From Plectonema cf. radiosum LEGE 06105 (GTDB lineage Bacteria; Cyanobacteriota; Cyanobacteriia; Cyanobacteriales; Nostocaceae): a stretch of 41,588 nt of DNA. The position numbers and the translations under genes are program-made. The stretch's first letter is position 1; each line of letters begins with the position of its first letter. The notes below the pieces were generated by a model. That model worked only from the letters and a program-made list of their open reading frames with translations. It had not been told where the DNA came from and searched no databases. Of this stretch, positions 1-41,588 are shown piece by piece. Where the stretch lies: positions 1-41,588 of the forward strand of contig NZ_JADEWL010000055.1 in NCBI RefSeq assembly GCF_015207665.1. The letters run 5' to 3'.

Positions 1-1416
1 TTGTCCCCCCATCCCCCCACCCCATCTCTACTAGCTCAGCAAACTTCGGTAGACGAACTATCAGATGTCAAACCGACGGATTGGGCTTATCAAGCTTTAA
101 AATCATTAATAGAAAGATATGGCGTAATTACTGGTTTACCTGATGGAACTTTTAAAGGTGAACGCGCTTTAACTCGTGATGAATTCGCTGCTGGTTTAGC
201 TGCTACTTTGTATAAGGTAGAAGAAACTATTGCTACAACAATTACTAGTAAATATATTGAGCAAGATAGAATAACTTTACGACGGTTGCAAAAAGAATTT
301 GGTGAAGCTTTACAGGATCTACGAACGCGCTTAGATGATATAGAGTCTCGTTCTTCGCAGTTACAAGCAAATCAATTTTCTACTACTACTAAGTTACAAG
401 GACAGCAAATTGTCGCTGTGACGGATGGTAGAAATGCTAATTTTAGTGCGGTGTCTCGGACTCGATTAACTTTTTCCACTAGCTTTAGTCAAAAAGATTT
501 ACTGGTTACTCAGTTGGAATCCGGGAATAACGGTGGTGATGCTGTTGGTTTAGCTCAAAAGGAAGATTTGAATTTATTGGGAAGTAATGGTACTTTTGCT
601 AATGCTGGAGGGCTTGATTTTACTGATGTTGAAGATGATGTCAAACTCAGACGTTTATACTATACTTTACGTCCTTCCACGGATTTAGCGGTGACGGTGG
701 GAACGAAAATGTCCCCGCGAGATTTTATCGACAATAATCGCTATGCAAATAATGAAGCGGCTGATTTTAGTTCGGGAATTTTCCTGAATAATCCTTTAAT
801 CGTTCAAAATAGAATTGATAGGAATGGTGGTGCTGGTGCTGCTGTTGTCTGGAAACCTCAAAATAGTCAACTAACTTTTCGTTCGCTTTATATTGCTGGG
901 GATGCAGACTCAAGCTCTGATGACGACGGTTTTTTCGGCGACCCACACCAAGCCAGTGCTGAGCTAGAATATATTTTGAGCAATAAACTTACTGTAAAAC
1001 TGCAATATACAAACGCCGAAATTGATGATACTGATATTAACGCTTACGGATTAAACGCCGAATACGCACTTAATCGCAATACAGGAATTTTTGGCCGTTT
1101 GGGAATCGGGAATTATCAAGGATTTAATCCCGCAACTGGTCAAGATTTAGATTTAAACCCTGTTAGCTGGACTCTTGGGGTTGGTTTGCGTAACATTGGG
1201 ATTCCCGGTACCATTGCAGGTGTAGCAATCGGTCAGCCGTTTGTTAGTGATGGTTTAGGAAATGCAACTCAAACTAATTTTGAAACATTTTATAATCTAC
1301 AACTCAGCGATAATATTAGCGTTACTCCGATTATTTCTTTGGTAATTAACCCCGACAACGACAGCAACCAAGGTACTATTTGGCAAACTACGTTCAGGAC
1401 GGTGTTTTCATTTTAG
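1..1416 (+). CDS. SLH-domain/OprB-type outer-membrane porin (iron uptake porin family), 5' truncated
   Basis: An outer-membrane porin of the cyanobacterial SLH plus OprB type, which lets small solutes or iron cross the outer membrane and ties the barrel to peptidoglycan. The visible 471 residues begin with an SLH domain at about 15-75 (LSDVKPTDWAYQAL, then a TGLPDGTFKGERALTRDEF stretch). A short coiled coil follows at about 80-125 and then a beta-barrel rich in alternating polar and hydrophobic residues, ending in phenylalanine as outer-membrane barrels usually do. No signal peptide is seen and the frame is open to base 1, so the true start is almost certainly upstream of the window and the first TTG is not a reliable start. 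Family members are usually somewhat longer and do carry a signal peptide. The name 'iron uptake porin' comes from family knowledge; substrate specificity cannot be read from the sequence. Confidence 0.85.
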   Translation: MSPHPPTPSLLAQQTSVDELSDVKPTDWAYQALKSLIERYGVITGLPDGTFKGERALTRDEFAAGLAATLYKVEETIATTITSKYIEQDRITLRRLQKEFGEALQDLRTRLDDIESRSSQLQANQFSTTTKLQGQQIVAVTDGRNANFSAVSRTRLTFSTSFSQKDLLVTQLESGNNGGDAVGLAQKEDLNLLGSNGTFANAGGLDFTDVEDDVKLRRLYYTLRPSTDLAVTVGTKMSPRDFIDNNRYANNEAADFSSGIFLNNPLIVQNRIDRNGGAGAAVVWKPQNSQLTFRSLYIAGDADSSSDDDGFFGDPHQASAELEYILSNKLTVKLQYTNAEIDDTDINAYGLNAEYALNRNTGIFGRLGIGNYQGFNPATGQDLDLNPVSWTLGVGLRNIGIPGTIAGVAIGQPFVSDGLGNATQTNFETFYNLQLSDNISVTPIISLVINPDNDSNQGTIWQTTFRTVFSF

Positions 1417-1430
1417 ATTAGTAGTAGGAA

Positions 1431-1510
1431 TCGATGGTGGTTAGTCGATGGTGGTTAGTGGAAAATAACAACTGTCAACTGTCAACTGTCAACTGTCCAC
1501 TGTCAACTGT
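1431..1510. repeat. Heptad-based tandem repeats (STRR type) between porin and clpB
   Basis: Two tandem arrays lie side by side. The 14-base unit TCGATGGTGGTTAG occurs twice at 1431-1458. The heptamer CAACTGT (one copy reads CCACTGT) occurs six times at 1469-1510. Short tandemly repeated repetitive (STRR) heptamers of this kind are typical of filamentous cyanobacteria. No gene is seen in this gap. Confidence 0.85.
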
Positions 1511-1619
1511 CAAATTGCAGCCGTAGATACACGCGGATAGTGTTTAATAATGCTTGGATATTTATTTAAGACAAACTTTTAATTTACAATTCCCCAGTCT
1601 AAAATCTAAAATTATTAAT

Positions 1620-4286
1620 ATGCAACCTACAGATCCAGATAAATTTACTGATAAAGCCTGGGAAGCAATTGTGAAATCTCAGGATATTGTCCGTGCTTAC
1701 CAACAACAGCAGTTAGATGTAGAACATTTAATGCTGGCTCTTTTTCAACAAGATAATGGGTTGGCTTCTCGGCTTCTCGGTCGTGCTGGGGTGGAAGTTG
1801 AGCGATTACAACAACAGTTGGAAGATTTTGCCCGTCGTCAACCAAAAATGGGTAGAAGTGACCAACTATACCTAGGTAAAGGTCTTGACCGAATGCTTGA
1901 TGGTGCTGAAGATGCCAGGCAAAGGATGAATGATTCCTACATTAGTATCGAACATCTAATGCTAGCTTTTGCTGAAGAGGAACGTATTGGCAAGAAAATA
2001 TTTAGAAGTTTAAACGCTACGACTGCCGATTTAGAAGCTGCGATTAAAAATGTACGGGGTAGTCAGAAGGTAACTGACCAAAATCCTGAATCTCGTTATG
2101 AAGCTTTAGAAAAATTTGGTAGAGATTTAACTGAACAAGCAAAAGCAGGTAAACTTGACCCGGTGATTGGACGAGATGAAGAAATTCGCCGCGTGATTCA
2201 GGTGTTGTCTCGTCGCAGTAAAAATAATCCCGTTTTAATCGGTGAACCTGGGGTGGGAAAAACGGCGATCGCCGAAGCGTTGGCTCAGCGAATTATTAAT
2301 GGTGATGTTCCCGAATCGTTGAAAAATCGGCAAATCATCGGTTTGGATATGGGTAGTTTGATTGCTGGAGCAAAGTATCGGGGTGAGTTTGAAGATCGAT
2401 TAAAAGCTGTTCTCCGGGAAGTTACGGAATCTGGTGGTCAAATAGTTTTATTTATTGATGAGTTACATACCGTGGTTGGTGCGGGTTCAGGACAGCAAGG
2501 TTCGATGGATGCTGGTAATTTACTTAAACCGATGTTAGCGCGGGGTGAATTGCGCTGTATTGGTGCCACAACTTTGGATGAATACCGAAAGTATATTGAA
2601 AAAGATCCGGCTTTAGAACGGCGTTTTCAACAGGTGCTGGTTACTCAACCCAGTGTAGAAAATACGATTTCGATTTTGCGGGGACTTAAAGAACGTTATG
2701 AAGTACATCACAACGTCAAAATTTCCGATTCTGCCTTAGTCGCTGCCGCTACACTGTCAGCGCGTTACATTGCCGACCGTTTTTTACCAGATAAAGCCAT
2801 TGATTTAGTAGATGAAGCCGCAGCGCAGTTGAAAATGGAAATTACTTCCAAACCTGCGGAATTGGAAAGTATAGAGCGGCGTTTAATGCAGTTAGAAATG
2901 GAAAAGTTGTCCTTAGCAGGAGAGGAAAAAACCACATTTCAGACTCAAGAACGTTTGCAACGCATTGAGCAAGAAATTGACCTTTTGACCGAAAAGCAAG
3001 AAGAATTCAGCGCTCAATGGCAAGGTGAAAAGCAGGTATTAGAAGATATCAGTGCTTTGAAACAAGAAGAAGAAAAATTAAGAGTCCAAATTGAACAAGC
3101 CGAACGTGCTTACGACCTTAACACGGCAGCACAATTAAAATATGGAAAATTGGAAGGAGTGCAGCGCGATCGCGAAGTTAAGGAAGCGCAACTTTTAGAA
3201 ATTCAAAGTAAAGGCGTAAGTTTATTAAGAGAGCAGGTTACGGAAGCTGACATCGCCGAAATTGTGGCTAAATGGACGGGAATTCCTGTAAATAGCCTTT
3301 TAGAGTCAGAAAGACAAAAATTATTGCAGTTAGAACAACACCTCCACCAAAGAGTTATTGGACAAGATGAAGCAGTAGTCGCCGTCGCTGCGGCAATTCG
3401 TCGCGCTCGTGCGGGAATGAAAGACCCCCAACGTCCCATCGGTTCGTTTTTATTCATGGGACCTACGGGGGTCGGGAAGACAGAATTAGCGCGGGCTTTA
3501 GCAAAATTCATGTTTGATTCCGAAGACGCTATGGTGCGCTTGGATATGTCGGAATACATGGAAAAACATTCTGTATCCCGCTTAGTAGGAGCGCCACCCG
3601 GATATGTTGGTTTTGAAGAAGGTGGTCAACTTTCCGAAGCAGTGCGTCGTCGTCCTTATTCGGTGATACTGTTGGACGAAGTTGAAAAAGCTCATCCAGA
3701 TGTGTTTAATATATTACTACAAGTTTTAGATGACGGTAGAATTACGGATTCCCAAGGAAGATTAGTAGACTTTCGTAATAGCGTCATTGTGATGACAAGT
3801 AATATTGGTAGCGAACATATTTTAGATATATCCGGTGATGATTCCCAATATGAAAAAATGCGGAACCGAGTCATGGAAGCCCTACGAAAACACTTCCGTC
3901 CCGAATTCGTCAACCGCATCGACGACTTAATTATTTTCCATGCTTTAGGTAAAAAACAAATGGGAGATATTGCTCGCATACAATTAAAACGAGTCGAAAA
4001 GCTACTAGCAGAGCAAAAAATTGCCGTCGAAATTACTCCCGCAGCTTGCGATCGATTAGTAGAAATCGGTTATGACCCAGTATACGGCGCTCGTCCCATT
4101 AAAAGAGCAATTCAGCGAGAAATCGAAAACCCCCTTGCTACCAAAATCTTAGAAAACACCTTCGTTCCCGGCGATACAATTATAATTGACAAAGGTAAAA
4201 CTGGCTTAACCTTCAGGAAAAAAACCATTGTGAAAGTATCCCCACCTGTAACTACCGTACAATTAGTAGAGTCAGCAGAAGGATAA
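1620..4286 (+). CDS. clpB: ClpB disaggregase (AAA+ chaperone, ClpB2-like N-terminus)
   Basis: ATP-driven hexameric disaggregase that works with DnaK/DnaJ/GrpE to pull proteins out of aggregates in the cytoplasm. The 888-residue protein has the full layout: Clp N-domain (about 1-145), first AAA+ module with Walker A GEPGVGKT (about 208-215) and Walker [10 protein letters not shown], a coiled-coil middle domain (about 390-520), and second AAA+ module with Walker A GPTGVGKT and Walker [15 protein letters not shown]. There is no ClpP-binding loop signature. The frame extends 22 codons upstream to a TTG, but ATG at 1620 ([17 protein letters not shown]) matches the conserved family start and is preferred. 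Cyanobacteria usually carry two ClpB paralogues; from memory the N-terminus resembles ClpB2 more than the heat-shock ClpB1, which is unverified. No CIRCE operator was seen upstream. Confidence 0.95.
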
Positions 4287-4311
4287 TCCGAGGCAGAGTC
4301 TCGAAATCCTA

Positions 4312-4336
4312 GTTCCCAGTATCGGTTCCTGGGAAC
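4312..4336 (+). terminator. Hairpin downstream of clpB
   Basis: An 8-bp perfect stem, GTTCCCAG and CTGGGAAC with a 9-nt loop, lies 25 nt after the clpB stop. There is no long T-run, so it may be a 3'-end stabilising hairpin or a weak terminator. Confidence 0.5.
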
Positions 4337-4414
4337 CAGAACTTATAATCTTTGTATAGTTCTTTCCTCTGCGTACTCTAGCTTGAAAAGTTGTTCGTGG
4401 GGGTTTCCCCCAAG

Positions 4415-4478
4415 ATCACACTTTGTGTCGCTGTCGCGACACGCTGCGCGAACGCTGTGCCTCTGCGGTTTTTTTTTT
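4415..4478. repeat. Dispersed palindromic repeat ending in a CCTCTGCGG/T-run element
   Basis: The clpB-hpsE gap (4287-4593) holds no gene. It contains the palindrome TGTCGCGACA, a GCGCGAACGC motif and then GTGCCTCTGCGG followed by a T-run. The last part is the inverted form of the AACCGCAGAGGCGCAGAG element seen at 6786-6822 and 16703-16735, so this is a dispersed genomic repeat. Confidence 0.6.
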
Positions 4479-4593
4479 CAATAATCATAAAGCCAGGAAG
4501 AGAGTAATGTTTCGGCAATCTGATCAAAACTGTGAATTTTTATCTTGAACTGGGAATAATAACCTCAGCAAGTTTAAAAAACCAGTTTTGCAA

Positions 4594-5568
4594 ATGACTA
4601 TAACCGTTAATTTAACCGTTGCTATTCCTACTTACAACGGAGAAAATCGTTTAGCAAAAGTATTAGATAAATTAAAAGAACAAATAAACACAGAACATAT
4701 AAATTGGGAAATTCTTATTATTGATAATAATAGTACTGATGGCACAGCAAAACTTGTTAAAGAATATCAAAAAAATTGGCTACAAGACATTCCTTTAAAA
4801 TATTATTTTGAAGCAGAACAAGGTATATCTTTTGCCAGACAGCGAGCTATAAATGAAGCGAAAGGTGAATTAGTGGGATTTATTGATGATGATAATCCAC
4901 CCTTTGCAAATTGGGTAAGTTCAGCTTATAAATTTGCTCAAGAGCATCCGAAAGCTGGTGCTTTTAGCAGTAGAATTCATGGTATTTTTGAAACAAATCC
5001 GCCGGAAGAACTTAAAGCAATTACTTTCTATTTAGCATTAGTTGATAGAGGTTCAGAACCTTTGATGTACGAGCCTCGAAAAAAAGGACTTCCCCCTGGT
5101 GCGGGATTAGTAGTACGTCGAGATGTTTGGCAAAAATACGTTCCTACTAAATTATTATTAATAGGTAGAACCAAAAAACGTTGGATGCCAACAGGACAAG
5201 ATGCCGAAGCATTATTATATATTTATAAAGCAGGATGGGAAATTTGGTATAATCCCGAAATGGAAATTGAACATATAATTCCATCATCGCGATTAGAAGA
5301 AAAATATCTGATTGGGTTAATGAGAATTATTGGTTTAGGACGCTTTCATTTAAGAATGTTAATGCTTGACTGGTGGCAAAGACCTTTTGCTTTTTGTATT
5401 TATTTAATCAATGATTTTCGGAAAACGGTATTACATTTTATTCGTTATAGAAAAGTGTTAAGTAAAGATACTGTTGCTGCTTGTGAAATGCAGCGGTTGC
5501 TAGCAACTTTAATTAGTCCTTTTTACCTGTGGAGGATGCAAATCGTTAATTTAACGAAAATATACTGA
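4594..5568 (+). CDS. hpsE: Family-2 glycosyltransferase, HpsE-like (hormogonium polysaccharide)
   Basis: A GT-A fold family-2 glycosyltransferase of 325 residues that would transfer an activated sugar during assembly of an extracellular polysaccharide. The N-terminal nucleotide-binding motif is VAIPTYNGE at about 9-17, followed by IDNNSTDGTAKLVKEYQ and a DxD-type metal motif in GFIDDDNPP at about 90-98. EPRKKGLPPGAGLVVRR, the TGQDAEAL motif and the C-terminal ISPFYLWR segment match the HpsE subfamily as I remember it. In Nostoc punctiforme, HpsE belongs to the hps locus needed for hormogonium polysaccharide and gliding. The frame opens at a TTG two codons earlier, but ATG at 4594 fits the family better. 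Two further GT2 genes follow on the same strand, which suggests a small polysaccharide island. The subfamily call rests on recalled sequence similarity. Confidence 0.8.
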   Translation: MTITVNLTVAIPTYNGENRLAKVLDKLKEQINTEHINWEILIIDNNSTDGTAKLVKEYQKNWLQDIPLKYYFEAEQGISFARQRAINEAKGELVGFIDDDNPPFANWVSSAYKFAQEHPKAGAFSSRIHGIFETNPPEELKAITFYLALVDRGSEPLMYEPRKKGLPPGAGLVVRRDVWQKYVPTKLLLIGRTKKRWMPTGQDAEALLYIYKAGWEIWYNPEMEIEHIIPSSRLEEKYLIGLMRIIGLGRFHLRMLMLDWWQRPFAFCIYLINDFRKTVLHFIRYRKVLSKDTVAACEMQRLLATLISPFYLWRMQIVNLTKIY

Positions 5569-5617
5569 GGCTATTTTTAGAAACGCGAGCTTAGCATATC
5601 AATAACCTCACCCCCAT

Positions 5618-5719
5618 CCCCTCTCCTTAATAAAGAGAGGGGTGCCGGAGAAGAATTTGCGCGGTGCCAATTCTGCGATCAACGGAACCTCTTCCCCCTC
5701 TCCTTAATAAAGAGAGGGG
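5618..5719. repeat. Two copies of a CCCCTCTC hairpin repeat
   Basis: The hairpin CCCCTCTC-(CTTAATAAA)-GAGAGGGG followed by TGCCGGAG/TGCCGGAGG occurs at 5618-5642 and again at 5695-5719. Each has an 8-bp perfect stem and an identical 9-nt loop. It is a dispersed palindromic element duplicated in the gap between two glycosyltransferase genes. The second copy sits inside an upstream extension of the next reading frame, which argues against using that extension as coding sequence. Confidence 0.8.
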
Positions 5720-5765
5720 TGCCGGAGGCAGGGTGAGGTTCGATCTATTTATTCAGATAATTGAT

Positions 5766-6755
5766 ATGTCAACCAATCTTATATCTGTAATTATACCAGC
5801 ATATAATGCAGAAAAAACAATTCAAGAAACTATTGAATCTGTTTTAAATCAAACTTTTACTAACTTTGAGTTAATTATTATTAATGCCAATTCTATAGAT
5901 AAAACTCATTCAGTTATTTCTCAATTCAAAGACGAAAGAATCAAACTATTTTCCTATCCCAAAGCCAATGTCGCGGTTAATCGCAATCGCGGCATAAATC
6001 ACACTATAGGTAACTATATAACTTTTTTAGATGCAGATGATTTATGGACAACTGATAAATTAGCAGCACAATATACAGCTTTGCAATCAAATTCTCAAGC
6101 TGGAGTTGCTTATAGTTGGACAAATTGTATAGATGAAGATGGCAAGTTTCTGCGTAAAACATCTCATGTTAATTGGACTGGAGATGTTTATGCAAAATTC
6201 TTACTAGATGACTTTATCGGTAACGGTTCTAATGTAATGATTCGTAGGGAAGTGTTGATGAAAGTTAATGGGTTTGATGAAATTTTAACCAACGCTCAAG
6301 ATACAGATATGTGGTTAAAATTATCAGCAATAACTGATTTTGTTTGTGTACCGAAAGCACAAATTTTATATAGAATTCGACAAGATTCTATGTCATCCAA
6401 TGTTTTAGGATTGGAGAAATCAAATTTAGAAGTTATTCAACGTGCTTTTTCTCGCGAACAAGCGAAACAATATCAACATCTTAAACCTAAAGCAATCGGT
6501 AATCTTTACAAATATCTTTGTTATAAAGTTCTTGCAGCACCGCCAGAAAAAAAACAAGGTAAAGTTGCAGTGAGATTTTTATTAATTGCGATAAAAACAG
6601 ATACAAGTCTTTTAGTTAAACCGATAATTTTCAAAGCTATTTTTAAATTGATTGTAATGATGATTTTACCTTCTAATTGGGCAAATGTGCTGTTTAAGAA
6701 ACTGCCTCGTTTGTCAAATACCAGCACTTTTTTGGGGTATGAAAAAATAAGTTGA
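5766..6755 (+). CDS. Family-2 glycosyltransferase (paralogue of the next gene)
   Basis: A GT2 family glycosyltransferase of 329 residues, probably cytoplasmic or peripheral to the membrane and acting on a surface polysaccharide. The N-terminal VIIPAYNAEKTIQETIESVL and the metal-binding FLDADDLW (about 84-91) are typical. The donor-site motif usually written NDGSxD reads NANSID here, so one acidic residue is missing. A C-terminal hydrophobic stretch (about 290-310) could attach to the membrane. ATG at 5766 (MSTNLISV) is chosen over an open frame back to 5664 because the extension runs through a dispersed repeat. It resembles the gene at 7030 along its length (AYSWTNCIDEDGKF against AYSWTDYIDESSKF), so the two look like tandem duplicates. 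Donor and acceptor cannot be deduced. Confidence 0.85.
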   Translation: MSTNLISVIIPAYNAEKTIQETIESVLNQTFTNFELIIINANSIDKTHSVISQFKDERIKLFSYPKANVAVNRNRGINHTIGNYITFLDADDLWTTDKLAAQYTALQSNSQAGVAYSWTNCIDEDGKFLRKTSHVNWTGDVYAKFLLDDFIGNGSNVMIRREVLMKVNGFDEILTNAQDTDMWLKLSAITDFVCVPKAQILYRIRQDSMSSNVLGLEKSNLEVIQRAFSREQAKQYQHLKPKAIGNLYKYLCYKVLAAPPEKKQGKVAVRFLLIAIKTDTSLLVKPIIFKAIFKLIVMMILPSNWANVLFKKLPRLSNTSTFLGYEKIS

Positions 6756-6785
6756 TATTACTTCTTTTGGGATAAAAGATTACGG

Positions 6786-6822
6786 AAAAAAAAACCGCAG
6801 AGGCGCAGAGTACACAGAGGGA
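6786..6822. repeat. Dispersed AACCGCAGAGGCGCAGAG repeat
   Basis: An A-run followed by AACCGCAGAGGCGCAGAG and ACACAGAGGG. Related copies lie at 16703-16735 and, inverted, at 4457-4478 and 16778-16800. It is an intergenic repeat of unknown function that many filamentous cyanobacteria carry. Confidence 0.7.
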
Positions 6823-6890
6823 AGAGATTTTATAGAGATGAACCGTACTCTACAGAGCGGGAAGGAAGCAGCTACATACCACCTAAATTA

Positions 6891-6931
6891 GTCCACGTTA
6901 GCGTAGCGTGCGCCTTCGCGCATAGGTGGAC
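6891..6931. repeat. Palindromic repeat GTCCAC...GTGGAC
   Basis: An inverted pair GTCCAC/GTGGAC flanks a GCGTAGCGTGCGCCTTCGCGC core. The core vocabulary recurs at 22331-22371, and a GTCCAC/GTGGAC hairpin recurs at 34448-34465, so this belongs to a dispersed palindrome family. Confidence 0.6.
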
Positions 6932-7029
6932 AATGCGGTGTGTTGTCGCGGTTTCAACCGCCGGAAAATATTGATAACGCGAATATAACAATCTTAATTA
7001 TTTATTATAAATTAAAGGAATTTAACAAA

Positions 7030-7932
7030 ATGTCTATATCTGTAATAGTTCCCGTTTTTAACGGAGAAAAAACTGTTGAAGAAACAATAAAATCAATATT
7101 AAATCAAACTTTTAGTAATATCGAAATAATTGTTATTAATGATGGCTCGACTGATAGAACTTTAGAAATTGTGGAAAAGATTTTGGATTCTCGTATTAAA
7201 ATATTTTCCTATCCAAATGGAGGTTTATCAGTGAGTCGTAATCGTGGCATTTCTCAAGCTAAGGGGGAATATATTTCTTTTATCGATGCTGATGATTTAT
7301 GGACTGCGGATAAATTAGAATTACAATGGCAAGCTTTACAATCAAATCCGCAAGCTGCTGTAGCTTATAGTTGGACTGATTATATTGATGAATCGAGTAA
7401 ATTTATTAAGTCGGGTAGAAGAATTAAAGTTAATGGTGATGCTTTTAGTAAACTTTTAGTAACCAACTTTTTAGAAAATGGTTCTAATCCTTTAATTCGT
7501 CAACAAGCTTTAGAAAAAGTTGGTGGGTTTGATGAATCACTTGCCGCAGCAGAAGATAAGGATATGTGGTTGCGTCTTGCAGTTAATTATGATTTTGTTT
7601 GTGTAGAAAAACCGCAAATTCTATATCGAACATCAAATAATTCGATGTCTACTAATCTCAAAAGACAAGAATCTGCATCTTTAAAAGTCATTGAACGTGC
7701 TTTTAGTTATCCCAAAGCCGAAAAATTACAGCATTTGAAAAAACAAAGTCTTTCACATCTTTATCAATATCTGACTTTTAAGGCTGTTGAAGCACCACCA
7801 CAACAGCGTCAAACTCTTACTGCTGTATATTTTTGGTGGAATTGGATCATAAATAATTCTGCTGTGGTGAAAAATAAACGAATCATTACGATCGCAGCTT
7901 TAAAAATTATCTTTCCTCGACTGTTTGATTAG
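7030..7932 (+). CDS. Family-2 glycosyltransferase
   Basis: A GT2 glycosyltransferase of 300 residues with all usual motifs: VIVPVFNGEKTVEETIKSIL at the N-terminus, the intact donor motif VINDGSTDRT (about 36-45), FIDADDLW for metal binding (about 81-88), and a W-rich acceptor-side region with GGFDESLAAAEDKDMWLRL. ATG at 7030 is preceded by AAAGGAA about 10 nt upstream, a reasonable ribosome-binding site. An in-frame TTG back at 6940 is less likely because it enters repeat DNA. It is a close paralogue of the preceding gene and third in a same-strand run with the HpsE-like gene. Together they suggest a polysaccharide glycosylation set, although gaps of 197 and 274 nt leave co-transcription uncertain. 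Confidence 0.88.
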   Translation: MSISVIVPVFNGEKTVEETIKSILNQTFSNIEIIVINDGSTDRTLEIVEKILDSRIKIFSYPNGGLSVSRNRGISQAKGEYISFIDADDLWTADKLELQWQALQSNPQAAVAYSWTDYIDESSKFIKSGRRIKVNGDAFSKLLVTNFLENGSNPLIRQQALEKVGGFDESLAAAEDKDMWLRLAVNYDFVCVEKPQILYRTSNNSMSTNLKRQESASLKVIERAFSYPKAEKLQHLKKQSLSHLYQYLTFKAVEAPPQQRQTLTAVYFWWNWIINNSAVVKNKRIITIAALKIIFPRLFD

Positions 7933-7934
7933 AT

Positions 7935-8170
7935 TCTCGTTAGAACTCGTTGGAAATCGTTGGAACTCGTTGGAAATCGATATACGGGTAGACGTTGCAC
8001 TGCAACGTCTCTACATAATTATCGGGTTATTATTTAGATCATACATGGTAGGGAAATCCGAATCATCTCTATAGGGCAAACAATCCAGCAAATCAAGTGC
8101 AGTTTATCTACTCAAGCATTTAAAATCCAGAATGATAATAACCCCGCTTTGCTTTCCGTTAAAGTGGGGT
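7935..8170. repeat. Gap with decamer repeat, 10-bp palindrome and hairpin
   Basis: Three structured elements lie between the glycosyltransferase and htpG. A 10-bp tandem unit (ACTCGTTGGA/AATCGTTGGA) runs four times at 7935-7974. A palindrome with 10-bp arms AGACGTTGCA and TGCAACGTCT and a single spacer base lies at 7990-8010. A hairpin with arms ACCCCGCTTT and AAAGTGGGGT (one G-U pair) lies at 8141-8170; it sits 57 nt before htpG and could be an upstream terminator or a leader structure. Confidence 0.75.
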
Positions 8171-8227
8171 GTTGGGGTTTATTTCCCAATTAGTGATTAA
8201 AATATTTGTATTTGCTGCGACAAAATT

Positions 8228-10231
8228 ATGTTAGAACAAGGTACCATCAGTATCCATACTGAGAATATTTTCCCGATTATCAAGAAATCTCTTTATTCTG
8301 ACCATCAAATCTTTTTACGGGAACTGGTATCAAATGCTGTTGATGCTATCCAAAAGCTGCAAATGGTGGCTCGCTCTGGAGAATTTTCCGCAGAAATTGG
8401 TGAATCGGAAATTCAAATTGCTGTAGATAAAGATAAGAAAACTCTTTCTATTACCGATAATGGTATCGGTATGACGGCTGAAGAAATCAAGAAATATATC
8501 AACCAGGTTGCTTTCTCTAGTGCTGAAGAATTTGTTCAAAAGTACAAAGGAGCATCCGATCAACCAATTATCGGTCATTTTGGACTGGGTTTTTACTCTT
8601 CCTTCATGGTGGCTAATCATGTGGAAATTGATACTTTATCTTATAAGGATGGAGCAGAAGCAGTTCACTGGAGTTGTGATGGTTCCCCAAATTTTACTTT
8701 AGAAGAATCATCCCGCACCACTCGCGGTACTACGATTATTCTTCACCTCATGGAAGAGGAAGAAGAATTTGTTGAACCGGCACGGATTAAGAATCTTGTC
8801 AAGACTTATTGTGATTTTATGCCCGTACCCATCAAACTTGATGGTGAGGTATTAAATCGACAAAAAGCACCGTGGCGTGAATCTGCCAGTAATTTGACCA
8901 AAGAAGATTACATGGAGTTTTACCGCTACCTGTATCCTTTTGAGGAAGAACCGCTGTTGTGGGTGCATTTAAATACCGATTATCCCTTCATTGTTAACGG
9001 TATTCTTTATTTCCCCAAACTCAAGCCAGATGTTGACGTTAGCAAAGGACAAATCAAACTATTTTGCAATCAAGTATTTGTTAGCGACAACTGCGAAGAA
9101 ATCATCCCTCAGTTTTTATTGCCCATGCGGGGTGTAATCGATAGTACCGACATTCCGCTTAACGTATCCCGTAGTGCATTGCAAGGCGATCGCACTGTGA
9201 AAAGAATCGGCGATTACGTTGCCAAGAAAGTCGGCGACCGGCTCAAAGAACTGTACCGCGACGACCGCGAACAATATATTTATGCTTGGAAGGATTTAGC
9301 AACCTTCGTTAAATTTGGGGTGATGAACGATGAAAAGTTCAAAAAGCAAGTTGAAGATATTGTTGTTTTCCGCACTACTCATAACGGAGAAAATACGGAA
9401 TCGGAAACAGCAGCGCCAACCCCCGCAGTTGAAGTACAATCCCAAGAAGGTGACGTTTGGCAAGATGTTACCCCCACAGGTGAAGCACAAGATTCCACAT
9501 CCGCTCAAAAATTGCCCTACATAACTCTCAAAGAGTATTTAGAACGCAACAAACAAAGCCACGAAAACCGCGTTTTTTACTGTACCGATGAAGCATCACA
9601 AGCCGCTTACGTAGAATTACACAAAAGTCAAGGCTTAGAAGTTCTATTTTTAGACTCCTTCATCGACACCCACTTTATCAACTTCCTAGAGCGGGAATAC
9701 AACGAAGTCAAATTTACGCGGGTAGACTCCGATTTAGATAATACCCTATTGGACAAAGATAAATCCGAGGAAATAGTAGACCCCACAACCAACAAAACCA
9801 AAGGGGAAACAATCAAAGAAATCTTCGAGAAAGCCCTCAACAAACCCAAACTCAACATCCGTACCGAAGCCTTAAAATCCGATAATCCCCAAGGAACACC
9901 ACCAGCAATGGTACTGTTACCAGAAATTCTACGTCGTTTACGAGAAATGAACGCCATGATGCAGCAGCAAACAGTAGAATTTCCTGAAGAACACGTATTA
10001 TTAGTTAATACCGCTCACCCACTGATACAAAACCTGGCAAATCTTAGCCAAGGTAGTATTATTCAAGATGGTGGACAATCACCCACAGGCGAATTAGTAA
10101 ATTCAATTTGTCAACACGTTTACGACTTAGCCTTAATGTCCCAAAAAGGCTTTGATGCAGAAGGAATGAAATCCTTCGTACAACGTTCTAATCAAGTACT
10201 TACTAAATTGACAGAACAAGCGGCGAAGTAG
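8228..10231 (+). CDS. htpG: HtpG, bacterial Hsp90 chaperone
   Basis: Cytoplasmic dimeric ATP-dependent chaperone of the Hsp90 family. The 667 residues show the GHKL ATPase N-domain: ELVSNAVDAIQK (about 32-43, N-box), DNGIGM (about 78-83, magnesium and adenine contact) and GHFGLGFYS (about 118-126, ATP lid). The middle domain contains LNVSRSALQ with the ATP-contacting arginine. The C-terminal dimerisation region follows an acidic, Glu/Thr/Pro-rich insert at about 390-430 that is more variable in cyanobacterial HtpG. Length is normal for cyanobacteria. The start ATG gives MLEQGTISIHTENIFPIIKKSL, the conserved family start. clpB lies about 4 kb upstream on the same strand, with glycosyltransferase genes between, so there is no operon link. 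Confidence 0.96.
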   Translation: MLEQGTISIHTENIFPIIKKSLYSDHQIFLRELVSNAVDAIQKLQMVARSGEFSAEIGESEIQIAVDKDKKTLSITDNGIGMTAEEIKKYINQVAFSSAEEFVQKYKGASDQPIIGHFGLGFYSSFMVANHVEIDTLSYKDGAEAVHWSCDGSPNFTLEESSRTTRGTTIILHLMEEEEEFVEPARIKNLVKTYCDFMPVPIKLDGEVLNRQKAPWRESASNLTKEDYMEFYRYLYPFEEEPLLWVHLNTDYPFIVNGILYFPKLKPDVDVSKGQIKLFCNQVFVSDNCEEIIPQFLLPMRGVIDSTDIPLNVSRSALQGDRTVKRIGDYVAKKVGDRLKELYRDDREQYIYAWKDLATFVKFGVMNDEKFKKQVEDIVVFRTTHNGENTESETAAPTPAVEVQSQEGDVWQDVTPTGEAQDSTSAQKLPYITLKEYLERNKQSHENRVFYCTDEASQAAYVELHKSQGLEVLFLDSFIDTHFINFLEREYNEVKFTRVDSDLDNTLLDKDKSEEIVDPTTNKTKGETIKEIFEKALNKPKLNIRTEALKSDNPQGTPPAMVLLPEILRRLREMNAMMQQQTVEFPEEHVLLVNTAHPLIQNLANLSQGSIIQDGGQSPTGELVNSICQHVYDLALMSQKGFDAEGMKSFVQRSNQVLTKLTEQAAK

Positions 10232-10238
10232 TTAGGAG

Positions 10239-10463
10239 TTAAGAGTGTATCGAGAATAATCGCGAATTTTGAGCATCTAAAGCCTCTAACATGATATTGG
10301 CGGCATTTACTGCATCATAGGGAGACCAAATATCGTATGATGCACCGGGTTTTATCAGATTATTTTCTTCGTTTGCTAGCTCGGCAGCTAAAAGTTGAAT
10401 AACCTCAAGTTTATCTACGCGATTGAGTCTGCGTAACTGTTCTACTAACTCAGTAGATACCAT
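10239..10463 (-). CDS. Small hypothetical protein, possible antitoxin-like
   Basis: A 74-residue protein that I do not assign to a named family. It starts with an amphipathic, helix-forming segment (VSTELVEQLRRLNRVDKLEVIQLLAAELA), followed by KPGASYDIWSPYDAVNAANIMLEAL. Small proteins with this layout are common in cyanobacterial genomes, often near toxin-antitoxin genes, so an antitoxin-like role is possible but unproved. It ends 7 nt from the convergent htpG stop and lies 71 nt downstream of the 3' fragment of the broken parE on the same strand. It could have been the third cistron of the parD-parE transcript before the insertion. No partner toxin of its own is visible. Confidence 0.6.
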   Translation of the reverse strand: MVSTELVEQLRRLNRVDKLEVIQLLAAELANEENNLIKPGASYDIWSPYDAVNAANIMLEALDAQNSRLFSIHS

Positions 10464-10534
10464 TTTTAACCGTTATGTTTACTGATTTGATATCAATATT
10501 ACAAGATAGTTAGTTAGACTTACATCCAACTAAA

Positions 10535-10637
10535 TTAAGAATCTGCAAACAATGACTTCAAATCTCGCTTTCCATTAACAATACGGACAATTGTGATTTC
10601 CTCATCAATTACTTTATATAAAATTATGTGACCATCG
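10535..10637 (-). pseudogene. parE: 3' fragment of parE toxin, cut off by IS element
   Basis: Read on the minus strand this gives DGHIILYKVIDEEITIVRIV followed by NGKRDLKSLF and a stop, the C-terminal half of a RelE/ParE-type toxin (beta-strands and the RDLxxLF tail). It has no start codon of its own. Joined directly to the 5' fragment at 12634-12830 it makes 197+103=300 nt, which is 99 codons plus stop in one frame, with LRGLPI running into NDGHIILY as in intact family members. Confidence 0.9.
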
Positions 10638-10800
10638 TTGACATCTCCCAGCTTTGAAAAAACTGGGATTCTAAGCAGTTGTCACTCCGTGGTCTAAAGA
10701 CACACTGCGTGACGTTATTTGCTTACGATAAGACCTTTTTAGATTAATAAAAATATCGTACCGTTTGGGGTGTGTCAAAGCACCCCGTTTAATTATTTCA
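10618..10800 (-). ncRNA. Predicted omega/reRNA (TnpB guide RNA) at the right end
   Basis: In IS200/IS605 elements the TnpB guide RNA overlaps the 3' end of tnpB and the right end, and its guide is the flanking host DNA. Here the tnpB stop is 33 nt from the element's right end. The guide would be the roughly 16-20 nt read on the minus strand from 10637 downward, starting CGATGGTCAC, within parE. The 5' limit given is arbitrary. This is family-based inference with no direct sequence signature beyond the right-end hairpin. Confidence 0.35.
10646..10668 (-). repeat. Right-end subterminal hairpin of the IS element
   Basis: TCCCAG (10646-10651) and CTGGGA (10663-10668) form a 6-bp perfect stem with an 11-nt A-rich loop, 8 nt inside the inferred right end. 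This is the expected place for the hairpin recognised by a Y1 transposase. It could also act as the tnpB terminator. Confidence 0.65.
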
Positions 10801-12083
10801 AAAGCTAGTTTTGCGATGCCGGAGTTACTAAAAATCCGATCGGCAACCTTTCGTAAAATGTTAGATGCTGCATTTAAATCTGCATGAATTAACAAACCGT
10901 CTTTTGTGCAGTACACATCTCTATTAATTCTTTTACCTGATGGCTTCCATTCTGTGGGTTTTGCACCGTATTGATGTAGTTCATCACTATCGATAAAAGA
11001 AGCTTTAGAAGTATACTCTTCAGTGGTTACGTGGAATCTAACACCATATTCTTCACACAATTGTCTTAACCTATCGATAAGTCTTTTGGTTGGCATTGAA
11101 ACAACTTCATAATTATTGTTTCTGCCAATATTAATGTTGTTTTTGTTTCCCTGATTCCAACCAATTACTAAGTTTCCGATACCGTCTTTTAAGCATTTAT
11201 TGATGATAAACCTAGCGGCTTTATTTACTGCATCTCTGACTTGTAAATTGCGCTTTGCTGTGATTCTATCAAGGTAATCATCCCAGTATCTACCAGGTTT
11301 GTTTTTCTTGTGTTGCTGTACTTGATTTCGGTATTTATGGAGTGCAGTTTTTAGCTGTGGAGATTCAACAATAAAGCTTTTACCAAGGGTAGTAACTGCT
11401 GATAACCAAAACTTTACACCGTGATCAATGCTAATTGCATGATTGTAGTTAAGACTCTTATCATTTATAATTGGCTGCTTACCATCGTCTATCACCCAAT
11501 CAACCCAAAACTCTCCACGACTAGGACGAATAATTACCTCTTTAATCCAATCAAAGCTAATAAATTCGGGTAAAATAAGCTTAATTGATCTGATTAATTC
11601 AGGCTTGGTTGCTTTACTGATTGATGGATAAATATAACCATCACGGTAAGTCAAGCCTTGTTTGGGAAATGTGAGTGCGAATAATCCACCAGACTTTCTA
11701 TACTTGGGAATTGATGGTCTACTGCCATCCCCTAAGTAATACTTATCTACTAATTTGTTGTAACTAGTTATTGATTCTCCTACTAGCTTTAATGTTTGTT
11801 GTGCAGCTTGCGCGGCTAATGAAAAGTAGTGAATACAAGTTTTAAGCTGTTTATCTAATTGATAATAATTAGTTTCTAGTTTGTAAGTTTTCCAACCACT
11901 TCTAAGTTCATCTCCACACCAGTAAGTTGTATAAGCCTTTCTTTCAAGTAGCATTGCATAATGATTCTGGCGTGCCAGATAAATTGCAGAGTTATACAGG
12001 CTATTTGAATGCTCACACTGATCTACCCAGAAGGCTTTTTCTTCATCCGTAAATTTTGCTTTTATGGGAATTGTTTTGTACAC
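10671..12083 (-). CDS. tnpB: TnpB-family RNA-guided nuclease homologue, atypical active site
   Basis: TnpB homologue of 470 residues, the accessory RNA-guided nuclease of IS200/IS605 elements and ancestor type of Cas12. The N-terminal wedge/REC-like half runs to about residue 205. The RuvC fold follows with motif I SIDHG (Asp220) and motif III HADLNAASNI (Asp402). Two features are unusual. The usual RuvC-II glutamate position reads NLVIGWNQG, with Gly308; the nearest candidate glutamates are Glu355/Glu356 in TTEEYTSK. The zinc-ribbon cysteine pairs normally after TSK are absent, replaced by ASFIDSDELHQYG and a basic SGKRINRD segment. The start is GTG with a strong AAGGAGGT Shine-Dalgarno at about 12088-12096. 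The frame is uninterrupted, so protein may be made. Nuclease competence is uncertain. Confidence 0.88.
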   Translation of the reverse strand: MYKTIPIKAKFTDEEKAFWVDQCEHSNSLYNSAIYLARQNHYAMLLERKAYTTYWCGDELRSGWKTYKLETNYYQLDKQLKTCIHYFSLAAQAAQQTLKLVGESITSYNKLVDKYYLGDGSRPSIPKYRKSGGLFALTFPKQGLTYRDGYIYPSISKATKPELIRSIKLILPEFISFDWIKEVIIRPSRGEFWVDWVIDDGKQPIINDKSLNYNHAISIDHGVKFWLSAVTTLGKSFIVESPQLKTALHKYRNQVQQHKKNKPGRYWDDYLDRITAKRNLQVRDAVNKAARFIINKCLKDGIGNLVIGWNQGNKNNINIGRNNNYEVVSMPTKRLIDRLRQLCEEYGVRFHVTTEEYTSKASFIDSDELHQYGAKPTEWKPSGKRINRDVYCTKDGLLIHADLNAASNILRKVADRIFSNSGIAKLAFEIIKRGALTHPKRYDIFINLKRSYRKQITSRSVSLDHGVTTA

Positions 12084-12151
12084 TTGACTACCTCCTTGTT
12101 TATCAATATAGTTTATTCAATATAAAAAATCAACAAAAGAACTAATACAAA

Positions 12152-12553
12152 ATGGCTAAATTGTCAGCGTCAGATTATGAATACAGAAGGGCTGAAAATC
12201 TGTGTCATCAGTAAATTATCACTTTGTATTTGTCCCAAAAAGACGTAAAGCGGTATTAGTTGATCAAATTGCGATGCGGCTACAGGAAATTATTTTTGAG
12301 TTAGTAAAGGGCTGGAGATTAATCGCCCTCGAAGTGATGCCAGATCATGTACATATGTTTATCAACTCGCCGCCACATGAATCCCCTTCTCAAATTGCCA
12401 AATGGGTTAAGGGTAGAGCATCAAATATTTTAAGGAAAGAATATCCGCAGTTAAATACCTACTTTGTGGAGTCCTAGTTATTTTGTAGCTACTACAGGAC
12501 AAGTAAGTACTGACGTTATTCGTAAGTATATTGAGAACCAAACTAGTAAATAA
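12152..12553 (+). pseudogene. tnpA: Y1 (HUH) transposase TnpA with two frameshifts
   Basis: Remnant of the IS200/IS605 Y1 transposase that cuts and joins single-stranded ends. Three frames together rebuild the protein. ATG at 12152 gives MAKLSASDYEYRRAENLCHQ, then a stop. A shifted frame gives VNYHFVFVPKRRKAVLV through the HUH motif in MPDHVHMF to about 12470. A third frame gives WSPSYFVATTGQV to RKYIENQTSK and a stop at 12553. The first break fits loss of one T in CAG-TTA-AAT. The second is near ...CCTACTTTGTGGAGTCC. The HUH histidines and the catalytic-tyrosine helix (KYIENQ) therefore lie in different frames. Two or three residues also seem to be missing before KGWRLIALE. It is divergent from tnpB. 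Programmed frameshifting is conceivable but two shifts make it unlikely. Confidence 0.9.
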
Positions 12554-12592
12554 AAGAAACACGGAAAGTTAAAACTTTACCGTCCGTTTCAT

Positions 12593-12613
12593 CCCCTGGT
12601 TATAAACCAGGGG
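12593..12613 (-). repeat. Left-end subterminal hairpin of the IS element
   Basis: CCCCTGGTT and AACCAGGGG form a perfect 9-bp stem with a 3-nt ATA loop, 20 nt inside the inferred left end. The stem differs in sequence from the right-end hairpin. Confidence 0.7.
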
Positions 12614-12633
12614 TTCTCACGTCCCAAGATATT

Positions 12634-12830
12634 TTGATAGGTAATCCTCGTAAAAAGGGAGCGATATCTTCGTAACTACGTCCCATATTCGGAAAAGTTA
12701 CAATGTTTTTGCACTTTTTCTCAAACTCCTGTATAAAACGTTCCCCAGCATCAATATTAATATTTGTAAAATAATCTAAAATCTCAACCAAATCTCTGCT
12801 TGCAGTTTGAGAGATACTGGAACGACTCAT
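12634..12830 (-). pseudogene. parE: 5' fragment of parE toxin, interrupted by IS element
   Basis: N-terminal two thirds of a RelE/ParE-type toxin: MSRSSISQTASRDLVEILDYF, then GERFIQEFEKKC, FPNMGRSYEDI and LRGLPI. ParE-type toxins inhibit DNA gyrase; RelE relatives cleave mRNA. After LRGLPI the frame runs into the IS element as KISWDVRTPGL and stops at 12600, losing the final 34 residues. Its ATG overlaps the parD stop (ATGA), a typical antitoxin-toxin coupling. The truncated product should be inactive since the C-terminal strands and RDLxxLF tail are gone. Confidence 0.92.
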
Positions 12831-13090
12831 GTTTGAGCCTCGCGTTTTTGAAGCAATTTATCTTTAAGTTGGTTGATGACAACTTCGGTATCTAGAACAT
12901 CACCTCGTTCAATTTCTTCCAAACCAATTGCTATTTTCTGGCGAGTATCATTTAACCAAAGAATATGTTGTTCCTGTTCTTCTAACAATTGCAATGCAGC
13001 AGCAATTACTTCATCTGCGTTCGCATATTTCCCGCTTTCAATTTTAGATATAACAAATTGTTCGTGAGTAGGATCGAGCGATATATTCAT
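12827..13090 (-). CDS. parD: ParD-family antitoxin
   Basis: An 87-residue antitoxin of the ParD/CC2985 type. It should bind its operator as a ribbon-helix-helix dimer and neutralise ParE through a flexible C-terminal helix. The sequence starts MNISLDPTHEQFVISKIESG and continues KYANADEVIAAALQLLEEQE, the usual RHH core; a charged C-terminal half (about 55-87) would wrap the toxin. It is translationally coupled to parE by a 4-nt overlap. The toxin is interrupted by an IS element, so the antitoxin is now an orphan and should no longer be under selection as an antidote, unless it guards against a related ParE elsewhere in the genome. Confidence 0.9.
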   Translation of the reverse strand: MNISLDPTHEQFVISKIESGKYANADEVIAAALQLLEEQEQHILWLNDTRQKIAIGLEEIERGDVLDTEVVINQLKDKLLQKREAQT

Positions 13091-13159
13091 TTGCTCATCA
13101 TAAATTTTTACTATTCAGCGTCTTATTATAGCAATTTCCTAGATGTTATAGGATTTAAC

Positions 13160-13612
13160 TTAGACTAACCCAAATTCCTCAACTGCTGGATAAAAGTTCT
13201 TATTCTCATGGCTGGGACGACTGAGTTTTATTAAAGCAAAACGCTGTAATGGTGTCAGTTTTTTCCACTGTTCGACTGTCATATTAACGCCACATTCTAC
13301 CGCTTTTATTTGTGTAATATCGGGAATTTCTTTCTCGTTCATCCAAGGGGGATTGTCTTCTACAGGAAGTTCGCTAGCTGCGGTTCCTGTTTTATCAATA
13401 ATCAAGTTTTGTAAAAATTCTCGATAATTTTGGCATTCTCCACCGCTTACGCAGGGCATTTCAACTAAATTTTGACGTTCTTGTTCTGTAAATTGATGCC
13501 AGTGAGATAGTTTCAATTTGACTCCGCAGTTGTCAAGTTTGAAGCGTACTTGCATGGGTATGCAGCGTAAGTCATTGACAAAATCAGCCTCGAATTTAAA
13601 AAAATTGTTCAT
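13160..13612 (-). CDS. narM: NarM, nitrate reductase-associated protein
   Basis: A 150-residue member of the nitrate-reductase-associated protein family. NarM is required for active NarB in Synechococcus, probably in cofactor insertion or maturation. The sequence contains FFKFEADFVNDLRCIPMQVR, then CGVKLKLSHWHQF, a Cys-containing MPCVSGGEC region and PLQRFALIKLSRPSHENKNF near the end, all familiar in this family. Length is normal. It lies 540 nt downstream of narB on the same strand, with an oppositely oriented HTH gene between them, so it probably has its own promoter in the 49-nt gap upstream (13613-13661), shared divergently with that gene. No clear NtcA site was found in that gap. Confidence 0.88.
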   Translation of the reverse strand: MNNFFKFEADFVNDLRCIPMQVRFKLDNCGVKLKLSHWHQFTEQERQNLVEMPCVSGGECQNYREFLQNLIIDKTGTAASELPVEDNPPWMNEKEIPDITQIKAVECGVNMTVEQWKKLTPLQRFALIKLSRPSHENKNFYPAVEEFGLV

Positions 13613-13661
13613 TGGTTTTAATGATATAACTATATTGGAGTCGCAATAGTTTTTTTTTGCT

Positions 13662-14129
13662 ATGTATGTAGGTACTACCGAAGCAGCAGAACTTTTGAAA
13701 ATAACGCCTGTTAGAGTTCGCTATTTACTGGCACAAGGCAGAATCAAAGGGGCTTACAAAATTGGAAAAATTTGGGTTATACCCATCTTTGAAGGAAAAC
13801 CGATTATTAGTCGAGGTAGTCGCGGTCCAAAACCTAAATGGGTCAGACGAATTCCAGCTAAAACAACAATTAATGTTAATCGACATATAATTAAACAAAA
13901 TCGGCATCGAGAAAACCCAGAACCTGTAATTACCGTCAAACATCTCAATAGCAATATTTACGGTTATTCTGTAAAAATTAACGGACCTTGTGAAGTAGTT
14001 TATCGACCTGAAAAGCCGTTAAGTTGTGGTAGTGTACTTTGGGTTGAAACTTATTCGACCGTAGAAGTTAATTGTGAATATCAGAAACTAGAAATAGAAA
14101 GGAGTTGTTTTACCATCGACGCTGGTTAA
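13662..14129 (+). CDS. Helix-turn-helix (excisionase/MerR-like) DNA-binding protein, function unknown
   Basis: A 155-residue protein with an N-terminal winged-helix, excisionase-like HTH (about 1-50: GTTEAAELLKITPVRVRYLL then AQGRIKGAYKIGKIWVIP). A basic linker follows, rich in Arg, Lys and Pro (RGSRGPKPKWVRRIPAK). The C-terminal part (about 90-155) has a beta-rich look, with NIYGYSVKINGPCEVVYRP; I do not recognise that domain. It sits on the plus strand between narM and narB, 49 nt from narM and divergent from it, and its stop lies 23 nt from the convergent narB stop. Placement inside a nitrate-assimilation cluster raises the possibility of a regulator of narM or the operon, but nothing in the sequence proves this. 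It is not flanked by phage genes, so a recombination-directionality role is unlikely. Confidence 0.75.
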   Translation: MYVGTTEAAELLKITPVRVRYLLAQGRIKGAYKIGKIWVIPIFEGKPIISRGSRGPKPKWVRRIPAKTTINVNRHIIKQNRHRENPEPVITVKHLNSNIYGYSVKINGPCEVVYRPEKPLSCGSVLWVETYSTVEVNCEYQKLEIERSCFTIDAG

Positions 14130-14152
14130 TTACATTGCTCCCTACCCTTTGA

Positions 14153-16417
14153 TCATCTTTGATTTGAGGTTGACACGGACATCAACTCAGAGTGCTGTGA
14201 CGGTTCTGGTAAAGAATTAACTGGTACAAGCTGTACCGCACAAGCTTTCAATTCAGGTTCCAAAGAAATTGGACAAGCTGCGGGATGGGTAAGGACGTTT
14301 GCTTCAGCATCATTAGCCCATAAAGCACCCCAATGCATAGGAACGAACACTGTTTTAGGAGCGATGGCTTTAGTTACTTTGGCTGGAAATCGAGCTTTCC
14401 CTCGACGCGATCGCAATTCGATCCAATCTCCATCTATAATTTCTAACTTGGCTGCATCGCGGGGATGAATTTCGATGAAAGGATGAGGATGCATTTTGAC
14501 AATTTTCTCAATTCTGCCAGTGCGGGTTTGGGTGTGCCAATGACCGTATAATCTCCCAACGGTAAGAACAAAAGGATATTCTTCACAGGGTGGTTCTGCT
14601 AAACCGCGACTATGATAAGCTGCAAATTTTGCTCTACCATCTGGGGTATGAAAGCGTAAATCTGTATATAGACGTTTACCTTTGAGTGGTTCTTTTTTGA
14701 TTAAACCTTTTAATAACGATGAAAAGAAGCCAGAATCCTGGTCTTCTATTTCTATCTCTGCTTTTTGCGGGTCATACCATTGCATTGGACCATCTTCTGC
14801 CAACTTTTCATGACTAATTTCCCCCATATCGCAAGGGCGATCGCGAGTAAATTGCACAAATTCGCGATGAACTGCGGCTGCATCAGCAAAAGCAAATTGT
14901 TGATGAAAACCCAGACGACGACCGACTTCGGCGAAAATTTCCCAATCGGCTTTGGCAACACCAGGGGGTTCTCTAAATTTCGGACACAAAGTCACAACTC
15001 GTTCTGAGTTGGTCATGGTGCCGGTTTTTTCACTCCATTGGGCTGCGGGTAATAAAATGTGAGCGTAAGCAGAAGTTTCGGTGGGATAATAAGCGTCTTG
15101 ATAAATTGTGAAGGGGGATTTGAGTAAAGCGGCTTTAGTTCGGTGCAAATCTGGCATACTTACCGCTGGATTAGTAGCTGCAATCCACAATAAATCAACT
15201 TCACCAGTTTCTAATCCTGTAATCATACTCCAAGCATCGCGACCGGGAAAACGAGAAATTTGACCTGGATTCAATCCCCAAAGTTTTTCTACCTCGGCTC
15301 GATGTTGAGCATTTTTCACCGAACGATATCCGGGGAGAATGTGAGCTAAACCTCCGGCTTCTCTACCACCCATGGCATTGGGTTGTCCAGTCAAAGAAAA
15401 TGGTCCGGCACCAGGTTTACAAATATTTCCTGTCATCAAATGTAAATTAATCAAAGTACGCACTTTTGCAGTACCTTCTTGAGATTGATTTATCCCCATC
15501 GACCACAAAGATAAAACCTTTTTAGAATCAGCCCAGTAACGTGCTGCTTGTTCTAATTGGTCTATACCAATACCGCATTTTTGAGAAACTACTTCTGGTG
15601 GATAATGTTGGATGACTCCAGCATAATCGGGAAATCCTTGGGTACATTCATCGATAAATAAACTATCAAAAGCACCCCAACCCATTAATAAGTGAGCAAT
15701 ACCGTTGAGTAAGTCAATATCTGTCCCTGGGTTAATTGCCAAATGTAAATCTGCCACTTCCGCTGTTTTTGTACAACGGGGGTCTACAACTATCATTTTG
15801 ACATGACGATTTTTTTTATGATGTTTCCGCAAGCGATTAAAAACAATTGGGTGACATTCAGCGGTATTAGTACCAATCAAAAAAGCGCAATCAGTTAATT
15901 CTAAATCGGAATAACAACAAGGTGGTCCATCAGCACCAAAACTTTGCATATAACCTGCAACCGCAGAAGACATACACAAACGAGAATTAGCATCAAAATT
16001 ATTAGTTCCCAAACAACCTTTAATTAATTTTTGGGCAATATAATAATCCTCTGTTTGAAATTGACCCGAACCATACATACAAATGCCATTTGCACCGCGA
16101 CTTTCGCGAATTTTTTGAATGCGGGAGACGATTTTTTCAAAAGCTTCATCCCAACTTACTTCACGAAAACTTTCTGATAAAGAATCTCGCATCATCGGAT
16201 ATTTCAAACGATTTTTATCCAGAGACTCTGTAACAGTAGCTCCTTTAACACAAACCATACCTTGAGATGAAGGATGGCTTTTATCACCAACTACTTTCCA
16301 AATTGGATTACCTTGATTATCTCGATGAGTTGCACGACCAGATGCTGCGGGAGGAAAAACTTCTAAACCGCAACCAACACCACAATAAGGACAAAGAGTT
16401 TTAAAAGATTCGGACAT
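14153..16417 (-). CDS. narB: Ferredoxin-nitrate reductase NarB
   Basis: Assimilatory nitrate reductase: reduces nitrate to nitrite in the cytoplasm with electrons from ferredoxin, using a 4Fe-4S cluster and a Mo-bis-MGD cofactor. The 754 residues begin with the cluster motif CPYCGVGC and a later MVCVKG (Cys9, 12, 16 and 56). The presumed molybdenum-ligand cysteine is Cys148 in [13 protein letters not shown]. The C-terminal molybdopterin-dinucleotide-binding domain (about 610-730) includes HTQTRTGRI and [10 protein letters not shown]. Length is slightly above the roughly 730 residues common in cyanobacteria. It is the third gene of nirA-nrtP-narB. The 381-nt gap upstream holds repeats, so an internal transcript end or processing site is possible. 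Confidence 0.96.
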
Positions 16418-16431
16418 AATTTAATTAAGTA

Positions 16432-16473
16432 GGTAATTGGTAATTGGTAATTGGTAATTGGTAATTGGTAATG
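16432..16473. repeat. STRR heptamer array GGTAATT
   Basis: Six head-to-tail heptamers: five GGTAATT and one GGTAATG. The array begins 15 nt upstream of the narB start codon, inside what should be the 5' leader or intercistronic part of the nitrate operon mRNA. Confidence 0.9.
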
Positions 16474-16798
16474 GGTCAGATTTTTCAACTAGTAAACCAG
16501 TGGTCTGTTATCTAGTTGGGGAAAATTTTTGCCGGCTTAATTATTAGTTATTAATTATGAGAAAATATTTTTGTGAAATCATGGCTGAATTTATGTTTGT
16601 ATTCACAATATATTACTAGAATCATCCAATTAAATAGAATTATTCATTTCAAAAAAGAATGATATCAATTAATCTCTTTTTAGGATGAGATTATTAATTT
16701 TAAAAAACCGCAGAGACGCAGAGGGCGCAAAGGAAAGAATATGTTGAGAGATAGTCTTAATTTCCTATTATGAAGCGAACCTCTGCGAAACTTTGCGT
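16474..16798. other. nrtP-narB intergenic DNA with inverted dispersed repeats
   Basis: No gene is seen. It contains an AACCGCAGAGACGCAGAG element at 16703-16735 and an inverted relative, CCTCTGCGAAACTTTGCG, at 16778-16800 next to the nrtP stop. The two could pair in the operon mRNA. No promoter could be assigned with confidence. Confidence 0.6.
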
Positions 16799-18343
16799 TT
16801 AACTAATTCTCTTTGGTTCAATTACCAATTCGGAATACTCTTCCTCACCTTCATGATGTTCGGCAAAAGAACCATGGGGTTCTTTCAAAAAGAACCAACA
16901 CATAAATGCAACAATTAAAGAGGACAAACCCATCATCTGGAAAAAGATTGTATTCGATTGAGCAATAACTGCTGCTGTTTGCTCCCCACCACCGCTCAAC
17001 CATTCCGGTAACAAACTAAAAATAGTTAAATAAGCAACTGCACCGACATTTCCATAAGCTCCAACATTACCCGCAATTTGACCTGTTACCCGACGTTTTA
17101 CTAAAGGAACGATCGCAAATGTTGAACCTTCTCCAGCTTGTACAAAGAACGAACAAGCCATGGTCAAAATAATTGCACCTGGTAACCACCAATTACTAGC
17201 AACTCCTCCCATCATCATGTAGCCTATACCCATACCAGCAGTTAGAACAGCCATTGTATTCTTGCGGCTTCCTAGTTTATCGGATATTAAACCACCACCA
17301 GGACGAGACATCAAGTTCATAAAAGCGTAACTAGAAGCAATCATCCCAGCCATTGCTTTATTTAAAGTAAAAGTTCCTTCAAAAAAGGCCGGCAGCATGG
17401 AAACCACAGCTAATTCTGAACCAAAGTTGACAATATAAGTTAATTCCAGAATCGCGACTTGAGAAAAACTATAACGGTCTTTCGCAGGATATTTTTTCTT
17501 ACCCGCAAGCAAGTCTTTATTTACAACCCAACAATTGTAAGCCTGGAATAAATATAAACCTGCTAACAGCGCTAAAACTAATAAGAAAGTTCCATCACCG
17601 TACAAATTAGTCTTTCTCAAACGCCAAGCTAGAACCATCAAAATACCTGTTAAAGGTAAATTCATCAACATCAAAAACCAAAAATCCTTAACACTCGTAA
17701 CCTCCAAACCTCTAACATTTTTAGGCTTTTGATAGACTTTTCCTGGAGGATGGTCTTGTACGTTGAAAAAATAGAGAATTCCATACAAAGCTGCAATAAT
17801 ACCACTTCCAGCAATACACAACCGCCAATTGAGAGCGTCTCCAGCTCCAAAAGCCAACCATGCTCCAATCGTCGGTAAAGTAAAAGCTGCCGCAGCCGAA
17901 CCAAAATTACCCCAACCTCCATAAATTCCTTCAGCTAAACCAATCTCTTTCGGAGGAAACCATTCTGCCACCATGCGGATACCAATTACAAACCCCGCAC
18001 CAACAATACTCAATGCTAAACGGCTAATTACTAACTGGGTAAAGTTTTGAGCGCTAGCAAAGGTAATACAAGGAATCGCCGCATAAATCAATAATAAGGA
18101 GTAAGTAATCCTCGGACCGAATTTATCTAATAGCATCCCGATAATGATTCGAGCCGGAACGGTCAAAGCAACGTTACAAATCGCCAGAGTTCTAATTTGA
18201 CCAATTTCTAAACCCAAGTCTGCTTGTACTTGTGTTGCCAAAGGAGCGAGATTGAACCAAACAAAGAATGAGAGAAAAAATGCAAACCAAGTCATGTGCA
18301 GGATTTTGTACCTGCCCCGAAAAGATAACAATTCTGATAGCAT
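16799..18343 (-). CDS. nrtP: NrtP-type nitrate/nitrite permease (MFS)
   Basis: Inner-membrane major facilitator superfamily transporter of the nitrate/nitrite porter (NarK/NrtP) family that brings nitrate, and probably nitrite, into the cell. The 514 residues contain about 12 hydrophobic membrane spans and the NNP signatures AGFVIGIRMVAEWFPPKEIG and GGWGNFGSAAAAF, the glycine-rich nitrate signature. A loop of about 70 residues between the two six-helix halves is typical of cyanobacterial NrtP. ATG at 18343 has AAGAGG about 8 nt upstream on the minus strand, a plausible ribosome-binding site. It is the middle gene of nirA-nrtP-narB, replacing the nrtABCD ABC transporter of other cyanobacteria. 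The acidic C-terminal tail may be a regulatory site. Confidence 0.94.
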   Translation of the reverse strand: MLSELLSFRGRYKILHMTWFAFFLSFFVWFNLAPLATQVQADLGLEIGQIRTLAICNVALTVPARIIIGMLLDKFGPRITYSLLLIYAAIPCITFASAQNFTQLVISRLALSIVGAGFVIGIRMVAEWFPPKEIGLAEGIYGGWGNFGSAAAAFTLPTIGAWLAFGAGDALNWRLCIAGSGIIAALYGILYFFNVQDHPPGKVYQKPKNVRGLEVTSVKDFWFLMLMNLPLTGILMVLAWRLRKTNLYGDGTFLLVLALLAGLYLFQAYNCWVVNKDLLAGKKKYPAKDRYSFSQVAILELTYIVNFGSELAVVSMLPAFFEGTFTLNKAMAGMIASSYAFMNLMSRPGGGLISDKLGSRKNTMAVLTAGMGIGYMMMGGVASNWWLPGAIILTMACSFFVQAGEGSTFAIVPLVKRRVTGQIAGNVGAYGNVGAVAYLTIFSLLPEWLSGGGEQTAAVIAQSNTIFFQMMGLSSLIVAFMCWFFLKEPHGSFAEHHEGEEEYSELVIEPKRIS

Positions 18344-18361
18344 CGATTAACCTCTTAAATA

Positions 18362-18454
18362 ATTGGTAGTTGGTAGTTGATAGTTGGTAGTTGGTAATGG
18401 GTAATTGGTAATTGGTAATGGGTAATGGGAATTGGTAATGGGTAATGGGTAATT
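18362..18454. repeat. STRR heptamer array TTGGTAG/TTGGTAA family
   Basis: A longer, degenerate heptad array (TTGGTAG, then GGTAATT, GGTAATG variants) fills nearly all of the 118-nt nirA-nrtP gap. It is related in sequence to the array before narB at 16432-16473, so two gaps of one operon carry the same heptamer family. Confidence 0.88.
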
Positions 18455-18461
18455 TGAACCT

Positions 18462-20015
18462 TTAACCTTGTAACTGTTGACTTGGCTTTGCGCCAAAATT
18501 TTCGATTAATATGCGTTTTAAAACAGTATTAACCTCGTCACAAGGAATACCTTTTTGCACGCAAGTGCCTAATTGGGCATCTTTACCGACTTTGCCTCCC
18601 ATATACAAATCCACACCTTCAACAGTTTTGCCATCTTTACGGACTTTGGTTCCCATTAGTCCGATATCGGCTACTTGTGGTTGTCCGCAGGAATTAGGAC
18701 AGCCTGTCCAGTGGATTCTTACAGATTTGGGTAGGTCCAATTCTGCATCAAGTTGTTGGGCGATCGCCATTGCTTGATTTTTAGTTTCGACTAAGGCAAA
18801 GTTACAAAATTGAGAACCAGTACAAGATACCAATGCTCTTTCTAATGGTCGAGGTTTAATACTAAATTTTTCTAGCAATGGTTCAGTTAAGAAAACTTGC
18901 AAATTATCATCGGCAATATTGGGAATAATCACATTTTGTTCCACAGTCAAACGAACTTCACTACTACCGTAAACGGAAGCTAACTGTGCTAAGTCGAACA
19001 TATCCTGAGCGTAAAGCCTTCCGACAGGAACGTGTAAACCAACGTAATTTAAACCTGGTTGCTTTTGCTGATAAATGCCGATACAATCACGCTTTTCCCA
19101 GTCGATTTCGTCTTTTTCGGCTGCGGTTGCTAAATTACGTCCAAATTCTTGTTCAACCATTGAGCGGAATTTATCGATTCCCAATTCATCAATCAACCAC
19201 ATTAACCGAGATTTTTGACGATTGGCTCTCGAACCCTTATCCCGAAAAACAATTAAAATTGCCCGACATAAATCGACAACATCATCATTAGGAGCAACCC
19301 AAACATTTAGAGGTACAGCAGCTTCACATCGTTTAGCAGAGAAAAAACCACCGACTAAAACGTTGAATCCCAACTGTCCATCTTTATAAGCCGGAACAAA
19401 AGCTATATCATTGATTTCAGCATGAACGGAATTATCCCGTCCCCCTTCGATGGCAATATTAAATTTACGTGGAAGATTACTAAATGTATAATTACCTTCA
19501 CCATGATTGGTAATCATATCTTGGACTTTTTGCACCAACTCACGAGTATCAATCAGTTCATCCCCATCAATTCCTGCCACTGGAGAACCAGTGATATTCC
19601 GGACATTATCCATTCCCGATTGCACAGAAGTCATTTCTACCGCATCCAGACGACGGAAAATATCCGGTATATCTTCCAGACGAACTCCCCGCAACTGAAT
19701 ATTTTGACGAGTGGTAATATCAGCATTACCATCGGCACCATAACGCTGCACTATTTCAGCTAGTACCTGCAATTGATTACTAGATAAAATGCCGTTGGGG
19801 ATTCGCATCCGTAACATGAATTTACCTGGTGTCACGGGACGATAGAAAACGCCTACCCATTTGAGACGATGTTCCAAATCGGATTTTTCCATTGCTTCCC
19901 AACCGATTTGGGCAAAATGTTCTAGTTCATCTTTAATGGCTAATCCATCTTTTTCGGCTTTAATTTTCTCGAACTTATTCAGAGTTGCAGTTTTATCTGA
20001 TTCATTGGTAGACAT
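18462..20015 (-). CDS. nirA: Ferredoxin-nitrite reductase NirA
   Basis: Reduces nitrite to ammonium with six electrons from ferredoxin, using siroheme and a 4Fe-4S cluster. The 517 residues contain two ferredoxin-like half domains (FYRPVTPGKFMLRMRIPNG at about 57-75 and GLHVPVGRLYAQD at about 326-338) and the siroheme/cluster cysteines SCTGSQFC (Cys398, Cys404) and GCPNSC (Cys439, Cys443). Positively charged patches such as TTRQNIQLRGV are conserved in nitrite and sulphite reductases. The GCPNSCGQ and NITGSP context favours nitrite over sulphite reductase. It is first in the nirA-nrtP-narB operon; a near-consensus NtcA site lies about 170 nt upstream. The start gives MSTNESDKTATLNKFEKIKA, in line with cyanobacterial homologues. 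Confidence 0.96.
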   Translation of the reverse strand: MSTNESDKTATLNKFEKIKAEKDGLAIKDELEHFAQIGWEAMEKSDLEHRLKWVGVFYRPVTPGKFMLRMRIPNGILSSNQLQVLAEIVQRYGADGNADITTRQNIQLRGVRLEDIPDIFRRLDAVEMTSVQSGMDNVRNITGSPVAGIDGDELIDTRELVQKVQDMITNHGEGNYTFSNLPRKFNIAIEGGRDNSVHAEINDIAFVPAYKDGQLGFNVLVGGFFSAKRCEAAVPLNVWVAPNDDVVDLCRAILIVFRDKGSRANRQKSRLMWLIDELGIDKFRSMVEQEFGRNLATAAEKDEIDWEKRDCIGIYQQKQPGLNYVGLHVPVGRLYAQDMFDLAQLASVYGSSEVRLTVEQNVIIPNIADDNLQVFLTEPLLEKFSIKPRPLERALVSCTGSQFCNFALVETKNQAMAIAQQLDAELDLPKSVRIHWTGCPNSCGQPQVADIGLMGTKVRKDGKTVEGVDLYMGGKVGKDAQLGTCVQKGIPCDEVNTVLKRILIENFGAKPSQQLQG

Positions 20016-20153
20016 GGTTATTTGAGCTTAATAATTCAAGGTTAACTAATATAAAACCATTACCACTACTAAACTAATCGCACAATTCAATAATTATTTT
20101 TAACCTCAAAATTATCAATCTCTGTGTTTCAATCTTTACTCAATTAAGTACTT

Positions 20154-20196
20154 ATTAAATCGATAAATGTATTTATTATTTTGTATCAACTGTAAC
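20154..20196 (-). promoter_or_regulatory. Candidate NtcA-activated promoter of the nir operon
   Basis: On the minus strand GTT-ACAGTTGA-TAC (20196-20183) differs from the NtcA consensus GTA-N8-TAC by one base. About 23 nt downstream lies TTTAAT (20159-20154), a weak -10-like box at the spacing expected for NtcA class II promoters. NtcA is known to activate nir operons when ammonium is scarce. The site also lies between nirA and the divergent HEAT gene and could act on both. No perfect GTA-N8-TAC was found in 20016-20364; the rest of this gap is AT-rich with no gene. Confidence 0.45.
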
Positions 20197-20364
20197 TTTT
20201 TGCTAATTTTTTGACTGAAATAATGCACAATAATCATACTATAAATGCATTTTTTGCATTTATTATTCAAACAGCAGCATTAGATAATCCATCAGTCGCT
20301 GATAAATACTAAAATTCAGAACAGTGGATAGTTGACAATTACCTGATAACTGAAAAACACCCAA

Positions 20365-21579
20365 ATGTTAGAAACTTTTGACATGATTGACAATGCTGTT
20401 ACCGAAGCAAATTGGATATTAGTTAGTCAGCAATTACAGCAGTTATTAGACAACAGTAAATTACAGGCTGTATCCGAGGATGAATTAGAGCAAGCAGTTG
20501 CGATAAAGGCTAATGCCGACGCTTTGCGTATGGCGATTGCGATCATGAGAGTAGGAGATTTTCAAACAAGGTGGGATGTAGCGAAGATTTTTCCTCAAAT
20601 AGGGACACAAGCTATTGTTCCTTTACTGGAAATATTGGATTCGGAATCAGCAGATTTTGAAATTCGTTGGTTTGCACTGGGTATCTTAGGAAAATTTAAT
20701 CAACCTGAGATAGTTATATCTTTGGTTAAATTACTTGAAGAGACACAAGAAGAAGAATTGGCGATCGCCGCAGCTCAAACGTTAGCTAAAATTGGTCAAA
20801 GTGCGATTACAGCATTAATTGAACTACTCAAACAGGAAAAAACCAGATTATTAGCGGTTAAATCTCTGGCTCAAATTCGCCGCTCGGAAGTTATCGAACC
20901 TTTACTTAGTGTTGTGGATGATTCGATAACATCCGTCAGATTTACAGCGATTGAAGCTCTAAGTAGTTTTCATCATAAATATTTAATTCCTATATTTATT
21001 AAAGCTTTGCAAGATAAATCTTTTTCCGTTCGTAAAGAAGCAATAATTGCTTTAAAAATGCGTGTGTATCTTAAAGAAGAATTCTCCATAGTCAATCATC
21101 TCCAACCGCTGATTTACGATATCAATTCAGAAGTGTGTCAGCAAGCAATATTAGCCTTGGGATGTATGAAAGATCAAATGGCAATTCAAACATTGTTTGA
21201 TTTTTTAAATTTTCCAAATGCTCCTTTATTCCTTAAGAAAGAAGCGGTACGTGCTTTAAATTGGAATGGAACCTATCAAGGCTTGGATTATTTAAAACAA
21301 AGTCTTTACTCTAGTGAAATTAATCTGTGTGCAGAAATTATTACTGTGTTAGGAAGACAAGAATCAATCGAGATGAAGCCTTACGCTGCCAAAATTTTAA
21401 TTGATTTTCTCAACAGCGAACAAGAAATAATCGATGAATCGCGAATCAAACAAGCAATTGTGACATCTTTAGGAGAATTGAGAGATAAAAGCGCTTTGAC
21501 TTATTTAGAAAAACTCGCTTCAGATGATGATTCTAAAGTTAAATTATATGCTTTGGCTGCGATGAAGAAAATTACTTAA
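20365..21579 (+). CDS. HEAT-repeat (PBS-lyase-like) protein
   Basis: A 404-residue alpha-helical solenoid made almost wholly of HEAT repeats of about 30 residues, of the PBS-lyase-like type. Repeat signatures include AVPL-type helices: QAIVPLLEILDSES, EIVISLVKLLEE, SAITALIELLKQE, EVIEPLLSVVDD and KYLIPIFIKALQDKS, each followed by an (A/V)R(x)xA(I/A)xAL helix. There is no signal peptide or membrane span. Such proteins act as scaffolds or, in phycobilisome biology, as bilin lyase subunits. It is transcribed divergently from nirA across a 349-nt gap, which could mean shared NtcA control and a role in nitrate assimilation; this is a positional inference. ATG at 20365 is used; no strong ribosome-binding site is visible. 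Confidence 0.8.
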   Translation: MLETFDMIDNAVTEANWILVSQQLQQLLDNSKLQAVSEDELEQAVAIKANADALRMAIAIMRVGDFQTRWDVAKIFPQIGTQAIVPLLEILDSESADFEIRWFALGILGKFNQPEIVISLVKLLEETQEEELAIAAAQTLAKIGQSAITALIELLKQEKTRLLAVKSLAQIRRSEVIEPLLSVVDDSITSVRFTAIEALSSFHHKYLIPIFIKALQDKSFSVRKEAIIALKMRVYLKEEFSIVNHLQPLIYDINSEVCQQAILALGCMKDQMAIQTLFDFLNFPNAPLFLKKEAVRALNWNGTYQGLDYLKQSLYSSEINLCAEIITVLGRQESIEMKPYAAKILIDFLNSEQEIIDESRIKQAIVTSLGELRDKSALTYLEKLASDDDSKVKLYALAAMKKIT

Positions 21580-21649
21580 GTGAAAAATTAAATAAGCTAA
21601 AAAGTGTCTAAATCAGATATTAAGGCTGGCAAGGATGCTGCGAAATTTG

Positions 21650-21688
21650 CCGGGGAGATGTTCTTCCCGGTAAGTTTTTTGTACCCCA
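21650..21688 (+). terminator. Terminator-like hairpin after the HEAT gene
   Basis: CCGGGGA (21650-21656) pairs with TTCCCGG (21664-21670) over 7 bp with one G-U pair. TAAG and a run of T follow. It lies 70 nt after the HEAT gene stop and resembles a Rho-independent terminator. Confidence 0.55.
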
Positions 21689-22167
21689 CAAGAATTAGAA
21701 TGATGCCCCTAAAAGACCGACTTCTGTGTAAACCTGCCTAGCACGGCTTCTCGTAGAGATAGTTGTCGAATTGACATTAATTTAAACCACACAATAATGG
21801 AGCTTGCACTACGCGATCGCGATTGAACATACTCGCAATTTAGTCAGGGAATAAAAAAGACTCTGATAATTTTTGATATCTACTTGGCAGATAAAAAATT
21901 GTATATGTTTTATAATAATTAATAATTCTGGAATAAAGAATAGTTCAGTTTCAGAACAAAGCCTGAGGATTTTTTTCTACTAATCTGTACTTGCTATTCC
22001 CAATGTTTAACCGGCAATGAATCGGGTTAGTCGAGTACTAATTTTGTATGCGAATGCTATTTTGATCTTAAGGTTATTCGTCTGATTTATCAATATTTTA
22101 ATAAGTCGGAGACAAAAAATCTAACTATGTAAGGAAAACTAAAATTTTTGTATTCCCCATTAATATA

Positions 22168-22242
22168 ATGTCCGGTTAAATACTTGTAATAAGGGGTTGC
22201 TAATAACAGGGAATAGGGAATAATAACTAATCATCCGGACAT
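22168..22242. repeat. Possible MITE-like remnant with 8-bp inverted ends
   Basis: ATGTCCGG (22168-22175) and CCGGACAT (22235-22242) are perfect 8-bp inverted ends bounding a 75-bp AT-rich segment. TA-rich DNA flanks both ends. It could be a small non-autonomous element or solo terminal repeats of a lost insertion sequence; chance is also possible. Confidence 0.3.
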
Positions 22243-22330
22243 AATATAGGAATCTTACTTGAAAATTGAAAAAACTCAGTACACCTTAATCTTTTAGAAT
22301 CATGAAACCTCCCTACACCAATTATTAAGG

Positions 22331-22371
22331 CTTTGCCACGCTTCGCGTTCGCGTAGCGTGTCCGAAGGGCA
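22331..22371. repeat. Dispersed palindromic repeat (CACGCT...AGCGTG)
   Basis: CACGCT and AGCGTG flank a TCGCGTTCGCGT core, followed by TCCGAAGGGCAT. ATGCCCTTCGG recurs inverted near 27695, and similar GCGTAGCGTG wording occurs at 6901-6910. Confidence 0.6.
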
Positions 22372-22498
22372 TACAAAAATCAAACTGGATTCCTATATAA
22401 CCAGACTAAAAATTACTTTTGTTATGGTTTTTTGCAGCATTATACTTACTTGTTAATCGCTAATTTTTTAGTTCGAGCAAATTATTTTTGTAATAATA

Positions 22499-24700
22499 AT
22501 GGTTACTTGTATGAAAAGTTTATTCGCGCTCCCAGCGATTGTTTCTAGTGTTATTGTTACAGTTTTGTTACTTAGTGTTCAGCGATTTGGAGTTTTTCAG
22601 ACATTTGAACTGAGAGTTTTTGACCAGATGATGCAAATGCGTGCAGATTCGGGATCGGACTCTCGCTTATTGATTGTTGCTGTAACTGAAGAAGATATCA
22701 GAAGATGGGGTCATCCTTTATCTGGTGAAGTTTTAGATAATCTCTTGGCTAAACTCACAGAATATGAACCCAGAGCCATTGGTCTAGATATTTTTCGCGA
22801 TATACCTGTGGAACCAGGTCACAATAAACTATTAGAACGCTTAAAGTTAGATGATTTGATTGTTCCTATTTGCGAACATTCTGAATCGGGTAAGCCTGCA
22901 ATTCCACCACCTACAGGAATTGAAGCCGAAAAAGTGGGATTCAGCGATATTGTACAAGATACCGACGGAACAATTCGTCGTAATTTACTATTGCTAGAAC
23001 CTGCTGCAAACGACGCTTGTAAAGCTGAATTTTCTTTTAGTTTGCAACTAGCGCTTAAATATCTTGCTGTTGGAGGTATCCAAGCGCAATTCAACTCTAG
23101 AGGTGATTTACAACTTCGTGATGTTGTATTTAAACCCCTCGAAAGTCACTTTGGCGCTTACCAAAATATTGATGCAGGAGGCGACCAAATCTTGCTTAAC
23201 TATCGTTCTTCTCAACAGGTTGCTCAACAAATTACTGTTACAGATGTGCTGACAAATAAAGTCAGTCAAGATTTAGCCAAAGACCGTATCGTCTTAATTG
23301 GTTCAACTGCACCAAGTCTAAAGGATATTCAAAAAACCCCCTATAGTAGCGGTAAATCGGACAACTCTGGCGATATGACAGGAGTTATGATTCATGCTAA
23401 TAGCATAAGTCAGATTCTGAGTACAGTTCTCAACGGACAATCGCTATTTTGGTCTTTTCCTGAATGGGGTGAAGCAGGTTGGATATTAGTCTGGAGTTTT
23501 GCTGGAGGATTTATTGCATTAAGTTTCCGACATCCAGTACTGTTGGGAATTGCAGGAGCCGGAGCTTTGACAATTTTATTTGGCAGTAACTTTTTTATCT
23601 TCACTCAAGCAGGTTGGGTTCCTGTTATCACTCCTGCTTTGGGATTGGTGTTAGCGGGGGGAAGTATTATTGCTTACAGTGGCTATCAAAGCAAGCTCTC
23701 TCAAGAGATAATAGAACAAAACCTTAAGGATAGAGAAGAAGCCATTGCCCAATTGCAAGCTATGTTAAGGGAGAAAAAAAGTCAGTCAAATGAAGAAACA
23801 GAGATATTTTATCCCATAGGACAAGAGCTTCTATTAAACACACTAGTGGACAATCGCTACAAAATAACTAAAAGTCTTAGTTTTGGGGGATTTGGTCGTA
23901 CTTATTTAGCTGAAGATACCAAACGTCCTGGTAATCCTATATGTGTAGTAAAACAATTCAAGCCACCTCATAATGTTCAAGACGAAAATTCTTTGAAGTT
24001 GCTTAAACGCGCATTTGAAACTGAGGCAAAAGTTTTAGAGGATTTAGGCAAACAACACAACCGAATTCCTCAATTGCTGGCTTATTTTGAAGACACTCAG
24101 CAATTTTATTTAGTGCAAGAATATATTAAAGGACAACCTCTTGACAAAGAAATTTTTCCTGGTCAGAAATTGCAAGAATTTCAAGTTGTGCAAATACTCA
24201 AAGAAATATTACAGATACTTGTTTTCGTTCATGGTCGTCATATAATTCATGGAGATATTAAACCAAGTAATTTGATTAGACGAGAATCAGATGAAAAGAT
24301 TGTTTTAATTGACTTTGGTGCGGTTAAAGTAATTCAATCATTACAGACTGAAAATCCACCTTTTGAACAGCAAGAAAATCAGGAATTGAGATTTATTTCT
24401 CGTGGATACGCACCTCCTGAACAATTTGAGGGACAGCTAAAATATAGCAGTGATATTTATGCATTAGGAATAGTAGCCATTCAAGCTTTATCTGGAGCAG
24501 ATCCGACAACCCTGCGTCCAGGTCAAAATAATGCGATAGAGATTGTACAAACCCACAATCATGAAAGTCGAAAGTATTGGCGGGAGCAAGTTCAAGTCAG
24601 TGACAATTTAGCTTTGGTATTAGAAAAAATGGTAGACATTGATTTTACTAAAAGGTATCAGTCAGCAGAGGAAGTTCTTGATACTTTGAAAAGTCTGTAG
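22499..24700 (+). CDS. CHASE2-domain serine/threonine protein kinase
   Basis: A 733-residue membrane sensor kinase. An N-terminal membrane helix (about 8-28) is followed by an extracytoplasmic CHASE2 sensor domain (about 30-300: LLIVAVTEEDIRRWGHPLSG, PRAIGLDIFRDIP, DGTIRRNLLL). Three membrane spans come next (about 320-395), then a coiled coil (about 398-425). The C-terminal Hanks-type kinase (about 450-733) has glycine loop SFGGFGRTY, ATP lysine Lys485 (VVKQF), catalytic loop HGDIKPSN (Asp586), DFG at Asp605 and APPEQ. The HRD arginine is glycine, as in many cyanobacterial kinases, so it should still be active but not activation-loop-gated in the classical RD manner. It would phosphorylate Ser/Thr in response to an unknown periplasmic cue. 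The start could also be the ATG at 22511. It is convergent with the TPR gene at 24803. Confidence 0.9.
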   Translation: MVTCMKSLFALPAIVSSVIVTVLLLSVQRFGVFQTFELRVFDQMMQMRADSGSDSRLLIVAVTEEDIRRWGHPLSGEVLDNLLAKLTEYEPRAIGLDIFRDIPVEPGHNKLLERLKLDDLIVPICEHSESGKPAIPPPTGIEAEKVGFSDIVQDTDGTIRRNLLLLEPAANDACKAEFSFSLQLALKYLAVGGIQAQFNSRGDLQLRDVVFKPLESHFGAYQNIDAGGDQILLNYRSSQQVAQQITVTDVLTNKVSQDLAKDRIVLIGSTAPSLKDIQKTPYSSGKSDNSGDMTGVMIHANSISQILSTVLNGQSLFWSFPEWGEAGWILVWSFAGGFIALSFRHPVLLGIAGAGALTILFGSNFFIFTQAGWVPVITPALGLVLAGGSIIAYSGYQSKLSQEIIEQNLKDREEAIAQLQAMLREKKSQSNEETEIFYPIGQELLLNTLVDNRYKITKSLSFGGFGRTYLAEDTKRPGNPICVVKQFKPPHNVQDENSLKLLKRAFETEAKVLEDLGKQHNRIPQLLAYFEDTQQFYLVQEYIKGQPLDKEIFPGQKLQEFQVVQILKEILQILVFVHGRHIIHGDIKPSNLIRRESDEKIVLIDFGAVKVIQSLQTENPPFEQQENQELRFISRGYAPPEQFEGQLKYSSDIYALGIVAIQALSGADPTTLRPGQNNAIEIVQTHNHESRKYWREQVQVSDNLALVLEKMVDIDFTKRYQSAEEVLDTLKSL

Positions 24701-24738
24701 TAAATAAATTTTGAATCCCATAAAACAAACAGCAAAGT

Positions 24739-24762
24739 AGCGGTAATTCATGAATTACCGCT
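24739..24762. terminator. Perfect 24-bp palindrome between convergent genes
   Basis: AGCGGTAATTCA and its exact complement form a perfect inverted repeat midway between the kinase stop and the convergent TPR gene stop. It could act as a bidirectional transcription end; it also resembles dispersed GCGGTAATTC palindromes of cyanobacteria. Confidence 0.6.
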
Positions 24763-24802
24763 AGGCAAGAATCACTTTTTCAGTCACATATTGCGTTCTT
24801 AC

Positions 24803-25495
24803 TTAATTTATTCCAGATTTCAGTTCTTTATTATAAACAGAATCATATATCATATTTTCTGGAGCAATATCCATTGCAGTATTGTAATCTTCTATTGCTT
24901 TGTGTCTATCACCCAATTCTAAGTAAGTTTGACTGCGACAAAAGTAGAATAGAGGATTATCAGGATTCATATTAATTGCTTGAGTATAATCAGCAATTGC
25001 TCCTTCTTTATCTCCTAGTTTATTTTTACGAAAATAGGCTCGTTCGCTGTAAATTTTGGCATTATTGGGATGAGTGCGAATTGCATTATTGAAATTTTTT
25101 AATGCGCCGTCAATGTCTCCTTGTGCAAACTTCTTATAGGCTTTTTCAATGTATAAGATACATGGTGAAGTTTCTTTGTGATTAGAATAAACTTCGATGG
25201 GCTTTTCTGTAATAGCTTGTGAGGAATTTTCTTCTATCAGCTTCTTATTAGTTTTTGTGGAAGCACGACGAAAAGGAAAAAAGGGTGAACTCAATCCTAA
25301 AGTGAACCCAACTCCACCAATCAAAAGCATTGCTAACAGATTGTTGTGATTATTACCTTGATTTGGAGTAACTGTTGTTGCTTGAGCGACAGTTTTTTCG
25401 GAAAATAAATTAGCTTTAACAGGCTGGATATTGCCTATATTCATGAAAAAAAACGTTAAAATTAAGAATTTTTTTGGCAGTTGTTTCACTTTCAT
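24803..25495 (-). CDS. Membrane-anchored TPR protein
   Basis: A 230-residue protein. A hydrophobic N-terminus ending VKA (about 8-29) looks like a signal peptide or anchor, followed by a second possible membrane span at about 52-72 (LLAMLLIGGVGFTLGLSSPFF). From about residue 107 there are three tetratricopeptide repeats with the usual spacing (YKKFAQGDIDGALKNFNNAI, DKEGAIADYTQAINMNPDN, DRHKAIEDYNTAMDIAPEN). TPRs bind partner proteins. It lies 101 nt downstream of the TpsB gene on the same strand, so co-transcription with the secretion transporter is likely and a role as an accessory or scaffold is plausible. The enzyme or partner it serves cannot be identified from sequence. Confidence 0.85.
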   Translation of the reverse strand: MKVKQLPKKFLILTFFFMNIGNIQPVKANLFSEKTVAQATTVTPNQGNNHNNLLAMLLIGGVGFTLGLSSPFFPFRRASTKTNKKLIEENSSQAITEKPIEVYSNHKETSPCILYIEKAYKKFAQGDIDGALKNFNNAIRTHPNNAKIYSERAYFRKNKLGDKEGAIADYTQAINMNPDNPLFYFCRSQTYLELGDRHKAIEDYNTAMDIAPENMIYDSVYNKELKSGIN

Positions 25496-25596
25496 GTTTT
25501 ACCTATTATGTAGAGACAATTAATTTAAAATTCATCAACAATGAAGGACTAAAGTTTTAAAAAATCAATGCTTCATCCTTCATGATTTATCTTTGA

Positions 25597-27330
25597 TTAA
25601 ATTCGGTAGCCAAGACTGAAGTACAAACCATCATCTTGGATATTGTCACCCCGGTCGTCTAAATTAATCAAGGGAAGACCGTAATCTAAGCGCACATTCA
25701 TACGTGGTAGGGGTTTCCATAACACTCCTACTCCCGCACCTGCCAAAAATGTTTGATTTGGTTGGGTGTTGGGATTTTCATTCGCATTCCAAATAAGTCC
25801 TGCATCCACAAATGGTGCTACTTGCAGTACGGCGTTTCCAGATGCATCTTTTTTAACTGTAATTCTGTCTTCTACTGACAATCTCAATCCGTTGTCACCG
25901 CTGCGGACATTTTGACGAAAGCCGCGCACTGATTGACCACCACCGATGACAAATTGCTGAGAGGATAATAAAGGGTTGGGTGTTAATTGTAAGTCTACTT
26001 GGGCAATTAAGAAATTATCATTGTTAAGCTTTTGTACCCGTTGTCCTTGTACCAGCCAACTAACAAACTGACCATCGGGACTCGAATCAGAAGTTTTAGT
26101 CGCGTTTAATAACCCAGTACCAAGACTAAATTGCGATCGCACTCCCCAAGCACCTTTTTCATCCCGCTTTACATAGTCTTGTCCGAGTTTAATGACGCGG
26201 GTACGGTTATCGGTAGCCGATGGAGATAATGCTGTGGAAAATTCACCATTTTGTACGGAAAAACCTACAGATAAAGCAAATTCTTCACGGATTGAACGCA
26301 TCAATGGTTGACGAAAACTGATTTCATACAATTCTGACTCACCGCGAATATCAAACTGATCAAAAGGAGCTTGAGTAATTTCATTATTATTAATCACCCC
26401 TCGCATCTGCAAAGTTCCATCCATCGCATTCATCGGTAAGCTATAGTTAAAGTCATAAATGCTTGAACCGCCTGTGAGACTGCGGTAATAAGCACCAGAA
26501 ATTTCGTCCCCAGCACCAGTGGGGTTGCGATAAACAGCGCTTACACCCAATCTTTCCGAACCAATGCTGGCTGGAGAATAGTTATCAAAACTCACTTGTG
26601 CATCAAACTGTTTTGCTTCGGTGACTCGTACTCTCAAAATACTTTGACCTTCCCCAGTACCAGGACGCAAGCTAGCTTCTACGTTCTTAAATAAAGGGTT
26701 AGACTTCAATATTCTTAACTCGTCTTCTAATTTAGCGGCAGAAAGCGGTGTACCAGCACCTTTGATAATTCGCGATCGCACAAAATTAGGTTGCAGACGA
26801 CGGGTTCCTTGAATTTCAACATTTTCTAAGCTACCTTCAATTACTCGAATTTGCACTATGCCATCGGTAATTGTTTGCTGTGGTAAAACCGCTCTGGAAG
26901 TTAAATAGCCTTGGTTTAAATATAACTGGGTGATATCATCAGCAAGTTTTTGTAGTTGTTCTAAACTAACAGTACTTCCTTCTACTCCCTGAGTGATGGA
27001 ACTAAGTTTCTCGACGCTGAAAATAGTACTACCCTTAACTTCAACTTTTTTGACTTCAATCTGCTCGGATGTCTGTGCTGGAGTTGTTTCTGGGGCTGGA
27101 ATTGGCTCTAATTCTTGTTCCGGTTCAGAGGGTAACGGTTGTGGATTGAGTGGGGGTTGTACAAAGCGTTCTCTATTGGCATCACCTTGGGGATTTGGTG
27201 CTTGTGCTAATGTTTCAACTTGATTTATATCGTTCAGTTGAGCATAGCTTGGAGATGCAAAGGCAACCAAGACGGCACTGGGAGCTAACAACAGCCACGA
27301 TGACACTCCCAGCTTAAAATTATATTGCAT
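25597..27330 (-). CDS. TpsB two-partner secretion transporter (ShlB/FhaC/HecB family)
   Basis: Outer-membrane beta-barrel pore that recognises a TpsA exoprotein in the periplasm and exports it. The 577 residues contain a signal peptide (about 1-30, ending SYA), a Pro/Glu/Gln-rich linker (about 45-88), two POTRA domains (about 90-240: VKKVEVKGSTIFSVEKLSSI and LENVEIQGTRRLQPNFVRSR), and a barrel with the family motifs VRGFRQ (the VRGY/F lock residue region) and FVDAGLIW. The C-terminus FSLGYRI lacks the common final phenylalanine. It is divergent from the TpsA-CHAT gene across a 462-nt gap, the classical arrangement of a cognate pair in either orientation. The paired TpsA is therefore very likely its substrate. 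Confidence 0.93.
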   Translation of the reverse strand: MQYNFKLGVSSWLLLAPSAVLVAFASPSYAQLNDINQVETLAQAPNPQGDANRERFVQPPLNPQPLPSEPEQELEPIPAPETTPAQTSEQIEVKKVEVKGSTIFSVEKLSSITQGVEGSTVSLEQLQKLADDITQLYLNQGYLTSRAVLPQQTITDGIVQIRVIEGSLENVEIQGTRRLQPNFVRSRIIKGAGTPLSAAKLEDELRILKSNPLFKNVEASLRPGTGEGQSILRVRVTEAKQFDAQVSFDNYSPASIGSERLGVSAVYRNPTGAGDEISGAYYRSLTGGSSIYDFNYSLPMNAMDGTLQMRGVINNNEITQAPFDQFDIRGESELYEISFRQPLMRSIREEFALSVGFSVQNGEFSTALSPSATDNRTRVIKLGQDYVKRDEKGAWGVRSQFSLGTGLLNATKTSDSSPDGQFVSWLVQGQRVQKLNNDNFLIAQVDLQLTPNPLLSSQQFVIGGGQSVRGFRQNVRSGDNGLRLSVEDRITVKKDASGNAVLQVAPFVDAGLIWNANENPNTQPNQTFLAGAGVGVLWKPLPRMNVRLDYGLPLINLDDRGDNIQDDGLYFSLGYRI

Positions 27331-27792
27331 AAAATTTATTTTTTTCTTTTAATTGCGCGTAAAAATCGCACAATCATCTTAAGTATTAAACATCAGAAAC
27401 GAAAGTATTATTTTGACCTTTTCAATAAATAGTTATAAAAGAATATATGTAATTTTGAAATCTATAATGACTTGGTTGAAAATTAATGCAAACTGGAGAT
27501 AAAAGCAGATTAAAGGGTTATTCTAATAGTAAATAATCTATTTTTTGCATAAATCCCCACTAATAAAATTTTATTTATTTAGTTCCAAATATACAATTAT
27601 TTTTGGAACTATTCTGATATGGTATTAGTGTTTTTACTGACACTAACTAAATAAGAGTTTTACTTTGTAACGAGAAATATTGCAATTCAAAGTTATGCCC
27701 TTCGGCACTAGTTTGACCAATGTTATGAATGCGTTCTGAAGTCTCATTACAGTTCAACACAACATACTATTTTAACTTATAAAAGGAATTCT
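27331..27792. promoter_or_regulatory. Divergent promoter region of the TPS pair with two inverted repeats
   Basis: No gene is seen. Both secretion-system genes must start here. A perfect 9-bp inverted repeat, AGTTCCAAA (27581-27589) and TTTGGAACT (27602-27610), is a candidate operator. A second one, TTAGTGT (27625-27631) and ACACTAA (27640-27646), follows directly. AAGGA about 8 nt before ATG at 27793 is the tpsA ribosome-binding site. The promoters themselves could not be assigned. Confidence 0.5.
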
Positions 27793-30700
27793 ATGTATTT
27801 GTCTCCTAAGATTAATTTACTATTACTGATAGGCGCGATCGCTCAAATTCTTGCTCTCGGAATCGGTTTTACCCCAGCACAAGCGCAATCAATTAAGCCT
27901 GCTGCTGATGGTACAAATACCCAAGTTACAACCAAGGGTAATCAAATAGATATTAATGGTGGTACTCGTGCTGGTACAAATCTTTTTCACAGCTTTGAAA
28001 AGTTTGGTTTAAATCAAAACGAAATTGCTAATTTTCTTACTACTCCCGATATTCAAAATATTTTAGGGCGTGTAGTAGGTGGTAATCCTTCGGTAATTAA
28101 TGGTTTAATTCAAGTTACAGGTGGCAATCCTAACTTGTTTTTGATGAACCCGAATGGTATCTTTTTTGGTCCTAACGCCATTCTAAATGTACCTGCTGAT
28201 TTTACCGCCACTACCGCTACCAATATTAGTATTGGTGAAAATTGGTTTAATGCTTTTGGCGTGAATAATTATGCAGATTTGACAGAAAGTCCCAACGGTT
28301 TTGTTTTCTCTAATCTTCAACCCGGAAGCATAGTTAATGCTGGTAAGTTAGCTGTAAGTTCCGGAAGTAATTTAAGATTATTTGGCGGTACAGTTGCAAG
28401 TACTGGAGAATTATCAGGAGGTAACGTCACCGTTGCCACAGTTCCCGGAGAGAACTTCTTACGTATCACTCCTCAAGGACATTTATTAAGTTTAGAAGTC
28501 CCCGCTTCGGTTACATCTAATAATACATCAGTTGCTAGCTTACCCCAATTATTGACTGGTAGTGGTTTAGCAAATGCTACAGGATTAACAGTTAACAACG
28601 GACAAGTAGAACTGACGGGTTCTGGTAACAGTGTAAATACTGGGGATGTAGTAGCGAATAAAGTCACTGCTGGAAATGCAACTCTGTCAACAGAGAAGAA
28701 TTTGACACTTGTAGAAAGTCAGTTGCAAACAACTGGCGATTTAAATTTGTTGGCGAAAGATACAGTATTTGTACGTGATAGTCTAGCAAATCCTTTTGTG
28801 GCGATCGCCCGAGGAAATCTTTACGTTCAAGGAAATCAGAATATTGATATCCTGGCGCTGAATCATCCCCAGATACCGTTTCAAAGTGGGGGAAATCTCA
28901 GCTTAGTTAGCGATGGCAATGTTTCTGGTGATGCTCATTTTAGTAGTGGTGGGCAGTTTAAGATTAGTAATTTATCCGGTGAACCTGGTAATTTTGTCAG
29001 TCTTTTTGACCCGATTATTAGGGCTAATGGGGATGTAGAATTTGCTAATTATAGTGGTGCGGCATTGAAGGTAGAAGCGACGGGTAGTATTAAAGGTGGA
29101 GATATCACTATTACTTCACCAGATACTAGCGATAGTATTCCTAGCTCTGACCCAGATTTTACTGCATTGACTACTACTAATGCTTTGATTTTACGGGCTG
29201 GCTTGGATTCGGTAACAAATCCAGATAATCTTCCCGTGAGTGTGGAAGGAACACCTTTTGGAACTCCAAATAGTGCTTTGCAGCCATTAGGAAGTATTCA
29301 AGTAGGTAATATTCGTACAGGTACTTTGTTACCAAATCAAGATGGTGGTTCTGTAAATTTACAAGCTACGGGTAATATTGTTACAGGAAATATAATATCA
29401 GGTGCATATGTTTCTAATGAACGTGCTGGCAGGGGCGGTGCAGTTAGCATAACTTCTAGCAATGGCAGTATAACCACTGGAAATATAAATGCCAATTCAT
29501 ATTCTAATGACAATACCAATACTTTCTCTAGGAAAGCAGGAAATGCAGGTACAATTACCCTCTCAGCAGCGAACAATATCTCTACAGGATATATAGATAC
29601 AACTTCTATCTTTCAAGGTTTTATTGACGGTTTTAGTTTTGATTTTGATAATGTTACAACAGGCGATGGTGGTAAAATTAGCATTACTACTACCAACGGA
29701 GACATTAACACAGGAGTTCTCTTTTCAGGTGCATACGCAGAAGAGGGAAATGCAGGCAATGGTGGTGATATTAGCCTAAGTGCCAATAACGGCAGTATAA
29801 CCACAGGTGCCATTGTATCAGCTACAGTTTCAGCAGAATATGGTGATGTTGGTAGCGGTGGTGACATTAATATCTCAGCCAAAGGTAATATCAATACAAA
29901 AGCTACAGGACTATCCTCTTTTACCGGACAAAATTATTTCAGCAATATTGAGAATATAGCTAATTTATCAGATTACGATAATTTGACGACAGGAATTGTA
30001 GCATCAGCTGCATATGCGGCAGAGGGTAATACAGGCAATGCTGGTACAATTAATATTACTTCAACTGAAGGTACCATTACCACTGGATTTATCGCATCAA
30101 TTGTTGGCGCGGGAGACTTAGATGATATAAGTAACGTTGGTGCAATTACGTTGAATGCTCAAGGTGATATTATTACGGACTTGATATTCTCATTATCTGG
30201 TAATGGCGGGACTATAAATATTACTTCTACAAACGGTAGTATCACTACTGGAGCTTTATTATCAGTCGCAGCATCCGGAGAGGATGGTGTTGCTAACGGA
30301 GGAGATATTACCATAAATGCCAACAACGGTAGTATTACCACTGGACCTTTATTCTCAGCGGGCGCAAGTGCTGAGAGTGACGAGCAAGATGTAAATTCTA
30401 GCAAAGGAGGAAATATTACTCTTAATGCTAAAAATGATGTGACTGTAGGCGCGATTGGATTATCTAAATACCTAGAAGAGTTCGATGCAAGCTATCAGGA
30501 TTTGGATATTTTCGCAGCCTTGGACGATATTGCTTTGGAATTGGGCTTTAACGAAGGCGAAGTAGATGTTCGCACAGTATTAGATAATATCGATAATATC
30601 ACTTCAGGATTTATCATCTCAGCCACAGGCGTAGATTCTGGAGATATAAGTAGTGGTGGTGCAATTAATATTACTTCCACTGAAGGTAGCATAAAAACTG

Positions 30701-33048
30701 GATTTACGGCATCCATTGCAGGGACGGGAAATGGTAATGCAGGCAATGGCGGTAATATCACCATGACTGCCAATAATAATATTACTACAGGAATAATATT
30801 CTCAGGCACAGGTACGGGAAATGGTAATGCAGGGAATGGCGGTAATATTAGCTTGAAAGCCAGCAACGGTAGTATTACTACCTCGCCTTTAATTTCAACC
30901 ACCTTATCATTAGATGGGAGTACAGGTGATGCTGGTGCAATTACCCTGGAAGCTAAAAATGACGTGAAAGTAGACACTATTGGTTTTACTACATTAGCTG
31001 AAGGAATTGATTTAGACAATGACATTATAGATAGCCTCGCAGCCTTGGATAACCTCACCAAAGGATGGATAATATCAACCACAGTTGCTGGTAATGGTAA
31101 CGCTGGGAATGGTGGTGCAATTAATCTTACTTCAACTGAAGGTGGCATTACTACAGGACCTATAACTTCAGTTGTATACGCCAACGATGGTAGCGCAGGC
31201 AAAGCAGGCGATATTAGTTTAAGTGCTAAAAATGACATATCCGCCGACTTACTAGCCTCTGTTTCCTACGGCAGCGAGGACGACGATGAAGTTATTAGTG
31301 GAAAAGGTGGTAATATTACAGTCACTACTGACAGTTTCTTTCGCGCTCCTCAAACCCTTGGAAACTTGTCGTCCGAATTTTTAGATCAACAGCAAGTGAT
31401 AAATGACGAGGATTTGAAATCCGAATTAAAAGATTCACTCGAAGACTTTGAAAATTACAGCATCGGTTCCTACGGAAGAGCTGGTAGTGGTTCCATTACG
31501 ATTCAGCACGGAGGAAATGGGAATGTACCTTTTGTGGTGGGTGATGCAACTAAAAACGGTATTGCTGGAGATATTATTACTGGAGGGTTTCTCGATGGCT
31601 TGTATACCGAAATCTCATCTACTCAAACTTTTCCAGGTAATTTTACAAAAGGGAAGATTGAAATTATTACGCAAAACCAGGATGAAATTCCTGAAGAGAT
31701 TAAACGCTCAGCAGAAGCTACACCCAACCAACAACTACCCACCAACTCTATTCCACAACTTGAAGTTGATACCCTTGTTGATCAAATAGAGCGGCAATTC
31801 ACCCAACAGTTTCTGGAATTTGGGGGAGACGACAACGTTGAAATTAAAACAGTACAAGACACCCAAGGTTTACTCAGCAATATCGGAAAAACAACAGGTG
31901 TCAAACCAGCAGTTATCTACACCACATTTCTACCGGAAACATACGTGGCTGGTAGTAGCTTAGTTCGTCAAGAAAAAGACACCGATGTACTCAACATCAT
32001 TATCGTTACAGCAGAAGGACAACCCATCCGCAAACAAATCAAAGGCGCTACCAGAAGCGAAGTTAGCCGAATTGCACGCAGATTTTTGAGAGAAGTTGCT
32101 AATCCAAGAAAAGCTAATAGCACCGAATATTTAGCTCCTGCAAAGCAACTGTATGAATGGCTAGTTAAACCCTACGAAGCCGAGATACTTTCTCTTGATG
32201 TCAAAAATTTGATGTATATTATGGACCCCGGTTTGCGACATCTTCCCATTGCAGCTCTTCACGATGGTAATCAGTTTATCATTGAAAAATACAGCATTGG
32301 ATTGCTTCCCAGCATCAGCCTTACTGATACCAGATACGTAGGGGTACAAAACAGCAAAGTCTTGGCAATGGGTTCACCAACATTTACCCAAGACCAAAAT
32401 CAAATTGATTTACCTGCGGTACCTATAGAACTTTCTACCATTGCTGGGAACTTGTGGGAAGGTAAATACCTATCCGGCAAGAATTTCACCTTAGACAATC
32501 TCAAAAGCGAACGGACTAATACTCCATACGGTATCATTCACCTCGCAACCCACGCCGACTTCCCCAGTGAAAGGCAGGGAGGACGCAAGGAATCATACAT
32601 CCAGCTTTACGACAGTAAACTACGCTTAGAAGATGTACGCAAGCTAGGATGGAATAACCCACCAGTAGAGTTGTTAGTACTAAGTGCGTGTCGTTCGGCT
32701 TTAGGAGACTTTGAAGCGGAATTAGGTTATGCAGGATTAGCCATACAAACTGGTGTCAAGTCAGCAGTAGCAAGCTTGTGGTTTGTCTCGGATGCAGGAA
32801 CTTTAGGAGTGATGACCGAATTTTATCGTCAGTTGAATAAAGCACCAATTAAAGCCGAAGCCTTACGACAAACACAATTAGCTATGCTTCAAGGTAAAGT
32901 GCGAATCGAAGGTAATCAACTGATTGGTACTAACGGTAACGTTACTCTCTCACCGGAACAAGCTGAGTATTTACGAAATAACATTACTGGTGAACTTTCT
33001 CATCCATATTATTGGGCATCCTTTACTATGATTGGTAGTCCTTGGTAA
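27793..33048 (+). CDS. TpsA-type exoprotein with C-terminal CHAT (caspase-like) protease domain
   Basis: A 1,751-residue secreted protein. A signal peptide (about 1-32, ending AQA) is followed by the filamentous-haemagglutinin N-terminal secretion domain with both TPS hallmarks, NPNL (112-115) and NPNGI (119-123). A long beta-helical passenger (about 180-1250) is built from glycine- and asparagine-rich repeats such as GNAGNGGNI...ITTG, broken by three similar inserts near residues 700-735, 895-940 and 1065-1095 (GLS..LEEFD-like). After a linker (about 1290-1345) comes a CHAT domain (about 1345-1751) with the catalytic pair His1587 in HLATHADF and Cys1633 in LSACRSALGD and the usual end HPYYWASFTMIGSPW. 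The protein is predicted to reach the cell surface through the divergent TpsB. A CHAT peptidase on a TPS passenger suggests extracellular proteolysis, self-release or cell-death signalling; the target is unknown. Confidence 0.93.
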   Translation: MYLSPKINLLLLIGAIAQILALGIGFTPAQAQSIKPAADGTNTQVTTKGNQIDINGGTRAGTNLFHSFEKFGLNQNEIANFLTTPDIQNILGRVVGGNPSVINGLIQVTGGNPNLFLMNPNGIFFGPNAILNVPADFTATTATNISIGENWFNAFGVNNYADLTESPNGFVFSNLQPGSIVNAGKLAVSSGSNLRLFGGTVASTGELSGGNVTVATVPGENFLRITPQGHLLSLEVPASVTSNNTSVASLPQLLTGSGLANATGLTVNNGQVELTGSGNSVNTGDVVANKVTAGNATLSTEKNLTLVESQLQTTGDLNLLAKDTVFVRDSLANPFVAIARGNLYVQGNQNIDILALNHPQIPFQSGGNLSLVSDGNVSGDAHFSSGGQFKISNLSGEPGNFVSLFDPIIRANGDVEFANYSGAALKVEATGSIKGGDITITSPDTSDSIPSSDPDFTALTTTNALILRAGLDSVTNPDNLPVSVEGTPFGTPNSALQPLGSIQVGNIRTGTLLPNQDGGSVNLQATGNIVTGNIISGAYVSNERAGRGGAVSITSSNGSITTGNINANSYSNDNTNTFSRKAGNAGTITLSAANNISTGYIDTTSIFQGFIDGFSFDFDNVTTGDGGKISITTTNGDINTGVLFSGAYAEEGNAGNGGDISLSANNGSITTGAIVSATVSAEYGDVGSGGDINISAKGNINTKATGLSSFTGQNYFSNIENIANLSDYDNLTTGIVASAAYAAEGNTGNAGTINITSTEGTITTGFIASIVGAGDLDDISNVGAITLNAQGDIITDLIFSLSGNGGTINITSTNGSITTGALLSVAASGEDGVANGGDITINANNGSITTGPLFSAGASAESDEQDVNSSKGGNITLNAKNDVTVGAIGLSKYLEEFDASYQDLDIFAALDDIALELGFNEGEVDVRTVLDNIDNITSGFIISATGVDSGDISSGGAINITSTEGSIKTGFTASIAGTGNGNAGNGGNITMTANNNITTGIIFSGTGTGNGNAGNGGNISLKASNGSITTSPLISTTLSLDGSTGDAGAITLEAKNDVKVDTIGFTTLAEGIDLDNDIIDSLAALDNLTKGWIISTTVAGNGNAGNGGAINLTSTEGGITTGPITSVVYANDGSAGKAGDISLSAKNDISADLLASVSYGSEDDDEVISGKGGNITVTTDSFFRAPQTLGNLSSEFLDQQQVINDEDLKSELKDSLEDFENYSIGSYGRAGSGSITIQHGGNGNVPFVVGDATKNGIAGDIITGGFLDGLYTEISSTQTFPGNFTKGKIEIITQNQDEIPEEIKRSAEATPNQQLPTNSIPQLEVDTLVDQIERQFTQQFLEFGGDDNVEIKTVQDTQGLLSNIGKTTGVKPAVIYTTFLPETYVAGSSLVRQEKDTDVLNIIIVTAEGQPIRKQIKGATRSEVSRIARRFLREVANPRKANSTEYLAPAKQLYEWLVKPYEAEILSLDVKNLMYIMDPGLRHLPIAALHDGNQFIIEKYSIGLLPSISLTDTRYVGVQNSKVLAMGSPTFTQDQNQIDLPAVPIELSTIAGNLWEGKYLSGKNFTLDNLKSERTNTPYGIIHLATHADFPSERQGGRKESYIQLYDSKLRLEDVRKLGWNNPPVELLVLSACRSALGDFEAELGYAGLAIQTGVKSAVASLWFVSDAGTLGVMTEFYRQLNKAPIKAEALRQTQLAMLQGKVRIEGNQLIGTNGNVTLSPEQAEYLRNNITGELSHPYYWASFTMIGSPW

Positions 33049-33182
33049 TAGTTTTTTAGGGTGCATCTAACTTAAAATGTTGAATTTGTAGTAGCAGTTG
33101 CTAGCCCTGTGTGCGAAGACAGCGCTACTACAAACCGAAAAAACTTGAATTAATTAGATTTAGTGTGAGGATTATTAAAATT

Positions 33183-34154
33183 ATGAATAAATTTCAGTTG
33201 AGCGTTTCTCTGCTCGGAATCAGCATTGCTTCTTTGTTTGCCAATTCTATGACTCAAAAGGTATTTGCTACAGAAGTACCAATAGAAATAGCAAATCAAG
33301 AAATCAACGCTCAAGCCCAGACTCAGCTTTCTCAAGGAACTATTTCTTACAGTGCAGCAGATTTAGCACCCCAGACAGACTCATCTTTAGATAATGTAAT
33401 TGCTCAAAGACTCATTGACTTAGAAAATTTTTGTCAAAAAACTCCTAACAATTCAGTCTGTATTGAGTATCCAACTCCATTCGTACAAGGGCAGGTAGTC
33501 GAGCCTCAACAAGAAGAGACACAGAAAACCAAAACTAACGGTTGGGCTGTAACTCCGGAAATTAGTACTTTAGGTTTGGGTGCATCCGTCACTAAGTCCG
33601 TTTCAGACAAAGTAAACGCCAAACTAGGTTTAAATGCCTTTTCTTTAAATGCTGGAGAGATTGACGCAGAGGATACTACCATTGAGGCAGACTTAAAACT
33701 ATTTAACGTCTCGACTCTAGTTGATTACCATCCGTGGAAAAAGTCTGGTTTTCGCATAACTGGTGGCTTGGTATTCAATGATAATAAAGTGAAAGGAGAC
33801 GTGAAGGCTAACGGTGGCGAGATTGAAATTAATGGCGAAAGATATAATACAGATGAACTAGGTTCGGCGAAGGTAAAAGCTTCGTTTGCTAATAATGTTG
33901 CACCTTATATCGGTATCGGTTGGGGAAATGCAGTTAAACCTGGTAATCGCTGGGCATTTTCATTTAACTTGGGTGTAATGCTTACTGGTTCACCATCAGT
34001 AGATATTACACCTGAGTTTGGTCCAAGTGCAGATGAAACTATTAAAAACGAAATCAACAGCAATATTGCACAAGCAGAGGAAGACATCAAGGATGAGATT
34101 GACTGGTTAAACGTTTACCCTGTTCTTTCTTTGGGCGTGTCTTACCATTTCTAA
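33183..34154 (+). CDS. Outer-membrane beta-barrel protein
   Basis: A 323-residue exported protein. ATG at 33183 gives a normal signal peptide (MNKFQLSVSLLGISIASLFA, with cleavage after VFA about residue 29). The open frame extends 24 codons upstream, but that stretch is basic and lacks a signal, so it is rejected. A variable N-terminal segment (about 30-115) is followed by alternating beta-strands in the C-terminal 200 residues (NAKLGLNAFSLN, FNVSTLVDYHPW, FRITGGLVFNDN, APYIGIGWGNAV, WAFSFNLGVMLTG, VYPVLSLGVSYHF). The final Phe is the usual BAM-recognition signal. It lies 134 nt after the TpsA-CHAT stop on the same strand and may be co-transcribed. A role as a surface receptor or accessory to the secreted protein is only a guess. 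Confidence 0.82.
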   Translation: MNKFQLSVSLLGISIASLFANSMTQKVFATEVPIEIANQEINAQAQTQLSQGTISYSAADLAPQTDSSLDNVIAQRLIDLENFCQKTPNNSVCIEYPTPFVQGQVVEPQQEETQKTKTNGWAVTPEISTLGLGASVTKSVSDKVNAKLGLNAFSLNAGEIDAEDTTIEADLKLFNVSTLVDYHPWKKSGFRITGGLVFNDNKVKGDVKANGGEIEINGERYNTDELGSAKVKASFANNVAPYIGIGWGNAVKPGNRWAFSFNLGVMLTGSPSVDITPEFGPSADETIKNEINSNIAQAEEDIKDEIDWLNVYPVLSLGVSYHF

Positions 34155-34240
34155 TTTTTGAATGCGAATCGAATAAAAATGTTGAATTTTTAAGGGCTGT
34201 CTGGGCTAAAGTGCGACTAAAAAAAACTGATGTCTTGCAT

Positions 34241-34311
34241 GGGCTTTGTGTTGTTTTTGAGTTGAAGTTATGGTTGACAACAACTCTACTACACAAAGTC
34301 CTCTTTTTTTT
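34241..34311 (+). terminator. Large Rho-independent terminator after the OM-barrel gene
   Basis: GGGCTTTGTGT (34241-34251) pairs with ACACAAAGTCC (34291-34301), and GAGTTG (34259-34264) pairs with CAACTC (34281-34286) inside it. An eight-T run follows at 34304-34311. It lies 86 nt after the stop of the OM-barrel gene and probably ends the tpsA-barrel transcript. Confidence 0.75.
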
Positions 34312-34759
34312 GACGAAGGTATTGTGCAAAAAACCAGGTTTCTGTTTCTCAACAACTTAAATGATTACATCATATATAGCAATCCTAAATGACTTGTGAG
34401 AAATTTATGTATAATCTGGCGGTTAAAACCGCTACTACACCTTCCTAAGTCCACCTGCGTGGACTCTATAAAACAACCCGCCTACGCGGGTTTTGCCTGT
34501 GCAGCCAAGGCAGCGCGCAGAAGGGGTGGTCTCCCCCATGAGCGACTGCCGTGCGACTTATAGTCGCCAGGAGTGATTTAAATGTAATCTCTATTCCTAA
34601 CTTTTAATCTACGTATTTTCTCACATCTCAATTCGGATTGCTATAGAAGGATGCCTAATACCTTGATAAGATGATGATTCATGCAGTATGTTTCGCTTTT
34701 ATTTGTAATGAGATAAAAAACATAAAAAGTTAAGATAAGATAAGGAAACGTCTAACAGA
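34312..34759. other. Gene-free region with three palindromic repeats
   Basis: Hairpins GCGGTT-AA-AACCGC (34419-34432), AGTCCAC-CTGC-GTGGACT (34448-34465) and AACCCGC-CTAC-GCGGGTT (34475-34492) sit close together, followed by a GC-rich segment to about 34575. They look like nested dispersed palindromic repeats. No coding sequence is seen. Confidence 0.65.
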
Positions 34760-34834
34760 ATGAAATTACCTAATGGTGAATATGCAGAAATTTCGATGCA
34801 AAAACTCATAGGCTACTGCTTAAACCTCGTTTAA
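34760..34834 (+). pseudogene. Truncated DUF6883-type gene (24 codons)
   Basis: ATG at 34760 reads MKLPNGEYAEISMQKLIGYC then LNLV and a stop. This matches the conserved beginning of the DUF6883 family (MKLPNG...KLxxYCLN), whose members are about 110 residues and often precede a DUF4926 gene, as here. Everything after YCLN is missing. The assignment rests on recalled family similarity. Confidence 0.6.
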
Positions 34835-34850
34835 TTACTGCATTTATAAA

Positions 34851-35111
34851 ATGAATCAAATTAAACTTCTTGATACTGTCACCAATCTGAATCCTATTTC
34901 CTCTGAACGATTAACTTTAGTGGAACCAGATTATAGTTCTATTTCTTGCTTGCCAAAAGGGCAAGTAGGTACAGTTGTGGAAATTTATCAGCAAACAGAA
35001 AAACCATCTTATTTAGTAGAATTTTGTGATACCCAAGGACGTGAATATGCGATGGCAACTTTAAAAGCTAATGAAATTTTAGTATTGCACTATGAATTAA
35101 GCCAAGCTTAG
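34851..35111 (+). CDS. DUF4926-domain protein
   Basis: An 86-residue protein of the DUF4926 family: an N-terminal IKLLDTVTNLN segment, then LPKGQVGTVVEIYQ and YLVEFCDTQGREYAMATLKA followed by ILVLHYE, a small SH3-like beta fold. Genes of this family are common in cyanobacteria, usually next to DUF6883 genes, and have been suspected to be toxin-antitoxin or immunity-like pairs; function is unproven. The partner just upstream (34760-34834) is reduced to 24 codons, so this may be an orphan on its way to decay. The N-terminal 25 residues are longer and less conserved than the family norm, which may mean the true start is internal. Confidence 0.75.
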   Translation: MNQIKLLDTVTNLNPISSERLTLVEPDYSSISCLPKGQVGTVVEIYQQTEKPSYLVEFCDTQGREYAMATLKANEILVLHYELSQA

Positions 35112-35189
35112 AAATCAATTCCTTCTGGTAAGAATAACCCGTTGGTGCGTGACACTACAAACCTTATTTTTACGTTCAAGTACTTCAAA

Positions 35190-35334
35190 ACCAACATTTA
35201 CCCAAGTCCAAAATCAAATTGATTTACCTGCGGTACCTATGGAACTTTCTACCATTGCTGGGGAACTGTGAGAAGGTAAATACGTATTTGGTGAGAATTT
35301 CACCTTAGACAATCTCAAAAGTGAACGGGTTAAT
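35190..35334 (+). pseudogene. Fragment of a second CHAT-domain gene
   Basis: A 145-bp stretch aligns without gaps to 32376-32520 inside the CHAT domain of the TpsA-CHAT gene, with about 14 mismatches counted by eye (roughly 90% identity). It corresponds to residues around 1530-1576 (PTFTQDQNQIDLPAVPIELS and on). It carries an in-frame TGA where the intact gene has a tryptophan codon (LW to L-stop). It ends abruptly and no more of the gene is present, so it is debris of a paralogue or of a partial duplication. Confidence 0.9.
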
Positions 35335-35392
35335 GGTTAGAAGCGCAAGGTTAAAGGTTGAAATTGATAATTCTTAATTCCTAACTCTTAAC

Positions 35393-35425
35393 AAAAAAGC
35401 CCCAGAATATTTCCAGGACTTTTTT
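35393..35425. terminator. Possible bidirectional terminator
   Basis: AAAAAAG (35393-35399) pairs with CTTTTTT (35419-35425), with a short, imperfect CC/GG extension. It lies between the convergent DUF4926 and DUF928 genes. The stem is A/T-rich and modest. The rest of 35335-35590 shows no gene. Confidence 0.4.
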
Positions 35426-35590
35426 ATTAAAGGTGCAGTTTTTTTACTTAGGGTTTGCTGTATCGCCATGAATGTAAGCGTTTTCTCACTACTACCTACT
35501 CACTTACAAGTCAGAGCCTGGGAAAGAGCCAGTACAGGAATTTGAGCGAAGCGAGGGTGCCATTAGTCTAATAAAAAACGAGATTCTACT

Positions 35591-36541
35591 TTACTGCGAC
35601 GGTAAAAGAGGAGCGTTGATTACATCTTCTTCAAGGTTTACCGTTCCTAACAAATTTCCCCATTCAATATTGATTTCTTCATCTTGAGGACGCTGACGAC
35701 GTAAATCGGCTATAGTTCTCAAACTATCTTCCCAATATCCATTTTCTGCATATAATACTACACGGTCTAGGGGTGAGGCTGCTTCAAATTTGTTGGTTAA
35801 TTCTGGGTTTGGCTCTTCTCGTTTAATCAAACCTTCTGGATAGTCTTCGTCGCCTCTGTCAGTATCTACTAAAATACTCCAACGATACTCTTTATTGGCT
35901 TCTAAAGGTAGTTTGTCCCTAGGAAGAACTACGCTAATGATACCAGGCTTTTGAGGAGGCTTGAAAGTTAGTTCATATAAAATATTCTTATTATCATTAT
36001 CCTTCAATTCAAATAATAGTTTTTCTTCTGGGGATATCTGAGGAATATAGAAAAAGAATGTAGGATACTTTGCTGTTGTTAAGAATAATGATAGTGATTC
36101 TTCACCAGTTGCTTGTTGAGTCGAGGAGCATTTTTCCTCATATGTTGGTATCAAAGGAATCAGGTCACTGCATTGCCCTCCTCTGGTTGCTGCACCCGTT
36201 CTTCTACGAGGTTTTCCTTTTCCAGAGACTTTACCATATCTCTCAACACGCCTTTGATAACGTTCTACATTGCTAATCGCTCCTAGAGCATAGCTATCTC
36301 CAGGACGTTGCCCTAATGCAAGCCGGAAGTAATTTAATGCTCTGCCGTATTGTCTGCGTCTGGTTGCAGCGTACCCCTCCTGCATATATTGGTCATATTT
36401 AGATTTTCCTTGTGCTAATAAAACCGAAGACTTCATAGAATCTGCTGCTGAGAACTGATTGAAAATTACAGACGTAAGCAAACCAGCAGAACCCATTAAT
36501 AAAACCGCAAGTAGATATTTCAACCTAAGTTTTTGTTTCAT
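35591..36541 (-). CDS. DUF928-domain exported protein
   Basis: A 316-residue protein with a signal peptide or N-terminal anchor (about 8-32), a short TPR-like motif (YMQEGYAATRRRQYGRALNYF then RLALGQRPGD, about 54-84), a basic linker (GKGKPRRRTGAATRGG) and a DUF928 domain (about 120-300: CSDLIPLIPTYEEKCSS, YPTFFFYIPQ, LTFKPPQKPGIISVVLPRDK, YRWSILVDTD, AENGYWEDSLRTIADLR). DUF928 proteins of cyanobacteria are often encoded near CHAT and CHASE2 genes and two-partner secretion proteins, as recalled from family context, and this locus fits that pattern. The molecular function is unknown; periplasmic location is inferred. The frame begins one codon earlier at a TTG, and ATG at 36541 is preferred. 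It is convergent with the DUF4926 gene. Confidence 0.87.
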   Translation of the reverse strand: MKQKLRLKYLLAVLLMGSAGLLTSVIFNQFSAADSMKSSVLLAQGKSKYDQYMQEGYAATRRRQYGRALNYFRLALGQRPGDSYALGAISNVERYQRRVERYGKVSGKGKPRRRTGAATRGGQCSDLIPLIPTYEEKCSSTQQATGEESLSLFLTTAKYPTFFFYIPQISPEEKLLFELKDNDNKNILYELTFKPPQKPGIISVVLPRDKLPLEANKEYRWSILVDTDRGDEDYPEGLIKREEPNPELTNKFEAASPLDRVVLYAENGYWEDSLRTIADLRRQRPQDEEINIEWGNLLGTVNLEEDVINAPLLPSQ

Positions 36542-36578
36542 CAAAATGGTATCTATTTGTATTAATATTTCACCGAAT

Positions 36579-36624
36579 TTTAGATTTTAAATATTGGATT
36601 GAAGTTCAATATTTAAAATCTAAA
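36579..36624. repeat. Perfect 18-bp inverted repeat upstream of the DUF928 gene
   Basis: TTTAGATTTTAAATATTG (36579-36596) and its exact complement (36607-36624) enclose a 10-nt loop. It lies 37 nt upstream of the DUF928 start codon and downstream of the membrane-protein gene, so it could end the upstream transcript or structure the DUF928 leader. Its TTTTAGA wording recurs at 37137-37160 and before clpB. Confidence 0.8.
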
Positions 36625-36687
36625 CCAGTCTGAAGCCCCTTCATTTATGTATAGGGTCAATCCAAAATTCTTTCATCCAAAATTGAA

Positions 36688-37134
36688 TCACCCTTTAGCC
36701 CATTTACCCATCCACGCACCACCACGAAACCGCGCACGGGGAAACAATAACCGCATCACCACCCAAGAAGCACAGTAGACTGCAACCCAAACAACACTGT
36801 AATGAAAAATATAAGTTGGTAAAGAAAACTCATCTTGAGGAATATAGGGTAATCCAACAAAATTGATCGCCAATGCTAAAAAGATACCTTCGACAATTGC
36901 GGCAATAAATTGCAATACACCGGGCCAGTCATGGTCCCAAAGAAATTTCTGCAAATAGTTATAAAGAATATCCCAAGCTAAACCAAAAAGACCGACATAA
37001 AACAAAACCCAAAAGTAAACCCATTCAACTTGTTGAAAACCATTTTTCAAAGCAAAAGGTAAAGAAAATAAAATACCAATAGTTGCTAAAAGAAAAATCC
37101 TCGATTGCCAGCGTCCAATTAATGTTGGTGTCAT
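36688..37134 (-). CDS. Small integral membrane protein, four predicted spans
   Basis: A 148-residue hydrophobic protein with four likely membrane helices (about 12-30, 40-60, 73-97 and 107-130) and a basic, aromatic C-terminus (RARFRGGAWMGKWAKG). I do not recognise a named family; similar proteins occur in other filamentous cyanobacteria. It lies 107 nt downstream of the FHA-flavoprotein gene on the same strand, so the FHA protein, FHA-flavoprotein and this gene may form one transcription unit. If so, it could anchor or deliver electrons to the flavoprotein, but no heme or quinone-binding residues can be picked out with certainty. Confidence 0.75.
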   Translation of the reverse strand: MTPTLIGRWQSRIFLLATIGILFSLPFALKNGFQQVEWVYFWVLFYVGLFGLAWDILYNYLQKFLWDHDWPGVLQFIAAIVEGIFLALAINFVGLPYIPQDEFSLPTYIFHYSVVWVAVYCASWVVMRLLFPRARFRGGAWMGKWAKG

Positions 37135-37136
37135 TC

Positions 37137-37215
37137 GATTTTAGATTTTAGATTTGCGATTCTAGATTGTACTGTTTTTGGAATAAGACGTTTGTAGATT
37201 TGAGATTTTAGATCC
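37137..37215. repeat. ATTTTAG heptamer repeats
   Basis: ATTTTAG occurs twice in tandem at about 37139-37152, with degenerate copies to about 37215, filling the gap between the membrane-protein and flavoprotein genes. Confidence 0.6.
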
Positions 37216-37241
37216 AATTCAATCAAAAATCCAAACAAAAT

Positions 37242-39263
37242 TTATGGCTGTTGATTAGTTGCCCATTTAATCCATTGCCATAGAGAACCCAAGCCATTTA
37301 CATAGCCTATACCTGGAGCTTTTGTCGCAACCAAAGCATCTGCCGCTCTTTGAGCAGCATATTGCAAGCCTAAGAATGTATCAATCGCAGCATAAGGACC
37401 ACCCAAAGTTAAAACCCCGGAAACATACATTCTGCCGCGAATATTTCGCATCTCTTTCATTTCAAAGTCTTTAGCAGCTTGCAAACCACCATAAGGAGAT
37501 AAAGACAAGTTATAGCGGCTAATCAAATCTGCAAATAAAGGGTTGTTCTGAGGTTTAGCTTCCAATCCTGTAGAGTCAACAATAAAATCTGCTGCTACCT
37601 CTAACAACCCTTTCTGAGTTCTGATGTAAGAAAGAGGTTTTCCTTCGTTATTGCGTTCTACTTTTTCTACTTGACCAAACTCAATACTGTACCACCCAGA
37701 ATCTAAACCTTCCTGAATAATTTTTTTCCAATCTGTACGGTCCGCTGTAGTAGTTCCACCCCAATCTTTAAGTAATTCATAACGCTTTGCAGGGGAAGCT
37801 GCTTCTAACATCGAACGCATATCACCCCCCCAAGTCGCTTTGGGCCAGTTATATGGCTGGAATTCCCAGTGATTTTCAACTTTACGTTGAGCCGAGCCGA
37901 ACTTCTGACCTTCTTTAACAGGGGTACGCATCACATGAATAACGGTAATTTTAGGATTCTTCCGTCTTGCTTCGGAAATTCTTTGGATAATTCGAGATGA
38001 AACAATCCCTCTACCCCGAATAATTAGCGTCCCACCCCGACTTTCTAAATGTTTGTAAATATGGTTATGTTCTTCGTAGGCATTAACTACAGATTTAAAA
38101 TCCTGCGTGTCTTGCCGATATTTCTGCAAATCAGGTAAAAACCTAATAGCTGGATATCCTGTAGCAATATGTACATAACGACCTACCAAATACCCATGAG
38201 ACCGTTCCGAAGCATTAGGGACAGAATAGGCGATCGCATAACGACCATCGGTTGTTTTACGGATAGCTCGGATACGACCATACTTAAGCATCGAAGACCA
38301 GCCAATACGTTCAGCTTCTCGGTCGATAGACTCAAAAACTTTTCCTGACATGGGAGTATAAGTATCTGCAACCACTGGCTCGGCAAAAACCTGCCACAGA
38401 TGCTTTAGCGCAGAACTAACTTCACCAGAAAACAGTTCTCGCCAAGCTTCTCGCCAAGCATAACCTGGCCAACCCCAAAGATTATCAGGGCAAGAATCAG
38501 AACCAGAGCGCAATCTTTCATGGGGAGGAATTTGAGAATTTTCACAAAGACGCTGGTAACGTCCATATGGTTTTTTTTCTAAACCCAGAACAGTAATTTT
38601 ATCTGGCTTGACTCCATAAATTCTGATGTGGTCTACCCATGCAAAACTACCAATACCCCCTCCCAAAGCAACATATTCTTGCTCTTGGACAGGTTTTCCT
38701 GTAGCATAAAGAGATTGCACATCTACAAACTCTGATGCCATAAATTCCCTTGATGGGAAAGAAGTTAACTCTGGGGATTCCGAAGTTACAGTTATGGTAT
38801 CTGGCTTGTCAGTTTCTGGGTTAAAGACAATAGTTGCAGGTGGAGATTGATTTACTTGTTGACCAAAATTAACAACCTCGGTTTGTGGATTTAATATGGT
38901 TGGAGATTGATTGAGGATTTCCGTACCCTCAATCTCCTTGTTCAAACTTACACTTACCTGAAATGGTCCAATTTGAAGCGTATCTCCACTTTTGAGAGGA
39001 CGACTGGATTTTTGTAATAAATTCCCGTTAACCCTTGTACCATTAGTACTTATGTCCTTAATTGTTAACTCACCGTTAACAACACAAATTAGGGCGTGAA
39101 AAACAGAAATCTCTCTGCTTTTGAAAACTACTTTAGACAAAGATTGCTCTTCATAAGTATCGGGTATACCTACTGCTTCTCGACCTATTCCTAAAGGAAT
39201 AGTAAAAGAATGCTTTTGCAGTTCTTGATTACCGGGGTCTTCCCAGGTTAGTATTATTTCCAT
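37242..39263 (-). CDS. FHA-domain fused to flavin-dependent oxidoreductase-like domain
   Basis: A 673-residue protein with an unusual architecture. The N-terminal FHA domain (about 1-110) has the conserved GR (27-28), SVFH and TNGTRVNG residues that bind phosphothreonine. A Thr/Pro/Gln-rich linker follows (about 110-190). From about residue 196 comes a Rossmann fold with the dinucleotide motif ALGGGIGSFAW (GGGIGS at 201-206), then a long FAD/NAD(P)-binding region with YVHIATGYPAIRF, GTLIIRGRGIVSSRI and DFIVDSTGLEA, which resemble the FAD/NADPH motifs of flavoprotein monooxygenases and lycopene-cyclase-like enzymes. No signal peptide is seen, so it is probably cytoplasmic. FHA domains read Thr phosphorylation, so activity or location may be kinase-controlled. 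The reaction is unknown. It follows the FHA/zinc-ribbon gene by 24 nt. Confidence 0.85.
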   Translation of the reverse strand: MEIILTWEDPGNQELQKHSFTIPLGIGREAVGIPDTYEEQSLSKVVFKSREISVFHALICVVNGELTIKDISTNGTRVNGNLLQKSSRPLKSGDTLQIGPFQVSVSLNKEIEGTEILNQSPTILNPQTEVVNFGQQVNQSPPATIVFNPETDKPDTITVTSESPELTSFPSREFMASEFVDVQSLYATGKPVQEQEYVALGGGIGSFAWVDHIRIYGVKPDKITVLGLEKKPYGRYQRLCENSQIPPHERLRSGSDSCPDNLWGWPGYAWREAWRELFSGEVSSALKHLWQVFAEPVVADTYTPMSGKVFESIDREAERIGWSSMLKYGRIRAIRKTTDGRYAIAYSVPNASERSHGYLVGRYVHIATGYPAIRFLPDLQKYRQDTQDFKSVVNAYEEHNHIYKHLESRGGTLIIRGRGIVSSRIIQRISEARRKNPKITVIHVMRTPVKEGQKFGSAQRKVENHWEFQPYNWPKATWGGDMRSMLEAASPAKRYELLKDWGGTTTADRTDWKKIIQEGLDSGWYSIEFGQVEKVERNNEGKPLSYIRTQKGLLEVAADFIVDSTGLEAKPQNNPLFADLISRYNLSLSPYGGLQAAKDFEMKEMRNIRGRMYVSGVLTLGGPYAAIDTFLGLQYAAQRAADALVATKAPGIGYVNGLGSLWQWIKWATNQQP

Positions 39264-39287
39264 AATTGTGACTATAGAGTAAATATA

Positions 39288-39770
39288 TTAGTCTTGAGGT
39301 AAAACAATTGTTTGACCTGCTTGTAAAGAAAATCCACAATGGGGACAAAAATCCCCTACGTAATCGAAAGGAATTTGATGACCATTTGGACATTTAAGCC
39401 CATATAATTGTTGCGATTTAATAATATCGAGTTGTCTAATTTTTAAAGTAATTTTACCTAGTTGAATTACTGTTCCTAAAGAAATATTTGCTTGTTGAGC
39501 AATAATTTTTTTTCCATCAACAATTACTGGATTCGGTTGAGGTCTATCAGATGTTAAGTTCTTCAAAAGAAAGCAATTTTTTTGAAAATCATAAAATATT
39601 ACTACGTGCAAGCGAGACACACTTTTCTCATTTAAAGGTAAGATAATATCGCATTTTTCTTCATCTCTACCAATGAAAATTTTCCCTTTTTCCTTGGTAT
39701 TATCTTTTGAAGAAAATGTTCGCGAACGCTGATGACCCTCCTCAAACCATTCCAAAGTTATTTTGTACAT
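39288..39770 (-). CDS. FHA-domain protein with C-terminal zinc ribbon
   Basis: A 160-residue cytoplasmic protein. The FHA domain (about 1-112) shows IFIGRD (Gly34, Arg35), SVSRLH (His55) and a DGKKI turn, while the usual Asn-Gly near the phosphate pocket is replaced, so binding strength is uncertain. A zinc ribbon follows with CPNGH (Cys127, His131) and CPHCG (Cys142, Cys145). The C-terminus AGQTIVLPQD contains a threonine that could be a kinase target in an intramolecular FHA switch, as recalled for other FHA regulators; this is inference. It is the first gene of a run with the FHA-flavoprotein, 24 nt apart. The frame opens one codon earlier at a TTG; ATG at 39770 is preferred. Confidence 0.85.
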   Translation of the reverse strand: MYKITLEWFEEGHQRSRTFSSKDNTKEKGKIFIGRDEEKCDIILPLNEKSVSRLHVVIFYDFQKNCFLLKNLTSDRPQPNPVIVDGKKIIAQQANISLGTVIQLGKITLKIRQLDIIKSQQLYGLKCPNGHQIPFDYVGDFCPHCGFSLQAGQTIVLPQD

Positions 39771-40186
39771 CAATATATTTCTATATGAGGATTACAAACA
39801 CATTTAAGCAATATTCATTCAGAAAATATAGTGGCAGAATATACGATATGATTTTATCTATAAAGAGGTAATTAAATCACATTGAAAGAATCAATTAATT
39901 TCTCTAGATATCATTAAGAGAATAAAGCTAACTATGAACAAATATTATAAAGATTAAAGAATAGTAAATATCTTTTGCTTAAGAATAAATATAACTTAAA
40001 AATTCCCTCGCTCCAAGGTTTAAAACCCCCATCCCCATCCTAAACTCCCTATTCCCCCAATCCTATTCCCTACTCCCTACTCCCTACTCCCTACTCCCTA
40101 TTCCCTATTTTTAAACCCCCACCTACTTAATAAACGCACAAATAAATATTAAAATATAAAATTCATCTAGACGTGCATTTACTTCC
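39771..40186. other. Divergent intergenic region before purL
   Basis: No gene is seen. The promoters of purL and of the FHA operon must lie here but none could be assigned; 39780-39990 is simply AT-rich. A CCCC-rich stretch at about 40025-40063 leads into a heptamer array. Confidence 0.5.
40064..40105. repeat. STRR heptamer array TACTCCC
   Basis: Six tandem heptamers: TATTCCC, four copies of TACTCCC, and TATTCCC, lying 81 nt upstream of the purL start. CTATTCCC-like words also precede the array. Confidence 0.88.
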
Positions 40187-41588
40187 ATGACCGCAACATC
40201 TCAACCCCCATTTTCTCCCGAAGAAATCGCCAAAGAAGGCATAAAACCCGAAGAATATCAAGAAATTGTCCAAAGATTAGGTCGTCATCCCAATAAAGCG
40301 GAACTGGGAATGTTTGGTGTGATGTGGTCAGAACATTGCTGTTATAAAAATTCTCGACCTTTATTAAAACAATTTCCTACCACAGGAGAGCGGATTCTGG
40401 TAGGTCCGGGTGAAAATGCTGGGGTTGTAGACTTGGGTGATGGTTTCCAATTGGCTTTTAAAATTGAATCCCATAATCATCCTTCAGCAGTAGAACCGTT
40501 TCAAGGTGCGGCGACGGGAGTTGGTGGTATTCTCAGAGATATTTTTACCATGGGTGCGCGTCCCATTGCGATATTGAATTCACTGCGTTTCGGTAATTTA
40601 GAAGATGCCAAAACTCAAAGATTATTTAATGGTGTGGTATCGGGAATTGCTCATTATGGTAATTGTGTCGGTGTTCCTACGGTAGGTGGTGAAGTCTACT
40701 TTGACCCTGCTTATTCTGGGAATCCTCTGGTTAACGTGATGGCATTGGGATTGATGGAAACACCAGAAATTGTTAAATCTGGTGCATCAGGTATCGGTAA
40801 TCCGGTATTGTATGTTGGCTCTACTACTGGACGCGACGGTATGGGAGGCGCGAGTTTTGCCAGTGCGGAACTAACTGATGAATCTGTTGATAACCGTCCA
40901 GCAGTACAAGTTGGAGACCCTTTTTTAGAAAAATCTTTAATTGAAGCTTGTTTGGAAGCCTTTAAAACAGGTGCGGTAGTAGCAGCCCAAGATATGGGTG
41001 CGGCGGGTATCACCTGTTCTACTTCTGAAATGGCTGCAAAAGGTGGTGTGGGAGTAGAATTCGATTTAGATAAAATTCCTCACCGGGAAACGGGAATGAT
41101 TCCCTACGAATATTTGCTCAGTGAATCTCAAGAGAGAATGTTGTTTGTTGCCGAGAAAGGTAGAGAACAAGAATTAATTGATATTTTTGTGCGTTGGGGA
41201 TTAAATGCAGTAGTCGCAGGAAAAGTTATAGAAGAACCGATTGTGCGGATTCTTTATCAAGGAGAAATCGCAGCCGAAATACCCGCCACAGCCTTGGCAG
41301 AAAATACCCCGATTTATCACCGAGAATTATTAGCAGAAACTCCAGAATATGCTCGTAAAGCTTGGGAATGGACATCTGATAATTTACCACCTTGTAGTTA
41401 TGAAGGTATTCAAATAAAAGGAAAACTACAAACCTGGAATGATATTGTGTTAACTTTACTCGATACACCCACCATCGCTTCCAAATCTTGGGTTTATCGT
41501 CAATACGACCATCAAGTACAGAATAACACCGTCATGTTACCCGGTGGTGCGGATGCGGCGATTATTCGATTGCGTCCGGTTGAGAAAG
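40187..41588 (+). CDS. purL: Phosphoribosylformylglycinamidine synthase II (PurL), 3' truncated
   Basis: Fourth step of purine synthesis: FGAR plus glutamine and ATP gives FGAM; the small PurL works with PurQ and PurS in the cytoplasm. The 467 visible residues begin [19 protein letters not shown] and show [17 protein letters not shown], the ATP/FGAR-binding [20 protein letters not shown] (about 96-115) and [13 protein letters not shown]-like glycine-rich loop ([17 protein letters not shown]). [18 protein letters not shown] follows. A typical cyanobacterial PurL is about 780 residues, so roughly 60% is present and the gene runs off the window with no stop. ATG at 40187 fits the family; no strong ribosome-binding site is seen. 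An STRR array lies just upstream. Nothing unusual is seen in the coding part. Confidence 0.96.

Follow-up and report, generated by a model that had tools for sequence, protein, structure and literature searches.

We asked whether this cyanobacterial locus encodes a caspase-like protease that is built for export, and whether the genes around it belong to the same system. The window (the whole analysed stretch of 41,588 nucleotides) contains a frame joining a TPS domain to a CHAT domain, and the following features bear on the question:

22499..24700, + strand: CHASE2 sensor fused to a Ser/Thr kinase (Pfam)
24803..25495, - strand: TPR protein, between the CHASE2-kinase and TpsB (Pfam)
25597..27330, - strand: TpsB exporter of the outer membrane with POTRA_2 and ShlB domains, reading away from the TPS-CHAT gene (Pfam)
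27793..33048, + strand: TPS-CHAT exoprotein, 1,751 aa (Pfam, motif reading, AF2 model of aa 1297-1751, Foldseek)
33111..34154, + strand: predicted outer-membrane barrel, directly downstream of the TPS-CHAT gene (sub-cut-off NCBIfam CarO match)
35591..36544, - strand: DUF928 protein with a signal-like N-terminus (Pfam, alignment, structure model)

Pfam found TPS (PF05860, aa 38-316, 121 bits against a cut-off of 33.5) and CHAT (PF12770, aa 1448-1749, 217 bits against a cut-off of 24) in the same 1,751-aa frame, and no other domain, TPR and anti-sigma domains included. The TPS motifs NPNL (aa 112) and NPNGI (aa 119) and the active-site motifs HLATH (1583-1587) and LSAC (1630-1633) were also present, in agreement with the original prediction that TPS hallmarks and a complete CHAT pair (His1587, Cys1633) share one frame. 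From N to C, the protein consists of a signal-like N-terminus (hydrophobic by a simple score), the TPS domain, a long repetitive passenger (about aa 320-1290), a linker, a helical adaptor and CHAT. We assumed the passenger to be of the beta-helix type; no tandem DNA repeats were detected in its coding DNA at a score of 40. The catalytic Cys1633 is the only cysteine of the protein.

The full divergent TpsB that had been proposed was identified by Pfam, with 462 bp separating its start from that of the TPS-CHAT gene, and the TPR, CHASE2-kinase and DUF928 neighbours were likewise confirmed in place. Divergent TpsB genes were also found in loci L009, L010, L011, L013 and L021. The barrel frame is where it was expected, but Pfam gives it no match and its match to NCBIfam CarO stays below the cut-off (70 bits vs 300), which makes it the least certain part of the locus.

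A search of solved structures by sequence returned no relative. The fold was predicted with an AF2 model of aa 1297-1751 (pLDDT 93, pTM 0.91). The 16 top Foldseek rows were CRISPR craspase-type entries by title, most of them Csx29 or TPR-CHAT and two named merely 'bacterial protein complex'; the best had E 1e-14 and a TM-score of about 0.5 by query length. Separases, DdvA, gingipain RgpB (E 1e-4) and, weakly, caspases (E 2e-3) followed. The catalytic fold that the original prediction relied on is thus present in the model, which predicts a caspase/separase-like fold for the CHAT part. His1583, His1587 and Cys1633 were invariant in 47/47 aligned CHATs, and the His-Cys dyad (His1587, Cys1633) is present in the window CHAT, which has a complete active site and is probably a cysteine protease.

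Craspase CHAT carries a His-Cys dyad, so type III-E CRISPR TPR-CHAT (Csx29) shares both fold and dyad with the window protein. TPS-CHAT differs in having no TPR, in looking built for export and in its company: a craspase would have Cas7-11 as partner, whereas a Pfam scan of 10 window proteins detected no Cas domain. On the first and last of these points a craspase link was rejected. We also considered that TPS-CHAT acts as an effector in phage defence or cell death, as other CHAT systems do, with an incidental TPS domain. Craspase CHATs being the nearest solved folds fits this idea, as does the fact that the kinase part of the neighbouring CHASE2-kinase scores with PADLOC kinase models. Those models look generic, no PADLOC model matched the CHAT segment at E 1e-3, and a defence-library label was rejected. 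With Cas domains missing from the scanned proteins and with cysteine pattern and N-termini (see below) arguing against a cytoplasmic place, we regard such an effector as very unlikely. Kin recognition and cell death, which had been put forward as functions, received no direct support here.

Two further fold matches concern CHATs or caspase folds beyond the cytoplasm. DdvA signals through a periplasmic CHAT. By PDB title it is a transmembrane anti-sigma factor (8rot, 8rw5); TPS-CHAT differs in having no anti-sigma domain (Pfam), a complete dyad, and receptor and protease as separate proteins. Gingipain RgpB is exported via another secretion route; it resembles the putatively exported TPS-CHAT in being a caspase-fold protease, with a weak fold match, but route and family are different.

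The cysteine pattern was examined in 59 non-redundant TPS-CHAT fusions, from which duplicates of one gene occurring in two loci had been removed. The CHAT region held exactly one cysteine, the catalytic one, in 59/59 fusions (59 in 18,987 aa) compared with 8.8 per 1000 in other ORFs of >=400 aa of the loci, a contrast that is softer than it looks because CHASE2-fused CHATs hold 1-4 cysteines each and only four CHATs hold 7-9. From their topology we infer that the CHASE2-fused CHATs are cytoplasmic; AGHS and NSCDG were read in their sequences by eye. The four cysteine-rich CHATs belong to another clade and lie in the window's own genome: two (L050) plainly have no signal-like N-terminus, L051 is borderline and L049 is cut. 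Truncated frames sit in the 'noSP' CHAT class, which makes it an impure control for cytoplasmic CHATs. A hydrophobic stretch precedes the TPS domain in 53/59 fusions (simple score). HetF (PMC8406250) and intracellular cyanobacterial TPR-CHAT proteins have the CHAT domain in common with TPS-CHAT, while the four CHATs of the other clade differ by their 7-9 cysteines.

CHAT of this type was found in 113/386 cyanobacterial genomes and 70/142 genera, with 53 CHAT matches in the own genome. Domains in other loci were called at E 1e-5 with HMMs built locally, starting from proteins of the window, and for this reason diverged members are missed in the counts. TPS and CHAT shared one frame in 36/40 CHAT-centred loci vs 0/27 control loci (which contain one CHAT, one TpsB fragment, two kinases and one noise-level TPS match), so the fusion is more frequent than chance would give and the architecture sought in cyanobacteria is indeed a recurring one. 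With 20 more loci the count was 45/60, all 60 having been hand-picked from CHAT matches, mostly as the genome's best-scoring, and the last 20 including short frames on purpose. Small-genome relatives have a strongly diverged TPS domain, which Pfam does not report in L173 and which scores 34-37 bits with the local HMM.

In sister loci, a gene of its own encodes CHAT, whose N-terminus is signal-like and which lacks a TPS domain. Short CHATs of this kind fall in the same clade as TPS-CHAT, suggesting that the enzyme can do without TPS export. The proposal of a caspase-like protease outside the outer membrane is upheld in part: a complete CHAT is tied to the TPS pathway and looks built for export, but, as a C-terminal domain, it may remain in the periplasm.

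Like the type Vb systems FhaB/FhaC and CdiA/CdiB, TPS-CHAT combines a signal-like N-terminus with a TPS domain (NPNL, NPNGI), a long passenger of repetitive sequence and a partner of the ShlB/FhaC type. It differs in ending in a conserved protease domain of the caspase fold, in that many copies have no adjacent TpsB, and in the DUF928 and CHASE2 partners of part of the loci. CdiA is a TPS exoprotein with a C-terminal enzymatic domain, and a contact-delivered effector of the same kind, whose arm would bind a neighbouring cell and whose CHAT would be delivered inside, would share this layout; the occurrence, on plasmids typed conjugative, of modules in which TPS and CHAT are encoded by two genes would also suit it. 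The C-terminus is not polymorphic, however, with CHAT 55-83% identical between the window and eight relatives, and in 11 loci no recurring small partner gene, as would be expected for immunity, was seen by eye besides DUF928, itself with a signal-like N-terminus. We consider delivery of this kind highly improbable, and contact-dependent inhibition was rejected on the conserved C-terminus.

In the open-access literature we found no paper on a CHAT domain with TPS or hemagglutinin (one may exist elsewhere), none on CHASE2 with a CHAT domain and none on periplasmic TPR-CHAT, and DdvA with CHAT gave unrelated papers only. For DUF928 one paper was found (PMC5587647).

Do the neighbours travel with CHAT? 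The gene order around the CHASE2-kinase is kept in L099 (G019), and the same genes occur in L156 (G300); by its presumed topology, the protein would be a receptor with cytoplasmic output. Kinase frames were found in 4/60 CHAT-centred loci vs 2/27 controls, and the kinase was rejected as a constant partner. A counterpart of the TPR gene, identically placed and oriented, was seen in L099, and further ones lie at a greater distance in three TPS loci where no CHAT was detected (L024-L026); the TPR protein is possibly an accessory. Across the fetched loci the barrel HMM matched three copies of the same gene (window, L007, L053) and nothing else. The barrel was accordingly dropped as a constant partner and is probably not a constant part of the module. 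The DUF928 model showed helices, a beta-sandwich and C-terminal helices (pLDDT 82, pTM 0.59) with weak fold matches. Thus, of the co-occurrence that the original prediction asked for, TpsB, DUF928 and CHASE2 were recovered in other genomes and TPR in L099 and L024-L026, but not the barrel. The recurring partners of TPS-CHAT are TpsB, DUF928 and CHASE2, in part of the loci.

Most TPS-CHAT loci that were read lack these neighbours. An adjacent TpsB was found in 16/60 CHAT-centred loci vs 1/27 controls, DUF928 nearby in 7/60 vs 0/27 (p 0.066) and CHASE2 nearby in 11/60 vs 0/27 (p 0.012). Conversely, 33 TpsB-centred loci from other genomes contained CHAT in 12, TPS in 14, DUF928 in 5 and CHASE2 in 5 cases. 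DUF928 and CHASE2 stand without CHAT or TPS in L046. At the genome level, this CHAT was present in 30/30 shared genomes with ShlB and in 1/9 listed genomes without it, seven unlisted ShlB-negative genomes being left out; shared ancestry and the size of the genomes may account for part of this match.

All 12 small-genome relatives with this CHAT had DUF928 and CHASE2 within 15 kb, and 9/12 had TpsB; TpsB, DUF928 and CHASE2 were all absent from 4/4 relatives without this CHAT, an absence that is by choice for TpsB, as the four were drawn from the ShlB-negative list, but not for CHASE2 and DUF928. Pfam missed three DUF928 relatives (L173-L175), which profile comparison ties to the family (probability 94.6, E 7e-8); two of the three match each other by BLAST.

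Neighbours that are chance company of an orphan TPS-CHAT exoprotein, in a genome as rich in CHATs as this one, would explain why TpsB, DUF928 and CHASE2 are absent near many TPS-CHAT genes, and why one of five plasmid stretches viewed holds TPS and CHAT genes without the other three. Against this, 7/8 ShlB places of the own genome (one of the eight weak) lie <=15 kb from one of its 13 strongest CHATs, where 0.39 was expected at random, and presence and absence go together over the 16 small genomes. We hold a lack of joint function to be most improbable. The five parts (TpsB, TPS, CHAT, DUF928, CHASE2) stood together in 4/8 own-genome loci with CHAT plus TPS or TpsB and on 3/5 of the plasmid stretches; of the eight own-genome DUF928 places, one scores below the cut-off of the family and another passes it only when its neighbours are counted in.

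This gene association points to a system for signalling or surface remodelling that may have gone unrecognised. We think it fairly probable that the parts form a trans-envelope module of exported CHAT protease, TpsB, DUF928 partner and CHASE2 receptor with interchangeable outputs. Its content would be TpsB, a TPS exoprotein and CHAT (fused or separate), an exported-type DUF928 and the CHASE2 receptor. A signal peptide would take the TPS-CHAT protein to the periplasm, the TPS domain would engage TpsB, and the fast-evolving passenger arm would be threaded outward through it. CHAT would be translocated last or retained, and would act at the periplasmic face or the surface; being C-terminal, it could stay in the periplasm. 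In the working that we consider most likely, the arm would sense contact or a surface cue and CHAT activity would change; CHAT would then cut an exported partner, for which DUF928 is the candidate, and CHASE2 would pass the result on to the kinase.

A rather unlikely use of the same enzyme would be as a maturation protease at the surface or shed from it: a fully exported CHAT would cut its own arm or neighbouring TPS exoproteins, releasing or remodelling sheath and adhesins, with DUF928 and CHASE2 loosely linked. A variable linker, often rich in Pro (by eye), precedes the C-terminal CHAT, which is conserved while passenger length varies (the TPS/passenger split for L013 is off, its TPS match extending into the passenger). 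CHAT-less TPS genes adjoin stand-alone CHATs whose N-terminus is signal-like, and most TPS-CHAT loci lack DUF928 and CHASE2, as this use would have it. It does not account for DUF928 and CHASE2 near CHAT in every small-genome relative with this CHAT and on three plasmid stretches, and adhesin maturation alone needs no receptor.

We also advance, tentatively, a wider reading as protease-gated outside-in signalling. The TpsB-borne arm or an exported CHAT would act on DUF928, and CHASE2 receptors would turn this into a kinase, cyclase, diguanylate or cytoplasmic-CHAT output. Such signalling would extend over cyanobacteria, including small-genome (picocyanobacteria-like) lineages, and lie partly on plasmids typed conjugative. 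If true, this would be the first role for DUF928 and for exported CHATs. Judged by sequence, caspase-fold enzymes whose active sites are complete form a large class that looks built for export from the cyanobacterial cytoplasm, and two orphan pieces, DUF928 and the CHASE2 receptors, are tied to exported-type CHATs in part of the genomes. If this is right, CHAT proteases are no longer purely intracellular, and a testable surface-to-cytoplasm route is available where envelope signalling is poorly known. Finally, the domains found joined to CHASE2 outside the window were a nucleotide cyclase, GGDEF-EAL or a second, putatively cytoplasmic CHAT, in place of the kinase.

We used Pfam searches and motif mapping to characterise the TPS-CHAT gene and its surroundings. 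A TPS domain (residues 38-316) and a CHAT domain (residues 1448-1749), both well above cut-offs, were found in one frame, in which NPNL lies at 112, NPNGI at 119, and HLATH and LSAC end at His1587 and Cys1633. The original observation that TPS hallmarks and the CHAT catalytic pair share a single frame was thus borne out. Four of the neighbours it had named were recognised by Pfam, but the outer-membrane barrel gave only a sub-cut-off CarO match:

22499-24700, + strand, CHASE2-kinase
24803-25495, - strand, TPR protein
25597-27330, - strand, TpsB exporter
27793-33048, + strand, TPS-CHAT
33111-34154, + strand, barrel gene (sub-cut-off CarO match only)
35591-36544, - strand, DUF928 protein

Downstream of DUF928, two FHA-domain genes (37242-39773) matched an FHA model of type VI secretion below its cut-off; a HEAT-repeat protein (20365-21579) likewise matched phycobilisome lyase and NblB models below cut-off.

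An AlphaFold2 model of residues 1297-1751, built with 47 aligned relatives, had a mean pLDDT of 93 and a pTM of 0.91. No related solved structure was found by sequence profile alone. Foldseek against the PDB placed craspase entries first, mostly titled Csx29 or TPR-CHAT (E 1e-14; TM-score, normalised by query length, about 0.5). Next came separase, DdvA (an anti-sigma factor), gingipain RgpB at E 1e-4 and caspases at E 2e-3. The catalytic fold claimed for CHAT is therefore present in the model. The two HLATH histidines and the LSAC cysteine were invariant in 47/47 aligned relatives; as modelled, the enzyme has a complete active site, and activity is predicted.

The window protein combines its TPS domain with a hydrophobic N-terminus, and by a simple score a hydrophobic stretch precedes the TPS domain in 53 of 59 non-redundant fusions of TPS and CHAT. 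In all 59 the CHAT region contained exactly one Cys, in every case the catalytic residue (59 Cys in 18,987 residues). No other Cys occurred between the start of the TPS domain and the C-terminus in 34 fusions, or anywhere in the frame in 27, and the window protein has one Cys in all 1,751 residues. Background ORFs of at least 400 aa from the fetched loci, lacking such domains, had 8.8 Cys per 1000 residues (2,652 in 302,537); at this rate one 320-aa stretch would have no further Cys with a probability of 0.06, and the 59 fusions share descent. CHATs fused to CHASE2, whose inferred topology would make them cytoplasmic, had 1-4 Cys, and four CHATs of another clade, two of them plainly without a signal-like N-terminus, had 7-9. 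Since the catalytic Cys is kept and every other CHAT Cys lost, the pattern fits what the sequence of an export-competent, disulfide-free enzyme would look like.

Short CHATs without TPS (L180, L181, L182, L184, L187, L189) have a second Cys in an FCxGxGLR-like stretch that is missing from TPS-fused CHATs; L164 and one L151 frame also have two Cys in CHAT. Some TPS-CHAT frames open with a GT2 glycosyltransferase domain (L099:11409-16877, L137:4371-9239, L146:8968-14025, L149:9299-14320, L186:8569-15012), identified by Pfam for L099 and by motif and hydrophobicity for all five; L156 appears, by eye, to begin likewise. An internal hydrophobic, signal-like stretch lies between GT2 and the TPS domain, and the GT2 start reflects a genuine fusion or a start codon called in the wrong place.

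The CHAT part matched 113 of 386 cyanobacterial genomes in 70 of 142 genera (E 1e-45 or better). TPS and CHAT shared a frame in 36 of 40 CHAT loci read, in 45 of 60 after adding 20 loci partly chosen as short, and in none of 27 control loci. Fusion frames were 754-3,600 aa long. Between the window and eight relatives identity was 54-84% for TPS, 55-83% for CHAT and 30-51% for the passenger, whose length was 745-2,330 aa (the domain split of L013 being inexact). In a CHAT tree made by a quick method, with a midpoint root and many unsupported inner branches, a supported branch (80 rows, SH-aLRT 96) grouped all 59 fusions with TPS-free short CHATs and some truncated frames. TPR-CHATs from other TPS loci lay outside this group and CHASE2-fused CHATs were distant.

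We found 12 TPS, 8 ShlB and 8 DUF928 matches in the strain's own genome, along with 53 CHAT matches in 7.6 Mb, including open frames of more than 2,200 and more than 1,500 aa. Of the ShlB places 7/8 (random expectation 0.39) were no more than 15 kb from a CHAT among the 13 strongest, as were 8/12 TPS and 7/8 DUF928 places. All five parts (TPS, TpsB, CHAT, DUF928, CHASE2) occurred together in four of eight loci having CHAT with TPS or TpsB (the window, L033, L037, L040), some of the eight ending at contig ends. L034 and L038 had TPS, TpsB and CHAT, L036 had TPS, CHAT and DUF928, and L039 had TpsB and CHAT; at four further TPS loci (L035, L043-L045) none of the other parts was found. In module loci other than the window the exported-type CHAT was a separate TPR-CHAT of 850-980 aa. 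L033, with its five genes co-directional, and L037 had CHASE2 fused behind a second CHAT. The window represents the module form in which the TPS protein carries the exported-type CHAT as a fusion and CHASE2 is joined to a kinase. Elsewhere, genome G019 (L099) kept the window gene order and orientation, with the TPR gene and without the barrel, and G300 (L156) had CHASE2-kinase, TpsB, TPS-CHAT and DUF928. Three named Nostocales loci (L024, L025, L026) have TPS proteins without CHAT and a relative of the window TPR gene 4-6 kb off; in L025 and L026 the window DUF928 gene, too, has a close relative.

The sharpest test of the module is a family of relatives with genomes of 1.6-3.7 Mb (f25). In all 12 CHAT-carrying genomes examined DUF928 and CHASE2 lay within 15 kb of CHAT, DUF928 within 1.6 kb in seven; TpsB was within 15 kb in nine, on another contig in two and not found in one. 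In four further f25 genomes such a CHAT, CHASE2, a DUF928 relative and ShlB were all not found. Of four additional f25 loci, L173 and L175 had TpsB, TPS-CHAT, a DUF928 relative and CHASE2, L174 had the same partners with a CHAT frame without a detected TPS domain, and in L176 a DUF928 relative and CHAT were the only parts found. Among genomes common to both surveys, CHAT was present in 30/30 with ShlB and in 1/9 listed without (Fisher 1.5e-7, treating genomes as independent of ancestry and genome size). In the lone exception, G137, a TpsB-like frame adjoins CHAT (L174).

Across 60 CHAT-centred loci the partners were a minority: TpsB stood beside TPS-CHAT or CHAT in 16, DUF928 in 7 and CHASE2 in 11. 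The predicted co-occurrence of neighbours holds in f25 and at part of the loci elsewhere. Because partners are missing beside most TPS-CHAT genes, many of these would have to rely on distant or shared ones. Among the 33 loci from other genomes centred on TpsB, 12 had CHAT, 14 TPS, 5 DUF928 and 5 CHASE2; in L046 DUF928 and CHASE2 stood together without CHAT or TPS.

We also inspected five stretches of plasmid sequence. In Nostoc sp. UHCC 0302 a plasmid typed as conjugative carries on one strand, in order, CHASE2, DUF928, a TPS protein, TpsB, CHAT and then another TPS gene; the 'S-layer family protein' at this site contains a TPS domain. CHASE2, CHAT, TPS and TpsB-type genes also occur on plasmids from two Gloeothece strains, along with a gene that weakly resembles DUF928 (22 bits). 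Nostoc sp. TCL26-01 and Kovacikia minuta (an unannotated record) have TPS, TPR and CHAT genes without TpsB, DUF928 or CHASE2. On K. minuta plasmid pA (L217, 9908-14303) TPS and CHAT lie in two adjoining frames of 454 and 990 aa.

Together, these data show a TPS-CHAT frame built for export and tied to TPS secretion, with DUF928 and CHASE2 as company in some genomes. As a partner of CHAT, DUF928 is the strongest candidate because it has a signal-like N-terminus, adjoins CHAT in 7/12 f25 genomes, and has a modelled beta-sandwich and a conserved stretch rich in Arg and Gly. The model (pLDDT 82) weakly matched, in the PDB, the MtxA C-terminal domain (E 7.5e-5) as best entry and then an Ig-like fold (1e-3). 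The conserved stretch, GRRxGGGxRG, lies ahead of the sandwich and, as a guess, might be where cleavage or binding takes place. We infer a circuit in which CHAT, located in the periplasm or at the surface, would change its activity in response to a surface arm or cue and act on an exported partner, and CHASE2 would report inward.

The component families are all known already; what appears new is an envelope module that pairs CHAT proteases and TPS exoproteins with a receptor. In the open-access library searched we found nothing joining CHAT with TPS or hemagglutinin terms, or CHASE2 with the CHAT domain, and the plasmid records listed annotate TPS and CHAT domains as separate adjoining genes.

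The CHASE2 output varied by locus: kinase (window, L099, L156), C-terminal nucleotide cyclase (L173), cyclase (L153), GGDEF-EAL (L129) or CHAT (L033 and six others). In CHAT-CHASE2 fusions (L033, L037, L114, L115, L117, L180, L189) the CHASE2 receptor is preceded by a CHAT whose motifs read AGHS and NSCDG, and DUF928 is in the same locus. A MinD/ParA-like ATPase gene adjoins TPS-CHAT and CHASE2 at L137:3584-4348 (by Pfam), L177:11625-12413 and L191:10191-10952.
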